Source of the DNA: a virus
DNA length: 64,000 nt
Reading direction: 5' to 3' (one strand)
IMG/VR virus record: IMGVR_UViG_3300010885_025649
Coordinates: 1-64,000 of that record
In this document: one piece after another, positions 1-64,000 of the stretch
Numbering within the stretch: the stretch's first letter is position 1
Layout: each line of letters opens with the position of its first letter
Notes under the pieces: model-generated
Seen by the model: only the letters and a program-made list of their open reading frames with translations
What the model was told of the DNA's origin: nothing
Databases searched by the model: none
Translations under genes and position numbers: made by a program

Positions 1-1
1 A

Positions 2-1864
2 GATACTTATACAGATTCAGTGAGTATTCCTGTTGGTGGATTTATTATAAATTATAAGTTTATTAATACTAATACCGCAGGAACTTTAAATAATCTACTA
101 AATGTAACTACTAATAGTGTGGCTATAGATCCTACCATAGCAGACCCCAACCAACAATTATCGCCCTTTAGAGTATTAAATAAGAAAGAGGATAACACTA
201 CTTGGTGGAATTCTAATGATCCCGCTAAAGGGCATACAGGGGACTTTAATACCACATTTAGTCTACAGAGTTTAAACAATAACTTACCAACATCTTTTGA
301 GAGAATTATTGAAACAGAACCATTTAGTAATCTTGTGAATATAACCTTAACTTTAACTGGATTCGGTTATCCAATTGACAGCACAATAAGTCTTAGATGT
401 ACAGTAGATGGCGTGCCATATAATCTAGTACCAGTTAGTGAGACCTTTCAGACCGGTACTGGAACTGGCTATGTACAAGGTGGGGTTACCTATTCTACTA
501 TAATTAGTCGAGCTGATGGAACGTGGAATGCTACAGTAACATTTCCTGCAGCTCCTATTTTACCAGGGCCGCATACAATAAGCGTATTTAGTGATAGCCC
601 TGCAGTACATGGTTCAGAAATATGGTATGTAGATAATAATTTATATAAGCGGGCAGTAGGCACAGCCAATACAGCTAATAGTAGATATAGTAATAGAGAC
701 TGGGATATATTAACCCAAGTATTACATATAAGTGAGACTTGTATGCTATCCTCATTAGATCTATTCTTCTCCACTAAAGATAGTAATTTACCTATTACTA
801 TTTGTCTTAGAGAAGTAGATGCTAATATACCTTCTGATCCAATAAATACTTTAGCCACAGTTACTTTACCCAGTAGTGCAGTTAATATTGCAGGTAAAGA
901 TTTAAATAATAATATAACCGCCATTAGTGCTACCAGATTTACATTCCCTAGACCAATCCTAGTAGAAAGTAATAAGTTATATGCAATTGTAATTCAATCT
1001 GACAGTAATAACTATAAGTTAGTAGCCGCAGTTAATGGTGATCCTAATACTCTTACAGGTACTACTATAAACGGAGTCTATAGTTACTATAAGAGTTTAT
1101 ATAAACGCACTAATAACACACAAGTAGAAATAGAGAATACTACTTTAAAGTTTGTATTATACAAAGCACAATTTAATACAGCATTAACCGGGCAGTTTGA
1201 TTCAACTGCAAGTGTAGTTACTAACTCAAATGCTTTTATTATTAATTGTGATTACACATTGCCTGAGAATACTAATGTGGAATGGAGATATAGTTTAGAT
1301 AATTGGGTAACTTATAAGTTAACACATCCATATTTCTATACTCGATTAACTAGCAGATATAGCGGAACAATACAATTTAGAATTGTAATGACCACTACTA
1401 ATGCTAACTTCTCTCCTATTATTCAATATGGTTCTGCAACTATTAGTTCTATATCTAATCTATTAACTAGTTATTATGTATCCAACATATTCACAGGTAA
1501 TACCACTTACAATAATATCAAAGTAGTATTACAGCAATACACTCCAGCATCTACCACACAGACTTTATATTGGACAGACACATTAGTACATTTAAGTAGT
1601 GAAGTGGTTCCTAGTAATGTTATTGCAGATAATGTTATATCTAGTACTAATGGAGCTGTTATAGGAAAGCTATGGTGGTATCCAATGTCATTATCCACTT
1701 CAACCTTGTTATACAATAATATCTATAGTAATACTTATCAGCTATTAAACTTAAATAACTTATATGCAAGTAATAGATTAAGTTATCGTATAATGATTAT
1801 ACAGACTAGTAGTACTGGAGTTCAGTTACCCTTATCCACTTCTATAATTATCTATCCTTACTAA
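2..1864 (+). CDS. Tail fibre/baseplate structural protein, DUF4815-like (5' truncated)
   Basis: The reading frame is open to the left edge of the window, so the GTG at position 20 is probably internal and the gene starts outside. Roughly residues 235-400 read like the central domain of DUF4815-type tail proteins of large phages. The run goes from a strand ending SLDLFFSTKDSNLPITI, through ICLREVDANIPSDP and a proline/serine strand, to RFTFPRPILVESNKLYAIVI and ending KFVLYKAQFNT. That domain is a beta-rich module of virion fibres or baseplate proteins. The rest is Thr/Ser/Asn-rich beta structure without cysteine pairs or membrane segments. It is followed after one base by the next gene, so both are probably co-translated. 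Virion role is well supported by composition and context; the exact position in the tail is inference. Confidence 0.6.
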   Translation, partial: DTYTDSVSIPVGGFIINYKFINTNTAGTLNNLLNVTTNSVAIDPTIADPNQQLSPFRVLNKKEDNTTWWNSNDPAKGHTGDFNTTFSLQSLNNNLPTSFERIIETEPFSNLVNITLTLTGFGYPIDSTISLRCTVDGVPYNLVPVSETFQTGTGTGYVQGGVTYSTIISRADGTWNATVTFPAAPILPGPHTISVFSDSPAVHGSEIWYVDNNLYKRAVGTANTANSRYSNRDWDILTQVLHISETCMLSSLDLFFSTKDSNLPITICLREVDANIPSDPINTLATVTLPSSAVNIAGKDLNNNITAISATRFTFPRPILVESNKLYAIVIQSDSNNYKLVAAVNGDPNTLTGTTINGVYSYYKSLYKRTNNTQVEIENTTLKFVLYKAQFNTALTGQFDSTASVVTNSNAFIINCDYTLPENTNVEWRYSLDNWVTYKLTHPYFYTRLTSRYSGTIQFRIVMTTTNANFSPIIQYGSATISSISNLLTSYYVSNIFTGNTTYNNIKVVLQQYTPASTTQTLYWTDTLVHLSSEVVPSNVIADNVISSTNGAVIGKLWWYPMSLSTSTLLYNNIYSNTYQLLNLNNLYASNRLSYRIMIIQTSSTGVQLPLSTSIIIYPY

Positions 1865-1865
1865 G

Positions 1866-2282
1866 ATGCAACTATATAATATTCCTAATTCAATTGTATT
1901 TAATCCTACACATGCTAAAGACAGCACCGGTGTTAGGACATTAAATTCTCCTGCAGGTATTTATAATGGTGTAGTTTATATTCAAGCCAATAGTAATAGC
2001 AATTATATTAGTAATAACTTATTAACTATATTAGGAACCAATTCCAATAGTACTTATTTAGTAGCAATTCCATGTACAAACAAATCAAGATATGTTATTT
2101 ATACCCAGTTCATAACAATAACTGATACAGATAATTTAGTTATATTAGGATCAAACACTTTAGGAATTAGCGTAACTAATCAAAGCACAAGTAATTTATT
2201 ATCAATAACATATCCAAAAGGATTTAGATTCAAGAGTATTATAGGTACAACAGTAGAACAGTCAATATTAAGTAGTGCATAG
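1866..2282 (+). CDS. Hypothetical virion-block protein
   Basis: Unrecognised 138-residue protein starting one base after the preceding stop, which implies translational coupling to the tail protein before it. It is Asn/Ser/Thr-rich with alternating hydrophobic residues, the pattern of an all-beta virion component. No catalytic motif, signal peptide or membrane segment is visible. Structural role is inferred from neighbours only. Confidence 0.5.
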   Translation: MQLYNIPNSIVFNPTHAKDSTGVRTLNSPAGIYNGVVYIQANSNSNYISNNLLTILGTNSNSTYLVAIPCTNKSRYVIYTQFITITDTDNLVILGSNTLGISVTNQSTSNLLSITYPKGFRFKSIIGTTVEQSILSSA

Positions 2283-2336
2283 AAAACCATAAGAGATTAA
2301 TGTAGTATATATTTATAGGTAATTAGGAGCGTAGTC

Positions 2337-2579
2337 ATGGACAATTTAGATATCAGAGTTGACAAGCCAATTAATGAGGAATTCTGTTTCTTATTAATGA
2401 TTGATGGAATCAAACATAGATTAATAGACCATCCCCATGGTCCTATAATTTCTATCCTAGCTCCCATACCAGAGAATATAGATAGTACCTTAACTAAAAT
2501 TCATGCAAGAGCTACTAGATCTTTAGACCGCAAGCGCAGATTAGAAACCCTATTTAATAAATCCATAGATCTAACATAA
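2337..2579 (+). CDS. Small hypothetical protein
   Basis: Unrecognised 80-residue protein. The start is supported by a good ribosome binding site (TTAGGAG, 8 bases before ATG) in a 54-base AT-rich gap. It is more charged than its neighbours, with a basic C-terminal helix (SLDRKRRLETLFNKS), so it may be a small non-structural or assembly factor. Its stop is followed one base later by the next start. Confidence 0.55.
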   Translation: MDNLDIRVDKPINEEFCFLLMIDGIKHRLIDHPHGPIISILAPIPENIDSTLTKIHARATRSLDRKRRLETLFNKSIDLT

Positions 2580-2580
2580 G

Positions 2581-3072
2581 ATGAGTATAGTAACAGACAT
2601 TCAAGCTGACATAACAACTGCCTTGGTTAATCAGGGCAGTTATTTAAACATATATAATAGTTTAGCTTTTGGAGATGTAAATGCCACATTAGCCAACTTA
2701 AGATTAAATCATGCTAGTCAAGTTGCTAATATACTAACAAAGCTAAACAATTACATTACTCAAGCTTATAACACAACACCTGCAGTTATATACACAAATA
2801 CGAGTAGTCAACTCTTAGGTAAATTAGTGCAGGTACATACAGCACAATTAGAATTATACAGATCTCATATCTACAGTACTTTAGTAATTAAACAAGCTCT
2901 GATTAATAGTAGTGGTTATGCCACTGCGGCTAATCCCACAGTAAGTATATTTAATACTACAGAGAAATTAGTACAGACATTAGATATCTGTTTATTAAAC
3001 GTAATAGTATTAGCCTTAAACACTTTATTATTACTAGTACAATACATTAATGATTTTATTCTACTAGGGTAA
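2581..3072 (+). CDS. Hypothetical helical protein
   Basis: Unrecognised 163-residue protein, predicted by eye to be mostly alpha-helical. Long hydrophobic heptad-like stretches run through the middle (AQLELYRSHIYSTLVI) and the C-terminus is very leucine-rich (NVIVLALNTLLLLVQYI), which could be a membrane-associating helix. It begins one base after the preceding gene and lies immediately before a larger putative baseplate protein, so a tail-assembly role is possible but not shown. Confidence 0.5.
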   Translation: MSIVTDIQADITTALVNQGSYLNIYNSLAFGDVNATLANLRLNHASQVANILTKLNNYITQAYNTTPAVIYTNTSSQLLGKLVQVHTAQLELYRSHIYSTLVIKQALINSSGYATAANPTVSIFNTTEKLVQTLDICLLNVIVLALNTLLLLVQYINDFILLG

Positions 3073-3083
3073 AGGAGAGGTAA

Positions 3084-4367
3084 ATGGCAAGTAATCAAGC
3101 GTTATCATTATCTGCAGGAGTATCTAGCAATACATCTAAGAATGCTCCATTCACTTCATCAGACCCCACCTTTAGAATATATAGAGGTGATCCTGATAGT
3201 GCTAATTGTGCAGATACTTATTTCTGGGAGATGGATGTATTACCTGCCATTACTCCAGCTAATACATTTTCAGGTGAAGGTACTAGAGTTCCTAATACAG
3301 AGGTTGGAATCTCTAGTAAAGTGCGCATGAGAGTGGCCACACAACCAATCATTGGTGGTACACCTATCAAGCAATCATTAGGCATTGAGGGCCAAATGAT
3401 GACCTTTGTAGGAGCCTTTTTAGGTAGAGGCCGGGATAGCAATAACTTTGTAGATCATGAGAATGCAGACGCTAATAGTTATACAGGAACAGGACCTAAT
3501 AAAGTTGCCTCTGATAGTTATACAAGTATGCAACTACAAAAGGTAACTGCAACTGCTGTTTATAATAAAATATCTACAAGTGCAGAAGCTTATTATACCG
3601 CAGAGCAGTTTAATAGTGAGATTGTTCTTCCCGGTAGAGAAGTAACGGTTATAATCACATATCCTATGTTAAAAGACATGGATTTAAATATAGCTTCATC
3701 TCCCGGGCGTGGAATTAGAATTAAAGCCACAGGTTATATAACCTCTATAGATTACATGCATGTAAGAGCCACAAGAACTTATTACAGATTTGTATTAGAT
3801 GTAACTAAATTCTATCCATCTAAGCGGCCATTAAGTTCTGGTACCCCTGAGCTTATACTCAGCCCGGAGAATAAACAGCAATCTTGTACATCTTTAATTA
3901 ATGCTCAGATAGCTTTAGTACAAGCACAAAGTAAATTATATAGTTTACAGACACAGTTAACGACAGCACAATCATCACTAGCAAATCTACAAACTGCTTT
4001 AAATAACTTCCCAACATCAGGGCAAGGATTACCCACTGAGAATTTAATAACCGATCCTAACTCAACTGTAGAATTATTACCAAATGCCCCTAACTTTACA
4101 GCCTCAACATTTACAGATACAACTCCTACAGATTCTATTAATCTACAAACAGCTAAGATAACTACAGCTTCGGCAAGTGTAGATAGTATTAATAAACAAA
4201 TAACAACTACACAAACATCAATAACAACTCTTATAAAAACTATCATACAAGAGAGTAAATCTTGTAGTATTTATGCAAGACCGATAACAAGTCCTGGAGA
4301 ACTACAAAAGCCGGCAAGATACACACCAGCTTCTAATGCTAGTCTCGTCCCAGATATTATAAGATAA
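3084..4367 (+). CDS. Putative baseplate/tail protein with C-terminal coiled coil
   Basis: 427 residues preceded by an AAAGGAG ribosome binding site. The N-terminal 260 residues are beta-rich with a Gly/Pro-containing core (LGIEGQMMTFVGAFLGRG) and a repeated RATRTYYRF-like strand, resembling a phage tail-hub or baseplate fold in general character. Roughly residues 270-390 form a Gln/Ser/Thr-rich heptad region (SLINAQIALVQAQSKLYSLQ, later SVDSINKQI) interrupted by a low-complexity linker, which looks like a coiled-coil trimerisation segment. The family is not recognised. Virion role is inferred from composition and its place among tail genes upstream of terminase. Confidence 0.5.
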   Translation: MASNQALSLSAGVSSNTSKNAPFTSSDPTFRIYRGDPDSANCADTYFWEMDVLPAITPANTFSGEGTRVPNTEVGISSKVRMRVATQPIIGGTPIKQSLGIEGQMMTFVGAFLGRGRDSNNFVDHENADANSYTGTGPNKVASDSYTSMQLQKVTATAVYNKISTSAEAYYTAEQFNSEIVLPGREVTVIITYPMLKDMDLNIASSPGRGIRIKATGYITSIDYMHVRATRTYYRFVLDVTKFYPSKRPLSSGTPELILSPENKQQSCTSLINAQIALVQAQSKLYSLQTQLTTAQSSLANLQTALNNFPTSGQGLPTENLITDPNSTVELLPNAPNFTASTFTDTTPTDSINLQTAKITTASASVDSINKQITTTQTSITTLIKTIIQESKSCSIYARPITSPGELQKPARYTPASNASLVPDIIR

Positions 4368-4383
4368 GAACAGGAGTCTAATC

Positions 4384-4671
4384 ATGTTAATCATAACCAA
4401 TAAGCCAGTTGAATTAGATATAACATTACCTGCAGATACAGGAACTCCTTTAAGTATCTATACTCCAGATGTAAATACTAATGTTAGTGATGATTTAGAT
4501 ATTTATCTAAGCGGTATATCAAATGATCCTCAGCAATGTTTACTAGAAATAATAAAGGATTGTTTACCTAACGCATATAAGAATGAGTTATTATTGAGTA
4601 TTGATCAAACAAGATTAACTAATGCCGCCACAATAAATACCTTTGTGACTGGAGTATTAAATGCTAACTAG
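4384..4671 (+). CDS. Small hypothetical protein
   Basis: Unrecognised acidic 95-residue protein with a clear ribosome binding site (AACAGGAG, 8 bases before ATG). Its last 11 bases overlap the next gene, a translational-coupling arrangement. No motif is visible. Position between a tail protein and terminase suggests a virion or chaperone role, without direct evidence. Confidence 0.5.
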   Translation: MLIITNKPVELDITLPADTGTPLSIYTPDVNTNVSDDLDIYLSGISNDPQQCLLEIIKDCLPNAYKNELLLSIDQTRLTNAATINTFVTGVLNAN

Positions 4672-5011
4672 AGATATGTTAACTACACAAGCGGTAAATA
4701 CTTTAGAAGTATTATTACTTAATTATGGTTCAGTAGATACTGCTTTAGAAGATCTAAACATGACTAAGGTTGCTTATATATTAGCTAACAATGGCCCTGT
4801 AAAATACATTCCTAAGAACAACCCCGTATTAAAAGTATCAGGAACTAGTTATAAAGTATTTAATATAGATGCCCAGTTAGTATATACAAACAATAGTAAT
4901 GTGTTTGGTTTAAGTGAATACGAAAGATTATTTATTAGAAATAGCGCACCGGGGACTCTGATATATATTTACAGTAACGGCACAACAATTCTAGGAGTTA
5001 TAGGAAGATAA
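4661..5011 (+). CDS. Small hypothetical protein upstream of terminase
   Basis: Unrecognised 116-residue protein that overlaps the end of the previous gene by 11 bases. The N-terminal third is helical (DMLTTQAVNTLEVLLLNYG) and the rest beta-like. Its place directly before the terminase large subunit is where a small terminase subunit is often found. However, no DNA-binding helix-turn-helix or basic segment is visible, so that role is not claimed. Confidence 0.5.
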   Translation: MLTRDMLTTQAVNTLEVLLLNYGSVDTALEDLNMTKVAYILANNGPVKYIPKNNPVLKVSGTSYKVFNIDAQLVYTNNSNVFGLSEYERLFIRNSAPGTLIYIYSNGTTILGVIGR

Positions 5012-5015
5012 TTAA

Positions 5016-6818
5016 ATGGATAAAACAACCAGTAAATTAGTTGATATGCAAAATAGTTTAATCTCTGCCTTAGAGAAGAAAGTTAATAAGGGGCAGAATT
5101 ATAACATATTAGAATTTATTGAGAATGTTTTAGAAACCCCAATAAGTAAACTTTATTTAGCTCAACGAGTAATCTTCAAAGCAGTATACAAATTACCATT
5201 TGATTCTGAAGAAGCCGCTTTAATGCAGCTTTGGGTAAGTAATAATAAAACTAACTGGAAAGAAATATCAGAAGAGCAGAATTGGAAAGTTATAAATATC
5301 CAAGCAGGGATGAGAAGTTCTAAAAGCTGGATGGCTGCGGCCATAGCTTTATATGAGTTCTATAAATGGCATAACATGGATAATCCCAGAGAATTTTATG
5401 GATTACTCCAAGGAGCTATTGTAATAACTTGTTTAGCTACCACAGAAACCCAAGTAAAAGATACTATTTTTGGTAAGATAGTAAGCTTTTATGAAGGGTC
5501 TAGTTATTTTACAAATAATAATGAGATTAGTAAGATTGACACTAGAGTTAGATCTAAGACTAAAGACATGGAGATTATAGCTGCCCCGGCTAACCCTTCA
5601 GCTCTTGTAGGAAAGACTTCTATAGTAGTCGTATTTGATGAAGCTTGTCGTATGCATGAACCTAATGCTTTAGGATCTGTAGAAGCTGTAAGAGCTTTAT
5701 ATACAAGTGTGCAGAAGTCTATTACCAACATATCCCACTTCTCTAAAGTAATCACTGTATCCAGTGCTTGGGAAAAGGGAGACTTTATGGAGTATTTAAT
5801 AGAGAGAGATTGGGAGTATGCCGAGAGAGGATATTTATGCTTCAACTTATCTACATTAGATATAGCTAGTAGTAATGCTAATGTAGCCGCTGAAGTAGCC
5901 ACTCAATTAGAAGTAGAACCTATTGCGGCACTTAGAGATTTCTATAATGTAAGGCCTGAATCTCAATCAGCATTCTTAGATCCTAATGAAGTAAACAAAG
6001 CTTTAATAAGCACACCAATGATATATACAACCCCTAAAGATATTACAGTTAATGAGCATACTTGGGTAGGTGTAGACTATGCTAATATACCTAAATTACA
6101 TTTTAGTGAGATGTCATATATACATGGAGATCCTGGAGTAAGTGGAGATAGTTATGCAATAACTGTAGCTCGACCGGTATATATGGATGGCGTCTATAAA
6201 TGCTTAATAGATTGTGTAATTACTTGGGTACCTACTAAAACTAAAACAGGTGTTAAGAAAGTTAGCTTTGATTCTGTAGAGCAAACTGTTATTGAGTTAT
6301 GTAAGAAACGAAATGTAGGCGCAGTAACTCTTGACCACTTCCAAGGAGAAGGCTTGATACAGAAGCTACAACTCTTAGGTATTAATGCTAGCGAAATGCA
6401 CTTTAATAGAACTCAGCAGACTAATTTATATATGACTTTTAGACAATGGCTAAATGCCGGCCGCATTATATTACCAAAGGATATAGATGTTCCTCCTTAT
6501 AATATCATGGTACAAGAGTTAAAAAGCCTGATGTTAATCGGGGGAACTAAAGTAGATCACCCTAAGACGGGTTCAAAGGATATTGCAGATACTATTGTAG
6601 GGGCATTATCGCACGTAGTAACTCATGAAGCTAATTATCCTAGCGGTGGTACTACTAACAATGGTGCAGTTACTCTTGATAGAAGTATATTTTATACCGG
6701 GGGAATAATCTTAGCTAGAGAAGCGGCTATTCCCGCTAGACAAAACCCATTATTTAATAACAGACGGAGTGCATATGAGTCAGCAAATCTTACCAACTTT
6801 ATGTCCCCTAATAGGTAA
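5016..6818 (+). CDS. terL: Terminase large subunit
   Basis: 600 residues, the usual terminase size. The N-terminal ATPase has a Walker A-like loop GMRSSKS (residues 98-104) and Walker B VVVFDEA with D208/E209, followed by a coupling-type VSSAWEKG segment. The C-terminal RNase H-fold nuclease shows HGDPGVSGDSYAI with the first catalytic aspartate, VTLDHFQGEG with the second, and a late DIADTIVGA segment carrying the third acidic position. The enzyme powers DNA translocation into the prohead and cuts the concatemer. It starts four bases after the upstream gene, and its last 44 bases overlap the next gene. No intein or intron is seen here, although terL is a common intein site. Confidence 0.95.
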   Translation: MDKTTSKLVDMQNSLISALEKKVNKGQNYNILEFIENVLETPISKLYLAQRVIFKAVYKLPFDSEEAALMQLWVSNNKTNWKEISEEQNWKVINIQAGMRSSKSWMAAAIALYEFYKWHNMDNPREFYGLLQGAIVITCLATTETQVKDTIFGKIVSFYEGSSYFTNNNEISKIDTRVRSKTKDMEIIAAPANPSALVGKTSIVVVFDEACRMHEPNALGSVEAVRALYTSVQKSITNISHFSKVITVSSAWEKGDFMEYLIERDWEYAERGYLCFNLSTLDIASSNANVAAEVATQLEVEPIAALRDFYNVRPESQSAFLDPNEVNKALISTPMIYTTPKDITVNEHTWVGVDYANIPKLHFSEMSYIHGDPGVSGDSYAITVARPVYMDGVYKCLIDCVITWVPTKTKTGVKKVSFDSVEQTVIELCKKRNVGAVTLDHFQGEGLIQKLQLLGINASEMHFNRTQQTNLYMTFRQWLNAGRIILPKDIDVPPYNIMVQELKSLMLIGGTKVDHPKTGSKDIADTIVGALSHVVTHEANYPSGGTTNNGAVTLDRSIFYTGGIILAREAAIPARQNPLFNNRRSAYESANLTNFMSPNR

Positions 6819-7722
6819 GTTTAATTATCCAGATAATACTAATCTACCTATATTTAATCAAACTTATAATACACCCATATTAAATAGTGCCGGCTTACCT
6901 GTATTAGATTTATCAGGAAATGTAATAACTAAAACGGCGCAGAAATTAGTATATGGGTTAGTAGTTAGAGTAATTACTCCAATACAATCATTTACTGTAG
7001 AGAATAGTTATCAAGATTATACAATAGACGCTACCTCAGGCTTCCTTAAATTAAGTCTATATCCTAATGATCCTGTCTATAATAACGATGCTAGTTATTA
7101 TTGGGTAGAGTTTTATCTAACTGATATAACCGGAAGAACTAATAACTTTTATAGTAGTAGAGCCAAATGGACTGTGCCGAATGCCCCTAATGCAACCACT
7201 ATTACAGTTACTAGAACTGCAGGAACTTATATAGATCCTCTAGGAGATTATCAAGTAGCCTTAACAGGTATTGTAGATAGTACGGGGTTAATTAACTATG
7301 TGCCTAATGTAGATTTCACATACAATGAATACCAAATCTTCTGGTATAAACCTTATACACAAAGTTTCACTGTAAGTAGCGGGACTACATTTACTTTAAC
7401 CACAGCCCCAACAGTAAATGCTTTAAACAAAGTAGTAACAATTACTAGAAATGGATTATCTTATAAGTATGATTACGGAACCTACTGGACTATTAGTGGT
7501 AATACATTAAATTGGACCGGCACCGGAGCATTAGCAATTCAAAGTGGGGATACATTAGTAATTACTTGGAACGAACCCAGTACTAATCGACCCCCGAATA
7601 ATTCTATATATACAGTAAGTTACACTCCTGCCATAGACATTGCTACTATAAGTGATCCTAATCAATTCTGGTTGAATAACTTATATGTATATCCATTAGC
7701 ATTAACTAATGCACCATTTTAA
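6775..7722 (+). CDS. Putative virion structural protein
   Basis: Beta-rich 315-residue protein overlapping the 3' end of terminase in another frame. I choose the ATG at 6775, not the GTG two codons upstream, because CGGAG lies five bases before it. Two fibronectin/Ig-like halves are suggested: residues about 60-140 (YGLVVRVITPIQSFTV, then YYWVEFYLTD) and about 190-290 (SQSFTVSSGTTFTLTTAP, NWTGTGALAIQSGDTLVI). The second resembles a beta-sandwich of tail or decoration proteins. It ends eight bases before the convergent minus-strand gene. Family not recognised. Confidence 0.55.
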   Translation: MSQQILPTLCPLIGKFNYPDNTNLPIFNQTYNTPILNSAGLPVLDLSGNVITKTAQKLVYGLVVRVITPIQSFTVENSYQDYTIDATSGFLKLSLYPNDPVYNNDASYYWVEFYLTDITGRTNNFYSSRAKWTVPNAPNATTITVTRTAGTYIDPLGDYQVALTGIVDSTGLINYVPNVDFTYNEYQIFWYKPYTQSFTVSSGTTFTLTTAPTVNALNKVVTITRNGLSYKYDYGTYWTISGNTLNWTGTGALAIQSGDTLVITWNEPSTNRPPNNSIYTVSYTPAIDIATISDPNQFWLNNLYVYPLALTNAPF

Positions 7723-7729
7723 CCAGTAT

Positions 7730-8485
7730 TTAGATCACCACATCTCTAGTAGCCACAAACACAGTTCTATAAATAGTATTAATACTACTACCACTAATAC
7801 ATTGTATTTCCAGACTATAATATTGGTCTGGAATAAACATAACTGTACCTATAGGAATAAATATTAAATTAGCCGAACCCGCAGCAGTAAAGTTATCTAA
7901 TGCACTAGTAAGAATAGCAACTGTATCTAGATTAGTACTTCTAATATCACCTTTCTTAATCTGCCCGATAAGTTGTGGGAAGGCTACAGTCATAGAAGTA
8001 GTGCTAGCAATAGCAGTAATTAATCTTCTTTGTCCTTGAATATCAATAGTCTGTCCCACTTTAAAGAAAGTAGTAAAAGTGGTACCAATACCAGTAACAG
8101 TAGTCTCTAACAAAGAAACCGTGCCTACTCCTAGTTGTCTCTGGATACTATAAGCCGTTCCGGCGCTAACCGTCAGTGAAGTATTAATAGTTAAAGTAGT
8201 ATTATTAGTAACCGCTGTTACCAGAGCAGAAACAGTTCCTATTTTTATATAGTTATTTATATTAAAGAAAGTAGTAAAGCTAGTACCAGTACCTGTAACA
8301 GTAGTACCAGAAACCGCTATAGTTCCCACTCCGGGAGTATTATCTAAATAATATGTAGTAGAACTCGCCACATTAACTGATAGCGCTGTAAAGCCGCTAA
8401 GAGCAACTTCTATAGTATCTCCTCTAAGAATGACATTACTTAAAGGTGTGATAGTTAAATCATTAGGTTTAACAATAAGTTTCAT
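7730..8485 (-). CDS. Ig-like virion protein with duplicated GTG..FTTFF module, reversed in the + block
   Basis: 251-residue beta protein on the minus strand inside a + strand structural operon. ATG at 8485 is preferred over an in-frame TTG four codons upstream. The first 50 residues look like an Ig-like strand set (NVILRGDTIEVALSG). Two copies of a roughly 55-residue module follow: GVGTIAVSGTTVTGTGTSF.TFF and GVGTVSLLETTVTGIGTTF.TFFKVG, each leading to an I-x-I strand and a Thr-rich turn. The same module occurs in the two paralogues at 61310-62440. The C-terminal part returns to an Ig/baseplate-like strand pattern. A virion role is likely; its own promoter would have to lie in the 8498-8586 gap. 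Confidence 0.6.
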   Translation of the reverse strand: MKLIVKPNDLTITPLSNVILRGDTIEVALSGFTALSVNVASSTTYYLDNTPGVGTIAVSGTTVTGTGTSFTTFFNINNYIKIGTVSALVTAVTNNTTLTINTSLTVSAGTAYSIQRQLGVGTVSLLETTVTGIGTTFTTFFKVGQTIDIQGQRRLITAIASTTSMTVAFPQLIGQIKKGDIRSTNLDTVAILTSALDNFTAAGSANLIFIPIGTVMFIPDQYYSLEIQCISGSSINTIYRTVFVATRDVVI

Positions 8486-8497
8486 AGAATATCCCAA

Positions 8498-8586
8498 GTA
8501 TTAATAATTTAATTATCACACACATTAACCTAGAAATGTCGGCAAAAGTATGTTATTAATAGAATAGTCCTTTAGAGATTTTATAC
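8498..8586. promoter_or_regulatory. Divergent intergenic region (candidate back-to-back promoters)
   Basis: About 100 bases between two genes reading away from each other, one of the few gaps in the left block. It is AT-rich and must hold transcription and translation signals for the reversed gene and possibly for the + genes that follow. No convincing -35/-10 pair could be read, so only its position supports the call. Confidence 0.3.
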
Positions 8587-9072
8587 ATGGCTATTTCATT
8601 AACAAGTAACGTATACGTTGGTCCATATCCCGAGAGTCCCAATGCATACGGCCGTACATCTGTCCAAGCTTTAGGAGATTTAATTGCTACCAGTGCTACA
8701 ACTGCAATTGCAGCAGTAAATAAAGCAACTACTCTTCAACGTAATGCTGTTACAGTACAACCAGTAACAAACACCTTTGCTATTGATTTTAGTTTGGGTG
8801 ATACTTTTATCCTAAACGTTGGAGCAGCTACTGGAAACATTACAGTTAGTTTTCCTACTAACGTTCCTACAAAAGCTGTTCAATTTAATATCTTATTTGT
8901 TCAGGGTAGTACCGCAAGAACAGTTACCTTTACTGGTGCTTATAAAAACACTCCTACTTTAACTGCTTCTGCTAACGCACAAGACTTTGTTGAAGCAATT
9001 TACTTACCTGCTACTACACTTCCCACAACTACAGCTAAAGTAATCTGTCAGAACACCCTAAACATTGCGTAA
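8587..9072 (+). CDS. Putative tail-fibre-associated structural protein
   Basis: 161 residues. An N-terminal VYVGPYPESPNAYGRTSVQ segment and a short Ala-rich helix are followed by a beta domain (residues about 55-125) with FAIDFSLGDTFILNV, GNITVSFPTN and STARTVTFTGAYK. That strand arrangement is common at the ends of phage tail-fibre and appendage proteins. No enzyme motif. It is the first + gene after the reversed gene and has no strong Shine-Dalgarno sequence before its ATG. Confidence 0.5.
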   Translation: MAISLTSNVYVGPYPESPNAYGRTSVQALGDLIATSATTAIAAVNKATTLQRNAVTVQPVTNTFAIDFSLGDTFILNVGAATGNITVSFPTNVPTKAVQFNILFVQGSTARTVTFTGAYKNTPTLTASANAQDFVEAIYLPATTLPTTTAKVICQNTLNIA

Positions 9073-9100
9073 TTCTGATTTTAGTAGTTAGGAGTTTAAT

Positions 9101-9421
9101 ATGGTAGCACCTTTTCAATCCAATATAACTGCTCCTGTAGCAGGTTCTGCTGCGCCCAGTTCAATAGCAACGCCTGTAAAACTAGCAGCTAACTTTACTC
9201 CTGTAAGTACATTAGTAATTACAGCTATTAGACCTACTAGAGTAACTAATACAGGAACAGTTTATATAGGAATTTCTTCAACCAATGACACACAGTTAAT
9301 ACCATTAGCTCCTGGTGCATCTATCACATTAAACTGTGGACCAAAGACATTACTAGATGTCTCCACATTATGGGTAGATGCCACAACTGCTACAGATGGA
9401 GTATGTTGGTTAGGAATCTAG
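9101..9421 (+). CDS. Small beta-rich structural protein
   Basis: 106 residues with a clear TTAGGAG ribosome binding site. The pattern RPTRVTNTGTVYIGIS .. IPLAPGASITLNCGP resembles small phage proteins, and C-terminal modules of fibres, that form a compact beta-sandwich. The C-terminus of the gene at 62450-63559 has a comparable plan (INYGAVDCFLNL .. GIYLKAGGGQYEIT). Exact role unknown; it lies directly before the giant virion protein gene. Confidence 0.5.
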   Translation: MVAPFQSNITAPVAGSAAPSSIATPVKLAANFTPVSTLVITAIRPTRVTNTGTVYIGISSTNDTQLIPLAPGASITLNCGPKTLLDVSTLWVDATTATDGVCWLGI

Positions 9422-9441
9422 TTAACACAATTTATTCATAA

Positions 9442-9474
9442 TATAATAGTATTACTATTTGAAATTACTATTAT
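9442..9474 (+). promoter_or_regulatory. TATAAT box and triple AATAGTA/TACTATT half-sites over the giant-gene start
   Basis: The 51-base gap before the giant gene contains a perfect TATAAT at 9442-9447. It also has an arm ATAATAGTA (9443-9451) whose reverse complement TACTATTAT recurs at 9466-9474, covering the A and T of the start codon. A third half-site TACTATT lies at 9453-9459. There is no Shine-Dalgarno sequence before the ATG at 9473. The layout could be an operator or a start-occluding hairpin; which one is inference. Confidence 0.4.
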
Positions 9475-12400
9475 GGCTAGTACAAATGAACAATTAAGAG
9501 CACTAGGAATAACAGGGGAGGTATATAACACCTCCTCTCGTTCTAGTGTTCTTTTTACATCAAGAGGAACTAGCACAAAAGCATTTGATAGGTTACTAAC
9601 TAACGGCAATAAAATAACTAATGTATTACAATACCACATAAATCCTACAGGAGCATTAGGTGGAAAGCTAGTTAATAATGCTACTAATATTTATAGAGCA
9701 AATGATTATAATTCTAGACGCCACCCAGACAGTAGAATTAAACAAGTCCCTAATTATATAGAAGGACCAACTAGAGATAGTTATACTCACATTAAGTTGT
9801 ATGGGGGCACCAAGACTTCCATGTTCAGTACTTCAGGTGCTGGAGGTGGAAATACTCAAGACTTTGGAGAAGAGAGTGAGATAAACCTAAACTATATTTC
9901 TCCTAAGCTAAATAATCTAGAACGGACATTTGTTAAAGATTATTTAAGTGGCAATGCTAAAGATCAGTATCATGATAAAGATATAGCTTTATACTATCAA
10001 GATTATAAAACCCCTGGCATTAGTACAGAAGAAGCTAAGTTAATTAACGCTGCCCAAAAGGGTGACACTATTAATATAGGTAGTGCCACTTTAAGTAGTA
10101 ATAGTATTGTGGGTGCTGCACTAGAAGCTGCTTTAGCTAGGGGTGCACAAGTTAATATTGCTACTACCGTTGATGGAAGTAATACAACAACTACAGCAAG
10201 AACACTAAGTCACTATTCAAACTTAGGTGCAACAGTATTCCCTACTAATGTAGATGGAGTTATACTCCATGCTAACTTCTTAGGAATTAAATATAAGAAT
10301 AAACCTGAAGTAAGTTTAATAACTTCTTTTAGAGCAAGTGCTAAGGCTCAAAGTACTTATGGAGAAACTCAAACTAACCTAGCCATAGAACTCCATGGAG
10401 CAGAAGCTTCCAGTATTAATAAATATATAAATTCTGTATTATTCAAACCAGGAAATGGCCAAGCACCCAGTGCTGTAGGAATTGGTAATAGATTAGCTGA
10501 ACTGGGTAATTCAAATTATCTAAGCGCATTAGTTAATATGAGTGATGCAGTTAATGTTCTTTATACTATCCAAGCAGATATTAGTGGAGATTTATTAACC
10601 AGATATTACAGTGCTAATCAACAAGGATTAACTGGTAGAGCCAGACAGATATATTTAACTCAACCCATCTTTACTGGAGAGCCTGTAGCAGAACAGTTAT
10701 ATTATGTAACTAGAGGAAGTGCTGCTCCTAGTTACGTTAAGGTATTAGATACTATTAGAAGTAGTCCAACTATTTATAATGCTATTAATGGATTTGTGAA
10801 TCAAGCTGTAAGACCTAAAGATGAAACAGCTTTTGGGGCATTTGCTTTTGGCTTCTTAGGGGGACAAGGAGGATTCTTTAAAGGAAATGAGAATCCTATT
10901 CTATCTATATTAGCGGCACCAGCAAGAGGAATAGATAATCTATTCCGGACTCAACGAGCGCCTTTTAATAATGGTGTTTATGGAGCATTAATAGCAGGTA
11001 GCATTGGTTCTATTACTGCAGGAGTTATAGTAAGACAACGCTTTAATAATAATCTAGGATTTATAGCAGGAGCATTAATAGGGGGAAGTATTGGAGCAGC
11101 AATGAACCAAACTCCATCTAATATGTTTAGTACTCCTGGAGTTAAACTAATGGCATTAAACAAAGCTAATAAAGGAGATTTGCAAGATACTAATGCTCCC
11201 GGCCCAGCAGAAAGTCTTATTGGAAATCTATTTAATTCTGTACAATCTGTAGGATTATCCGCATTAATGTATGGAATACAATCTAGAATTGCACCTTTAG
11301 TAATGGATTATATATTCCAAAGCAGTGCTACTACTGCAGCTTTGATGAATAATATTAGTGAAGATCTAAGTAAAATGCCTCCGGGTACTTCTAATGTATC
11401 TAAATTCTTTAGAAGTATTGGAGTCTTTGGTGCTAAAAGTGTTGGACTTGTTAATACTATTGGTAACTTAAATAGTATTCGTAGAGGAATTGCTATTGGT
11501 AACTTAGGATTATATGGATCCTTTGCTAGAGATCTCTTTGGATTAGATATGTTAGTCCAATTAAATAGACCTATAGGTAATGCTACAGGAAATTATACTC
11601 ATGGAGTTGAAGTCTATCATAAAATAGGAGCTGAAAATCCTGGTGTTCTTATTAGACCAGGAGATGATTTTAGAGGTAAGTTAGATCCTATTTTAGATAA
11701 AGGTTATAATATCCAACTAAGTACAGTTTCAAGAGATCCTGAAATCTTACGTCAATATGGTAGAGGAATATTCCGGGAATCCAGTTCATCGGGGTTATTG
11801 GGAAGAGTTAATAAGAAAGTTATAGCAGAGGCGTTAAATACTATTCTAGACTTAAACTCCAGAATACATTTAAAAGATGGAACCTTTGGATTAGCACATA
11901 CTACTTATGGTAGAGCATTTGGTACAGTAGACCAAGAGTTAACCGGAGACTTAAATACACGATTAAATACTGATATTGAAAGCTTTATTAAAACACATCA
12001 TCCAACTGCTACCGTATTAGAAATAGCGGAAATAAAACGCAGGATAATATTTGGTAACGAAGTAGAGATAAATGGAAATAAAGTACGAGCACCAACTTAT
12101 CAATACCTTACTGAGGCTGGTATAGATAATATAGATAGATTGTTTGGATATTACAGACAAGGAATGAATATCTTAGGAGCTATTTATGTTAACCCCATGA
12201 TATTTGCTCTCGGGAACAAACCAAAAGATACTTCATTAACCATTAAGGATTTACTAGCTGCTATTCAAGAAGGAACCTCTAATGTATTTGGATTACCTTT
12301 AAACTTATTTGATAATGATGATAAGTTAAAAGCACTATTTAAAAGTAATAATGATGAGGGGCCTCTTAAATACTTTAGTAGTAAAGGCAAAGCCATTACT

Positions 12401-15400
12401 CAATTGTTTCTACAAGATGCTAGTAACAAAAGTATATCTGCAGACTTATCAACAAACTTAAATACTAATGATAGAGAGGTAAGATCACTAAGGGGATTCT
12501 TTGGTAAAGAATCTAGTGCGCTTGGAGAAAAGATAGCTTTATTAGGAGCTGAAAATAAATTAGCTCTTAGAGGATTAGCTGGATTAAAGTTATTAGGAAT
12601 GACACTACCACTTACTTTAGTAGGATTAGCTTTAGGAGATCAACCAGGAAACTCTTTAACTACAGCTACTACAATGTTATTTGATCAACTACAAAACGGA
12701 CCATCTCTATATGGATCTAAGCTATTAGGAGGTCTAGCAAAAGTAGGTGGAATTAATCAAGACTATTTTACTGGAGGTGTTAAACCCGCATTAGGGTTTA
12801 GTTTAAATCCATTTTATTTAAAGAGAGCAGGCATCGCCACAAATCCTAATGGAACTCCTTTAATGTATTCCGATGGTACCTATCAGTATGTAGATAAAGG
12901 AAGAGACTGGAAAGAAGATCTGCAATTAACTGGGCAATTATCTTTAGAAATTGGTGGAGGTCTTTTAGCTTATAATGCTATTAAACATGGAGTAGGATTA
13001 GCTACTGATTTAGCAGATTTAAAAGCAGGAGGTACTCGCAGCTTAGAAAGAATTATTGGGAGTAGATTAAATAGATTAGCTGGAGAAACTGTATTACCCG
13101 CATTAGCCTTACTTACCTTTGGAGCCGTAGATACGGCTGTGGATAGTCTAGTACAAAAGGTAAGTCCTTATGGAGTTAACTATGGCATGTCCTTTATGTT
13201 ACTTAGTGGTGTTGCTGGAGCAGGTATAGGAGCCGTATTTAATAAAGATTCAGGGCGTATTAAAGCAGGTGCTAAAGGGGCAGTTGGTGGATTATTACTG
13301 GGTGCGGTAGCAACCATGATTGCAGAGTTTGCTACTACATTAGGTGTAGATGCAATTAGAGGTGCCGCTGGATTAATCTCTGGAAGACCTATAGATGATG
13401 CAGTAATGAATAATACTGTAGAAGGTTCTCTAAGAAATACTTATAGATATGCTTTAAGTATTGGAGATATGGCAGGAGCTATTAGAGCTAGAGCAGAAAT
13501 GCAAAGTATGGGATTCTATATAGATAATTCTAATAGTAGATTAAGTCATTCTATAGCTACACAGTTAGGAACAACTCCGGTAGCACAAAATGCTATCTCT
13601 TTAAATATAGATAATAGTGGAGCAGTCATACCTACTCTTAGTTTCCAATTACCTTTATTAGGCTTTGGAGTTAATTTAGAATCACCTGTAAAGTTTGCCT
13701 TTAGATCTAACCAACAATTATTATTAGCTAGGGATCCAGATCAGAATTATAGTAAGGTATATGAAGGTGGTTTAGTATTACCACAACAATTAGGAATGCC
13801 TAATATGTTAGGTATGGGATTAGGAGCCATTGCTGGTATAGCAGCTAAAGGAGCCTTTACTAGATTCGGATTACCAGCAATAGTTCCAATGGCTCTTGGA
13901 GGACTTATTGGAGGATTTGGATTTAATGCTTATAACAGCCTTACTAATAAAGATAAACCAAAACAAGGAAGTCTAAGTATTGAATACAATTCTGGTAATG
14001 ATTTAGAGAAGTTAATGTTAGGTTATACAGCAATAGCTCCTATATTAGTAAGCAGTCAATTAATCAGTGGTGCTTTTATCAACACGGGTATTGGATTAGC
14101 TAATAGTTCCACAAATGAACTAGTACAAAAAGCTGGAGGTACTCTAATAGGTTTAGGATATAAAATAAGTACTAATCCTATAGTTAGCGCTGCTCGAATG
14201 ATGGGAGGGCACGCTAATAATTTAGTAGGTGGACAATGGGGATTATTTAATAATACTTATGGATTAATTAATAGAGACCGAGGAATTCCAGTTATCCCAT
14301 TAAATGATAAATTACCCGGGGGTAAAATTCCAGAAAGGTCCGTAACACATTTACCAGCATTCTTAGTAAAAGGTATAGGTAAAACAGTTAAGTATGCAGC
14401 AGCTTATATGTTATTATCTAACATGTTTGATTTAAATAAGACTATACCTTTAGGAAATGGTAATACAATACCCACATTATTTAGTCCTACAGCAGCCTTA
14501 ATTACAGGAACTTATGCTAGCTTAAAATACGGTCCTAGATTATTACCAGAAGGTAGTATAAAAGAGTTTGCTAATATTATTGGTGGAAGTAGAAGTAGAG
14601 CATTAACCTCTATGTTCGCTGTTATAGGGGCAACAGCATTATATACTTTAAGTGCACAAACCACAAATGGAATTCCAACACCAAGAAAGTCTGTAGCAGC
14701 ATTAAATAACATTGCAAGTATTCCTTTTATAGGAAACCCTCTAGCTAAGATAACTGACTTCTTCTATGGAGTTAGTAGAAATGCATCTATACAAGATAGA
14801 TACACAGTTATCCCTACAGTATTTGGAGGAATTCGTACAGGAACAAATACCAATTCATTACTTACCGGAGATTTTGGAAGTCCTATTGTAAGAAAGCGTG
14901 GTGGTGCTGGTCTTATTACTTCTGATATAACCACAGCATTAAGTTCAGGATCTTTTAGTGGATTATTATATTTAGGTGCTGCCCAGAACACTACATTAAC
15001 TATTACAGGTAATCAAGGATCTAGTTTTACTAAAATGGGCAATTACACATTACCCAGAAATAGCTATGTGCAGATGATTTTCCAAGGAGCAGATTTATCT
15101 TATGCCTATAACTTATTACCCAGCGGAGATAAAGCACAAAAACAAAGAGCATTAGCTAGATTTAATGTAATCAAAAATGCTGGCCCTAATCCTAAGAACA
15201 TATTAAAGGCATTAAATACGCAACGCCCCGGATTCAGTCAGCAAGATTATAGAACTAGTTCCCCATTATTTAGTTCAGCTACTTTAAAAGCAGTTCATTC
15301 TGAGTTAATATTAGCTGCATTAAAACAGCGGCAATTTGTCACTGAATATATCTTAAAGAATCCTTCTGAGGATATCACAAGTTATTTAGATAGTTTAGGT

Positions 15401-18400
15401 GTAGATAAAATGCTTAATGGGATAGGTGCTTTAAGTAAGCAAGTCATCCTACCTGTGCGCGGTAACTTCTACTGGAACAGAACTGCTGTAGGAGGCCCTG
15501 TAGGAGCCGGCCCAACAGGACATCCCTATTTTATTGGTGGTGGGGAAGTAGATACCAGTGCTCAATTAACCTTACAGAACTTTAATTATAATAGTTTACA
15601 AACTGTACAAAATGCCGCGGCTAATGATAAAGCATTAACTATATTTAATCTTGGATTAATAAGTCTTAGTGGATTAATATTAGCAGGACCTTTACTGGGT
15701 AATCTATTTACTAATGCCTCTAGAAGAACAAATATTGATAGATACGTGGCTGAAGGTGGTGGTCAGCGTTCTATGATTAACATAGGAGCTTATAATACAG
15801 AGCGGGGAGGCAACCAATTATTAGCAAAAGTAGCCTTATCTGGTGCTGGGGATAGTAATCTGGGTACTTTAGCTTATCTTGGGGGCTTACCTATTTATCA
15901 TACTGATGTTATACCAGGTAGTTATAAAACCGCATATGACAACGTTTCAAAGAATATATCAGAATTATATGTGGGAGACGCGCAACGAAAGCTTAATACT
16001 ATAGACAGAAATAACATCGCTTCAGTTAAAGAGTTTGCTGAATTAATCCATGGAAAGCTAACAGACTTACGTAACTCAATGTTCACAGGCTCTGAGAATA
16101 TTACGAATGAATTAAACGCACGGCCGGATATTGTAGCTAAATTTGATCCACATAGAGATAGAAATAGATTAGCTAAAATATCTGAATTAGATAAAGTATT
16201 AGCCGGATTACGAGCTGATATAGATTCCGCAGTAGATCCGCATAGATTATTAGAAAAGACTCTAAGCCGTAGAGAGCCATTTAGAGATGTAAGTGCTGCG
16301 GGGGTATTTAAACTGATGGGCTTTGAAGTAGACCCGGGTGGTAATACTTTAGCCAGAATGGCTACATGGTTTGGAGAACGAATTCCAGGAGCTAAAAGTA
16401 TATATGATTTTATCCGCCCTAATAAATTAACCAAGGCAGCTAGAGCAGAAGATCCTCTAAGACTACACACTATGAGTAGTGCAGAATCTGATCGGATATT
16501 AAACGGTTTAGGTGTTAAAGAAAGCGAGCGGATTAAAGCTAGTATCTTTACAGATGTGGAAAATCAAGTAGCCGGGAAAACCGCATTAAGGATTATGGGA
16601 AGTACTGGTGCAGGTGTTATTGGAACCTTACAGAACTTAGCTATTACAAGTATGTTCTTAGATGTTGGGGATAGTAGGCGCAGTATGGTTTATAGAGAAA
16701 ACCAAGCAACAACAGCGCTTGAAACCACTTCTTTATTCTTAGGTACTCATATGGCTACTCAAGTATTAACTACTGGAGGAAAAGCCGCATATGAATTAGC
16801 TACTACTGGAACAATGAATAGAGTAGGATTAGTCGCTATGTTTGCCAACCCTGAAGTAAGTTGGCTCCCCGGCCTTTTTATAGCCGGTGCCACCATGTTT
16901 GGTCCAACAGTATTAGACTGGATGGATCATATGGGTGTACCCGGGATTAAAGGCTTCAAACAAGGTGTAGGAAGTAATCTAGAACGTGCTGCTAATTGGG
17001 CAGATAAAGGATTAAATACTAACCAAAGTGTAGGGAGTACTTCTTTAGGATTCGCGGCATTAACAGCCTTAACTATCTTTACTGCAGGTGGAGGTTTCAT
17101 TGCTGCGGGAGTGGCCGGAGGTGTAGTTGCAGCCGCTAACTCTTTAGCTAATAAAGGTACTAAGGCTACCCCTGCCCAACAATTAGCTAATACTCTTCAA
17201 GCAATACAGAATATTCCTGGAATTGGTCCTAATGTTATAAGACCTATATGGGAAAAAGCTAATGACTTATTTGAGAGTACTTATCAAACTTTAGCAAATC
17301 AAATTAGAGGAGGCTTACAAGCAGATCCTAAGAGTTTCTGGTGGGGTGTTGCTGAAGGAATAGTAGAAGGTTCTTCTGGAAGAAATCTATTTGAGGATAG
17401 AACTAAAATAAACAGTGCTCAGAGTATGTTCTTAAGTGGTTATTATAGAGGTTCTCCACTATTCAGTGTTAATAATAGAGACTATAAAGCTTTAGGATAT
17501 GACGCTAACTACCAGAAGTTCCTAGCAGATACACATGAGCAGGAACAAAGTAGATTAAACACAGACACATTAATTAGCACAAGAATATTACACAAGACTG
17601 TATTAAACGGTATAGCATATTCTGGAGATTATCAAGATGAAGTCTTTGCTAATAGATTAATGGGAGGAAGTCAAGGAAGAATCTTTACTAAAGGTAGTAG
17701 AGCTATAGATAATCTATTAATGCTTTCTATTACTAGTAGAGCAGAAGATACTCAATGGGTATTTGGATCTGTATATAACCGAGCTGTAGAAAGAGAAACT
17801 ATTAAGAATAGTGGTGTAGCTATAGGAGCTATGCTACTACCTACATTAGGTGCTATGGCTACGCTAGGTGGTGCTGGCTATATAGCCAGCAGAGCAGCTA
17901 AGCGAGGTCGTCCACCAAGTTCAGGAGGTCTTACTGAACCTGAGGCACCAAAACCTAATCTACCTGATCCACCTAATCAAGGAGTTCTATTAGAAGAGAG
18001 GCCTGCATCACAAAGAAGAGTATTAACTCAAGCGGAGCAAACTCATGACTTCTTAATATGGCGTAATGAAACTGCTGAAGGTAAAATTGCATATAAGAAT
18101 CATGGCGTACATGCTAGGGGTATATATAATAAATTATATGGAGTTACGGGGCATCAATCTAGTGAGGCTTATGTAAAACCTTTAATGGGTAATGAGGCCC
18201 AGCATGATTATAGGCTATGGTTACAAACTGCTGAAGGTAAAGCCGCCACTATAGAAGGCAAAGGTAGTTTTGATGATTACTTTGACTTGTTTGGATTTAA
18301 AGGTCATCAACCTAAACCTAGTCCACAACCAGTAATACAAAATAAGTTAAATCCAGAGCAGTACTTAGAGTCAGCAAAGCTTGCAGCTACTCGCCCCTCA

Positions 18401-21400
18401 GTTCAAGGTCCTGCAAAGAATCCTACAACTAGTCCATTAAGCACTCCTACTGCTCCATTAGCAGCGCCTATTAGTACTCCTGTAGCACCAGTAGTTAATC
18501 AATTACAGCCGCCAAGTGATGTCACAACAACTCCTTTAACACTAGAAACAACTCCACATACACCAATCACTAATAGAAGATCATACACTTTGGGAGAGCA
18601 TACACAAGGATTAGGAGGTTTAGTACTCGGGGTAGGTTTAGTTGCTACTGCTTGGTCTTTTAGAGAAGCTCAAATGACTAACTTTAAAGACACAGATGCT
18701 GATACAAATCTCTTTATTAGTTCAGCAGGAGTAGCAACACAACTTCTGGGAGGTAAAGCAGGAGTAATTGGTAATACCATTTTAGGTATAGGTATGATTG
18801 GACTACAAGCTAAAGTTGCTGCAGAGAACCAATGGAAGAATCAAGAAGCTAATGCAAATGTAGTAGGAATTGGAAGTAATATATTAGGTAACTTAGCTGG
18901 ATTTACTGCTTTAAGTGCAGTGGCAGAAGGTTTAGGAGGAGTAGCTGGTATAGCTGCAGGAGTGGGAGCAACAACAGGATTAGCAGCAGCAGCCGTCCCA
19001 ATAGCAATTGGTGCAGCAATATTAGGCGGCGCCGCACTTATAGGGGCAACAGCAGAGTGGATTGGAAAAGGAATATATAATAATGTAACCAAACCACAGC
19101 CCGTATCACAGGTCTCAAAACCAGTTACAGTTAGTAATAAATATGTTAATGTGGCCCCTGTATATAAAAATCCAGTTAGTAATAATATACAAGTAGATAA
19201 AACCAATACTGATTATATTAGTGTATATCATTCTAATAGAAGCCCAGTAAGTACAAGAGTGCATTTAGCTAATACTGGTAGTCCACCTATTAGTGATTAT
19301 GTTGGTATGTATCATTCTAATAGAAGTCCTATAAGTAGTAAATTAAGTCTACCTAAACCTGTTCCACATATAGCAGAGTATGTAAGTAAGTACTCGTCTA
19401 GTAGAAGTCCTATTAGTAGTAAACTGCCTTTAACTAAAGTTACTAGTTCACCAATTATCAAATATCAATCTACTAGAAACCCAACCAGTACTAGAATAAA
19501 TCTATCAAATCCTATTAGCAGTTTTATTGATAGACCAGCTCACTTTAATAATCTTAATCCCGCTGAATATGTAAGTAAATATGTATCAAATAGAAGTCCT
19601 ATTAGTACTAAAATTAATCAACACAAAACTAATACTTTAGGTTCAGTTAGTAATACAAAACATATTAATACCAATCCATATTATGCAGTGATTGCTCATG
19701 TAGATGATGATAGAATAAATAGTAATCTTATAGATACAAGACAACTAACATCTTTAAACCAACTTAAGGAAACTTTAGTTAGTATCAAACATAAAGCTAA
19801 TGGACAACATGTAATATTAGATTTAGATACTCATGGTATAGAAGGAAGAGGCTTCGCATTTACAAAAACTGCGCATGGTAAGACTACAGTTAGCGCAATG
19901 TCTGCTAAATATCTTAATAGACAATTGTATGAAGCTGGGTTTAAGAAAGATGACATCACAGTTATTTTAGAAACTTGTAATGCTTATTTCTCTTATAATA
20001 GTTCAAAGAGTGGATTCAAAGCTACTTCAAAAAGTGATATTGAAAAAGCAGAATCTAGAATAAATTCTAGTAAAGCTACAGCTACCTTATTAGACACTAA
20101 TAAAGAAACACCCATAGAGTATAAAATGTATGGGCGCCGGTCAGGTAATTACGAATACTTAGCATTAGCACAATATGTAGGAAATGTAGAATTACAGGGT
20201 CCAGCTAATAGAACAGAGATTGTTGAAGTGCATGGAAATTATAAAGGCTCTGTAGATACCAACTATCCACTGACGTTCCTAAATATACACGATCAAATAA
20301 TCGCAAGTATAAATTCAAACTATATTGAACAATATCCTTCTGGCAGAAGCCCTGTAAGCACAAAGCACAGTAAAAATATATTCCAAAATATCTTTGAGTT
20401 CTTCTTCGGTAAGCCTGTTGCAGCAGATACTTTAAAGGATCCAAGTAATTGGTTAACTAATAGTCAATACACAGCATTAACCAAAACTGCAGGCGCTAGT
20501 AAATTAGAGCAGAGAGTTAATAAGAGTCTACCTGCATTAAATACTAAAGGAACGCCTCTACAAAGTATTCAGAAGAAACCTAATACATTAGACTATATAC
20601 AATCCGCTACTATGAACTTCTTTGATCAGATAAAAGAAGACTTTAATTATATTCTAAATAGAGTTGGTAGTGGTTTAAATAAAATAGGTAATGGAATTGG
20701 CCATGCTATTTCTAATTCAGTAGATGGTATTGGAAAACTATTCGGCAAAAGCTCACAAACCTTTGACCAACAATCCCCAACGTTAATGGCAAATCTTATG
20801 AGAGATTTCAGTCTCACAAAGGAACAAGCCGCGGGAATAGTAGGTAACTTAGGTCATGAGTCTGCGGGGTTACAAGCAGGTATACATCACATTGGATCTA
20901 CAAGCAGTAATGCGGGTATAGGTTGGGCACAATGGGTTGGACCCAGACGTAAAGCCTTTGAGCAATACTTAACTATGACCAATCAAAAGGCTACTGATGC
21001 AAATGCCAATTACGGCTTCTTAAAGCAGGAATTAATGGGGCAATACAGAAGTGCCATTAAAGAAGTCAGAAAGCAATCTACCGTACACAACTCCATGGTT
21101 GTATTCGAGAAGATTTACGAAGGGGCTGGTATAAAGAATTATGCTAGCAGAGAAAGATATGCTAACCGCGCTTTAGCTACATTGGGTAGTATATCTACCA
21201 CAGCAACAGTTAGTAATAATTCAGAAGCACTATTCCCTATAGTTGGGTACAGCTCTTTAACAGCTCCTGTAAGAGGTCAATTTGGTACCCAGAGGCCCGG
21301 GCATGTACACCAAGGTACTGATTATGGTATCCCAGTAGGAACAGGCCTTGTAGCCCCATTAAACGCCACTGTAAGTGAAGCCGGAAGTAATTCCAGTATG

Positions 21401-22201
21401 GGTACTTACATTAGATTAAAAGCATTAGATAATTCCGGTAGAGCTATTAAATATACCTTTATGCACTTATCTCAACTAGATGTACATAAGGGTGAACAAG
21501 TAGTAGCAGGACAGGAAATAGGTAAAAGTGGTAACTCCGGACATAGTACAGGAGCACACGTCCATATAGAAGTACAGCAAGGTAACTTGAATATAGATCC
21601 GGCAGCATATTTTGGTAAGCGCGCTGGAGTAAGTAAAGTAGCACAAGTTGTGCCTAAAGGGGAAACAAAGACTAGTAATAGTAACCAAACCCAAAGTGCT
21701 ATTGATCCTTATACCGGACAGTATAGAGGAGAAGTATATGATGGAAATACTTTAAACAGTATTAAAAGATATGTACCAACCGGTAGAGGCTATAAGTTAG
21801 ATATCCTTAATGGTTCTGAAGTAGTAGTTATAACAGATGCTAATAATAATACACAGCATCAGCATATTAATTTAGATATGAAACCTAAAGTTAATATGAG
21901 TGTAATGTCACCCACTATAGTAAGTCCAGTTAAAGCTACTCCTATAACCCCTACTAAGAAGAATAAAGTAAAGACTACTATTAAAGTAGTAGTTACACCA
22001 ACTTGTTATAAGGAGGAGATGATTAGTAGAGGGCAGATACAATTAGATACAGCTAAATCTCCTACTCCAATAAGTCATAGTGCTAAGGCTGTCATAGTAG
22101 TAAATAAAGATGGAAAGGCCAATCAAGTTATGCATGAAGAAAGAGCCACTGAATTAACAATGGCTCAATGCGGGATCCCCAATTTTCAATACAGAGCTTA
22201 A
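9473..22201 (+). CDS. Giant multidomain virion protein (tape-measure/internal type) with protease-like, lysozyme and M23 domains
   Basis: 4242 residues, by far the largest gene here. Residues about 185-300 resemble a PLD-like fold but keep only the histidine (H266) of the HxK motif. From about 500 to 3200 there are many Gly/Ala-rich hydrophobic segments with glycine-zipper spacing (about 501-543, 1238-1291, 1447-1488, 2527-2560, 2782-2812, 3139-3199), as in tape-measure or injected proteins. Pro-rich linkers flank a duplicated 40-residue unit (2855-2946). Y.S.RSPIS repeats (3248-3630) surround a caspase-like domain (H3454, C3502). C-terminal are a tail lysozyme (about 3768-3905, E3796) and an M23 peptidase (about 3930-4050; H3946, D3950, H4029/H4031). 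Likely role: DNA entry through the cell wall. No Shine-Dalgarno is visible. Its stop overlaps the convergent gene by 4 bases. Confidence 0.85.
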   Translation: MASTNEQLRALGITGEVYNTSSRSSVLFTSRGTSTKAFDRLLTNGNKITNVLQYHINPTGALGGKLVNNATNIYRANDYNSRRHPDSRIKQVPNYIEGPTRDSYTHIKLYGGTKTSMFSTSGAGGGNTQDFGEESEINLNYISPKLNNLERTFVKDYLSGNAKDQYHDKDIALYYQDYKTPGISTEEAKLINAAQKGDTINIGSATLSSNSIVGAALEAALARGAQVNIATTVDGSNTTTTARTLSHYSNLGATVFPTNVDGVILHANFLGIKYKNKPEVSLITSFRASAKAQSTYGETQTNLAIELHGAEASSINKYINSVLFKPGNGQAPSAVGIGNRLAELGNSNYLSALVNMSDAVNVLYTIQADISGDLLTRYYSANQQGLTGRARQIYLTQPIFTGEPVAEQLYYVTRGSAAPSYVKVLDTIRSSPTIYNAINGFVNQAVRPKDETAFGAFAFGFLGGQGGFFKGNENPILSILAAPARGIDNLFRTQRAPFNNGVYGALIAGSIGSITAGVIVRQRFNNNLGFIAGALIGGSIGAAMNQTPSNMFSTPGVKLMALNKANKGDLQDTNAPGPAESLIGNLFNSVQSVGLSALMYGIQSRIAPLVMDYIFQSSATTAALMNNISEDLSKMPPGTSNVSKFFRSIGVFGAKSVGLVNTIGNLNSIRRGIAIGNLGLYGSFARDLFGLDMLVQLNRPIGNATGNYTHGVEVYHKIGAENPGVLIRPGDDFRGKLDPILDKGYNIQLSTVSRDPEILRQYGRGIFRESSSSGLLGRVNKKVIAEALNTILDLNSRIHLKDGTFGLAHTTYGRAFGTVDQELTGDLNTRLNTDIESFIKTHHPTATVLEIAEIKRRIIFGNEVEINGNKVRAPTYQYLTEAGIDNIDRLFGYYRQGMNILGAIYVNPMIFALGNKPKDTSLTIKDLLAAIQEGTSNVFGLPLNLFDNDDKLKALFKSNNDEGPLKYFSSKGKAITQLFLQDASNKSISADLSTNLNTNDREVRSLRGFFGKESSALGEKIALLGAENKLALRGLAGLKLLGMTLPLTLVGLALGDQPGNSLTTATTMLFDQLQNGPSLYGSKLLGGLAKVGGINQDYFTGGVKPALGFSLNPFYLKRAGIATNPNGTPLMYSDGTYQYVDKGRDWKEDLQLTGQLSLEIGGGLLAYNAIKHGVGLATDLADLKAGGTRSLERIIGSRLNRLAGETVLPALALLTFGAVDTAVDSLVQKVSPYGVNYGMSFMLLSGVAGAGIGAVFNKDSGRIKAGAKGAVGGLLLGAVATMIAEFATTLGVDAIRGAAGLISGRPIDDAVMNNTVEGSLRNTYRYALSIGDMAGAIRARAEMQSMGFYIDNSNSRLSHSIATQLGTTPVAQNAISLNIDNSGAVIPTLSFQLPLLGFGVNLESPVKFAFRSNQQLLLARDPDQNYSKVYEGGLVLPQQLGMPNMLGMGLGAIAGIAAKGAFTRFGLPAIVPMALGGLIGGFGFNAYNSLTNKDKPKQGSLSIEYNSGNDLEKLMLGYTAIAPILVSSQLISGAFINTGIGLANSSTNELVQKAGGTLIGLGYKISTNPIVSAARMMGGHANNLVGGQWGLFNNTYGLINRDRGIPVIPLNDKLPGGKIPERSVTHLPAFLVKGIGKTVKYAAAYMLLSNMFDLNKTIPLGNGNTIPTLFSPTAALITGTYASLKYGPRLLPEGSIKEFANIIGGSRSRALTSMFAVIGATALYTLSAQTTNGIPTPRKSVAALNNIASIPFIGNPLAKITDFFYGVSRNASIQDRYTVIPTVFGGIRTGTNTNSLLTGDFGSPIVRKRGGAGLITSDITTALSSGSFSGLLYLGAAQNTTLTITGNQGSSFTKMGNYTLPRNSYVQMIFQGADLSYAYNLLPSGDKAQKQRALARFNVIKNAGPNPKNILKALNTQRPGFSQQDYRTSSPLFSSATLKAVHSELILAALKQRQFVTEYILKNPSEDITSYLDSLGVDKMLNGIGALSKQVILPVRGNFYWNRTAVGGPVGAGPTGHPYFIGGGEVDTSAQLTLQNFNYNSLQTVQNAAANDKALTIFNLGLISLSGLILAGPLLGNLFTNASRRTNIDRYVAEGGGQRSMINIGAYNTERGGNQLLAKVALSGAGDSNLGTLAYLGGLPIYHTDVIPGSYKTAYDNVSKNISELYVGDAQRKLNTIDRNNIASVKEFAELIHGKLTDLRNSMFTGSENITNELNARPDIVAKFDPHRDRNRLAKISELDKVLAGLRADIDSAVDPHRLLEKTLSRREPFRDVSAAGVFKLMGFEVDPGGNTLARMATWFGERIPGAKSIYDFIRPNKLTKAARAEDPLRLHTMSSAESDRILNGLGVKESERIKASIFTDVENQVAGKTALRIMGSTGAGVIGTLQNLAITSMFLDVGDSRRSMVYRENQATTALETTSLFLGTHMATQVLTTGGKAAYELATTGTMNRVGLVAMFANPEVSWLPGLFIAGATMFGPTVLDWMDHMGVPGIKGFKQGVGSNLERAANWADKGLNTNQSVGSTSLGFAALTALTIFTAGGGFIAAGVAGGVVAAANSLANKGTKATPAQQLANTLQAIQNIPGIGPNVIRPIWEKANDLFESTYQTLANQIRGGLQADPKSFWWGVAEGIVEGSSGRNLFEDRTKINSAQSMFLSGYYRGSPLFSVNNRDYKALGYDANYQKFLADTHEQEQSRLNTDTLISTRILHKTVLNGIAYSGDYQDEVFANRLMGGSQGRIFTKGSRAIDNLLMLSITSRAEDTQWVFGSVYNRAVERETIKNSGVAIGAMLLPTLGAMATLGGAGYIASRAAKRGRPPSSGGLTEPEAPKPNLPDPPNQGVLLEERPASQRRVLTQAEQTHDFLIWRNETAEGKIAYKNHGVHARGIYNKLYGVTGHQSSEAYVKPLMGNEAQHDYRLWLQTAEGKAATIEGKGSFDDYFDLFGFKGHQPKPSPQPVIQNKLNPEQYLESAKLAATRPSVQGPAKNPTTSPLSTPTAPLAAPISTPVAPVVNQLQPPSDVTTTPLTLETTPHTPITNRRSYTLGEHTQGLGGLVLGVGLVATAWSFREAQMTNFKDTDADTNLFISSAGVATQLLGGKAGVIGNTILGIGMIGLQAKVAAENQWKNQEANANVVGIGSNILGNLAGFTALSAVAEGLGGVAGIAAGVGATTGLAAAAVPIAIGAAILGGAALIGATAEWIGKGIYNNVTKPQPVSQVSKPVTVSNKYVNVAPVYKNPVSNNIQVDKTNTDYISVYHSNRSPVSTRVHLANTGSPPISDYVGMYHSNRSPISSKLSLPKPVPHIAEYVSKYSSSRSPISSKLPLTKVTSSPIIKYQSTRNPTSTRINLSNPISSFIDRPAHFNNLNPAEYVSKYVSNRSPISTKINQHKTNTLGSVSNTKHINTNPYYAVIAHVDDDRINSNLIDTRQLTSLNQLKETLVSIKHKANGQHVILDLDTHGIEGRGFAFTKTAHGKTTVSAMSAKYLNRQLYEAGFKKDDITVILETCNAYFSYNSSKSGFKATSKSDIEKAESRINSSKATATLLDTNKETPIEYKMYGRRSGNYEYLALAQYVGNVELQGPANRTEIVEVHGNYKGSVDTNYPLTFLNIHDQIIASINSNYIEQYPSGRSPVSTKHSKNIFQNIFEFFFGKPVAADTLKDPSNWLTNSQYTALTKTAGASKLEQRVNKSLPALNTKGTPLQSIQKKPNTLDYIQSATMNFFDQIKEDFNYILNRVGSGLNKIGNGIGHAISNSVDGIGKLFGKSSQTFDQQSPTLMANLMRDFSLTKEQAAGIVGNLGHESAGLQAGIHHIGSTSSNAGIGWAQWVGPRRKAFEQYLTMTNQKATDANANYGFLKQELMGQYRSAIKEVRKQSTVHNSMVVFEKIYEGAGIKNYASRERYANRALATLGSISTTATVSNNSEALFPIVGYSSLTAPVRGQFGTQRPGHVHQGTDYGIPVGTGLVAPLNATVSEAGSNSSMGTYIRLKALDNSGRAIKYTFMHLSQLDVHKGEQVVAGQEIGKSGNSGHSTGAHVHIEVQQGNLNIDPAAYFGKRAGVSKVAQVVPKGETKTSNSNQTQSAIDPYTGQYRGEVYDGNTLNSIKRYVPTGRGYKLDILNGSEVVVITDANNNTQHQHINLDMKPKVNMSVMSPTIVSPVKATPITPTKKNKVKTTIKVVVTPTCYKEEMISRGQIQLDTAKSPTPISHSAKAVIVVNKDGKANQVMHEERATELTMAQCGIPNFQYRA
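18035..18310 (+). repeat. Duplicated 40-residue unit in the giant protein
   Basis: Two imperfect copies, residues 2855-2895 and 2907-2946. Both follow the plan [EA]Q.HD[FY].[LI]W..[ET]AEGK.A...G and end in G[VF].GHQ. They lie between two proline-rich linkers. They may form a small helical binding module; function unknown. Confidence 0.7.
19214..20364 (+). repeat. Six Y..Y.SNRSPISTK peptide repeats around the protease-like domain
   Basis: Consensus Y[IV]..Y.S.RSP[IV]S[TS][KR]. Five copies fall within residues 3248-3385, and the sixth, YIEQYPSGRSPVSTK, starts at residue 3617 on the far side of the caspase-like domain. Copy four is degenerate (KYQSTRNPTSTR). Spacing is irregular, so these look like short linear motifs in a flexible linker and not a folded tandem repeat. 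Confidence 0.75.
19673..20193 (+). other. Caspase-fold (clan CD) cysteine protease-like domain inside the giant protein
   Basis: Residues about 3401-3573. A hydrophobic strand VILDLDTHG ends in the His-Gly dyad (H3454-G3455). A second strand ITVILETCNAYFS ends in a cysteine (C3502) 48 residues later, the spacing and strand context of clan CD peptidases (caspase, gingipain, CHAT). The N-terminal strand YYAVIAHVDDD and the intervening helix LNRQLYEAGF also fit. Catalytic activity and homology are inferred from motif order only. Confidence 0.55.
20774..21622 (+). other. Tail lysozyme plus M23 endopeptidase module of the giant protein
   Basis: Residues about 3768-3905 match the phage tail lysozyme type: MRDFSLTKEQAAGIVGNLGHESAG with a probable catalytic E3796, then GIGWAQWVGPRR. 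Residues about 3930-4050 are LytM/M23: APVRGQFG, then HQGTDYG (H3946, D3950), GKSGNSGHSTGAHVHIE (H4029, H4031). The glycosidase-plus-peptidase pairing resembles phi29 gp13 in concept and would open a local hole in peptidoglycan during entry. Confidence 0.85.
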
Positions 22202-23544
22202 AGTCCTTGTTTAAGGAGACCTAATAAATCAGGAGTTTCCTTAAGAGCTTTAAGAGCGGCGACCTTTCTATCTAAAGGTACTCCTTCCATATAATCAATA
22301 GTTCTAGTTAAGAACTTATCAAGTTTATCTTTTCTGGCAACTCTTTCAGTAATATCTAAAGCTTGTTTAAGAATCGATCTAAGCTCTTTAAAGAAAGTTA
22401 ATAAGATTTCATTAATATCTGCACCTTTATTAGTTAAAGTAGACTTCTCATCAAACTTAATATTAGGATCATTTAATAATTGTTCTAAATAGTTATAAAC
22501 ATTATCATAACTATCTTGTAAATTATTAATAATATTAAAGACATCTCGCTGATGATACATCAATTTAAACTTATCTGGTAAAGATCTATAATAAGCCAAC
22601 CAAGTATTTATAGAATTAGATGAAAGTCTTAATTGCTCCCCAATATTAATATTAGATATATGCAAGCTTTTTAATCTCAGCACTTCTGCGCCAAGACCAA
22701 GATTCTCAACAACAACTGCTTCACCATAAGGTTTAGGTTTAATATCAGAATCACCTACTAATTGATTAGCAACTCTAGGATCAGGAACACCTTGTATACC
22801 ACTAGGAATAACATAAGCATTAGTAAGCTCTAAAGACTTTTCTATAGGTGCTGGATTATAAGATACTCCTGGAGGTGTTATATGTAATGACTGCTCTGTA
22901 TTAGATTTAATATAAGACAAAACCTCCAGTTTAATTCCTGGGATTTCTGTATCTAATACATCCAGCATATTCTCCATACACTGTTCAACACGATTAATCT
23001 CATCTAGTTTAACAATAACTTTATCTGCTAAATCATAAATAGCTCTAATCTCTTCTTGATATTTAAGCCAAAGTTGCGGGCGCGTAAGACCAAATTGATC
23101 TTGAATAACTTCAGTTCTATACTTTAACATAAGAACTAATTGAGTTAGGCGCTCGCCAAATTCTTGTATATTTTGTCCTCTCACAAACATTCTCCGATAA
23201 CAGTAGGGGATATCCCACCATCTTTTATAATAGCGTAAATCTCTAAATGAATGTGGATTATCAAATCTAATAGTAGTATATTCAGGAGCACCTATAACAG
23301 CCCAGTTATAAATAGTTTCTATCGGTACTGGATAGTTATATGGATAGCGCTTTTTATCTAAGCGTTTACCAATAAGAGGCCACCATTCAACCATTCTCCA
23401 ACTATCACCATATAACCTAAATGGGCGGCGCCTAACAAACCTTTTATTCCTATCAACTTGAGTAGATATAGGATCATGTAATGCACGATCCTTTTTAGTC
23501 CACTTAAGTTGTTTATTTAATACACCACTTCTAAGTAGGCCCAT
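22198..23544 (-). CDS. Hypothetical 448-residue protein
   Basis: Unrecognised. The N-terminus is strongly basic and aromatic (RFVRRRPFRLYGDSWRMVEWWP), suggesting nucleic acid or membrane contact. The middle has an Asp/Glu-rich helix region (YQEEIRAIYDLADKVIVKLDEI), and the C-terminal 150 residues are predicted helical. It is the last gene of the minus-strand block and follows the small HTH gene after two bases, so the two are probably one unit transcribed from the promoter candidate near 23930. It converges tail-to-tail with the giant gene. Confidence 0.55.
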   Translation of the reverse strand: MGLLRSGVLNKQLKWTKKDRALHDPISTQVDRNKRFVRRRPFRLYGDSWRMVEWWPLIGKRLDKKRYPYNYPVPIETIYNWAVIGAPEYTTIRFDNPHSFRDLRYYKRWWDIPYCYRRMFVRGQNIQEFGERLTQLVLMLKYRTEVIQDQFGLTRPQLWLKYQEEIRAIYDLADKVIVKLDEINRVEQCMENMLDVLDTEIPGIKLEVLSYIKSNTEQSLHITPPGVSYNPAPIEKSLELTNAYVIPSGIQGVPDPRVANQLVGDSDIKPKPYGEAVVVENLGLGAEVLRLKSLHISNINIGEQLRLSSNSINTWLAYYRSLPDKFKLMYHQRDVFNIINNLQDSYDNVYNYLEQLLNDPNIKFDEKSTLTNKGADINEILLTFFKELRSILKQALDITERVARKDKLDKFLTRTIDYMEGVPLDRKVAALKALKETPDLLGLLKQGL

Positions 23545-23546
23545 AG

Positions 23547-23897
23547 TTAATCATCTGAAAGCCAAGGAAAGTAATCTAGTTCTTCTTCTGGAGCAAGTTC
23601 TGGATAAGCTATGTGTGCCATAATAATATCACAAGCTCTATCAAGTTTTCTCTTAATAGTACTGTAATCTACATTTAAGATGGCCGCAATTTCTGTCCTG
23701 GATTTATTAGAGGTATACCAACTTCTAAGAATATCTGCGATATAACTATCACTTTTAACTAGCTTTTGCATAGCCGCTTTAATTTGTTGGGGAGTATAAA
23801 CTGTATTAGTATTAGGATCAGTATAAGATTTATGATAGGGAAAATCATGTCTAATATATTTTAGAAAGTTATCCCGCTCAAAATGTGGACATGGCAT
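23547..23897 (-). CDS. Small HTH protein, sigma-70 region 4-like
   Basis: 116 residues. Residues about 65-100 read as a helix-turn-helix: SRTEIAAILNVDYSTIKRKLDRA, the plan of sigma-70 region 4 or ArpU-type late regulators. Upstream residues (TPQQIKAAMQKLV..SYIADILRSWY) form supporting helices. An acidic tail ends the protein. A Shine-Dalgarno AAGGA lies before the ATG, and the start sits inside an inverted repeat. It could be a late-transcription activator or a sigma-like factor; a small terminase subunit is an alternative because those also carry an HTH. Confidence 0.6.
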   Translation of the reverse strand: MPCPHFERDNFLKYIRHDFPYHKSYTDPNTNTVYTPQQIKAAMQKLVKSDSYIADILRSWYTSNKSRTEIAAILNVDYSTIKRKLDRACDIIMAHIAYPELAPEEELDYFPWLSDD

Positions 23898-23959
23898 ATA
23901 ATAAAATCCTTACAAATGTAATGTAATTTTATTATATACCAGATTAAATATTTAGTAAA
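23896..23959 (-). promoter_or_regulatory. Candidate sigma-70-type promoter and 12-bp inverted repeat before the HTH gene
   Basis: On the minus strand a TTTACT hexamer (23954-23959) is followed after 17 bases by a perfect TATAAT (23931-23936). A perfect inverted repeat has arms at 23896-23907 and 23926-23937. One arm covers the -10 box, the other the start of the HTH gene, so the product might bind here. Motif spacing is seen; autoregulation is inference. Confidence 0.5.
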
Positions 23960-24966
23960 GGATGACATTTATGTAACATAGGACACTTTACACAAGGGCT
24001 ATTATAATCAGAAGGAGCTTCTTTAATAAAACGCTTGTTAATAATATCCGTAATATATTTAGATCTATTATAGACAATATCTAAAGCTATTTGTGGTTCT
24101 ACCGGAGCAATATAATTACTACCGGTCTTAGCATTATTAATGGAAATAAAATCAGGCCAATCCCCAGTCAGTTTAAACCATGCGTACGCATAGATATTTA
24201 ACTGACTATTATGTTGAACCAAAGAGGTATTAGTAGTATCCTGCCCGGTTTTATGATCCACAATAACAATTTGACTATTATGATTCCTAGCAACTAAGTC
24301 TATAACTCCAGAGATATAAGTATTAGGTTGATTAGGCCACTCAACTAAATTCTTATAAGTACCAGTTTCATCTCTAGTAGAGAATGCTATCTCCACCATT
24401 CCGGGTATAGTTTCTTTATACCAACTAGGATGTTTATATTTCTTTAAGATATAATGACATTCACCAATTACATCTGTAAGAGCTATATTAACAAACTTAA
24501 CTTGTCTGGCAGCACGTTGATTAACAGAATTCCTGAGTACATCAATACCTTCTGCAATTAAAGCAGACTTCCAATCAGTGGTTTGAGTAGGAACTTTAGA
24601 AACAGGCCGCGCCGGCCCTTCTTGTTTACCATTCCCTTTATTTCTAATAGCATCTTTACCCAGATAATCTTCAGAAGCTCTTACATATAAGTTAGATAAC
24701 TTATCAATAATTGCTAAGATGTCTGGTTCAAGTTCACTAAGATTCTCTTCTTTAAGATATACTGGGAGATATCTATAGAAGCCTTCTTCAGGAGTTTTAT
24801 AGAAGTCTAAGTAAAGACCTTCTAAAGCCCCGTGGATAAATGTCCCCAATTCAAAATAAGATTCTGCAGAAGAAGGTACTACTTTGTCTATATAAGAATA
24901 TTTATAAAGCTCACCACATTTTCTATAAGTATCAATAGCCGAGTGACTAAATGTTGATAATTTCAT
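23944..24966 (-). CDS. RecB-like PD-(D/E)XK nuclease with C-terminal Fe-S cysteines
   Basis: The N-terminus LSTFSHSAIDTYRKCGELYKY is the typical opening of RecB/Cas4-type PDDEXK proteins, which is why I start at ATG 24966. The frame continues back to an ATG at 25047 that overlaps the upstream gene. The nuclease core has GVIDLVARN (catalytic Asp), IVIVDHKTG (DxK) and QLNIYAYAW (QxxxY motif). Together with the early cysteine in YRKCG, the C-terminal C..C.....C cluster (SPCVKCPMLHKC) suggests a 4Fe-4S cluster as in Cas4/AddB. Likely an exonuclease in recombination or host DNA breakdown. Neither candidate start has an obvious Shine-Dalgarno. Confidence 0.8.
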   Translation of the reverse strand: MKLSTFSHSAIDTYRKCGELYKYSYIDKVVPSSAESYFELGTFIHGALEGLYLDFYKTPEEGFYRYLPVYLKEENLSELEPDILAIIDKLSNLYVRASEDYLGKDAIRNKGNGKQEGPARPVSKVPTQTTDWKSALIAEGIDVLRNSVNQRAARQVKFVNIALTDVIGECHYILKKYKHPSWYKETIPGMVEIAFSTRDETGTYKNLVEWPNQPNTYISGVIDLVARNHNSQIVIVDHKTGQDTTNTSLVQHNSQLNIYAYAWFKLTGDWPDFISINNAKTGSNYIAPVEPQIALDIVYNRSKYITDIINKRFIKEAPSDYNSPCVKCPMLHKCHPLLNI

Positions 24967-25015
24967 TGTATTTAATTTAGAAGTAGATATACTACTTCTA
25001 GCATTAAATAGCTGC

Positions 25016-25495
25016 TTAAACAAGACTTTTAAATTCATCCGGGACATTCACTATAATATTTGAAGATTTTAATATATTTGGATTAATCATATAAACAATA
25101 GGTCTACGTTTATTACTTTGAATAGTATTAATATAAAACCTAGATTCTTCTTGATCTATAGGACCAATATAACCCAAAGCTGCTTTGTTATTAACTAATT
25201 GCGGCGGGGGTATAAAAGAGTATTTAGCTTTCATATTATTATTAATCCACACAAGTCCATCCGGAAATGGAGATTTATATAAACTAAATACAATGCCACA
25301 TATAGGAACAGTCTTAAGAATAGCAATAACTTCTGCTTTCCTTAAGACCCCTATACCATATTTGAATTTTGCTTGAGACATATTTCTATTACATCTAACC
25401 CAACCAGTCTCAGTAAGTGTTTTAGATACTATAGGAGGTTCTGTACTTAAAAGAAAGATCCCCTTACTATTTGTAATATGATAAACTATTTGCAT
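25016..25495 (-). CDS. Hypothetical protein
   Basis: Unrecognised 159-residue protein between a PDDEXK nuclease and a resolvase-like gene. It has a beta-rich N-terminal half (GIFLLSTEPP, GIVFSLYKSPFPDGLVWI) and no clear catalytic or metal-binding motif. It overlaps the upstream gene by about 10 bases, so it is translated with the nuclease cluster. Its function is open. Confidence 0.5.
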   Translation of the reverse strand: MQIVYHITNSKGIFLLSTEPPIVSKTLTETGWVRCNRNMSQAKFKYGIGVLRKAEVIAILKTVPICGIVFSLYKSPFPDGLVWINNNMKAKYSFIPPPQLVNNKAALGYIGPIDQEESRFYINTIQSNKRRPIVYMINPNILKSSNIIVNVPDEFKSLV

Positions 25496-25971
25496 GTTGT
25501 AAATTCATACTCACAATGGGCACATTTATACACAGCTACTTTAGAAGTTTCAACTTCAAGACCAACAACAGCAGTACATTTAGGACAGACTAATCCAGAA
25601 ATAGTATGAGACTGCCCTAAATAAGCTGTAGCAAATAAACGTAATAAGTATTGCCAATCAATAATAGCAAGTTCACCAGATTCTCCAGCAACTTTGCTAA
25701 TAATAACCAAATTCAACTTACCATTATCTGTATATTTCTCAGCGCAGTCTCTAAATAATGTATGATGCGCATGACTTTGCCGGTACTTACAATCAATAAC
25801 AACATCCGGCATTTCTTTCAACGCATCTACATCATGAATAGATTGCGACTTATCTGTTCTGACAATTCGGCGCGCACTCTTAAATCCCTTAAGCTTAAGA
25901 TCCTTTGATATCTTTCTCTCCAGGCATTTCCAGCTATCGGACTGGTTACCACTTTTAGTTAACTTGGGCAT
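25486..25971 (-). CDS. Resolvase/restriction-like PD-(D/E)XK endonuclease with zinc ribbon
   Basis: 161 residues from ATG 25971 (a GTG eight codons upstream is also possible). The order SWKCLERKISKDLKLKGF, RRIVRTD, HDVDAL, then PDVVIDCKYRQ fits a small PD-(D/E)XK fold: an N-terminal helix with Glu, an Asp-Val and a D-x-K strand. The C-terminus carries CPKC..YKCAHC, a zinc ribbon. Such proteins are annotated as Holliday-junction resolvase-like or HJ/very-short-patch-type nucleases. It belongs to a minus-strand recombination cluster with the RecB-like nuclease. Confidence 0.65.
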   Translation of the reverse strand: MPKLTKSGNQSDSWKCLERKISKDLKLKGFKSARRIVRTDKSQSIHDVDALKEMPDVVIDCKYRQSHAHHTLFRDCAEKYTDNGKLNLVIISKVAGESGELAIIDWQYLLRLFATAYLGQSHTISGLVCPKCTAVVGLEVETSKVAVYKCAHCEYEFTTCK

Positions 25972-25999
25972 GTAAATACTTATCACTAAACTCACACTA

Positions 26000-26200
26000 T
26001 CACAGATATCTAATTTCGTCTACTACTAATAGTAAATAATTATTATTGGGATGTTTTAGTTTAAGTTTATTAATAAGAAAGATCGCTTCTTGAACATCTA
26101 CTTTCCATTGAATATCTGAATAGCTGGGTTTAGATTTATGAGAACTAACCCTAGCTATCATATATTTCTTAGTATTAGGTCCCAGTACTTCCGAATCCAC
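26000..26200 (-). CDS. Small hypothetical protein
   Basis: Unrecognised 66-residue protein overlapping the end of the dUTPase gene by 26 bases. It has a basic N-terminal half and a hydrophobic C-terminal strand (NNYLLLVVDEIRYL). Overlap on one side and a gap of about 30 bases on the other support it being a real translated gene, but no motif is visible. Confidence 0.45.
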   Translation of the reverse strand: MDSEVLGPNTKKYMIARVSSHKSKPSYSDIQWKVDVQEAIFLINKLKLKHPNNNYLLLVVDEIRYL

Positions 26201-26693
26201 CTAAGCCTCGTTGTGTTGCAGGTAATCCCTCTGGTTGCTCTACTAATTGTAATGTGGTTTGAAGTTGGGGAATAGGAATTAACTGTGCAATCCTTTCACC
26301 TTTCCTAAAAGGAATTGGATACATGCCATGATTAATAGCCGCTATCATAACCTGATTTCTAAAATCACAATCGATCACGCCTATTTCATTTCTTAATCCA
26401 AATAAGAAGTTAAGAGCTACAGAACTTCGGGGCACTAACATAGTCCAAGCTAATTGCTCAGGAGCAATAGTAATACCCGTAGGGATTAATTGCTTCTCAT
26501 ACTTATATCTACGATATAATACACCTTCAAATGATAATGGTTCAAAGGATTCATCTATTACAGCTTTAAGTTGTGATGTAGGCCAGATAACAGTATCTTC
26601 TGCAACACAAAGATCAAAGCCGGCATCAGTATCATATTTTCTATATAGTTGATTTACAGGGCAATTAGGTAGCTTTTGAAAATAAATAATCAT
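26175..26693 (-). CDS. dut: dUTPase (trimeric dUTP diphosphatase)
   Basis: 172 residues. All five dUTPase motifs are in order: DAGFDL, PRSSVAL, GVIDCDFRNQV, KGERIAQLIPI and the C-terminal RGLGGFGSTG arm. It hydrolyses dUTP to dUMP and pyrophosphate, lowering uracil incorporation and feeding dTMP synthesis. The motif 3 aspartate (GVID) is intact. A 4-base overlap joins it to the upstream 101-residue gene. The uracil-DNA glycosylase gene at 44276 fits the same uracil-exclusion strategy. Confidence 0.95.
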   Translation of the reverse strand: MIIYFQKLPNCPVNQLYRKYDTDAGFDLCVAEDTVIWPTSQLKAVIDESFEPLSFEGVLYRRYKYEKQLIPTGITIAPEQLAWTMLVPRSSVALNFLFGLRNEIGVIDCDFRNQVMIAAINHGMYPIPFRKGERIAQLIPIPQLQTTLQLVEQPEGLPATQRGLGGFGSTGT

Positions 26694-26995
26694 TTCATAT
26701 CCTCAAGATCATCAATAAAATTAATAACTTTAGTAGCACGTTCATAAGTATAAGATAACCTAGCATAAGTTACACTAGCCGGATTCTTAAGAACACTAAC
26801 TAGAATCCAATCCGGGAATACAAAATGTATATATTGATGTTTAGGAATAAAGTCAAAAGTTATAGCAGAATATTTCTTATTTAATTCTAAGACATCTTCA
26901 ATAGATGTAACATAATAGGCATATACTGAATCTATTTTAGTAGAATCAGGATAGAATACTTCTATAACATCTTGTAATAATTTAACTTCAATCAT
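26690..26995 (-). CDS. Hypothetical protein upstream of dUTPase
   Basis: Unrecognised 101-residue acidic protein with 4-base overlaps at both ends (metallophosphoesterase before it, dUTPase after it), so it is part of a tightly coupled operon. Alternating beta strands (YQYIHFVFPDWILVSV) and a C-terminal acidic helix (INFIDDLEDMK) are all that can be seen. Confidence 0.5.
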   Translation of the reverse strand: MIEVKLLQDVIEVFYPDSTKIDSVYAYYVTSIEDVLELNKKYSAITFDFIPKHQYIHFVFPDWILVSVLKNPASVTYARLSYTYERATKVINFIDDLEDMK

Positions 26996-28065
26996 ACTAA
27001 AGCCCCAAAAGAAACAGCAGCATTAGTTGCTGCCGGTAAAGCGTGTGTATCTGCATAAATAGACCAAGGCATAACAATACCTCTAGTAGGATGTGTTAGC
27101 CACAATGCTTGTTTAGGAACTTGAGGTCTAAATTTATGCCCCGCTGCAAATTCATTATAACCAATCAAACTACCATTAACAATAAATTCATCAGAAGCAA
27201 TTAGAGTGTGAAAGTGGCCACAAATTAATGTGTCATAACTTTGCCCGGTACTTAGAGAAAGTAGTCTAAGATCTTGATCTGCTTTACTTACAGTAGCGGC
27301 AACCCCACCAGCAGACTTAAAGGAATCCCCATGAGTTAATAAATAGGTGCGATTAAATACACGGTAATAACAATAGAGACTATCAGGAATATAAAAAGTA
27401 ATATCCGGATTATCTTTAAAGTGGGTTGCTAAGGTTTTATAGATGACCCATTCATAAGAGTGTTGATTTCGGTTCTTATATCTAGATTTCTTAGTATCTC
27501 TACCATGATTACCTACCACACAAGGAATAAATAGTTTAGGGAAATACTTAGTCATTACTGTAATAAATTCAATTAGATTAGTAGTTAAATCTAATACAGT
27601 AGCTAATACGGGGACATCATTAGTTTCAACTAATTCTTCATGAATACCGCCGCTAATTAAATCTCCACCTAAAGCCAAGACTAAGCCGGTATAGGTAGTA
27701 TTATTAATATGATTAAATAATACATCAATAGTATTAGTAGCAATATTCTGTAGACGCTGCTTAGCAATCTTCATATTATATTCATTAAGTCCATTCATTT
27801 CAGACTTAATAACTGTTTCACCCCAATGTAAATCACTTAGAAGTAATGTCGGAATGTGTACCGAAGATTTATTATTTGAAGTAGCATCTACAATCCACTT
27901 AGGAATAAAATCATGGAGTTTATTAGTCGTTTGAACATAAACTCCTAAAAGTTTATAAGCTTCCAGTAATGTAGCTTTAGTAGTAGTTAATATTTTATTT
28001 GTATCTTTAAGTTGCTGAGTAAGAGATATTACTTCTAACTCAACACTATTTAATAATGTAGTCAT
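26992..28065 (-). CDS. Calcineurin-like metallophosphoesterase
   Basis: 357 residues from ATG 28065, chosen because AGGTG lies just before it; a GTG two codons upstream is the alternative. The metal-binding motifs of the calcineurin-like phosphoesterase superfamily are in order: LLLSDLHWGE (DxH), LGGDLISGG (GDxxxxG), CVVGNHGR (GNH), LLTHGDS and ICGHFHT (GHxH). An N-terminal coiled-coil-like helix precedes the domain. Nuclease (SbcD/Mre11-like) or nucleotide/phosphoprotein phosphatase activity is possible; there is no SbcC partner nearby. Substrate unknown. Confidence 0.85.
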   Translation of the reverse strand: MTTLLNSVELEVISLTQQLKDTNKILTTTKATLLEAYKLLGVYVQTTNKLHDFIPKWIVDATSNNKSSVHIPTLLLSDLHWGETVIKSEMNGLNEYNMKIAKQRLQNIATNTIDVLFNHINNTTYTGLVLALGGDLISGGIHEELVETNDVPVLATVLDLTTNLIEFITVMTKYFPKLFIPCVVGNHGRDTKKSRYKNRNQHSYEWVIYKTLATHFKDNPDITFYIPDSLYCYYRVFNRTYLLTHGDSFKSAGGVAATVSKADQDLRLLSLSTGQSYDTLICGHFHTLIASDEFIVNGSLIGYNEFAAGHKFRPQVPKQALWLTHPTRGIVMPWSIYADTHALPAATNAAVSFGALV

Positions 28066-28084
28066 AGTCACCTAATATAAATAT

Positions 28085-28567
28085 TTACTTAACAACTTTA
28101 CTACGAAGATATTGCAACCATACTTGTGCTGGTTTATCAAATATAGTAAAGATATCTCCAAATGCAATCAAACCATTATCATGATGTTTCTGATGTTGTT
28201 CAGCCGTTACTATACCAAATAGATTAAATATCTTACCTAACCAGCCAGGAGTATATAAGTTTAAAGCATTAATATGTCTATACCAAACATGAACTTGCCC
28301 CAGGACTAATCCTAATAAAGCAGCAGCCGGGTTAACTAAACTAATTAACCCAGCCACAATTAAATAAGGAAGTGCGCCTAATAATCCATCCAGAATAACT
28401 AGAGGATCATTTGTTAATACTGCATAGTGTAAATAATTTCTATTTAAAGAATGATGAATCTTTACGTGATAAGTCTGTAACTTAGGTACATGTTCAGGAA
28501 CATGATACAGAAAGGTGGACAACAAATCGCCCAGAAATAAAACACCAAATGCAAGTATCAACAGCAT
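28085..28567 (-). CDS. Membrane di-iron fatty acid hydroxylase/desaturase-like protein
   Basis: 160 residues with three to four hydrophobic segments (about 2-20, 57-75, 77-95, 107-120). The histidine boxes of the fatty-acid-hydroxylase/sterol-desaturase superfamily are present: H22xxxH26, H34xxxH38H39 (YHVKIHH), H98 (WYRHIN) and H125xxH128H129 (EQHQKHHD), followed by GDIFTIFDK, which resembles the family's C-terminal D-x-L-F-G-T region. The protein would oxidise a lipid or carotenoid using two irons and O2 in the membrane. It begins three bases after nrdA ends. It is short for the family but keeps all boxes. The substrate cannot be read from the sequence. Confidence 0.7.
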   Translation of the reverse strand: MLLILAFGVLFLGDLLSTFLYHVPEHVPKLQTYHVKIHHSLNRNYLHYAVLTNDPLVILDGLLGALPYLIVAGLISLVNPAAALLGLVLGQVHVWYRHINALNLYTPGWLGKIFNLFGIVTAEQHQKHHDNGLIAFGDIFTIFDKPAQVWLQYLRSKVVK

Positions 28568-28570
28568 GTC

Positions 28571-31372
28571 TTACCCCTCACATCCACAACTATCCACGGG
28601 TAGCGATGTATCCACAGTTAAAACCGGAGCTGAGTCACCCACATCAATCATTTGTCTTGCTGCCACTCTAGTAGCACTATCAGCATCTGCTGCAGATTCT
28701 CCATAAGTATAATAGATGGTAGCTAAGCCTCTATCATATGCAGCCATGTGAGTATTATGAATTTGCTGACCAGAATAAGCTCCGGTATTCTTATCTTTAC
28801 TAAAGAATAGATCTACTGATTGCCCTTGATCTAACCATTCTTGTCTCTTTGCAGCTTGATTAATAATAGCAATAGGATTAATTTCCCAAGGAGTCTTAAA
28901 GACTTCTTTCTCTAAATCACTTAATTGATGGATATGTTGGATACTTCCACCACCACCATTATCTAATAGACTATTAAGTAATGATTGTGAGTAAATTCCT
29001 TTAGCTTTTAGTAATTGTATTAATACAGGGTTCTTAACTATAAACGCGCCTTTAGCACTAAAGTCAGCATAGTAATTACCTATTGGTTGAATACCATAAC
29101 TAACTTGTCCACTAATAATTGCATTAGTTCTTGTAGGAGCAATAGCTAATAAACTACCATTACGTCTACCAGTACCTTTAAGCCATTCAGGTTCCCCATA
29201 CTCTTTAGCTAAATCCTTAGTAGCTATATCAGCATTCTGTCTAATAAACTTCATGATGTTATTAGTATAGCCAACTGCAGCAGGGGATTCAAAGGGGACT
29301 AACTTCTGTTGTAAGAATGTATGCCAGCCTAGAATTCCTAATCCTAGTGCTCTTGATTTAACCGCGCCAAGATAAACTCTTTCAAATCCGGGTAGATCTT
29401 TAGCAAGTTCCAGCCATTCTTCCATAACGGCATCCAGGAACCAAATTGCTAATTGAACTACAGTGGGATCATCTTTCCATTCATCATACTTAGCTACATT
29501 TAGAGAACTTAATACACATACGTAAGAGTGTTTATCATCATTAGGCAGGATTATTTCCGTACAGTTAGAACTAAGTAATCCAATAGATAAAGCAAACATG
29601 TGTGTTGTATTTACAGTAGTACAATACACATCTTGTTTATCTTCTAGTAATTCTACAGCTTTAACTTTATTAAATTTGCACTTAGCATTATATCCTGTAA
29701 GATCTCTAAAAGAAACTAATCTAGTAAAGGTTACAAGCTTCGCTAATTTTCTAGCTGCAACAGATGAAATAGTTAATCTCCAAGAGTCTTTACATAAATA
29801 CTCACCATACCCATCATTAAAATCTTTAAGGCCCTCTTTATTAGCAACACTAATAGTAGAATTAACTCCTAAAGTTTTAAGAAGAGTTTGTAAATCATAT
29901 AGAAAACTCTTATGAATTGAACCAAGTTGATAACCATAACTTCCTGAGGATTGCATTGCACAACCATCAGCATCAAATAAGCCAGCAATAAACTCACATT
30001 TACTTACCAGATCCCACTCAAAGACTTCTTGCGGCAACTTAACTTTGTTAGTAGTAGTCCAAGGATATAACTCATCTTTCCTAGCAGAAAGCCCTTGCAT
30101 ATTCTTTCTATTATCAGTAGAGGTTTTAAACCCTAATTCATCTATTTGATTAGTGACAGATTGTTTAGGTTTTATTTCTTCTGCAGAATCAATAAGTCTT
30201 TGCATGCAACTATATTTAGTATCATATAACCATAGCAAAGGTCTATCATCAATATGAGTCCCATCCCCACACAAGAAGCCTTTTATATAAGCTCCTTCTG
30301 TAGTTTTATTGCCATGACTTTCTTGAGTATGGCTTAGTAATTTAGTTCCAACTTTAATATCTTTAGCTAGTATCTTAGTACCATCTTCCAAAAAGAACCC
30401 ATGATCTAAAGTACAATCAACATATGAATTATCAGCTAAAGTAATTCGCATTACTTCTACATTCTGTTCAATAAGTTTAAATTGATCATTAGTTACCCAA
30501 CTATTACCATCAAAGATTGTCACAGTTTTATTAACTAAATCCTTAATAGGAAAACTACCTAAAGAGGTTGTAACTTTAGTATCTCCTGTCAAACACAGGT
30601 TAGTATTATTAAACCTTAATCCTGCATCTTTATACCATTGAGGTAGAATCCTATTAGCATTACCACTAAAAGTCTTATAAGGTTGAGAGAATTGTACACT
30701 AGTAGTTAAAGTCTTAAGCCATAAACTAACTGCTTCAGAATCACTATTCTTAACTCTCTGCATAAATTCATCAGTGAATAATGCAGAGTGATTTAGATTA
30801 CCACAGAAGGTACTAATATCCCCTTTAGGCTGTCTAATATTAAGGAACTGTAAGTAATCACCATGTTCAACATTTAAGGTAGCCTGATAAGCGCCACGTC
30901 TAACAGATCCTTGAGAGCAAGCATAAGTAGTACTATCAGCAATCTTTAACCAAGGAATAACTCCACCAGAGGTACCATTAATACCACCTCTAATAGGAGT
31001 ACCTGCAGGTCTAACTCCAGACCAATCATACCCAACAGCACCGCCGCCTTTAGTTAAAGCCGCGAATTCATTAAAGCTATCAAAGATACTACCCGGACCA
31101 TTAAGGGTATCACCTACAACAGAACCGTAGCATGACGCTGGCAAGCCTCTATTAGTACCAAAGTTAGTTAATACTGGAGTAGCAGGACAGAGCCAACCCA
31201 TCCACAGTATATGAAATATCTTCTCTTCTAATTCTGGCTTCTTTAATCTTTTAGCGGCGGTAGCGGCTAGTCTTCTATACATATCACGGGGAGTTTCCCC
31301 CTTCATTAAATAACCATTATTTAATACTTGAGAGCCATCCCGGGTTAACCACACGGGTGAAGTTTGAATCAT
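28571..31372 (-). CDS. nrdA: Class I ribonucleotide reductase alpha subunit (NrdA) with intein
   Basis: 933-residue precursor; removal of the 344-residue intein (260-603) gives 589 residues, short for NrdA and lacking an N-terminal ATP cone. Visible family motifs: PATPVLTNFGT with SCYGS (first redox Cys), the loop PIRGGINGTSGGV, NL|CTEI carrying the active-site N, thiyl Cys and Glu, GLGILGWHTFLQ, LLAIAPTRTNA, and IYYTY, the tyrosine pair of radical transfer. The C-terminus CGCEG supplies a cysteine pair for re-reduction. It makes dNDPs from NDPs with NrdB, whose gene is 14 bases upstream. No thioredoxin or glutaredoxin gene is seen nearby. Confidence 0.95.
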   Translation of the reverse strand: MIQTSPVWLTRDGSQVLNNGYLMKGETPRDMYRRLAATAAKRLKKPELEEKIFHILWMGWLCPATPVLTNFGTNRGLPASCYGSVVGDTLNGPGSIFDSFNEFAALTKGGGAVGYDWSGVRPAGTPIRGGINGTSGGVIPWLKIADSTTYACSQGSVRRGAYQATLNVEHGDYLQFLNIRQPKGDISTFCGNLNHSALFTDEFMQRVKNSDSEAVSLWLKTLTTSVQFSQPYKTFSGNANRILPQWYKDAGLRFNNTNLCLTGDTKVTTSLGSFPIKDLVNKTVTIFDGNSWVTNDQFKLIEQNVEVMRITLADNSYVDCTLDHGFFLEDGTKILAKDIKVGTKLLSHTQESHGNKTTEGAYIKGFLCGDGTHIDDRPLLWLYDTKYSCMQRLIDSAEEIKPKQSVTNQIDELGFKTSTDNRKNMQGLSARKDELYPWTTTNKVKLPQEVFEWDLVSKCEFIAGLFDADGCAMQSSGSYGYQLGSIHKSFLYDLQTLLKTLGVNSTISVANKEGLKDFNDGYGEYLCKDSWRLTISSVAARKLAKLVTFTRLVSFRDLTGYNAKCKFNKVKAVELLEDKQDVYCTTVNTTHMFALSIGLLSSNCTEIILPNDDKHSYVCVLSSLNVAKYDEWKDDPTVVQLAIWFLDAVMEEWLELAKDLPGFERVYLGAVKSRALGLGILGWHTFLQQKLVPFESPAAVGYTNNIMKFIRQNADIATKDLAKEYGEPEWLKGTGRRNGSLLAIAPTRTNAIISGQVSYGIQPIGNYYADFSAKGAFIVKNPVLIQLLKAKGIYSQSLLNSLLDNGGGGSIQHIHQLSDLEKEVFKTPWEINPIAIINQAAKRQEWLDQGQSVDLFFSKDKNTGAYSGQQIHNTHMAAYDRGLATIYYTYGESAADADSATRVAARQMIDVGDSAPVLTVDTSLPVDSCGCEG
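29564..30595 (-). mobile_element. Intein in NrdA with LAGLIDADG homing endonuclease
   Basis: Residues 260-603. It starts C260-LTGDTKV (block A), has TLDH (block B) and ends GLLSSN603 before C604 of the extein. C604 is the catalytic thiyl cysteine in NLCTEI, so the enzyme is inactive until splicing. The penultimate residue is Ser, not the usual His. Two LAGLIDADG helices are intact: YIKGFLCGDG (D370) and FIAGLFDADG (D469), so homing activity is plausible. Confidence 0.92.
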
Positions 31373-31386
31373 ATCTTATTCTATCC

Positions 31387-34215
31387 TTATATAATAATAT
31401 CTGAGAAATCAATAGTACTTTTATTATAAACAGTATTTCTATTAGCAAAAGAATCTTGCATTTGATTACTGGCTGTAAGAACACTAAACCAATCTAAAGT
31501 ATGGGGTTTAAGATTTCTCCAATTAGTTTTGAGGCCAAGATCTCCCAATTTAGTATTAGCTCTATGTCTAATATATAATTTAATATCTTCTGCAGTAATA
31601 CCTCTAGCATTTCCTAATTTAAATGCTTCATCAATAAAAGCATCTTCATAAGTAACAATATCTCTAGCAGCTTGATAAATAGTAGCTTTTAATTCATCTG
31701 TCCATAAATGAGGATTCTCTTGAATATACTGTCTAAATAACCAACAGCCAGCTTCTGAGTGTAAAGAGTTACCAGAAATACAAACATTATTATTTCTTCT
31801 GACTACTAAAGCGCCTGTAGGTACTGCTACACAATAGACCATACCCTTATATTCTTCCAATGATTTAGTAATAGAAGAGCCAGGAATAGAAGTACCTCTA
31901 TTAATATAGATGTAATAGTCATCAACTTTAGTACGAGAAACATTAGTATAATAACCACCCAAAACAGCTATAGCTTGTAGAGTATTTATATTAATAGGAC
32001 ATGATGTTGTATAAATAACAGAATTATCTGTAGCTAAGCAAGCTGTCCATTGTGCGACATGATAAATAAAATCCACACACCATTCAGAAGTTACTGTAGA
32101 ATAATCAATCCAATTATACCGGTTAGAGAAATCATGTCCTTGGGGAACAGTAATAACAAAGGTTGTAAATAAAGATAGATCAGACTTATTAGTTTTAGAA
32201 TATTTATAAGGAAAAGAATCTAAGAATTCAGTAAGCTTAGCTTTACGTTGAGGATTATCTATACTAATAGTAATAGTAGTTTCATCAATAGTAGTTCTAA
32301 AACACCCAAGTAATACTCTAAGTTGTTCTATTAAAGTTAATTTACTTTTAGTTTTATCCTTAGCATTAGCATATCCAGCCGTAGGTAATGCATTATCTTT
32401 AGAATAATTAGCGCTACTAGCATATTCAAACTTATAACCATTACCACCTTTACCATTAATTAACATTCTATGATTTGGGGTAACAGATAAATTCATAGCA
32501 CCTCTAGTAGACTTGAAGTTATACAACTCTCCATCTACTTCATAACTCATTAATTTAGTAGGCTTAACAAAACTAATCAGTTTACTGCTGGGATTATATT
32601 GTGCAATATTTGTGGTTAAATCAACATCTTTAAGTAATTGCCACCCCGCAGGAGTAAGAACTTCTGTATCATCAGAATAGCATTCATCTTTAATAGAAGC
32701 TGTAATAATTTTACCAACACTTTTCAGCAAATTAAATCTACTAAAGTTTAACAAGATCGCAAATGAGCTAAACAAGCTAACCCCTTCAGTAAAAGCACTA
32801 AAGACTGCCAAAGATGTAGCAACATCTCTTTCATGTAGTAAGTTATTTATCTTAGCACTTAAGACTTTATTAGACAAGAATTCTGTATAAATACTATCTG
32901 GTAAGTTCAAAGAATCATTTAAGTATGAATAGCTCTTTACATGGATAGAATTACCTGTAATAGCAACTCTACCTTCTCTCCTAGAAACTATATTCTCTGT
33001 TGGAACAGAAACACAATACACTTTGCCATTATAATTAACTAATTCTCTATGAGGATATGTTCTAGTTGAGCGGTCAGATATACTTAACACATAACAAACC
33101 TTTGCAGTCTTAGGATGTCCACCTTGCGGTAAATTAACACTTAAAGCAGCTTCTTCATCTCTATTTACACCAATACAGGTTGTTTTACCAGCTAATACTC
33201 CAACTGCTTGTAGTTTATTTACCGCTTCAAAGTTAGTCGAGTAATAATAATGTCCTACTGATCCATCCCATAAAAGAGCTTCTTCTAAGACTTCACAGGC
33301 TTTTTGTTGGCTCATAGATTCTAAATCTAAGAACCCTAAGTTTTTGATATTCTTAATATCGATATCATCAGGAATAGAAAAGCTGATTGTTTGGCGATTA
33401 GCTCCACAACGTTCTTTATCATGTACATAATAAGCTATACCAGCTTCGTCAAGTAAAGATTTAATTCTAGTAATCTTTCGATCTTTAGTAAGATCGAGAT
33501 CACATCTTCTCCAATCTCTACCTTCAGCACTAGGACAATTACCTCTTAAGCAGCCATCAGCTTGAGCAGCTATTAAAATTCTTTCTAAGACAGATAAAGA
33601 ACCAGAAGCACCAACACCCTTACCAGAAGTTGGATAGCTATAATTATTTCCCAAAGTAGATTTATCCGACTTCCTCTTAGTAACCTTTTTACTAGCGGGG
33701 TGAATTGTAATTAAATCATGATTAGGAGTCACACATATATTAGTAGAATTTGTTTTATATAAGTGCATTACACCTTCATAATCATATGACATTATTTGTG
33801 TAGGCAGCACAAAAGTAATATGCTGACTTAATAAATCATACTGAGCAACCTTATCATATTCAGTTAAGTCTTTACAAAACTTCCAACCATTACTAGTTAA
33901 CAATTCTGTTTGATTATCAAAGCATTCAAAATCAGCAAATGCATTTGCCATCATAGCAATTTCAGGGTGAGGAAACCACAAAGGTACTTTAGACCAGTAT
34001 TCTTTCTGAACTTCTATTTCAGTTTGTGTAAAAAGCTTTAATATAACTGTAACAATATTTCGTTCGGCGGGGGTTAAGTTAGTATTAAAATCCTGCAAAT
34101 CCCCTTGCATACCAAACTCTGTCCATAACCAATGAGACAAATGCTGAGTAAGAAAATACTCCTCAGCTTTAGGATATAAAATTGGACGATAGTTAGTTCT
34201 ACCTTCTATTAACAT
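31387..34215 (-). CDS. nrdB: Class I ribonucleotide reductase beta subunit (NrdB) with two inteins
   Basis: 942-residue precursor; removing inteins of 325 and 305 residues leaves 312 residues, near the usual NrdB size. The R2 ferritin-like metal ligands are seen across the splice joints: FADFE|SIHVKSYSY gives the first ExxH and, three residues after the ExxH motif, the radical-tyrosine position. FTEGVSLFSSF gives the helix with the third Glu. KDE|SLHSEAGCWLF gives the second ExxH. The protein assembles the radical cofactor for NrdA. Its leader holds three direct repeats. The C-terminus (DFSDIII) is the short hydrophobic tail that docks NrdA in this family. Confidence 0.95.
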   Translation of the reverse strand: MLIEGRTNYRPILYPKAEEYFLTQHLSHWLWTEFGMQGDLQDFNTNLTPAERNIVTVILKLFTQTEIEVQKEYWSKVPLWFPHPEIAMMANAFADFECFDNQTELLTSNGWKFCKDLTEYDKVAQYDLLSQHITFVLPTQIMSYDYEGVMHLYKTNSTNICVTPNHDLITIHPASKKVTKRKSDKSTLGNNYSYPTSGKGVGASGSLSVLERILIAAQADGCLRGNCPSAEGRDWRRCDLDLTKDRKITRIKSLLDEAGIAYYVHDKERCGANRQTISFSIPDDIDIKNIKNLGFLDLESMSQQKACEVLEEALLWDGSVGHYYYSTNFEAVNKLQAVGVLAGKTTCIGVNRDEEAALSVNLPQGGHPKTAKVCYVLSISDRSTRTYPHRELVNYNGKVYCVSVPTENIVSRREGRVAITGNSIHVKSYSYLNDSLNLPDSIYTEFLSNKVLSAKINNLLHERDVATSLAVFSAFTEGVSLFSSFAILLNFSRFNLLKSVGKIITASIKDECYSDDTEVLTPAGWQLLKDVDLTTNIAQYNPSSKLISFVKPTKLMSYEVDGELYNFKSTRGAMNLSVTPNHRMLINGKGGNGYKFEYASSANYSKDNALPTAGYANAKDKTKSKLTLIEQLRVLLGCFRTTIDETTITISIDNPQRKAKLTEFLDSFPYKYSKTNKSDLSLFTTFVITVPQGHDFSNRYNWIDYSTVTSEWCVDFIYHVAQWTACLATDNSVIYTTSCPININTLQAIAVLGGYYTNVSRTKVDDYYIYINRGTSIPGSSITKSLEEYKGMVYCVAVPTGALVVRRNNNVCISGNSLHSEAGCWLFRQYIQENPHLWTDELKATIYQAARDIVTYEDAFIDEAFKLGNARGITAEDIKLYIRHRANTKLGDLGLKTNWRNLKPHTLDWFSVLTASNQMQDSFANRNTVYNKSTIDFSDIII
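31768..32682 (-). mobile_element. Intein 2 in NrdB (second ExxH motif), decayed endonuclease
   Basis: Residues 512-816, starting C512-YSDDTEVLT and ending CISGN816 before S817. It lies directly after the metal-binding Glu of E|SLH. Splicing blocks resemble intein 1 (VTPNH block B; GMVYCVAVPTG near the end versus GKVYCVSVPTE), so the two are paralogues. The first LAGLIDADG helix reads LLGCFRTTID and the second lacks its acid (HVAQWTA), suggesting a dead endonuclease. Confidence 0.92.
32950..33924 (-). mobile_element. Intein 1 in NrdB (first ExxH motif)
   Basis: Residues 98-422, starting C98-FDNQTELLT and ending AITGN422 before S423. It lies directly after the metal-binding Glu of E|SIH. Block B is VTPNH. 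The LAGLIDADG helices are moderately conserved, ILIAAQADG (D220) and EEALLWDGS (D317), so the endonuclease may work. The penultimate residue is Gly instead of His, and the +1 residue is Ser. Confidence 0.92.
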
Positions 34216-34251
34216 ATTTGTACCATTAACATATTTATTTAGATTAACATA
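34208..34251 (-). repeat. Three 9-bp direct repeats in the nrdB leader
   Basis: ATTAACATA on the + strand at 34208-34216, 34225-34233 and 34243-34251 (TATGTTAAT on the coding strand), with periods of 17 and 18 bases. The last copy in the direction of transcription contains the nrdB ATG. The two upstream copies also contain ATGs that lead to stops after a few codons. This could be a regulator binding array or decoy start sites; no clear Shine-Dalgarno precedes nrdB. Confidence 0.6.
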
Positions 34252-34253
34252 AC

Positions 34254-34580
34254 TTAGTGGTTAATTCTGGCTAACCATAATTGATCTCTTATTTCATGAA
34301 TTAAAGTTATCCAATTATAATCAATATCTTCTTTAGAGAAACTATAAAGCTTAAGTAATCTAGAATTAGTAATAAACATTTCTAGATTTAAATAAGCATC
34401 TAATTCTTTTAGTAGTTGAATATAATTATATAGGATAATATTTTTATCTAAAGTATTTAAGAGATATCCTTTATAAACTCTAGCTCTAAGTTCTATTTCA
34501 GTAAGAAATATTAATTGCTCTTCCGTAAGATCATATTTTAGATTAATCTGTTGAATTTCCAGAAGTAAAGATTCTAGCAT
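34254..34580 (-). CDS. Hypothetical helical protein
   Basis: 108 residues from the ATG at 34580, chosen because AGAGG stands six bases before it; the ATG two codons upstream overlaps that site. It is Leu/Ile/Glu-rich and apparently all helical (ESLLLEIQQINLKYDLTEEQ). It overlaps the 3' end of the SF1 helicase gene and precedes nrdB. No recognised family. Confidence 0.5.
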   Translation of the reverse strand: MLESLLLEIQQINLKYDLTEEQLIFLTEIELRARVYKGYLLNTLDKNIILYNYIQLLKELDAYLNLEMFITNSRLLKLYSFSKEDIDYNWITLIHEIRDQLWLARINH

Positions 34581-36357
34581 ATTCATCCTCTATTTGACTA
34601 TTACCAAATTCTATATAAAGTTTTCCCAAGGCCAAATAATCTTTAGCTCTAGTAACTGCAACATATTGTAATCTCAATTCTTCTTCATTATATTTACTAG
34701 TAGGAAATCTTCCCTCTCCCAAATCCCAAAGTAATACAGCAGAATATTCTCTACCTTTTTGTTTATGAATAGTAGAAACTAATACATCTCCTTCTTTAGG
34801 CTGGCTTTTAGCTTTAGATCCTAATTGATTAATAGTAGTTAAAGCAGAATACCAATCAGAATAACCATCTAGGAATTCAACTAAAGCATTCAGATATTGT
34901 TTAGTTTTAGAATATGCAGCAGGATCTTCTGCGTATTTAGACTGCCAATACTGTTCTAATTTAGGAAGATATCTATTAACAGATTCCAAAGGTTCTTCAG
35001 ATAATATTTGACATTGCTCTGATTTAATTTCTTTAAAAAGAGTAGTAAGGAGAGCACGTTTAGAATTACTAGTAACCGCAGCTAAATCATATTTAGTAGG
35101 CCGACCTTCAGTAGCATTCCAAATAGTAGATGCTAAAGTATTCCCTATAAATTGTTTCTGATTAACTAAATAAGACCACGGCCGTAAAGAAGGATTAATA
35201 ATAAATTCAGGGATTGCAATTATATCTAAAACAGCAGGGCTGGAAAAGAAAGAGCCCTCATAAATATAATAAGAGACCTTATTATTATTCAACCAAAGTT
35301 CCAATTCAGGTAAAGATTTAATACTTCTATATAAAATCATTGTTTGAACTTCATTATTAATCTTATCCATTAACCAAGGATAGATTTGTCCTAATCCAAT
35401 ACAGTAATCTATTTTAGGATTAAAGTTATCAGTTCTACCTTTAATTAGAAATTCCTCTGAGCCTAATTTAGTTAGTAGGCCGTTAGCTAAAGCAAGAATA
35501 TTATCAGTACTTCTATAATTATATCTAAGGGGGAGTAATTTAAACTCATTACTATTAGTAAGATTATCTAAGAATTGTGTGGTAGCATAATTCCAACCAT
35601 AAATCAACTGATGTTTATCTCCAACAGCAAACATAGATATTAAAGCACTTTGATATTTAATAGCAATAGTACTCATAAATTGATTTAGGTCTTGTGCTTC
35701 ATCAATAAGAAGATACTTATAGGTATCTGTAACAAAACAGTGTTCTGGCAATTGAGAAGCTAAGTTTAGAATATCAGTATAGGTTACATGTCCCGTAGCT
35801 AACATTTGCTCATTAATTATAGCAAGTGCTTTAGTAATTATAATTGGAGATACTTTAGATAAACTTTTATATTGACTAAGGAACATAGAGAATTTACTAC
35901 CGGACATAATACATTGTTGTCTAAGGCCATAAATTGCTCTAATCTGTTTATCATCAAGAGCTAAAGTATTAAGCCAGTGTTTATATTGTGGCAGGATATC
36001 TTTATAGAAACTATCCATAACCTTAATAGCTTCTTGTATATTCAGAAGTTTATAAAACTTAGATACTAAAGTAAGTGCAACAGAGTGAAAAGTCTTTACT
36101 GTAATCAGTTTAGATTCTTCAGATGTAAACAAAGTTGTATCTTGTTTCTTTTCATTTAATTCAACTTGGACTGCACTATTAAAAGCCAGGATTAAAATCT
36201 TAGCGGGATTTTGCAACAAGATACTTTTGGCTCTAGCCAATAAGACAGTTGTTTTACTACAACCCGCTAAACCATTAACAACAATATTCTGATCATGAGA
36301 TTGATTAATAATATCAATCTGATCTGCATTCAACTGTAAGTTACCAAATATATCCAC
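34543..36357 (-). CDS. SF1 DNA helicase, UvrD/Rep-like
   Basis: 604 residues. The Q motif is LNADQIDII (Q13), followed by Walker A GLAGCSKT (29-36), with Ser in place of the usual second Gly. Also present: LLIDEAQDLNQ (motif II), a FAVGDKHQLIYGW-like motif III, LRYNYRST (motif IV region), VSTIHKQKGREYSAV (motif V) and VAVTRAKDYLALG (motif VI). This is the full UvrD-family order, so it should translocate 3' to 5' and unwind DNA in replication or repair. It is encoded directly after RNase HII with an 8-base gap. Confidence 0.92.
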   Translation of the reverse strand: MDIFGNLQLNADQIDIINQSHDQNIVVNGLAGCSKTTVLLARAKSILLQNPAKILILAFNSAVQVELNEKKQDTTLFTSEESKLITVKTFHSVALTLVSKFYKLLNIQEAIKVMDSFYKDILPQYKHWLNTLALDDKQIRAIYGLRQQCIMSGSKFSMFLSQYKSLSKVSPIIITKALAIINEQMLATGHVTYTDILNLASQLPEHCFVTDTYKYLLIDEAQDLNQFMSTIAIKYQSALISMFAVGDKHQLIYGWNYATTQFLDNLTNSNEFKLLPLRYNYRSTDNILALANGLLTKLGSEEFLIKGRTDNFNPKIDYCIGLGQIYPWLMDKINNEVQTMILYRSIKSLPELELWLNNNKVSYYIYEGSFFSSPAVLDIIAIPEFIINPSLRPWSYLVNQKQFIGNTLASTIWNATEGRPTKYDLAAVTSNSKRALLTTLFKEIKSEQCQILSEEPLESVNRYLPKLEQYWQSKYAEDPAAYSKTKQYLNALVEFLDGYSDWYSALTTINQLGSKAKSQPKEGDVLVSTIHKQKGREYSAVLLWDLGEGRFPTSKYNEEELRLQYVAVTRAKDYLALGKLYIEFGNSQIEDEYARIFTSGNSTD

Positions 36358-36365
36358 AATAGCTC

Positions 36366-37088
36366 CTAGAAATAATTCATATCCCCCAGCAAAATACTAT
36401 TAAGACATTTAGTAGTATAAGTGTCAAGAAAGTTAGGGTTCTTAAGTAAATGGGGATATTTGGCTAAATAATTATTAATAGTATTAGGCAAGAAAGTACT
36501 TCTATGAAATCCTACCGCGGGGCCATGTTCTAAGATTGCATGGATATGTTCACTAGTAGCATAACCTTTATTATTAGCCCAATTATATAGAGGGTACTTT
36601 AGGTGTTTAGCCAGCATTATCTTATCATGATTAACCTTAGCAATAATAGAAGCAATACTACATTCAATAATAAAAGTATCAGCTTTAACTATAGCTTCTT
36701 GATTAAGCTTTGGTAAAGTAGTAATAGGAATATTTCCATCTATAATAACTTTAATATTATCATACTTAAGATTCTTACCTTGCATAAGTCTTATAAGAGC
36801 AACTTGCCAGCCAAATATTTTAGCAGTAGTAATACCCCAATGATCTATAGTATACGATTCTAAAGAGATAACACTATAATAAATTTCATCTGTTTGTTGT
36901 TGAATATAATCAAACAAAGATTCTCTTTTACTTTCACTTAGAGCTTTAGAATCTCCAAAACCTAAAGTCTTCAAGTGTTCTAACTTATCTTTATTTATCA
37001 TAACCGCACTAATAGTAAGCGGCCCTGCAATAGAGCCAACTCCTGCTTCATCAATACCAATTAAGAATTTAGATTCCTGTAACTCCAT
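36366..37088 (-). CDS. rnhB: Ribonuclease HII
   Basis: 240 residues. The N-terminal LIGIDEAGVGSIAGPL is the RNase HII signature (catalytic D13, E14), with Val-Gly-Ser replacing the usual Arg-Gly-Pro. Two further catalytic acids follow: IIDGN (D117) and IIAKVNHDKIM (D155). The later HPxYxWxxNKGY region reads LKYPLYNWANNKGY. It removes RNA primers or ribonucleotides from DNA. The gene overlaps the primase gene by 20 bases, fitting a primer make-and-remove pair. The GRG-to-GVG change touches the ribonucleotide-recognising loop and may alter specificity. Confidence 0.93.
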   Translation of the reverse strand: MELQESKFLIGIDEAGVGSIAGPLTISAVMINKDKLEHLKTLGFGDSKALSESKRESLFDYIQQQTDEIYYSVISLESYTIDHWGITTAKIFGWQVALIRLMQGKNLKYDNIKVIIDGNIPITTLPKLNQEAIVKADTFIIECSIASIIAKVNHDKIMLAKHLKYPLYNWANNKGYATSEHIHAILEHGPAVGFHRSTFLPNTINNYLAKYPHLLKNPNFLDTYTTKCLNSILLGDMNYF

Positions 37089-38253
37089 CTATGCGCCCTT
37101 TAACATATACTATAGATACCTTTAATTTATGTGCAATTAGTTTAATATATTCTTCATTAATATTCATAGCAAGTAAAGTATTCAAACTAATCTCATCATT
37201 TATCCAGGCATTATAAGCCAGTTCAATAACGGTAGGACTTTTAGTAGTTAGTTCTCTTAAATGTTCTTTAGTATATAACTTACAATAATCTGCAATATCT
37301 TTACCTTTAGATTTATCTTCTAAATCAAATGGAAGATTAATATTTATAATATTTAAATTAGGACAAGCGGATTGTAATTTTATCAATTCAAATAACAAAG
37401 ATTTCTGAGTAGCTTTATCATAATCCAAAGTAATATATAAGGTTTCAAGATTCTGAAACTTCTCATAATGTTTATATAAGTTCTTATTGCCAACTAATCC
37501 CACCGCACAAATATCCCAGCTAAGAAGATTACAAGCATCTAAAGGGCCTTCACAAAGGAATGCATATTTAGAATTAGTTAAAAGCTGTTGCCCAAACAAA
37601 TAATTACTAATATTAATACTACCTAATTTAGTATTATTTTCTCCATGAATATACTTCTTAGTTTGTTTAATGAAATCATCATTACCAAGATACCTACCTT
37701 GAGCTTGTACAATAATATTAGCAAAGTCTTTAAATGGAAACATTAATCGATTTGCAAAATACTCTTGTCCTTTAGGATACATTAATCCTGCGTCTACTAA
37801 TTCAGTATACTCCATTTCTTTCTTTAAGGAGTCTTTAGCATTATAACCTAATTGGTGTGTGAATATAACCTCTTCACTAATACCTCTAGCAAGTGCATAT
37901 CTAAAGACATCCACATTTTGTTTAAGCTCTCTTCGCCAAATAGAAACCGCATCATTCCAGAGTTTAATTCTTTGTGTGGGAGGTTGAGGAAATATACCAA
38001 TTTGTTTACTGAGTTGAGATATAGTTTCGGCCAATGTAAGCTGTTTAGACTTCATATACCAATCAATAACAGATCCACTCTCATTACAAACCCAACAACG
38101 GGCAGTATTTCTATGTACATCCACACTAACAGAAGGATTATCATCTTTATGCCCGGGAAGAATACATTTAGCTCTTCCTTTAGTAACAGTATCAAATAGA
38201 GAAGTTATAGGAATTTTATTCTTAATCTCAAGAACTACCGCAGAAGTCTCCAT
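37069..38253 (-). CDS. DnaG-type DNA primase
   Basis: 394 residues. A CHC2 zinc-binding domain covers about residues 15-70: KCILPGHKDDNPS, then TARCWVCNESG (Cys, His, Cys, Cys), followed by the usual GSVIDWYM. The Toprim domain has AFLCEGPLDACNL (catalytic Glu) and LYITLDYDKAT (DxD). It synthesises RNA primers at the fork. No replicative DnaB-type helicase domain is fused or seen in the window. It overlaps the SF2 helicase gene by 26 bases and RNase HII by 20, so expression is probably coupled. Confidence 0.92.
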   Translation of the reverse strand: METSAVVLEIKNKIPITSLFDTVTKGRAKCILPGHKDDNPSVSVDVHRNTARCWVCNESGSVIDWYMKSKQLTLAETISQLSKQIGIFPQPPTQRIKLWNDAVSIWRRELKQNVDVFRYALARGISEEVIFTHQLGYNAKDSLKKEMEYTELVDAGLMYPKGQEYFANRLMFPFKDFANIIVQAQGRYLGNDDFIKQTKKYIHGENNTKLGSINISNYLFGQQLLTNSKYAFLCEGPLDACNLLSWDICAVGLVGNKNLYKHYEKFQNLETLYITLDYDKATQKSLLFELIKLQSACPNLNIININLPFDLEDKSKGKDIADYCKLYTKEHLRELTTKSPTVIELAYNAWINDEISLNTLLAMNINEEYIKLIAHKLKVSIVYVKGRIDGVTGI

Positions 38254-39640
38254 TTACATATTCTCCATAATATTGTAACGCAGTATTATATCTTCCATCT
38301 GCATGTTTATTTAAGTAAGGAATCTGATGATCATAGAAATCATGTATATAAGCTAGATCTTTATTCGGCGCTTTACGCAAAGCTCTACCATATTTCTGAA
38401 TTAATAAAGCTCCTGATTCTAATGCACCGGCATTAATTAAAGTAATAATACATTTAGCATTAACTCCAGTATTCAGAATATTACAGCCAATAAGAATAGG
38501 AATATTAGTTTCCTTAAACTTACTCCAAAGATCATATCTATCAGAAGATTGCCCATGAATAAATGGTAGATCTATATTATAAACCTGCCTAGCTAATCTA
38601 ATTAGATTATCTCCATGTTCTCTATAAGCTACTAGGATTAGTGCCGGGGCTTTATCAGAATCAACCGCAAGTTTAGCTAACTTAATAATCATTTTATTTC
38701 TATAATCATTATCAATAATTCCATAATCATATTGATCTGGATATGTAACCTGCTTGCCTACCTTAGTAAAGACTGCAGGAATTGTATAGAATTGAATAAC
38801 AGGAGTAGTTAAATAGCCTTCTTTAATAAGTTGAATAGGGGAAATAGTTAGAATTATATCTCCATAGATAGCCTGCATATCCAATGCTTTTGGGATATCT
38901 AATTGAGTAGTAGCGCTAAAGCCATAAGTATAAGATCTATTCTTTAGAACGGTAGCCAGTTTATTATACTGTGCAGAGCAAGATAAGTGGCATTCATCTG
39001 CAACCCAAGAGTTACATTTAGCTAACCATACTTTAGCCGCAGTATTCTTTTCCGCCGCATTAAGTAAAGATTTTACCAAGCCAACAACAATTCTGTTATC
39101 AGTATTTAAAGTACCACCTCCAATAGTAGAAATGGGTTCTTTAATCCAGAATTCAATTTCCTCAGCTAATTGAGTCATGAGATCTATTGTAGGAACTGTG
39201 ATTAAAACATTCCCGCAGAGATGCTTAACCAACCAAGCAATCGCAGCGCCCTTACCCGAAGCAGTGGGACTATCAATTATACCAAAAGAATTGTTTAAAC
39301 AAGTCTTAACAATCTCTTGTTGATAGTTATATAAAATAGGATTATCAATAAACTCTAAGTTCTTAGGGTTTTTACATTTATTAATAATAGTATAATTTAT
39401 ATTCTGCTCATCTAACAGTTTAGTAATTAGATTAGTAAAGCCAGCTTTTGCTGATTGTTTAGGAATAGAGTAATGGCTTTTAATAGTTTTAGTCTGTGCT
39501 CGCTGCCATGCAGGAATGCCGGGTCTAAAATTAGCCGTAGTATCTTCATAAGATAATCTATCCCAAATATCTTTATTTATATTTGCGGGAATATCCCCTA
39601 ATAATTTAATAGTATTGCTATTTTGTTCTAACGTGATCAT
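38228..39640 (-). CDS. SF2 helicase, UvsW/RadD-like
   Basis: 470 residues. Walker A is SPTASGKGAA, motif II is VADECHLS (DECH), motif III is YGFSATT. The C-terminal RecA-like domain has PFIHGQSSDRYD, NILNTGVNAKCI and LIQKYGRALRKAP (motif VI). The order and the DECH box match UvsW-type phage helicases that move branched DNA in recombination and origin-to-recombination replication switching. It overlaps the small membrane-protein gene before it by 23 bases. Confidence 0.88.
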   Translation of the reverse strand: MITLEQNSNTIKLLGDIPANINKDIWDRLSYEDTTANFRPGIPAWQRAQTKTIKSHYSIPKQSAKAGFTNLITKLLDEQNINYTIINKCKNPKNLEFIDNPILYNYQQEIVKTCLNNSFGIIDSPTASGKGAAIAWLVKHLCGNVLITVPTIDLMTQLAEEIEFWIKEPISTIGGGTLNTDNRIVVGLVKSLLNAAEKNTAAKVWLAKCNSWVADECHLSCSAQYNKLATVLKNRSYTYGFSATTQLDIPKALDMQAIYGDIILTISPIQLIKEGYLTTPVIQFYTIPAVFTKVGKQVTYPDQYDYGIIDNDYRNKMIIKLAKLAVDSDKAPALILVAYREHGDNLIRLARQVYNIDLPFIHGQSSDRYDLWSKFKETNIPILIGCNILNTGVNAKCIITLINAGALESGALLIQKYGRALRKAPNKDLAYIHDFYDHQIPYLNKHADGRYNTALQYYGEYVNGDFCGSS

Positions 39641-39866
39641 AAATTTTAATAACCAATAAATGTATAGTAATAAAAACGATTATAAGATTAATAACCATAG
39701 GAAGATAATCATTATACGCAGCATTATAAATAGTAAAACAGCTACTAGCAATAACAGAACCTATAGAAAACATCCAAGTAGTTTTACTATCCTTTTGATT
39801 TATATATAAGTTAAGCCAAGATATCAGACTAATAACTGTACCTAATGTAGCAATTAAACTAATCAT
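39618..39866 (-). CDS. Small membrane protein, three transmembrane segments
   Basis: 82 residues with three hydrophobic segments (about 2-22, 30-48, 55-76) and few charges. The plan resembles one half of small SemiSWEET/YgjV-like membrane proteins, but that family is not established here. It overlaps its neighbours by 4 and 23 bases within the replication operon, which argues for a real gene. Confidence 0.55.
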   Translation of the reverse strand: MISLIATLGTVISLISWLNLYINQKDSKTTWMFSIGSVIASSCFTIYNAAYNDYLPMVINLIIVFITIHLLVIKIYDHVRTK

Positions 39867-40324
39867 GGTTTAAATGTCTCAAACTTAACTCGCTTAGCTT
39901 TAATAGCATCTCTAATAGCTCGTTGAACTTTAGTTAAAGTAGCACCTTCAGTTTTGATATCCATAAAGACTATTTCTATTTCTACACTTTCATCTCCGTC
40001 TCTATAATCCGACATACCTTTAAAGCAAATAATGTCAATAGGTTGCCCTAAGAATTTAACATCATTATATTTATAAGGAAACTCCGGCATAAATGGAGAT
40101 AATTGTTCTGCTACTTGTCCTCTAATAACTGCTTTAGATTTAGTAATAGCTTCTTTACGAGCTGCTAATAAATCCGTATCATATCTATTAACTAAATCAT
40201 TATAAGTATTTTGTAATTGTATATAAGAATTCTTAAGCTCAGTTATTTTATTATCAGCATTTATCTTAGCAATGATTGTCATAACTAACCAAGCTAAAAC
40301 AATTATAAGTAATATGATATCCAT
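39863..40324 (-). CDS. Membrane-anchored Holliday-junction-resolvase-related endonuclease
   Basis: 153 residues. An N-terminal hydrophobic segment (3-18) and a coiled coil precede a block matching the family of endonucleases related to archaeal Holliday junction resolvase: ARKEAITKSKAVIRGQVAEQL, PFMPEFPYKYNDVKFLGQPID, then VEIEIVFMDIKTEG (the E-x-K strand), and QRAIRDAIKAKRVKFE. The motif order is diagnostic. It may cut branched DNA near the membrane. It overlaps the small membrane-protein gene by 4 bases. Confidence 0.8.
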   Translation of the reverse strand: MDIILLIIVLAWLVMTIIAKINADNKITELKNSYIQLQNTYNDLVNRYDTDLLAARKEAITKSKAVIRGQVAEQLSPFMPEFPYKYNDVKFLGQPIDIICFKGMSDYRDGDESVEIEIVFMDIKTEGATLTKVQRAIRDAIKAKRVKFETFKP

Positions 40325-40337
40325 ATATCCTTTTTAT

Positions 40338-40847
40338 TTAATTAATATTTTCTAACATTTCTAATACAGATGGATCATAGGTAAGAATATTATTATATCC
40401 CCAAGCATATTTCTCCCATATTTCTATCTCATCACATAATAGATTCTGAGTAGCAAAATCTAACTGGCCATTTAGAGTAGCCATATTAGCAATCTCTCTC
40501 ATCTTAATAACAAAGCTAACAATATTATGTAAATCTGTAGTAAGAATATCTCTAAGTAATTTAGGAGTAGTAAAGGGAGAGAGACTATTAGTAATCATAG
40601 CTTGTGGCCCCGCATTAGATTGATAGCCCAATTGCTGAATACGCTCAGCCACTTTATCTAAAGAGATTCTATATTGATCTACAGATCTATCTAATAAATC
40701 TTTATGAATATGTAAGCTAACCAATCCAATAACTGCCCAGTGAGAATGCCAAGTAACAAGATAAGCAGACATTAAAGTAGCTAATAGAATATTTAATTCA
40801 TCAGCTATTTGTTTAGACCTATTTTCATTAAGTCCTAAGTAATTCAT
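40338..40847 (-). CDS. Dps-like ferritin (DNA-protecting ferroxidase)
   Basis: 169 residues with the Dps four-helix plan. The ferroxidase ligands line up with E. coli Dps: WHSHW (H36), SLHIHKDLLD (H48 and D53, or H46/D50 with shifted alignment), then SLDKVAERIQQLG (D64, E68). One extra residue lies between the second His and the third ligand. Dps oxidises Fe2+ with H2O2 and protects DNA. The start lies in an inverted repeat shared with the HNH gene; the Shine-Dalgarno is TTAGGA. A Dps gene next to the RNR and replication module would fit iron and oxidative-stress control during infection. Confidence 0.82.
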   Translation of the reverse strand: MNYLGLNENRSKQIADELNILLATLMSAYLVTWHSHWAVIGLVSLHIHKDLLDRSVDQYRISLDKVAERIQQLGYQSNAGPQAMITNSLSPFTTPKLLRDILTTDLHNIVSFVIKMREIANMATLNGQLDFATQNLLCDEIEIWEKYAWGYNNILTYDPSVLEMLENIN

Positions 40848-40903
40848 AGATATTCCTAATTAAAGTATAATAGTATAATACCGTATAATATTAGGAATAT
40901 CTA
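40847..40903. promoter_or_regulatory. Perfect 14-bp inverted repeat and stacked TATAAT boxes between dps and HNH genes
   Basis: TAGATATTCCTAAT at 40847-40860 recurs as its exact reverse complement at 40890-40903. Each arm contains the Shine-Dalgarno (AGGA) of the gene reading outward: dps on the minus strand and HNH on the + strand. Between the arms the + strand has three TATAAT hexamers (40866, 40874, 40884), and the minus strand has TATACT twice. It is the only divergent gap inside the early block. Confidence 0.6.
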
Positions 40904-40904
40904 G

Positions 40905-41147
40905 ATGACTCTTAGACAACAGTTTGCGGCTTGGCGTAGATCTAATGATTACTTACAATTTCATATTTATAAACTTCGCCAACAGAATCATTGTTGTGCT
41001 ATATGCAAAGAGACTTTACGTGGAAAACAAGTTCATTGTGACCATATAAAGCCTCTAAGTAAGTTTCCAGAACTAGCTTTAGAACCCAGCAATATGCAAC
41101 TTAGTTGCAGTGACTGTAATTTAAAAAAAGGTTCTAAAACGGAGTAG
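40905..41147 (+). CDS. Free-standing HNH endonuclease
   Basis: 80 residues. The HNH core is complete: CAICKETL (zinc CxxC), VHCDHIKPLSK (the D-H pair), NMQLSCSDCNLKKG (Asn, CxxC). It is the only + strand gene in the 36 kb minus-strand block. It is inserted between dps and an unknown gene, and its end overlaps the convergent gene by 14 bases. This suggests a homing endonuclease that arrived by transposition. Confidence 0.88.
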   Translation: MTLRQQFAAWRRSNDYLQFHIYKLRQQNHCCAICKETLRGKQVHCDHIKPLSKFPELALEPSNMQLSCSDCNLKKGSKTE

Positions 41148-42297
41148 CAGGTTTAACTTGAGAAATACCTGAAGGAATAACCTCAGGAGTAGTTAGCTTA
41201 GCCAGCTCAGTAGAATTAGCCACAAATGGTTTATAGGGGCTAGTATAAGGTGGCATAAACGCAACAAGTTCTTCAGCTACTTTACCTACTACAGTGATCT
41301 TAAGAGCTTTAGATTTAGGATTAAGTTCTGCTCCAGCCTTTTTAGGTGTGGGAGTAGTAACTTCCAGAGTAACTAAATGCTTTCTTAAAGTTTCAATAGC
41401 ATCATCTGATTTATCTAATCTATAACCAGGAAGTTGATTATCAAAGAACTCTTGTAAAGAAGATTGAGCATATCCACCCAGACTTAATTTAATAAGAATA
41501 GGCTTAGTTAACTTGTCTTCACCTTTATGAGTAACAAGAAAGATAACTTCGGTAACTTGTTTACCGGTCATATTAATATCAGTTTGTTTATCAATACAAA
41601 GTCTGCAATCATTACAATAAACTAAGGAATCAGCAGGTAAAGAATAGGCTTCTTTAGGAGCGACAACAATAGTCTCCGGATTATCTCTTAGAGCAATATC
41701 CAAAGTAGAATTAGTAAGAACTCTATTATTATTAATATATCTGGGTTCAGTACTATTATTAACCAGATTCTCTCTAGTAACTTTAGTTAAACCAATTGGA
41801 TTAAGTTTAGCTAAAGATTTATATCTAGAGGTTCCTGGATAATCCCAAGAGCCTTTAATAGTAACAGCAGGATCATATCTACTAGTAAACTGTTCTACTT
41901 GACACCGGGGTTGATAGTTAGTAGAAGCAGACCCGGGTAATGCAAACTTAGTACCAGTATCTACAATAACTCCACTAATAGTAGAGATATCTAATACACC
42001 ATTAAAGGTAACAGTTTTACCAGTCTTTTTATCTTTTACTTTCTCAGATAGAACTGGATCAAGCATTCCATAGTGTTGCCCTGTAGCATTTTTACCCATC
42101 TTATCTTGTAGTGTTTTAGGAACACCATCAGTATCACCAAGAGTAAAGAAACCGCCAGAGAAAGTTACTGATGGAATATAGCCATCAGTATTAGGATCTT
42201 TATAAGGTAACCAGTGTCTGGGGCCAAAGTTATTAGCAGTTCCAGGGGTATTGTAATATTCAGTATTTTGTTTATCTAAATCATCAAAGTCAATCAT
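41134..42297 (-). CDS. Hypothetical 387-residue replication-block protein
   Basis: Start chosen at ATG 42297 because GGAG lies five bases upstream; a longer frame begins nine codons earlier. The family is not recognised. Many Thr/Pro/Gly residues, a beta-rich middle and one CxxC element (VYCNDCRLC) are visible. The C-terminal third holds a Lys-rich linker (TPTPKKAGAELNPKSKALK) and a repeated Val/Leu strand. Size and location between the clamp-loader pair and recombination genes would suit a single-strand-binding or accessory factor, but that is a guess. Confidence 0.5.
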   Translation of the reverse strand: MIDFDDLDKQNTEYYNTPGTANNFGPRHWLPYKDPNTDGYIPSVTFSGGFFTLGDTDGVPKTLQDKMGKNATGQHYGMLDPVLSEKVKDKKTGKTVTFNGVLDISTISGVIVDTGTKFALPGSASTNYQPRCQVEQFTSRYDPAVTIKGSWDYPGTSRYKSLAKLNPIGLTKVTRENLVNNSTEPRYINNNRVLTNSTLDIALRDNPETIVVAPKEAYSLPADSLVYCNDCRLCIDKQTDINMTGKQVTEVIFLVTHKGEDKLTKPILIKLSLGGYAQSSLQEFFDNQLPGYRLDKSDDAIETLRKHLVTLEVTTPTPKKAGAELNPKSKALKITVVGKVAEELVAFMPPYTSPYKPFVANSTELAKLTTPEVIPSGISQVKPATPF

Positions 42298-43048
42298 ATA
42301 AGCTCCAGTACCAATTTGTTGCATGTATATTAGGAAGATTATTAGTACAACCCCAATAGCCTAAGCTAACAAGATTGCACCAATGAATAAATATATATAA
42401 GTCTATAAGATCATATCCTGCTATAGATAGATAAAATTTCTCTAGATCAGGAAGATTCTTTTCAAGATATCCAATAACCATAGGTGCTTCTTTATAATCT
42501 AATTTAGGTAATAAAGAAATTGCTTTATGATCATATAGACCGGATATAAACTTATTATAAGAGAAATTAGAGTTCTTAGTATTCATACCAAGATCTTTAA
42601 TTTCTTGAATAGAAACGGTGATAGGTAATAGATTAGTCAAAGTATTTAAGGTAACAAAATCACCCTTAGCTTGTAGTAACAATTCTTGTGCTTGTATACT
42701 ATTAAAGCCTTTAGACTTAATCATTCGCTGAATCACTTCTTCTTTAAACGGGGAATAAATAGTTATAAATTCCCGAAACGTATTAGCTTTGCTAAACCAA
42801 TTATCGGGGATTTCTTTTCCCATAAATTGAATAACAAAGTCTGTATTAATATTATTTGTATTTATATTTTCTGGACATGGTAGAGTTTTAGTAACTCTAA
42901 TCCAAATAAATGTCTTTTGTAGTTTAGGCTTAGAGAATAATGTAACAACATCTTGTGGATCAACTAGATATTGCTTAACCGCATAAGTATTATCTTGTTT
43001 AATTCTACATAGTAATTCTGTATAGTTATTAGTACATAGAGTAATCAT
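42290..43048 (-). CDS. Hypothetical protein, possible clamp-loader delta-like subunit
   Basis: 252 residues with a one-base gap after the DnaX-like gene. The N-terminal half reads like the beta/alpha core of an ATPase without Walker motifs, including TFIWIRVTKTLP and FREFITIYSPFKEEVIQRMIKSKG. The IQAQELLLQAKGDFVTL segment resembles the helical sensor region of DNA polymerase III delta (holA) proteins. The C-terminal helical part is compatible with a collar domain. The call rests on position plus this weak resemblance. Confidence 0.4.
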   Translation of the reverse strand: MITLCTNNYTELLCRIKQDNTYAVKQYLVDPQDVVTLFSKPKLQKTFIWIRVTKTLPCPENINTNNINTDFVIQFMGKEIPDNWFSKANTFREFITIYSPFKEEVIQRMIKSKGFNSIQAQELLLQAKGDFVTLNTLTNLLPITVSIQEIKDLGMNTKNSNFSYNKFISGLYDHKAISLLPKLDYKEAPMVIGYLEKNLPDLEKFYLSIAGYDLIDLYIFIHWCNLVSLGYWGCTNNLPNIHATNWYWSLYD

Positions 43049-43049
43049 A

Positions 43050-44111
43050 TTAAGCCCCTAGTAGCAATGTAGTATCTACAGATTTACTATAATTAATCGT
43101 ACTTAAATCCACACCTTGTAGACTAAAGATCGCGGCTTTAATTAATTCTGGTTTATTATTAATAACCCCAATAGATATATTCTTAATAGCCAAGATTTGT
43201 TCAGGAATACAATAGATTAATCCTTTAGCTAAATCTTTAAGTAAAGCTTTACCAAGATCTGCAGGTTGATATTTATCTATCCAAGTAGACCAGATAGTAT
43301 TAACCAGCCGCCACTCATTATTCTTAAGTGCATTCCAAAATATAATTCGCTGATTAAAAGTCAAAGTTCCTAATTGTTCCGCTACATTTGCGCCGGTAAT
43401 ATTTATATCTTGAATAGTAAACTTCTCAATAAACCGGTACACAACTCTAGCAGAGCCATCAGAAGCTTCAGCAATTAATTCTAATCCTTCATCATCATAT
43501 TCTAAATTAGCTTTCTCAGCAATATTCTTAATCATTTCACAAAGAGAACTAGACTTTAACGGATTAAATCTACATGGCATTAATCTACTAACAAAAGCCG
43601 ACTTAAGTTTAGTGGGTTCTCTCGTGGCTACAATAAAATAAACCTTAAGTAAATTACTATTAATATACAAAGATTCAAAGTCTAATAATAGAGCATCTTG
43701 CGCGGCACCACTAAGAGCATGTACTTCATCCAGTAATATAACTCTATAACCTGTAGGAGATTGAATGGTAGTCCATTGTTTCATCCTATCTAATAAGACA
43801 GCTTTATTACCTTCTTCCGCGCATGCAAATTCTATATAACATTGTGGTAACCCTTTAGGATCTTCCAAAAGAGTTACACAATTACTACACTCATTACAAG
43901 GATTATGTCCTTGAGGATTTAAACAATTAACACGTCTACCAATAATTCTAGCCAGAGAAGTTTTACCTAATCCAGATTGTTCGGAATAAAAGTATAAAGC
44001 TTGTTCTAACTGATTCTTATTAATCATACTTTTAATAAGATTAACAATACTATCCTGATCAATAATATCTTCAAATATTCTAGGTCTAAGTTCTTCAGAT
44101 AATGATTTCAT
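43050..44111 (-). CDS. Clamp-loader ATPase, DNA polymerase III gamma/tau (DnaX)-like
   Basis: 353 residues. The N-terminal LRPRIFEDIIDQD matches the DnaX opening. Walker A is SGLGKTSLAR (GLGKT at 47-51). A zinc module has Cys 63, 72, 75 and 78 (C...PCNECSNC). Walker B is VILLDEVHALS (D128, E129), followed by sensor-1-like YFIVATREPTK and the SRC-box region SRLMPCRF. It would load the sliding clamp for the phage polymerase. Adjacent genes encode a possible delta subunit and, 3.4 kb away, the likely clamp. Confidence 0.93.
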   Translation of the reverse strand: MKSLSEELRPRIFEDIIDQDSIVNLIKSMINKNQLEQALYFYSEQSGLGKTSLARIIGRRVNCLNPQGHNPCNECSNCVTLLEDPKGLPQCYIEFACAEEGNKAVLLDRMKQWTTIQSPTGYRVILLDEVHALSGAAQDALLLDFESLYINSNLLKVYFIVATREPTKLKSAFVSRLMPCRFNPLKSSSLCEMIKNIAEKANLEYDDEGLELIAEASDGSARVVYRFIEKFTIQDINITGANVAEQLGTLTFNQRIIFWNALKNNEWRLVNTIWSTWIDKYQPADLGKALLKDLAKGLIYCIPEQILAIKNISIGVINNKPELIKAAIFSLQGVDLSTINYSKSVDTTLLLGA

Positions 44112-44112
44112 A

Positions 44113-44298
44113 TTAGTTATGTTGACTACAAATAAAGTTATAAATTTCTATAGCGGTTGGGTCTTTGTAATTATTTATCCAATAATTAATAGTATACACA
44201 AAAGTACTATAGTCAAACTTAGCATAAACATCTAGAAAATATCTACCAGTACTAGTTGTAGCAAATTGTTCAAAACTACTTAATGGTATTTCCATCAA
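44113..44298 (-). CDS. Small hypothetical protein
   Basis: 61 residues, aromatic-rich (DYSTFVYTINYWINNYKD), overlapping the 3' end of the uracil-DNA glycosylase gene by 23 bases and ending one base before the clamp-loader gene. Coupled placement supports translation; no family is recognised. Confidence 0.45.
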   Translation of the reverse strand: MMEIPLSSFEQFATTSTGRYFLDVYAKFDYSTFVYTINYWINNYKDPTAIEIYNFICSQHN

Positions 44299-45034
44299 CT
44301 AGCTCCTTTAATAATATAATATCTTGAATTTGAAACCAGCGCGCACTAAGTGGTGGTGGATTGGAGATATAATCTTGCTCTAACTTACCATTATCTAACC
44401 AAATATCTCTATGTGTAAAGGTTTCATATAAATATGGATTAGCAGAACAGATACATTTATGTCCTTTAGTAGAAGTGAATACTTCATTACGAGCAATAGC
44501 CGAAGTATTGAAAGCTTCTAATTGAGGAACTAGATATTTCATAGCTCTCAAAGCTTGGTTACCCGCGATTAAAATAGGAACTATAGGTAAAGCATTTAAC
44601 TCACTTTGTAACCAGCGGCCACATTGTTGTATATACTCAGCAGTAACTTTATTATCTCCTGGTTTACATTTAATAGCATTAGTATAATAACCTAAATGAT
44701 CTGTACTACTAATTACTTGATCTATATAATCTTTATATTTATTAGATTGTGTGAAAGTGCCACCTTTAGTTCCTCTATAAAAGGAATATAAAGTGCGAAG
44801 CTCTTTAGCTTTCTCTGGATACCAAATCCCAAAGATAACTCGGCGGATATAACCGCCGGTAACTCCAACTAGAGAAGCTCCTTGACCCACTTCTTGAGAC
44901 CCGGGATAATCAGAGATAATTATAAATTTGGGATTTCTATAATTACCTGAACTCGGTGTAGGAATGGCAGCTAAAGAGCAAGTACCAGTTGGATTACCGG
45001 TACAATTACATAAATCATTTAACACATTAATCAT
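44276..45034 (-). CDS. Uracil-DNA glycosylase superfamily protein (family 4-like)
   Basis: 252 residues. Motif 1 FIIISDYPGSQEVGQGASLVG corresponds to the G-E-x-P-G...GRPFVG loop of family 4/5 UDGs, with DYPG replacing EAPG. YYTNAIKCKPGDNKVT is the N-x-x-K-C-x-P...N-R segment, followed by a helix and IVPILIAGNQALRAM, the IxxLG strand. An N-terminal CNC....C and a later Cys pair could bind an Fe-S cluster. NPYLYETF may replace the HPS motif. It removes uracil from DNA, matching the dUTPase encoded upstream. It overlaps the VWA gene by 4 bases. Confidence 0.8.
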   Translation of the reverse strand: MINVLNDLCNCTGNPTGTCSLAAIPTPSSGNYRNPKFIIISDYPGSQEVGQGASLVGVTGGYIRRVIFGIWYPEKAKELRTLYSFYRGTKGGTFTQSNKYKDYIDQVISSTDHLGYYTNAIKCKPGDNKVTAEYIQQCGRWLQSELNALPIVPILIAGNQALRAMKYLVPQLEAFNTSAIARNEVFTSTKGHKCICSANPYLYETFTHRDIWLDNGKLEQDYISNPPPLSARWFQIQDIILLKELVDGNTIK

Positions 45035-46275
45035 TCTGGTCGCATATATAAGGTTCTACCAAAAGGGGCAGCAAGTTTATTGTCAGTGGAAATAAATAGG
45101 ATTGGAAAAGGATATGAATCTTTACAACCATCATACAGAATCCCCAGATCGGTAAATACTAGGACTAGTTTTGGTTTATAGGATTCAACCAGTTTCATAG
45201 CAGGGCCGATACAAGTACCACCCCCGCCTTTAAAGTCAACCATATTCGATTCCACTTTACTTTTAAAAGAGATTCCATCCGCCTTAAATACTTTATCAAC
45301 TTGTACAACAGCATCCCAAGCAATAAAGTGAATATCACATCCGGTCAGATTCTGAATATAGTCCACATGAGAACTAATCTCAGGTAATGCTGTAGGATCT
45401 CCTAATACTGAACCTGAAGTATCAATTAGGAAGAAGATTCTATCAATCCCTTCAACCTCAGCTATATTCGGCATTAAGAACTCATCATTACCGCAAGCAA
45501 AGTTACGTTTATGTGGTCTAGACCAATCATCATCAAACTTAGCTGAGGTTGCATCCAGCATATACTTACGCAGGATTACAAAATAAGCAATCTTAATCTC
45601 AAAGTTACCAAGCTTAAACTTAGCAAAAAGTGAACCGGGATTAGAACCCGCTTTAAGTTGTTGTAAGACTTGTCTAAAATGTTGCTGCTGTGTTAAGTAA
45701 TCCTGACTATAAATATCCTTGATATATCCCGGAAGGGGGTCGTCAAAGGTTTCATCAAAGGTAGAATCATAAGCATCAGCCGGAACAAACTTAATTAACT
45801 TCTTAAGAATCTCATATAGAGATTGGACATCCCAATTAGTAATATCCGCAAGTATTGAGTTTAATTCTTTTGGTAGAAGGTTAGCTAAGGAGTCACTAGT
45901 AGTAATCCCAAGAATCTGATTAAAGAAAACCATACTAGCCATATTCCAAAGAGTTCTATCTCGCCCATTAAGCATGGCTTCTTGGGGATGTTGATTGACA
46001 ATGGCTAGTGCAATTTTAGTTAGCTCTTTAACTTGGGGTAACAATGCCGGGGCGCTAAGACTGGGGTTAATTGCAGAGGCCAAGGTTTTATATGCTTGGT
46101 TCATCTGAAAGAACTTATTACCTAACCTAATGGATTTACCATTAGTTTTAATTAAGAAGTCCTCATCAACAACCTTAATTGGAGTCCAAAGTAACAAAGC
46201 AGTAAGTTCAGGGAATGTCTCAGTAATATGCTGTTTAAGAAATTCCAAGAATGCCAAATTATAATCTAGACTCAT
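45031..46275 (-). CDS. VWA-domain protein paired with the MoxR ATPase
   Basis: 414 residues. The N-terminal half is helical, including a DUF2201-like metallopeptidase-fold segment without an obvious HExxH. A von Willebrand A domain follows: FFLIDTSGS (DxSxS at 285-289), GGGTCIGP (T354), LVFTDLG (D376), the complete MIDAS metal site. It overlaps the AAA gene and the UDG gene by 4 bases each. MoxR/VWA pairs act as chaperone-like remodelling machines in bacteria, and phage N4 encodes a comparable pair needed for replication. The target in this phage is unknown. Confidence 0.87.
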   Translation of the reverse strand: MSLDYNLAFLEFLKQHITETFPELTALLLWTPIKVVDEDFLIKTNGKSIRLGNKFFQMNQAYKTLASAINPSLSAPALLPQVKELTKIALAIVNQHPQEAMLNGRDRTLWNMASMVFFNQILGITTSDSLANLLPKELNSILADITNWDVQSLYEILKKLIKFVPADAYDSTFDETFDDPLPGYIKDIYSQDYLTQQQHFRQVLQQLKAGSNPGSLFAKFKLGNFEIKIAYFVILRKYMLDATSAKFDDDWSRPHKRNFACGNDEFLMPNIAEVEGIDRIFFLIDTSGSVLGDPTALPEISSHVDYIQNLTGCDIHFIAWDAVVQVDKVFKADGISFKSKVESNMVDFKGGGGTCIGPAMKLVESYKPKLVLVFTDLGILYDGCKDSYPFPILFISTDNKLAAPFGRTLYMRPE

Positions 46276-47471
46276 ACGGTATCATTTCCCTTTTTCTCTA
46301 ATTGAGCGATGGCAGTATAAACTTTAGACTTCATGGTATCAGTAGCCTTTTCATGTAATTTCCATTCCAAACTGCGAGTAAATATAATTAACTCTTTAGG
46401 AGGGAACTTCAATACTTTAATTGCCAGGTTATTAATACCAAATCCGGAGATCTCTTTAGCAGGAACTCCAGGAGCTGCGCTATTAGCTAAGATTAATAGA
46501 ATGCTTAAAGCTTTTTGAGCAGTTAAACTATCTACTACCAAAGATGGTAAACCATAAGCAATGGTATAAAGACTGGTAGGTTTATTAATGGCCGCAATCT
46601 TCTCAGTAATTTTATCAGAAGTTAAAGTCATTAACTCACTAATACTTAAAGCAAAATAGCCTAAAGCAAAGTCATCCATGAAGGTAACTGCAATTTCATT
46701 ACCAATAAGTCCCCGAACAGCAAAACCAACTTGAGTTTTAATGGCATCGATATTTCCGGGATCATACATAGTTTCAATGCTTTTAATCAAATTACTTACC
46801 TTAACCCAAGATCTTGGACTAGGGCTAATCAAATCGTCCTGTTTAGTACGGTTAAGATAATGCGGATTTGCTTTAATAAAACCCAATACGCTGCTATGAA
46901 CATCATTTTCTTGTGCCCATTCTAACCAATTTAGTGCGGTAGGCACTAAAGTACAATGCCAAAATCTATCTGCCATTGCACTTCCGATTGGATTATGCAA
47001 CGCACCATCTTCTTGGCGGTTACCAGCAGCAAGTACAATCCAACCATCCGGAAGGAAATAATCATTACCAATTCTGCGTTCAGTAAGAAGTTGATAAACA
47101 GTTACTTGTAATCGGGGGTGCGCTGCAGGCAATTCATCTAAGAAGATAACTCCACGGCCAGTATCATTCATAGGCGGGAGATAAGTGGTACGAATATAAT
47201 GCAAGACTTCTTCCGCATATTCTTCAGAGTATTTAGATTTAGGAACACCACGAAGATCTTCAGGAGAAATCTGACTAAGAATCAAGGGAACATATTTAGC
47301 ATTTAATAGCTTAGCTACTTGTGCAACGATTTCACTTTTACCAATACCACGATCGCCCCAAATCATTGCAGATTGTTTTGGTACTGCAGTATAACAGACT
47401 TTAAGAAATTCAATTAATTCTTTAGGGGATAAGTCAGCAGCATTGATACTACCAGTTTGAGTTACAGACAT
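46272..47471 (-). CDS. MoxR-family AAA+ ATPase
   Basis: 399 residues. Walker A is GDRGIGKS (39-46), Walker B GVIFLDELPA (D112, E113), then VYQLLTERRIG, VLAAGNRQED (sensor 1) and the MADRFWHC arginine-finger region. The order and the GDxGxGKS form are those of MoxR ATPases. The C-terminal part carries a helical lid. It is co-transcribed with the VWA gene (4-base overlap), with which it should form a remodelling complex. It is preceded by a 21-base gap with a GGAAA Shine-Dalgarno-like site. Confidence 0.92.
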   Translation of the reverse strand: MSVTQTGSINAADLSPKELIEFLKVCYTAVPKQSAMIWGDRGIGKSEIVAQVAKLLNAKYVPLILSQISPEDLRGVPKSKYSEEYAEEVLHYIRTTYLPPMNDTGRGVIFLDELPAAHPRLQVTVYQLLTERRIGNDYFLPDGWIVLAAGNRQEDGALHNPIGSAMADRFWHCTLVPTALNWLEWAQENDVHSSVLGFIKANPHYLNRTKQDDLISPSPRSWVKVSNLIKSIETMYDPGNIDAIKTQVGFAVRGLIGNEIAVTFMDDFALGYFALSISELMTLTSDKITEKIAAINKPTSLYTIAYGLPSLVVDSLTAQKALSILLILANSAAPGVPAKEISGFGINNLAIKVLKFPPKELIIFTRSLEWKLHEKATDTMKSKVYTAIAQLEKKGNDTV

Positions 47472-47492
47472 GTTGTTTAATTTCCTTGTGTA

Positions 47493-48590
47493 TTAAATGA
47501 TGGGTGAGAGTAAAACTATACCAGCTTCTTTAAAGTTGGGATTATATATACGAATATAATAAGTATTAGCAATTGGCATAAACTGTTCAATCGCTATAAT
47601 ATCTGCATCTTTAAAATAACTACTAATAATAAAATATAATTTACTCGCCTCGTAATTCATAGTCACCCAATCACCAAGTTGTTTATAACAACTGATTTCT
47701 GCGTGATTAACTAAAGAATTACTATCATTAATAATACTTAACAAATCCTCATTAAAACTAAAGGAGCTACTACTAGTATCTTCAGTAATCTTAATTTGAT
47801 TTAAAGCTATTAATAATTCCATTCTAGGGAATTCTAAACAGCTTATAGCATCTGTATTAAGAGCTTGATCAATAATAGCTACTTGATTATTATCTACTAA
47901 TAACTTTAATTGATATTTAGAAACTTCAGTAACAAAAGATAAAACAGAATTATTATCATAGCAGATTTGAATATCTGCAGATTTTAATTCAGGTAAACCT
48001 TTAAGCATATCCGGATTAATAACTAATACTAATGGAGATTTAACATCAATAGTATTAGCAATAACCTGCTTATATGCCGTAGTTAAATCAAATGTCCAAC
48101 TATAAGCAGTTAAAGTTTTACTGTTAAATACAAGAGCTATATTAGATTTACTAGTATTAGCTAGTTTATTAAACCAAGAATACACTTCATCAGGAGAATC
48201 AGATTGGAATATTACATTAGTATTATACGGTTCAAGTTTGAATTGCGCCGTAGTATATTTTGATAATGGAATATCAATCTTATTATTTCCTGTACCTTTA
48301 ACAACCAGTTTAGATTTAGCCGCACTAATTGTACAAGATGGTTTAGGATCCAATGCTTTAATTCTACTTAGCATTAAGTTACCATTAACCAAATAGCTAT
48401 CCTTATTAGGAGTACAATCTGGAACAAGCACAGTTACTTGAGCTTTAGTAGGATTACAAGCGCTAAGTAATACTCCACCTGCTGCAGGCTCAATTAGAAT
48501 AGTTTCAGTTAATGCATTATCCGAGCTAGTGGTTTTAACAATAGCTTGTAGGAACTTTATAAACTGTGTACTATTATCAATCAATAACAT
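47493..48590 (-). CDS. Probable DNA polymerase sliding clamp (DnaN-like)
   Basis: 365 residues, almost exactly the bacterial beta-clamp length, in a block that also holds a clamp loader and polymerase. Three repeated clamp-like domains can be traced. The first contains TETILIEPAAGGVLLSACNP and YLVNGNLMLSRIKAL. The last contains ASKLYFIISSYFKDADIIAI, the strand QFMPIANTYYIRIYNP and IVLLSPI, resembling the C-terminal beta-clamp strands that end in VMPMR. Sequence identity to known clamps is low by eye, so this is an inference from length, pattern and neighbours. Confidence 0.55.
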   Translation of the reverse strand: MLLIDNSTQFIKFLQAIVKTTSSDNALTETILIEPAAGGVLLSACNPTKAQVTVLVPDCTPNKDSYLVNGNLMLSRIKALDPKPSCTISAAKSKLVVKGTGNNKIDIPLSKYTTAQFKLEPYNTNVIFQSDSPDEVYSWFNKLANTSKSNIALVFNSKTLTAYSWTFDLTTAYKQVIANTIDVKSPLVLVINPDMLKGLPELKSADIQICYDNNSVLSFVTEVSKYQLKLLVDNNQVAIIDQALNTDAISCLEFPRMELLIALNQIKITEDTSSSSFSFNEDLLSIINDSNSLVNHAEISCYKQLGDWVTMNYEASKLYFIISSYFKDADIIAIEQFMPIANTYYIRIYNPNFKEAGIVLLSPII

Positions 48591-48591
48591 A

Positions 48592-49092
48592 TTAATTAAA
48601 CTCCGAAGTGCGTGGATCTTGTGTAGCTAAATTAGCTAATACAGAATTGTAACTACTTAAGACTTTATGTAAGTCTTTAGTTTCTTTCATATAATCAAAG
48701 AGACTATTAGTAAGTTCTAAATCCTCATAAAACTTAGATAATTGAAAGAAAGCTTTAATTCGATTAGGGCTAAATTTATACATAAGCAATAATTTAGTAT
48801 CGGATAAATAAGTAGTCTTAGCAAAATCACTTGAAGTTAATAACTCAAGATTTAATTCCGCCATAAAATTCAACAAAGTATTTACAACTTCAAAGTTATT
48901 ACTATCAACTGCAGTAAAATCCTCAAGTAATAATTCCACTAATATCTTAGAGCTACACATAAATAAAAGGACAGAGCAGTTCTCTGTTGTAACTGTAACA
49001 ATAGTCCCATCTAAATTAGGTGTAGCTGTAGCAGATTCCAATCCTAAAACCCCTATAAAAGTTTTAGCAAATGACATTAAAGAATGATTCAT
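48592..49092 (-). CDS. Hypothetical protein between polymerase and clamp genes
   Basis: 166 residues from ATG 49092, one base after the polymerase stop. A longer frame would start inside the polymerase and is not needed. Leu/Phe-rich alpha/beta pattern (MSFAKTFIGVLGL, SVLLFMCSSKILVELLL) and a helical C-terminus (RIKAFFQLSKFYEDLELTN). No recognised family; a replication accessory role is possible from position. Confidence 0.5.
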   Translation of the reverse strand: MNHSLMSFAKTFIGVLGLESATATPNLDGTIVTVTTENCSVLLFMCSSKILVELLLEDFTAVDSNNFEVVNTLLNFMAELNLELLTSSDFAKTTYLSDTKLLLMYKFSPNRIKAFFQLSKFYEDLELTNSLFDYMKETKDLHKVLSSYNSVLANLATQDPRTSEFN

Positions 49093-49093
49093 G

Positions 49094-50101
49094 TTAGTGT
49101 TCCCAATAAGTATTACAGCCAAATTCCGACGCGCCTTTAACAACATTATTCATTAGTGCCGTCGCAACTATTTCCATCATATTCTTTATTCTATAAATAT
49201 GTTTACTAGCTTCTGTATCATAGACAAAGCTTTTATAAGTATTAGATTTCTTATTATAGCTACAATTGATTATGGATTCCGGACTATAAACACTTTCATA
49301 TTTGTTAGTATCAATAGTTAAATTCCCAGGGATCTCGAATATTAATTCATCATGAACTTGCAGGATTAATGAATTAGGAAACTCTTTAGATATTTCTATC
49401 ATAGCTTCCTTAATTTGTTCTGCAGCAAAGGATTGAATAGGTGCATTTACTCCTTGTCGTCTACAAGCATTAGCATCAGATTTACCAACACTAGCATCAT
49501 TAACAAATCTGATTCTACCCTCTGCATTAACCGCATAATAGGTTAAGCCAGCAAACTCCATCTTATCAGCAATCCAAGATTTAAGTACCGGGAATGGATC
49601 AAAGTAATTATTAATAATTATTTCAGCATCTCTAACAGCTTTACGTTGTGCTAACTTTTCTCCAAAGCCTTTATCTACATATGTTTTAGCCAAGTTAAAA
49701 TCTTTAGCTAAACCATCTGCTCCTTTAGCATAGATTTGCCCTAAGCCAATAATTTTAGCTAGATCTCGCAAAGACTTATTATAAATAGGATGAATATGCG
49801 CCGCGGCTATAGGTTTTAATTCATTAAAGGTCCAGTTAGGATTATTAAAGAACTCAGGATAGTTATGATGGAAGACATCTTTAAACATTAAATATGCAGT
49901 CATAGTATGTGCATCCTGCCCTGAGTTCTGAATACGAATCATCTCAGGATCATTAGACATAAATGCCGCGATTCTAATTTCTTGACTAGATAAATCGACA
50001 CTCAGTAATAATTTGTTAGGCGGCGAGACAAATATGTGTCTATAGTTCTTCTCTTTACCATCTAAAGGATCTATCAGTTTTACTTTACTTATTTGTTGCA
50101 T
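49094..50101 (-). CDS. polA: DNA polymerase I (family A), 3' exon: palm and fingers
   Basis: C-terminal half of a split polymerase. The first residues (N)MQQISKVK continue the NLQQIP motif interrupted by the intron. Motif A is VDLSSQEIRIAAFMS (catalytic Asp), motif B RDLAKIIGLGQIYAKG (Arg, Lys, Tyr), then NAPIQSFAAEQIKEAM, and motif C QVHDELIFEIP. An insertion of about 50 residues follows motif C (NKYESVYSPESI to SKHIYR) before the last helix. The true exon begins upstream of the ATG at 50101; the AAC before it belongs to the coding sequence. It needs splicing to the 51434-52693 part. Confidence 0.93.
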   Translation of the reverse strand: MQQISKVKLIDPLDGKEKNYRHIFVSPPNKLLLSVDLSSQEIRIAAFMSNDPEMIRIQNSGQDAHTMTAYLMFKDVFHHNYPEFFNNPNWTFNELKPIAAAHIHPIYNKSLRDLAKIIGLGQIYAKGADGLAKDFNLAKTYVDKGFGEKLAQRKAVRDAEIIINNYFDPFPVLKSWIADKMEFAGLTYYAVNAEGRIRFVNDASVGKSDANACRRQGVNAPIQSFAAEQIKEAMIEISKEFPNSLILQVHDELIFEIPGNLTIDTNKYESVYSPESIINCSYNKKSNTYKSFVYDTEASKHIYRIKNMMEIVATALMNNVVKGASEFGCNTYWEH

Positions 50102-50104
50102 GTT

Positions 50105-51454
50105 CTTAACTACCCTTACTTATTCTTACGTAAGGGAATGGACTATATCATAATCTTACATGCTTTCTTGTATCTTTTATACTTTCTTTCAATTCCCCAA
50201 CCATCATAATCTTTATATAACCAATTACATAAAGTATAAGTGTCTTTTTTATTACTTCTAAATCCTGGATATTTTCTAGTCTTATTATCTCTATAAATGT
50301 AATCTTTCTTTAAATTTACATCTAAAGTTTTATTCAATAACAATATAAGACCTTCTATAAAAGTTTCACTACCACAATAAATCCTAACTTCATTACTACG
50401 TATTGAGCCATCCCCATCTATAACCCCTCTAATGTAATATCTTAAACATTCAGGGTCATAAAAAGTAGTTGGCATGCTACAAGTAAAGGTTTTATTGTTA
50501 TGTAAATTGTAATGTAAACTTAAATAGTTACGTAAGTATTTTCCAGTTAGCGTAATATCATAATTATAACTATTAAACTTAGACACATAGTAACTTTTAA
50601 TATCTCTATTAAAGTAACTGCCTAACTTAATAATTATATCCTTATCTTTTTCATGTAATCTTAAAGATACCCGGTTGCCTCTATCATCAATAAAACCATC
50701 AGTAACTAATAAACCACAATAATAATTAAATACAGGATTAGTATAATCAACTTTAGTAGTATCCCAGCTAACAGGTACTATTGGTTTATGACTAATGATA
50801 TCATTAATTTTTAGTAGACATTTTATTGCACCTGGAGTTCTATTAGCTATTTTAGATATTTGAGTTGGAGTCAAATTATCATTAACATATAAATTAATAA
50901 TATTATCTTTTTCTTCTTTAGTATAAAATCTACCTTTTGGCATTATAAGACTCTCTGCGCTCAAGATTATTTCATCTTATTAATATGTCTATATTTTAAC
51001 ACACATTAACTTAGATTACTATAATTAGTCTCTAGACGTTCCTAAAGTTTCCTTGTAGGCTTCGCTTGGTATTGGCCCATTTATAAAGAAAGGCGTTCAC
51101 CGAGTTCACAGAGTTTTCATATAATATCACTACTATATGCCCCCACTTAACAAAGGGTTGTTTGAACTAAATCTCAGTTGTTATCTTATAGGCTCTTTAT
51201 CCTATAATTCTTAAGGTTTTCCATCCCTTAAGGTCAGAGTACCTCTTTAACTATTAGTATAGTTAAACCTTGTTCTTGGATATTTCATCATATGTATTAT
51301 AACATACACTTAGACTACTTTATCTACTCGTTACACACGTTTATTAATATTTCTATTAACACTGGCTAGGGATTCCCCATAAATATGTGGAGGGGTTCCC
51401 CTAATTAAAGGTTTTTACACTACAGAATCACTTCTATATGGGGCAGATATGTTT
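50105..51454 (-). mobile_element. Group I intron in polA (boundaries approximate)
   Basis: The polymerase frame breaks within TG(R)..NLQQI and resumes about 1.35 kb later, and the 469 bases at 50965-51433 hold no gene. Core elements are visible on the minus strand: an R-like AACGTCTAGAGACTA (51026-51040) and an S-like TGATATAGTCC near 50140-50150 that can pair GACTA/TAGTC as P7. A strong stem AGGGGTTCCCCT lies at 51391-51402. A candidate P1 pairs exon GGGU (ending at 51455) with GCCC at 51441-51444, with U.G at the splice site. Exact splice sites are not resolved, and the proposed pair would drop the arginine of TGR. Confidence 0.82.
50143..50943 (-). CDS. LAGLIDADG homing endonuclease inside the polA intron
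   Basis: 266 residues from ATG 50943 (a TTG at 50964 is possible). Two LAGLIDADG helices are intact: YYCGLLVTDGFID and YIRGVIDGDGSI. The N-terminal FYTKEEKDNIINLYVNDNLT..QISKIANRTPGAI looks like a DNA-binding HTH/NUMOD-type segment. The stop codon TAG lies inside the intron's S/P7 sequence GATATAGTCC, so the gene fills the loop between the two P7 strands. It would cut intron-less polA alleles. Confidence 0.9.
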   Translation of the reverse strand: MPKGRFYTKEEKDNIINLYVNDNLTPTQISKIANRTPGAIKCLLKINDIISHKPIVPVSWDTTKVDYTNPVFNYYCGLLVTDGFIDDRGNRVSLRLHEKDKDIIIKLGSYFNRDIKSYYVSKFNSYNYDITLTGKYLRNYLSLHYNLHNNKTFTCSMPTTFYDPECLRYYIRGVIDGDGSIRSNEVRIYCGSETFIEGLILLLNKTLDVNLKKDYIYRDNKTRKYPGFRSNKKDTYTLCNWLYKDYDGWGIERKYKRYKKACKIMI

Positions 51455-52693
51455 ACCCGTGCTTGTTCCCAATTGATCAAAGTTACTATGCACTCTACCG
51501 GTAACAGGATTAATATAGATTTCATAATCAGTACCAATCTGTTTACGCAGAATAGATAGCTCACTAAAAGTCTTTAGCATTAAATAAATATTAGATTCTT
51601 GTTTAAACTTAATTAGATTTAATTCCGCTTCTAAATCTTCTTCTTCATCATCTTCAGTAAAATTATCTTCTTGATTAATATAATCATTTGATGATTTAAA
51701 TACCGCCAATAATTCTTGTATAACTTTCTTACTAGTATTCTCTACATCAAGACCTATAAGATTAAGTAATGATTTCATCTTAATAGGATTACTAAATAGT
51801 TTAGAATCCAAAATAATAAATTCACCCAATAAATTAACCTTAAATTTAATAAAAGACTCTGGTTCTGTAATTCCTTCTTGAATATCTTTAGCCAGTTTTA
51901 GTTGATTTATTCTAACAGCAAGTTCATATTGAATCTGTGGAATTCTATTTATAGCAACTTGGCGTAATCTTTTATACAAAGGTAAATCTAATAAGACCCC
52001 TTTAAGTTCCATGTCTGCAACTTTAGGTAATAGTTTATTCTCACGAATAAGAATCTTACCCATACCATAACCACCAGAACCAAAAGGTAAACTAATAGTT
52101 TCTTCTAAAGTTTCCTTTAATCTATGAAGATGAATAACATCTTCAGCAGCATATTGTAATTGTTCTATTGTTAAATCCGGTTCGGCCCAATTACTAACCT
52201 GTTGTGTCTTATCTAAATATATTCCATATAACTGCCGTAGAATACCTTTAAGGCCATCTCCATGAGTTCTTATTAAAGATACCCCGCTAGCATTTGCTAT
52301 TAGTTTAACGGCTAAATAACAATCAAATACGTTAGCTAAATTAATATCACAATTAACCTTAAGCATTTTATAATCGAACTTAATATTATAACCTATAGAA
52401 GTAACCGCAGGAGATTCTAATAAAGCTTTAAGTTCTATAACATCTGGTAGATATAAGATATCAAATATAAAACAATTAGCTGGAGTAGCTATTTGCAGTA
52501 GTCTAACTTTATTAGTATAAGGATCAGTAAAAGAAATACGTTTACCTGATTTTATAGTAGCGTCTAATCTATTATGCCACTGTAAATAGATAGGATTACT
52601 ATAAGTTTCCACATCAATACTAAGGAATTTATATTTCTGTAATTCTGAAATAGCTAAATAATAATCCGAATTCTTTTCTTTAATGTATAGCAT
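51434..52693 (-). CDS. polA: DNA polymerase I (family A), 5' exon: 3'-5' exonuclease and thumb
   Basis: N-terminal half of the split polymerase. The proofreading exonuclease is complete: FLSIDVETYS (Exo I), GYNIKFDYKML (Exo II), YAAEDVIHLHRL (Exo III). There is no 5' nuclease domain. The acidic thumb segment (NFTEDDEEEDLEAEL) precedes GRVHSNFDQLGTSTG, the conserved lead into TGRLSS..NLQNIP. Coding continues as intron readthrough (KHICPI, stop), so the exon ends near 51455. Joined to 49094-50104 it gives a polymerase of roughly 750 residues. Confidence 0.92.
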   Translation of the reverse strand: MLYIKEKNSDYYLAISELQKYKFLSIDVETYSNPIYLQWHNRLDATIKSGKRISFTDPYTNKVRLLQIATPANCFIFDILYLPDVIELKALLESPAVTSIGYNIKFDYKMLKVNCDINLANVFDCYLAVKLIANASGVSLIRTHGDGLKGILRQLYGIYLDKTQQVSNWAEPDLTIEQLQYAAEDVIHLHRLKETLEETISLPFGSGGYGMGKILIRENKLLPKVADMELKGVLLDLPLYKRLRQVAINRIPQIQYELAVRINQLKLAKDIQEGITEPESFIKFKVNLLGEFIILDSKLFSNPIKMKSLLNLIGLDVENTSKKVIQELLAVFKSSNDYINQEDNFTEDDEEEDLEAELNLIKFKQESNIYLMLKTFSELSILRKQIGTDYEIYINPVTGRVHSNFDQLGTSTGKHICPI

Positions 52694-52977
52694 TATTTAA
52701 CCATGAACATAATATTTAGTATACTTCCATCTTTAGCTTTATTAATATTACACCAATAAGAATCAGTATAGATAATCTCAACAGTTCCTACTTTATAAAG
52801 TGTTCTTGTAGATAATTCAATAACAATTAATTTATTAGAGTTAGCGAAAATAACATTATAAAAGGGGATACATTGTACCCCCAAGATTGTTTTTAATATA
52901 GTTACATTTAATAATTTATGTTGATAGACTCCAATATAAAGACCATCAACAAGTTTATAAATATCATTACTTATCAT
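52693..52977 (-). CDS. Hypothetical protein
   Basis: 94 residues, beta-rich (NVTILKTILGVQ, IVIELSTRTLYKVG), starting inside the 3' end of the PhoH gene (11-base overlap) and sharing one base with the polymerase start. Translational coupling with both neighbours is likely; no family recognised. Confidence 0.5.
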   Translation of the reverse strand: MISNDIYKLVDGLYIGVYQHKLLNVTILKTILGVQCIPFYNVIFANSNKLIVIELSTRTLYKVGTVEIIYTDSYWCNINKAKDGSILNIMFMVK

Positions 52978-53635
52978 ACCTATTTAATATTTCTCCTATA
53001 ATTCCATTTCTAACAACATCAGCTTTAGTAAACTCAAACAAGCCAATGCCAGGAATTCCCCTAAGTCTCTTCAACGCATCTTCCAATCCCGAATAGTTAT
53101 TACCCCGCATTTCCATTTGATTAACATCACCAGCTAATACCATCTTAGCACTATCGCCCAGTCTTGTAAGGAGTTTAAGGAAATCATCTGGAGTAGTATT
53201 TTGTACTTCTTCACAAATAACAAAGCAATGATTTAAGGAACGCCCCCGAACTAATTCAGGAGCGATAATCTCAATCTTATTATTGAGCCAATATTCAGCT
53301 TTACCTAAATCCATCATGACTAACAAGTTGTCTAAAATAGGACCAAGAAACGGAGACATCTTTTCATCAGCAGTGCCGGGTAAAAATCCCAATCTATTTT
53401 CTACTAAAGGTCTAATAATAACAATACGTTCTACTCCTGTTTTAGATCTGTGTTGTACATATCTAATTGCTTGATATAGTGCTGTTAGAGTTTTACCAGT
53501 TCCAGCAGGGCCTTGACAAATTGTATAGGTGTTACTATCAATAACTTCTATATATTCGCGTTGCGCTGGAGTAATGTGTAACGTGATATCACTTTCAGAC
53601 CTAACTTCGGAACTTAACTGAGATTTCTTAGCCAT
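52967..53635 (-). CDS. phoH: PhoH-like P-loop ATPase
   Basis: 222 residues from ATG 53635 (MAKKSQ); a second in-frame ATG at 53662 overlaps no gene and remains possible. Walker A is QGPAGTGKTLTA, followed by the family's VIIRPLVENRLGFLPGT, then GRSLNHCFVICEEVQNTTPDDFLKLLTRLG (Walker B region), VLAGDVNQME and DVVRNGIIGEIL. This matches PhoH from end to end. PhoH is common in marine and freshwater phages; its biochemical role (RNA/ATP-linked) is unsettled. It lies upstream of polA. Confidence 0.95.
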   Translation of the reverse strand: MAKKSQLSSEVRSESDITLHITPAQREYIEVIDSNTYTICQGPAGTGKTLTALYQAIRYVQHRSKTGVERIVIIRPLVENRLGFLPGTADEKMSPFLGPILDNLLVMMDLGKAEYWLNNKIEIIAPELVRGRSLNHCFVICEEVQNTTPDDFLKLLTRLGDSAKMVLAGDVNQMEMRGNNYSGLEDALKRLRGIPGIGLFEFTKADVVRNGIIGEILNRYDK

Positions 53636-53697
53636 ATATAGTATACCTAAAGGATATACCATATATAGCTTATTTCCTATTGGGATTACTTAACTTA

Positions 53698-54285
53698 TTA
53701 AGTGCGGTTATTTAGAATAGGAAGTTCCATCTTAGGAGGATGCTGATAATAAGGAGCAATGGCTTCTAACCAATCTTGCGCTTTAGATAAACAAGTCAAG
53801 ATCTCAACATTATCTTCCGTGTCAATATTAATACCATAGGTAGCACGCATATCTTCATCACGCATCCGTCTAAGATGATCAGAAGCATTAAGCGCCATAA
53901 TCCCCGTGAAGAGTTCTGGATACTTATAGATATTATTATTATCCACACGACCATAAGACAAATCGGTATCTAAGTTACCAATCTTAGGAACAAAGTCTAA
54001 CACTACGGTTACTTCTTTAAGATCCGGAATCCCCATAATCCCATAATATCTACTAGACTTTTCCCGCTGAACATATAGAATAATAATTCCTTCAGGATTA
54101 ATCTCACTAAAGTCTGTCATGAACAACAAACCTTTAAGAATCATCTCAAGGTTACGCTCAGCCGCAGCCAAGCTGGGTTGATTAGATTTAGTAGGATCAT
54201 CATTATACATACCAATCATATTCTTAGCAACTTCAGCAAGCGCCACTTTATCACAAATAGCAGGTTTCCAAATTGTATTAGTCAT
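53698..54285 (-). CDS. Hypothetical 195-residue protein
   Basis: Unrecognised. An N-terminal helix region with DKVALAEVAKNMIG and EMILKGLLFMTDFSEINPEG is followed by strands (GIIILYVQREKSSRYYGIMG, VTVVLDFVPKIG). No catalytic motif or cysteine cluster. It is separated by 21 bases from its upstream neighbour and by 62 from PhoH, and preceded by an AGGAAA site. Confidence 0.5.
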   Translation of the reverse strand: MTNTIWKPAICDKVALAEVAKNMIGMYNDDPTKSNQPSLAAAERNLEMILKGLLFMTDFSEINPEGIIILYVQREKSSRYYGIMGIPDLKEVTVVLDFVPKIGNLDTDLSYGRVDNNNIYKYPELFTGIMALNASDHLRRMRDEDMRATYGINIDTEDNVEILTCLSKAQDWLEAIAPYYQHPPKMELPILNNRT

Positions 54286-54306
54286 TTAAGTATTTCCTAT
54301 AATTAG

Positions 54307-54714
54307 TTAAGTTGCACCAAATAAATCTGCAGGTGAGCCAGATACCCGCGGTGGTATATGTTTAAAGCGTTCTTTAAGTTCCTCATCGCTAAGGCCCATA
54401 GTGCCATCAGGATCAGAGTTTCTAAAGATAGCTAAATCTTCCGCAGTAAATATATTAGCAGGAGGTTCTTTAATTACTTCTGCTGCTACCTCTTGAGATC
54501 GCTGTTTAAGTTGAGATGCTAAAGAATAGGCATCTATATAATCTACAGGCCCGCCTAAAGATTTTACTGAGGAGTTATTATCTGGGGAGAATAACTCTAA
54601 TTCCAACATAGTGTTATAAGTAACCACAAGTTTATGTTGTTGAGCAGCTTCACCAAATTCACCATTAGCTAAAGCCGCAGCAATTTTATCTAATAAAACA
54701 TATTTACTATTCAT
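54307..54714 (-). CDS. Hypothetical 135-residue protein
   Basis: Start at ATG 54714 is decided by GAGGA five bases upstream; the longer frame from 54726 would use the Shine-Dalgarno as codons. Mostly helical, with an acidic segment (EEPPANIF-like PANIFTAEDLAIF) and a C-terminal Gly/Pro region. No family recognised. It overlaps the zinc-ribbon gene by 8 bases. Confidence 0.55.
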   Translation of the reverse strand: MNSKYVLLDKIAAALANGEFGEAAQQHKLVVTYNTMLELELFSPDNNSSVKSLGGPVDYIDAYSLASQLKQRSQEVAAEVIKEPPANIFTAEDLAIFRNSDPDGTMGLSDEELKERFKHIPPRVSGSPADLFGAT

Positions 54715-54961
54715 ATTGGTCCTCAATAGGCAGTTTAGATTTTACTGCTTCTAATCGTTTAATAAATTCAAAAAGTTGTTCTTGCAAACCCGGAGTAGCT
54801 TTAACCATAGCTTTAACACAAGTTAAACAGAATTTAGATTCAGTAATTGGATATGAAACTCTTTTAGAAAACTCCATAAATTGTGGATTGGGGCGCCGAT
54901 AGAAAGTTCTATAGTCAGTTCTACAGCGCTCACAGGTAGCAATCATTCGTGTTTGTCGCAT
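54707..54961 (-). CDS. Small zinc-binding protein
   Basis: 84 residues. CERCRTDYRTFYRRP near the N-terminus and FCLTCVKAM about 30 residues later give two CxxC pairs that can bind zinc. The rest is a helical tail (LQEQLFEFIKRLEAVKSK). It could be a small nucleic-acid- or protein-binding regulator. It is encoded directly after the winged-helix gene without a gap. Confidence 0.6.
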   Translation of the reverse strand: MRQTRMIATCERCRTDYRTFYRRPNPQFMEFSKRVSYPITESKFCLTCVKAMVKATPGLQEQLFEFIKRLEAVKSKLPIEDQYE

Positions 54962-55156
54962 TTATTTTAACCGATAAGCATTAAAGGGTACATCACTAGT
55001 ATAAAACATAACTTTCTTTTCAACTAATCCCTTTTTAACAAAGCTGGCTACGTGACCCCGCACTTGTTGAATAGGAATATTTAAATCTTGACTAATACTA
55101 CCAGTATCACAATCACTATTAAGCGCAATATAACCAGCAATTAAATAACTATTCAT
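54962..55156 (-). CDS. Small winged helix-turn-helix protein
   Basis: 64 residues with the wHTH plan: LIAGYIALNSDCDTGSISQDLNIPIQQVRGHVASFVKKGLV followed by a beta wing (EKKVMFYTSDVPFNAYRL). The helix 2/3 part SISQDLNIPIQQVRGHV is MarR/ArsR-like. It probably acts as a DNA-binding regulator. It overlaps the methyltransferase-like gene by 8 bases. Confidence 0.65.
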   Translation of the reverse strand: MNSYLIAGYIALNSDCDTGSISQDLNIPIQQVRGHVASFVKKGLVEKKVMFYTSDVPFNAYRLK

Positions 55157-55745
55157 TCTTCAAAGTCCTTTTAACTTTAATTCCAACACGTAACATAGGA
55201 TTCTTTTGGCGACTAAGATTAACATAGTCTCTACAAGTCAATCCCAAAAATTGTAGATTAGGCGCATCATCAACTAATCTCTTTAGATATCTAGTAATAC
55301 TAGAAACTGTACTTCCCCATTCCCTTAAATACTCTGCTCTACGAAGATACATAGGATTAAGTGCATGTAATAAAGTAACTAATATAATTACTTCTTTATC
55401 TAAAGGAAGTCGAAGTAATGTAGGAACTAATGCATGATAAGCATTAGTCATATTTTGGGCATCAATATCGATTACATCGTAATTTAGGATGCCCAATTCT
55501 TGTACTAATTCTACTGCAGAACGATTAAATGTAGCTTTACAGTTCAAATCATAATCATTTGTAGTAACAATCATTCCTTTGGCTACATGATGTGTAGTTA
55601 AATTTCCATGCCCCGCCATAATTTCCAAACAGGTTTTATTTGTGGGATCAAATTTAAACTCCTCAAAGATAATGTCATCAATATTACTTTTAAGTTTTGC
55701 AGTTAAGACTGATCTAGTTTGAGTCTGTGTTATTAAGGCGGTCAA
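55149..55745 (-). CDS. Putative SAM-dependent methyltransferase-like protein
   Basis: 198 residues from a TTG at 55745. I choose it because GGAGG stands six bases upstream, while the in-frame ATG at 55772 has none. The sequence CLEIMAGHGNLTTHHVAKG resembles SAM-binding motif I (E-x-x-x-G-x-G), and VTTNDYD supplies a post-motif acidic residue. VIDIDAQNM and EVIILVTLLHALNP may be motifs II to IV. The catalytic motif of DNA methylases (DPPY/NPPF) is absent, so the target is unknown. It overlaps the dNMP kinase by 32 bases. Confidence 0.55.
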   Translation of the reverse strand: MTALITQTQTRSVLTAKLKSNIDDIIFEEFKFDPTNKTCLEIMAGHGNLTTHHVAKGMIVTTNDYDLNCKATFNRSAVELVQELGILNYDVIDIDAQNMTNAYHALVPTLLRLPLDKEVIILVTLLHALNPMYLRRAEYLREWGSTVSSITRYLKRLVDDAPNLQFLGLTCRDYVNLSRQKNPMLRVGIKVKRTLKNE

Positions 55746-56352
55746 GGGTGTCCTCCAATCTTTCAATGGCATGTGTGACAGTATTAATATCAGTGTAAAT
55801 TTCAGAAGCCTCTTTACTTAATAAATGATATTCTAATTCACTTTCATGAATATAGAAATCAGATAACAAATGATTAAGTTTAAAGACATTAAGAAATCTA
55901 TTTAAGTTATATAAAAATATAGACGGCTCTTTACGTTTAAGATAAATTAAATAAACAGTATAATCATGTTCATAAGCTAGTTGTTGTAGAATACTTTTAT
56001 ATTCAAATAGAAATCTACAATCAGTAATAACAACTCTTTGTAGATTATCTGCAAGAATTTTACGAATAGTACCATCTACAAATATAGCTTTATTAATTTT
56101 AGTCTTAACCCATTCAGCCCCTACTTGTAGTAAATGTCTAACAGTAAAACCATACGTGGTAGGTTGAACAGAGGCTTTATAACTTTGCTCATTTAACTTA
56201 TTTAAATCTAAATCAAATAAAGCCACAACAGATTTCCGTAAAGAATCTGCAAATGCGGCTTTAGTAAATCCATAATTATTAATTAAATGTTTAGCTAAAG
56301 TATCTTTACCAGAACCTAAAGGACCACAAAATATAATAATAATTTTATTCAT
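55714..56352 (-). CDS. Deoxynucleoside monophosphate kinase-like
   Basis: 212 residues. P-loop CGPLGSGKDTLAKHL (GSGKD around residues 13-17) and FTKAAFADSLRKSV match the T4 gp1/phage dNMP kinase opening, followed by FTVRHLLQVGAEWVK and VVITDCRFLFEY, the conserved D-x-R-x-x-x-E segment of that family. It phosphorylates dNMPs to dNDPs for DNA synthesis, consistent with RNR and dUTPase in the same operon. It overlaps the upstream 89-residue gene by 8 bases. Confidence 0.85.
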   Translation of the reverse strand: MNKIIIIFCGPLGSGKDTLAKHLINNYGFTKAAFADSLRKSVVALFDLDLNKLNEQSYKASVQPTTYGFTVRHLLQVGAEWVKTKINKAIFVDGTIRKILADNLQRVVITDCRFLFEYKSILQQLAYEHDYTVYLIYLKRKEPSIFLYNLNRFLNVFKLNHLLSDFYIHESELEYHLLSKEASEIYTDINTVTHAIERLEDTLDRLNNTDSN

Positions 56353-56614
56353 CCGTATAAATTCTAACTCCTGATTTTATAAGATCCCAAACAGTTTGAT
56401 TAGTTGGCGTTTTAAATTCCACCGGTTCATTATTAGAATTAATTACCCATAGTCCTGAATTGCCTCGACTCTCCAAGAATATTGTGTAAGCCTGTAAAGT
56501 TATAAGTTTAGTAATAGCTTCCGTTACAGAATCTACTCTTTCCATATAAGTTCTGGCCCCATAATAATCTGTAATAGTTGCCATATAAATAACAAATTGT
56601 CCTTCAGGATTCAT
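56345..56614 (-). CDS. Hypothetical protein
   Basis: 89 residues, alpha/beta pattern (FVIYMATITDYYGARTYMER, SGLWVINSNNEPVEF), directly adjoining the gene before it and overlapping dNMP kinase by 8 bases. Tight packing supports translation. No family recognised. Confidence 0.5.
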   Translation of the reverse strand: MNPEGQFVIYMATITDYYGARTYMERVDSVTEAITKLITLQAYTIFLESRGNSGLWVINSNNEPVEFKTPTNQTVWDLIKSGVRIYTDE

Positions 56615-56851
56615 TTATCTTTCATCCTTAAAAGTATCTTCTGCTTCAGGAACTCTTAATCTAAACTCAGCTTCTGCTTGTGGTCCACCAATTGTATAGG
56701 TTACACCATAAGCAGTTACTACAGTTAATTTGCAGGGTTCTTTGCGTCTATAATCCTCATTCAACCAACTAAAAGCTATAGTCCGCCATTGTTCTTTAGG
56801 AGGAAGATAAGTAGCTTCCTCCACAGTCATGTCTTTAAATAGCCAGTTCAT
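56615..56851 (-). CDS. Small hypothetical protein
   Basis: 78 residues, Glu-rich, containing EEATYLPPKEQWRTIAFSWL and a beta hairpin (KLTVVTAYGVTYTIGG). A 4-base overlap joins it to the gene before it, and it abuts the one after. No recognised motif. Confidence 0.5.
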   Translation of the reverse strand: MNWLFKDMTVEEATYLPPKEQWRTIAFSWLNEDYRRKEPCKLTVVTAYGVTYTIGGPQAEAEFRLRVPEAEDTFKDER

Positions 56852-57189
56852 TTCGCAGATACCAAAGTTGAAGGAGTATTTAGATATGTAACTGGATTAG
56901 TAGTTACAGGCCATTGAGCATGAAACTTATTCCAGATTTGTGTTCTAAGTTCTTTAGGAAAGTCCTTAATGGCTTTTTGTAAAGAAGCTTTGCGGCCGGT
57001 TAATTTATCAAACTTATCTTTGTAATACAAAGCCGCAAACACGGAAACTATATTATTGTAATAAGTAATCTCAGGAGTTTCAATGTATTCATCAATAGTA
57101 CACATAGTTCCTTTACAGGCAAACTTAGTACCCTTTTGATCATGTTCCCACGTAATACGAAACAGACGATCTTGATAAGTAAATTCCAT
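56848..57189 (-). CDS. Hypothetical protein
   Basis: 113 residues; N-terminal beta region (FTYQDRLFRITWEHDQKG) and helical C-terminal half with Lys/Arg (KLTGRKASLQKAIKDFPKEL). Lies 23 bases after the RNA ligase stop and overlaps the next gene by 4. Its role is unknown; co-expression with RNA ligase is likely. Confidence 0.5.
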   Translation of the reverse strand: MEFTYQDRLFRITWEHDQKGTKFACKGTMCTIDEYIETPEITYYNNIVSVFAALYYKDKFDKLTGRKASLQKAIKDFPKELRTQIWNKFHAQWPVTTNPVTYLNTPSTLVSAK

Positions 57190-57212
57190 GATTTAATTCT
57201 CCAGTAGTTAAG

Positions 57213-58517
57213 TTAGCTAGATTCTTCAAGATCAACATAATCAGCTTGATCCTTTTGTTCTTGTTCCCCGAAGAGAAACAAGAATGATTTTGATTTATAA
57301 GTTGTGATTGTACCATCAGGGGCTTCTACACGAATACAAACTCCTTCTCTAATATGATTACCTAAAGGATCTTCAACAATACCATTAGTTTGTTCTTCAA
57401 TATAATCACTAATAGTTTTCATATTAGTACCATCATATAAGAAGACTTTTAGTAATGGTGGAATATCTAATCCTAATTCTCTTGCACGTTTAGTTACTTG
57501 ATAATAAGGTAATTCAACTCCATGTTTAGTAATCCTATATACCCATTCGTTATTACTGGTTTCATGTCCATAAGTAAATCTCATGGAGTTACCAAACTTA
57601 ACCTTAAGAGATTTGTCCTTATATTTAGTTATAGGAACTTCTTTCATAGTTAGTTTAGAACCAATAACTTCCCAAGGGCCAAGCTCATAGTAGACGACTT
57701 CTTCTGGCTCTAATAAATGTTTAAACTTATCAGCGCTATCAAATCTAAATCCAGCATCTTCCTTTTGATTATAAAGTACAACTCTTCTGGTACCAACAAT
57801 AGGTTGATATTTAGTTTCTCTTTGAATAGGAAACAACTTAATAAAGTGTGGGAATACTTTAGGAAAGTGTTTACTAATAAAGGTTTGTAATCTAGTTAGT
57901 TTAGGTCTAGATACTTTAACATTACCTACTCTAGCACTTGTGCCATGAATCTTTAAGGTAACATAAACCACACTACCAGGAACAATCTTATCCTTATAAT
58001 ACTTCCATTGATATGTCTCCACATGTTCAGGGAAAGCTTCCACGGATGCCTTAAAGATATCAATTGCTTTAGCAGCTTTCTCTTTACTGGCAGCTTGTTT
58101 ACGGGTAGCTTCATTTACATATTTATTGCAGATAGGAATCCCATTAAAAGTATTCAAGGTCATACCTTCTGTTAATTGAGAGATATCCCCAGCAAATTGT
58201 AGACTAGTTACAGGAGTCCAAAAAGCTTCTGATCTAACCTTACGTAAAGTTTGTGCTCTAACTCTTCTATTTTCATCAAACATCCCCCCTACATTCTCAC
58301 CAGTTTCAGGATCTTTTCTTCTTACTAAATCATTTGCAGTAGCATATTCTTTAGATAGTTGACCATCACAGGGGAATAGAATACCCAGATCACCTTCTTT
58401 ACTATTAATACCAACTACTACAGTAGTACCTTGTGCTTCTGCTATAGCTAATCTATTTACTTCTGGATCCGGGTGAGGTCTAACATTCTTTAATTTACAA
58501 ATAAACGCCATATACAT
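57213..58517 (-). CDS. RNA ligase (DRB0094/Rnl5-like, with N-terminal OB-type domain)
   Basis: 434 residues. The N-terminal 120 residues resemble the OB-like module of Deinococcus DRB0094-type RNA ligases (ICKLKNVRPHPDPEVNRL, then GDLGILFPCDGQL). The nucleotidyltransferase domain has VTLKIHGTSARVG, motif I with H-G instead of D-G (lysine about 189). Further motifs follow: VVYYELGPWEVIG (motif III/IIIa), IREGVCIRVEA (motif IV) and TTYKSKSFLF (motif V). It joins RNA 3'-OH and 5'-phosphate ends, possibly countering host tRNA cleavage. It is the first gene of the minus block at this end. Confidence 0.85.
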   Translation of the reverse strand: MYMAFICKLKNVRPHPDPEVNRLAIAEAQGTTVVVGINSKEGDLGILFPCDGQLSKEYATANDLVRRKDPETGENVGGMFDENRRVRAQTLRKVRSEAFWTPVTSLQFAGDISQLTEGMTLNTFNGIPICNKYVNEATRKQAASKEKAAKAIDIFKASVEAFPEHVETYQWKYYKDKIVPGSVVYVTLKIHGTSARVGNVKVSRPKLTRLQTFISKHFPKVFPHFIKLFPIQRETKYQPIVGTRRVVLYNQKEDAGFRFDSADKFKHLLEPEEVVYYELGPWEVIGSKLTMKEVPITKYKDKSLKVKFGNSMRFTYGHETSNNEWVYRITKHGVELPYYQVTKRARELGLDIPPLLKVFLYDGTNMKTISDYIEEQTNGIVEDPLGNHIREGVCIRVEAPDGTITTYKSKSFLFLFGEQEQKDQADYVDLEESS

Positions 58518-58573
58518 GTTGAGATTTTTCCTTAGCTAAATTACTACAATGGACTAAACACTGGACACTAGTT

Positions 58574-59848
58574 ATGACCGAGAGTTTAACTTTAGTTAAT
58601 GTTGATACTAACTCTATATCCCTTATTCCACAAAATACAAATGCGGTATCTGTACTAGTAGCCCCACAAAAAGTAACCACAGTATTAACTGTAGGAACTC
58701 CCGGGCCTCCTGGCGCGGCTGCAACTTCAGGAGGAATTACAGGTGCCATTCAGATAAAGAATGGTAGTAACTTTGGCTCCATTACCGGCTTTACTATTAT
58801 AGGTAATACCTTAAATGCAGTCAACCTATTAGCTAGTGGAACTGTATTAGGAAGTAATCTTAGCGGTACTAATACAGGAGATGAAACCACATCTAGTATT
58901 AAGACTAAACTTGGTACGGCTTCTAATTCTACCCATGGTTATTTAACTTCTACAGATTGGACTACCTTTAATAATAAGCAGAATGCTATTACTTTAGGAA
59001 GTACAAGTCAATATCTTAGAGGGGATTTATCTCTAGCTACCTTCCCAACAACTTTATCAGCCTTTACTAATGATTTGGGTAACTATGGAGGATTTCTAAC
59101 AGCTAGTTCCACTATTACTAATGCAATGTTAGCTAATAGTGCCATAACATTAGGATCCACAGCAGTTAGTTTAGGCAGTACTGCAACTACACTAAGCGGC
59201 CTGACTAGTATTAGCGCAACAACCTTTACTGGGGCCTTAAGTGGTAATGCAAGTACCGCTACTAAATTAGCTACAGCCAGAACTATTAATGGAGTCAGCT
59301 TTGATGGATCAGGTAATATAAATATTACAGTTGATGCTAGTACATTAACAGGAACTATACAAGCTGCACAATTTCCTGCTTTAAGTGGAGATATAACTAC
59401 TACAGCCGGGTCATTAAGTACTACAATTAGTAGTAGTGCAGTAACTTTAGCTAAGATGGCTAATCTAGCTGCTAACTCTATTATTGGAAATAATACAGGA
59501 AGTGCGGCAACACCAATAGCTTTGACAACAAGTCAAGTTAAAACTTTACTTGCTATTAAAAATACAGATGTAACTGGATTAAGAGGAACTGCAGTAATTG
59601 ATTTTGGTTCAACCCGTAAGAATGATACTACTGTAGTTATAAGTGGACTAACAAGTATATTAAATACACAATTAGTCACTGCACAAATACTAGCTATAGC
59701 TACAGCAACACATAGTATTGATGAACATAGACTAGTACCCGTAACATTAATCTGTGGAGCAATTACTACTGGAGTTGGCTTTACTATATATGCTTATAGT
59801 GATTGGCAATTAACAGGAACATTTAACATTCAATGGTTCACATTATAA
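58574..59848 (+). CDS. Tail fibre protein with collagen-like segment
   Basis: 424 residues. N-terminal beta segment, a short collagen-like stretch (GTPGPPGAA), then long Ser/Thr/Gly repeats. The signature ATKLATARTINGVSFDGSGNINIT is typical of T4-type and lambdoid tail fibres. The C-terminal 80 residues (TRKNDTTVVISGLT to SDWQLTGTFNIQW) form a domain often found at fibre tips. It starts the right-hand + block, 56 bases from the divergent RNA ligase gene. Ribosome binding sequence is weak (TGGA). Confidence 0.8.
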   Translation: MTESLTLVNVDTNSISLIPQNTNAVSVLVAPQKVTTVLTVGTPGPPGAAATSGGITGAIQIKNGSNFGSITGFTIIGNTLNAVNLLASGTVLGSNLSGTNTGDETTSSIKTKLGTASNSTHGYLTSTDWTTFNNKQNAITLGSTSQYLRGDLSLATFPTTLSAFTNDLGNYGGFLTASSTITNAMLANSAITLGSTAVSLGSTATTLSGLTSISATTFTGALSGNASTATKLATARTINGVSFDGSGNINITVDASTLTGTIQAAQFPALSGDITTTAGSLSTTISSSAVTLAKMANLAANSIIGNNTGSAATPIALTTSQVKTLLAIKNTDVTGLRGTAVIDFGSTRKNDTTVVISGLTSILNTQLVTAQILAIATATHSIDEHRLVPVTLICGAITTGVGFTIYAYSDWQLTGTFNIQWFTL

Positions 59849-59865
59849 TATAAAAGGATAAGACG

Positions 59866-61296
59866 ATGGGATTAACTTTACAAGGGGCAACTTCTAATAA
59901 CCTAGCTGAAGTAGATGCATTAAACCAATTACTTATACGTCCTGCACAAACAGCTACTAATGCAGGCTATAACTGGATGACTACTCTAGGAGATGAAGGA
60001 ACTATCACGGGCTCTAAACTTACACGGGATTTAGAACTAAGCAGCAACCGCCGTTTACGGCAAGGTACAGATACGCCACTTTGGAGTGAAAGCTTTAACT
60101 ATACAGCACAGAATACTAATAACTGGGGCTTAGGATTAACTACCATGACCGTGAGTTTTGCTTCTGGCTATCTGAGCTTGAACTCTGGCTCTAGTGTGGC
60201 CTCTGGCGCGGTTGCTCGTATAATTTCTTACCGCTATTTTCCACTGTACGGAGAGCAGGGGGTGTCTTTCCGTGCAACCTGCATTATCACCCAAACTCCC
60301 CAGACCTCAAATATTATAGAGATGGGCTTTGGCGTAGCTCCAGCCTCGACCGCAGCAGTCACGGATGGCATCTTGTTCCGTTATAGCACTGGTGGAATAT
60401 TACAAGGGGTACTCAACTTTAACGGCGCAGAAACAACGGCTACCCTTCCAACGCCAACATCAGGAGTAGACCACATTTACATGATCCGCGCAGACGTAAC
60501 CGCAACCGAGTTCTGGGTTGACGGGGTACTTCAGGCAACTATTGCTACCCCCGCTGGACAGTCTGGCCCATGCCTAAACCCATACCAACCAATATTTTTC
60601 CGTAACGCCAACAGCGCTGCAACCGCCGTAGCTCAAGTTCTACGTATTGCAGAAGTTCACCTATTCGCACGGGATGTACCCCTGGCAAAATCCTGGCCCT
60701 CTATCCTAGCAGGTATGGGTCAAAACGCTAACGTAGGCGGAAACGGGGAAACCCAAGGTTCCACTGCACAGCATGCCAACAACACTACTCCTGCTGCCGC
60801 AACTCCAACTAACACTACAGCAGCATTAGGTACGGGCTTTGGTGGGCAATTCCAAATGAACGCACAGGCTGCTGCTGCTACTGATTTTATAGTTCAGTCA
60901 TATCAGAACCCCTCTTGGTCTGTAAACATCCCAGCTAAAACGATTCTGATCTACGGGGTAAAAATAGCTCCTCTAAACCTTGGCGCAGCCGTAGCTACAA
61001 CAGCAACATCTATTCTTTGGACACTAAACGTAGGCCACAGCAACGTGTCCTTAGCCACCACCGAAGCAGCTAACACTAAAGCTCCCCGAAGAATTGAACT
61101 TGGCATCTCGTCCTGGTTGGTAGGTGCGGCTGTTGGCGCTCAACCTCAAAACGGAGATGTATGGGTACCATTTACGGTTCCCCTTGTGGTTTACCCCGGG
61201 GAGTTCGTAGCGGTTTCTGCTAAGTTCTTAGCCGGTACAGCTACAGCATCTCAAGTAATCTTTGTGGCTGTAACCTTTGATGCAGTCAAAGAATAA
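59866..61296 (+). CDS. Virion/receptor-binding protein with GC-rich imported domain
   Basis: 476 residues. The first 60 residues match neighbouring base composition. From about base 60040 to the stop the sequence becomes much richer in GC: one 60-base line at 60481 has 34 G+C by hand count against 19 at 61681. This part encodes a beta-sandwich (SGYLSLNSGSS, DGILFRYSTGGILQGVLNF, HIYMIRADVTATEFWVDG) like LamG/concanavalin-type tail domains, followed by a second beta domain. Likely a receptor-binding or appendage protein acquired partly by recombination. Ribosome binding site AAAGGA. Confidence 0.65.
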   Translation: MGLTLQGATSNNLAEVDALNQLLIRPAQTATNAGYNWMTTLGDEGTITGSKLTRDLELSSNRRLRQGTDTPLWSESFNYTAQNTNNWGLGLTTMTVSFASGYLSLNSGSSVASGAVARIISYRYFPLYGEQGVSFRATCIITQTPQTSNIIEMGFGVAPASTAAVTDGILFRYSTGGILQGVLNFNGAETTATLPTPTSGVDHIYMIRADVTATEFWVDGVLQATIATPAGQSGPCLNPYQPIFFRNANSAATAVAQVLRIAEVHLFARDVPLAKSWPSILAGMGQNANVGGNGETQGSTAQHANNTTPAAATPTNTTAALGTGFGGQFQMNAQAAAATDFIVQSYQNPSWSVNIPAKTILIYGVKIAPLNLGAAVATTATSILWTLNVGHSNVSLATTEAANTKAPRRIELGISSWLVGAAVGAQPQNGDVWVPFTVPLVVYPGEFVAVSAKFLAGTATASQVIFVAVTFDAVKE

Positions 61297-61309
61297 GGAG
61301 TATTAATAT

Positions 61310-61843
61310 ATGACAGCACTACTATTTCCATTAACAATTGAACAAGGCGGAACTTACTCTAATACCTTTATCTTAGGCACAACTACAGGTACAGGAGTAG
61401 TAAGTACTACTGGAACTACTACAGTAACTGGAAGTAATGGAACATTATTTACTAAATACTTTACGGTAGGAAATAAGATCAGAATTCAAGGAGAAGTACA
61501 AACTATAGCTACTATAGTAAGTGACACCCAGTTAACAACTTCAAGTGCTTTTGGAGTTTATACTAAAGCTAGTTATGGTAAAGTATATGATCTAACTAAT
61601 TGTTCAGTTAGTAGTCAAATACGTATTGGAGATATAAATACAGAACTTATTGCCACCTTCTCAACAACAATAGTAACTCCAACTAGTGGAATATTTAAGT
61701 TTAGTTTAGCTTCATCTATTACAGAAGCTTTAGTTGCTGGAACTTATCAATATGATTTATTTATTCATTACGCAGATGGAACATATGCCAAGTTATTATA
61801 TGGGCCGGTTACAGTAATTGCAAGCACAACAATAATTCCCTAA
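61310..61843 (+). CDS. Baseplate upper protein-like, paralogue A
   Basis: 177 residues. The frame LFPLTIEQGGTYS at the N-terminus and YQYDLFIHYADGTYAKLLYGPVTV at the C-terminus resembles the BppU N-terminal type domain of siphophage baseplates. A GVVSTTGTTTVTG..GTLFTKYFTVG module of about 55 residues is inserted between them. It shares this whole layout with the next gene, so they arose by tandem duplication, and the inserted module also occurs in the reversed gene at 7730-8485. AAGGAG Shine-Dalgarno. Confidence 0.65.
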   Translation: MTALLFPLTIEQGGTYSNTFILGTTTGTGVVSTTGTTTVTGSNGTLFTKYFTVGNKIRIQGEVQTIATIVSDTQLTTSSAFGVYTKASYGKVYDLTNCSVSSQIRIGDINTELIATFSTTIVTPTSGIFKFSLASSITEALVAGTYQYDLFIHYADGTYAKLLYGPVTVIASTTIIP

Positions 61844-61852
61844 GGTAAAATC

Positions 61853-62440
61853 ATGAGTTCAATCTTATATCCATTAATAATTGAACAGGGGGCAGACTTT
61901 AACAATGTGTTTATAGTAGGCACTACTAATGGACTCGGAGTAGTAAGTACTACTGGAACTACTACTGTTATTGGAACCAGTGGAACACTATTTACCAAAT
62001 ACTTTACTGTAGGAAATAGAATTAGAATTGTTGATGAAGTACAAACCATAGCTACTATAGTTAATGATAGTCAATTAACTACTTCAAATGCTTTTAGTAT
62101 CTTTAATAAACAAACTTATGGACAGGTTTATAATTTAACTGGTTGCACTTTTAAAGCACAAATAAGAATTGGAGATAATACTACCGAACTAATAGCAACA
62201 TTCACAATAACAATAACTAATGCTTTTAATGGAACATTTGAACTAATCTTACCGGCAATAACAACTGCCAACATTAGTCCGGGTGTTTACCAGTATGATT
62301 TATTTATAACATATACTAATGGAGATGTTAGTAGACTTTTATATGGAGATGTTACTGTATTAGCTCAAACAACAGATCCATCAGTAAATAGTAATACAGG
62401 TCAGGCCATTGGATTATTACTAGCACTCACACAAGCATAA
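61853..62440 (+). CDS. Baseplate upper protein-like, paralogue B
   Basis: 195 residues, clearly paralogous to the preceding gene: LYPLIIEQGADFNNVFIVGTT, then GVVSTTGTTTVIGTSGTLFTKYFTVGN, then YQYDLFITYTNGDVSRLLYGDVTV. It adds an 18-residue C-terminal extension (PSVNSNTGQAIGLLLAL). Divergence between the copies is moderate, and both frames are intact. They may form a hetero-oligomer or bind different partners. Confidence 0.65.
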   Translation: MSSILYPLIIEQGADFNNVFIVGTTNGLGVVSTTGTTTVIGTSGTLFTKYFTVGNRIRIVDEVQTIATIVNDSQLTTSNAFSIFNKQTYGQVYNLTGCTFKAQIRIGDNTTELIATFTITITNAFNGTFELILPAITTANISPGVYQYDLFITYTNGDVSRLLYGDVTVLAQTTDPSVNSNTGQAIGLLLALTQA

Positions 62441-62449
62441 GAGGTATTC

Positions 62450-63559
62450 ATGTCAATTCAAGTAACACCAGGATCAGGAGTTAGCGTAGCCACAGATCTA
62501 GCTGCTGGAGATAATTACCAAATAGTTAAATTAAACTGGGGAGACCTGGGAGCTACACAGCCAGCTACCTTAAGCAATCCATTCCCTATGCAAGCGCCTA
62601 ATGGCATCCTAACTCTTCATACGGATGCAACTCCTGCTACTCAAACTATTACTGCTGCTGATGTGGCCTCTTCAACGGGTAGTGGAGCTAACTCTCAGAC
62701 CATTATTACGGGAACACCCACAGCTAACTCTACTGCAACTTTTACAGTAAGTAACTATGATACAGCAACTGTACAAGTTACAGGTACTTGGGTAGGAACA
62801 TTACAAAGTGAAATCTCTTTAGATGGTGGAGTTACTTGGTATTTAAGAACTGTACACCAAGCAGGTACTACAAGTTATACTACCTCATTTACTGCTAACT
62901 TTGCTGGCGGTGTTGTAGTTGGTGGCTATACTACTTATAGAATAAGATGTACAGCATATACTTCCGGAACCGCTACCGTAAAACTTATCACAAGTCTAAA
63001 CCCTAATCTAGTACATATTTCCAGTGGATTACCTCCGGGTACTAATAGTATTGGAGCTATTACTAATACTACATTTGCAGCCACTCAAAGCGGCACATGG
63101 AATATCGGAACGATAACTACATTACCCTCATTACCTGCTGGAGCAAATGCTATTGGATCTATTACCAATACCACCTTTGCATCCACACAAAGTGGCACAT
63201 GGACAGTAAGAACGCAAGACGGCGCTGGAACAGCTTTAACCTCTACTAGTGGAGTATTAGATGTTAATACTAAACCCACTATTAGCTTTACTACTCCCAG
63301 TGCTACCGGAGCTACTGTTACTACAACAAGTTCCACAGTATTAGCTTCAAATGCTAGTCGTAAATATGCTTCTATTATTAATTATGGAGCTGTGGATTGC
63401 TTTCTTAACTTAACTAGTGCCGCCACATTAACTACAGGTATATACCTTAAAGCTGGTGGAGGTCAATATGAAATTACCACAGGAACACTACATGGATTAG
63501 CAGTTACAGGAATTGTAGCCAGTGGAACAACAACACTTTGTATTTTAGAAGGAACCTAA
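62450..63559 (+). CDS. Virion structural protein with repeated TFA.TQSGTW units
   Basis: 369 residues. The N-terminal half has a beta-sandwich domain (SNYDTATVQVTGTWVGTLQSEISLDGGVTWY), the pattern of appendage proteins. The middle has two copies of IG.ITNTTFA.TQSGTW separated by GTITTLPSLPAGAN, a short tandem repeat. The last 80 residues form a compact beta domain (NASRKYASIINYGAVDCFLNL) seen widely at the ends of phage structural proteins. Ribosome binding site AGAGG. A virion role is inferred; it is encoded just before the possible esterase. Confidence 0.65.
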   Translation: MSIQVTPGSGVSVATDLAAGDNYQIVKLNWGDLGATQPATLSNPFPMQAPNGILTLHTDATPATQTITAADVASSTGSGANSQTIITGTPTANSTATFTVSNYDTATVQVTGTWVGTLQSEISLDGGVTWYLRTVHQAGTTSYTTSFTANFAGGVVVGGYTTYRIRCTAYTSGTATVKLITSLNPNLVHISSGLPPGTNSIGAITNTTFAATQSGTWNIGTITTLPSLPAGANAIGSITNTTFASTQSGTWTVRTQDGAGTALTSTSGVLDVNTKPTISFTTPSATGATVTTTSSTVLASNASRKYASIINYGAVDCFLNLTSAATLTTGIYLKAGGGQYEITTGTLHGLAVTGIVASGTTTLCILEGT

Positions 63560-63561
63560 TA

Positions 63562-64000
63562 ATGCCAGTACGTAATTCAACACAACCAACAAATAGTCAA
63601 TTAGCTTCAGCAATTGCTCAGTATAATCCTGGGGGAATTGCTCTATTAGATAACCGCGGTAATACAGTTAGAGATACTACTAATCCCACAGTAGTTATTG
63701 GCTCAGGTACCGGGGGTAACTATCCTACATCAGCTATTAGTAGTCCTGTCGCAGGGGTACCATTATTTCCTTGGTTAAGAAATGCTAATAGATTAAATAC
63801 TTGTTATAGTTATTCTCATGGTGCTATAGAAAGAGCAGAATCAATTGCTCCCGCTTATAACGCTATAGAAAGTAATGCTGTAAGTAATCCTAATACTAAA
63901 GGTAATGTAAGAGTACATTTCTATTCAGATGCCCCTCAAATAGGTTTCGTTGTTAGAGGTCAAGCAGGTTTACAATATAGAGTTATTGTAGAAGGGGTTG
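63562..64000 (+). CDS. Putative SGNH-type hydrolase/tail protein (3' truncated by the window)
   Basis: 146 residues to the window edge, starting two bases after the previous stop (ATG at 63562; upstream AGGAACC). The frame is open and continues outside. Residues about 112-146 read NVRVHFYSDAPQIGFVVRG....YRVIVEG. That resembles the jelly-roll segment found before the catalytic part of phage SGNH/GDSL esterase proteins (V-R-F-x-T-D-A-P .. R-V-x-V-D-G). The catalytic GDS motif, if present, lies beyond the window. Confidence 0.45.
   Translation, partial: MPVRNSTQPTNSQLASAIAQYNPGGIALLDNRGNTVRDTTNPTVVIGSGTGGNYPTSAISSPVAGVPLFPWLRNANRLNTCYSYSHGAIERAESIAPAYNAIESNAVSNPNTKGNVRVHFYSDAPQIGFVVRGQAGLQYRVIVEGV

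Follow-up and report, generated by a model that had tools for sequence, protein, structure and literature searches.

A predicted caspase-like peptidase domain in a giant, likely virion protein of a jumbo phage

Introduction

Peptidase C80 of large secreted toxins is a clan CD domain in a giant multidomain protein and is thought to self-cleave, releasing domains. Family C14 (PF00656) comprises caspases, metacaspases and the prokaryotic orthocaspases; metacaspases have an acidic S1 pocket that gives specificity for Arg/Lys (PMC6657590), and orthocaspases cleave after basic residues (PMC6426788). Caspase-like domains also occur just upstream of C-terminal toxin domains in polymorphic toxins, in which they have been proposed to be releasing peptidases, and the same 2012 survey lists Tox-Caspase in Caudovirales (PMC3482391). 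Tape measure proteins of phages commonly undergo proteolytic processing, and processing of at least some tail and tape-measure proteins has been suggested without detailed description (PMC1796659).

Here we analysed the window, the whole 64-kb stretch of DNA that forms the first part of a 212,497-base virus record, in which the giant open reading frame (ORF) P0001 carries a predicted caspase-like domain (Table 1). The domain resembles C14, its best profile match, in the order strand-HG, helix, strand-acid-x-Cys and in the acidic residue at Cys-2, and differs in having Glu rather than Asp at that position and Asn after the Cys, and in being embedded in a giant phage protein. P0001 is comparable to C80 by description, as a giant multidomain protein with a predicted internal clan CD domain, although the phage domain has no Pfam match. 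The releasing peptidases of polymorphic toxins (PMC3482391) are likened to it by architecture only: in both, a caspase-like domain lies inside the chain immediately ahead of a C-terminal effector domain. In P0001, which is probably a virion protein, the C-terminal domains are instead peptidoglycan hydrolases. Among tail proteins that carry wall-hydrolase motifs or are proteolytically matured, lambda gpH, T4 gp5 and the TM4 tape measure protein are the nearest parallels (PMC1796659). To our knowledge, the protease that processes the lambda, T4 and TM4 proteins is not a caspase-like domain in the same chain.

Table 1. Positions in the window of the giant ORF, its predicted domains and residues, the flanking repeats and the terminase gene
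Feature	Residues of P0001	Position	Strand	Remarks
Terminase large subunit		5016..6818	+	reference gene for finding relatives; 29% identity with Microcystis phages
Giant ORF P0001	4242 aa	9473..22201	+	one intact frame; after terminase
Weak PLD-like domain	189-293	10037..10351	+	PF13091 at E 0.001 in a scan of residues 1-500; short of the Pfam cut-off
Repeat 1, YISVYHSNRSPVS	3248-3260	19214..19252	+
Repeat 2, YVGMYHSNRSPIS	3276-3288	19298..19336	+
Repeat 3, YVSKYSSSRSPIS	3303-3315	19379..19417	+
Repeat 4, PIIKYQSTRNPTS	3327-3339	19451..19489	+	degenerate (IKYQSTRNPTS)
Repeat 5, YVSKYVSNRSPIS	3366-3378	19568..19606	+
Predicted caspase-like domain	about 3400-3577	19670..20203	+	relatives L132, L141; C14 profile match
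Predicted catalytic His (H-G)	3454	19832..19834	+	invariant in A2; aligns with H-G of C14
Glu at Cys-2 position	3500	19970..19972	+	acidic in 3/3 relatives; Asp in 28/28 C14
Predicted nucleophile Cys	3502	19976..19978	+	invariant in A2; only Cys in residues 1-4177
Repeat 6, YIEQYPSGRSPVS	3617-3629	20321..20359	+	after domain
Tail lysozyme domain PF18013	3773-3902	20789..21178	+	E 5e-22
Peptidase M23 domain PF01551	3945-4043	21305..21601	+	E 8e-19

A giant gene of a contractile-tailed jumbo phage

Genes for tail sheath, baseplate wedge subunit and capsid proteins are present in the genome of this uncultured phage, which was therefore assigned to the contractile-tailed jumbo phages; its host is probably cyanobacterial, considering its relationships to other phages. 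P0001 is likely a virion protein, given its position after baseplate-type genes and the terminase and the presence of the tail lysozyme domain. PHROGs tape-measure matches on P0001 are confined to the M23 part. A preliminary description of this DNA had placed the caspase-like domain in the 4242-residue ORF upstream of the tail lysozyme, an arrangement that the PF18013 match bears out. The only other contig found with the giant gene, IMGVR_UViG_3300009154_002711, carries a near-identical copy (99.93%; 7 differences in 10,677 bases, none of them in the caspase-like domain).

The nearest terminases detected by tblastn belong to the Microcystis phages MaMV-DC and LMM01 (29%) and to Microcoleus phage My-WqHQDG (27%). 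A giant gene also lies shortly after the terminase in MaMV-DC (2806 aa) and My-WqHQDG (4151 aa); these two giants are mutually related, and their alignment to P0001 is only marginal. A PLD-like domain is common to P0001 (weak) and the counterpart giants (E about 1e-9), and is clear in the My-WqHQDG giant and the related contig L039; the copy in P0001 seems degenerate, with the giants of related phages keeping a clear PLD domain. In the two counterpart giants scanned, only the PLD-like domain was found, with no Pfam match to lysozyme or M23, and direct searching detected the caspase-like domain in none of 26 terminase-related records. As an extended helix, the 2806-aa counterpart would measure ~420 nm, compared with a tail length of 230-260 nm in the close relative MaMV-DH01, so the counterpart giants are long for the reported tails (PMC9927357).

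Predicted catalytic dyad and relatives of the domain

The His and Cys singled out in the preliminary description are correctly placed, 48 residues apart, in VILDLDTHG (residues 3447-3455) and ITVILETCNAYFS (residues 3495-3507). A loose H-G...C motif was seen once in the ORF-like segments of the phage, compared with 0.82 expected from shuffles, and within the cysteine-poor P0001 alone it was present in 44 of 5000 shuffles. Being near chance level, the motif is weak evidence alone, and the case is carried by relatives and profiles. P0001 contains 3 cysteines compared with 35 expected from the other proteins of the phage, several structural proteins of which are almost without cysteine; the retention of Cys3502 in such a cysteine-poor protein, in common with both relatives described below, suggests a catalytic need.

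A search with the domain sequence through 386 genomes of the phylum Cyanobacteriota gave two convincing relatives, L132 (E 7e-13) and L141 (E 4e-7), both unannotated stand-alone bacterial proteins from a single genome (G086) with 26-27% identity. Weaker cyanobacterial BLAST matches (E 0.02-0.05) and a match in genome G349 (E 0.004, over 60 positions) were rejected as relatives, and PDB matches of L141 to pentatricopeptide repeats proved to be repeat artefacts (1-2 bits per repeat). A profile search of the same 386 genomes and 18 genomes of the class of G086 yielded no further convincing relative, and pattern and tblastn searches of phage records, plasmids, and IMG/VR and GTDB contigs found no close relative apart from the near-identical copy. 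The phage domain had no sequence match in Pfam, NCBIfam, PHROGs or PDB; for Pfam, this held for the domain and both relatives at E values up to 10. The domain defines a small sequence family, to date known from a single phage lineage and a single bacterial genome and missed by current domain libraries.

The alignment of the phage domain with L132 and L141 (A2) has invariant columns that include H59-G60, G63, G65 and E105-x-C107-N108; the C-terminal third holds further invariant G, R and N positions. The invariant H-G and E-x-C-N indicate that the dyad is kept across sequences that are just 26-27% identical.

Profile similarity to family C14

We compared A2 by hhalign with yardstick alignments of clan CD families built from cyanobacterial loci. 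Against C14, A2 scored 43.1 (probability 83%) with 19 sequences and 36.0 (57%) with 28 sequences and another alignment method, and the match spanned 128-209 aligned columns, the His and the Cys each falling on its C14 counterpart. Controls scored far lower: column shuffles of C14 gave at most 14.8 (n=20), the reversed C14 alignment 13.9, shuffles of A2 against C14 at most 18.4 (n=100) and a decoy alignment of alpha/beta-hydrolases 14.6. Scores against C11 (19.6) and CHAT (18.7) were at background level, and the C13 alignment (3 sequences) was unusable; as a yardstick, the accepted relatives C14 and CHAT scored 47.8 against each other. The phage domain alone scored 31.5 against C14 (maximum of 100 shuffles, 23.9), the highest value of 347 windows taken from the reading frames of the phage (mean 13.4, SD 3.1). 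L132 and L141 without the phage sequence scored 21.4, barely above the shuffle maximum of 19.5.

The spacing from His to Cys is 48 in the phage domain compared with 49-69 in cyanobacterial C14, and the Cys-2 position, which we take to be part of the acidic S1 pocket, holds Glu in the phage domain, L132 and L141 (3/3) and Asp in all 28 cyanobacterial C14 sequences; such an acidic residue may give the phage domain a preference for Arg at P1. PF00656 gave no match above cut-off for the domain, L132, L141 or the whole phage record, and we therefore do not file the domain as a C14 member. Single-sequence AlphaFold models with two domain boundaries (pLDDT 36 and 40) were too poor to trust; the order of helices and strands in the low-pLDDT model was compatible with a caspase fold but is equally untrustworthy, and the Foldseek search of the first model (no match at E <= 0.001) was discarded for the same poor quality. 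The caspase-fold protease-like domain named in the preliminary description is supported by the invariant dyad, the C14 profile similarity and the lone Cys3502. On this evidence, the region is probably a cysteine peptidase domain of the caspase fold (clan CD) that has diverged strongly, with His3454 and Cys3502 as the predicted dyad.

Possible self-processing and alternative explanations

Five repeats before the domain and a sixth after it had been proposed, and exactly six were found, of the form [YI]...Y.S.R[SN]P.S, with the fourth degenerate. The Arg is invariant across all six (S-x-R-S/N-P-x-S). Outside these six sites, the motif is absent from the stop-free frames of the phage record (115,775 residues in total), and candidate substrates in trans that bear it were accordingly not found elsewhere in the phage. 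The six repeats may be plain linkers; considering that they flank the domain on both sides and are found at no other site in the phage, the simplest reading is cleavage in cis after Arg. The predicted protease domain lies directly before two wall-cutting enzymes, and P0001 may therefore cleave itself and set these free. Maturation of the giant protein, release of the wall hydrolases and action in the host after injection, which had been listed as candidate roles, are each plausible.

We give roughly even weight to the proposal that the domain self-processes P0001 at the repeat Arg, releasing the lysozyme and M23 domains. In such a scheme, the caspase-like domain would act on its own chain—a step that we propose with some reservation—and could become active once folded or in response to a trigger in assembly or injection. 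The domain would then cut after the conserved Arg of the repeats on both of its sides, and the C-terminal lysozyme and M23 domains, split from the giant body, would presumably act on the cell wall. The complete picture, in which a phage caspase-like peptidase forms part of a giant virion protein, serves the maturation or release of that same protein by cutting six purpose-made Arg repeats and so frees the cell-wall hydrolases, is offered tentatively.

An active caspase-like peptidase could instead travel with the virion and cut host proteins in trans after injection, with the repeats as flexible linkers. The PLD-like domains of the counterpart giants, as expected of multi-domain injected proteins, are consistent with this, as are the richness of cyanobacteria in caspase homologues (C14 matches in 10 of 10 genomes tested) and the stand-alone nature of L132 and L141. 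These relatives have neither tandem repeats nor wall hydrolases, and conservation of the domain is therefore no argument for a role in release. We nevertheless consider action in trans unlikely, as the domain immediately precedes the wall hydrolases and has Arg repeats on either side, a layout that fits action in cis better, and the host assignment is itself indirect.

It is rather improbable that the region is some other alpha/beta domain with a caspase resemblance amounting to a short motif match. Such a motif is expected 0.8 times in the ORFs of the phage, and the best PDB matches of the domain in phmmer were alpha/beta-hydrolases (not significant, E 0.38); however, the match to C14 runs over 128-209 columns, places the predicted dyad on the catalytic residues of C14 and exceeds the scores of shuffles, the reversed alignment, and the alpha/beta-hydrolase and C11 alignments. 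Least probable among the alternatives is a caspase-fold domain that lacks protease activity and serves as a structural or binding module. Caspase-domain repeats without catalytic residues have been noted (PMC3482391), and pseudo-orthocaspases with Tyr-Ser replacing His-Cys exist (PMC6426788), but the phage domain and both relatives keep the dyad at 26-27% identity, and Cys3502 is retained within 4177 residues that contain no other cysteine.

If self-processing by the caspase-like domain is correct, P0001 would be, as far as we have found, the first virion protein of a phage to carry a caspase-type processing system of its own, and would extend the toxin-type layout of a caspase-like releasing peptidase to a phage cell-entry machine. 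A protease in the same chain, beside the hydrolases to be freed, would give a testable answer to the processing question for one phage lineage. The preliminary description knew of no well-described case in a tape-measure-type protein; our literature search, which covered few subscription papers, found no report of caspase-like domains in tape measure or virion proteins, whereas the listing of Tox-Caspase in Caudovirales (PMC3482391) narrows that claim. What is new is the setting of the predicted clan CD domain and the divergence of its sequence, caspase-like domains in Caudovirales having been listed already.

Additional observations

The PLD-like domain of P0001 (10037-10351) has H-x-N where the counterparts carry H-x-K. 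L132 (L132:691-2397) has a C-terminal tail with two R-S/T-x-P segments (RFVDRMSIRSTPAT and RFIDRLRRTPVATYQP) that are faintly like the phage repeats. Positions 2-1864 of the window and L049:17542-19497, which lie at opposite ends of the record, match separate parts of phrog_877; this points to a circular or circularly permuted 212-kb genome. On the minus strand of the window, a DNA polymerase is apparently split into two ORFs (49094-52693) that flank a homing-type endonuclease ORF (50143-50964), and the middle segments of ribonucleotide reductase ORFs (28571-34215) match helicase, terminase, PhoH and thymidylate synthase; these segments of unrelated families look like inteins. Another giant ORF, of 2848 aa and with zero cysteines, is located at L047:10332-18875 (minus strand), and an ORF at L044:7184-8323 (minus strand), which starts with VLSVDGNPLMPTKASRARRWLAEGKAKV, resembles IscB-type nucleases by eye.
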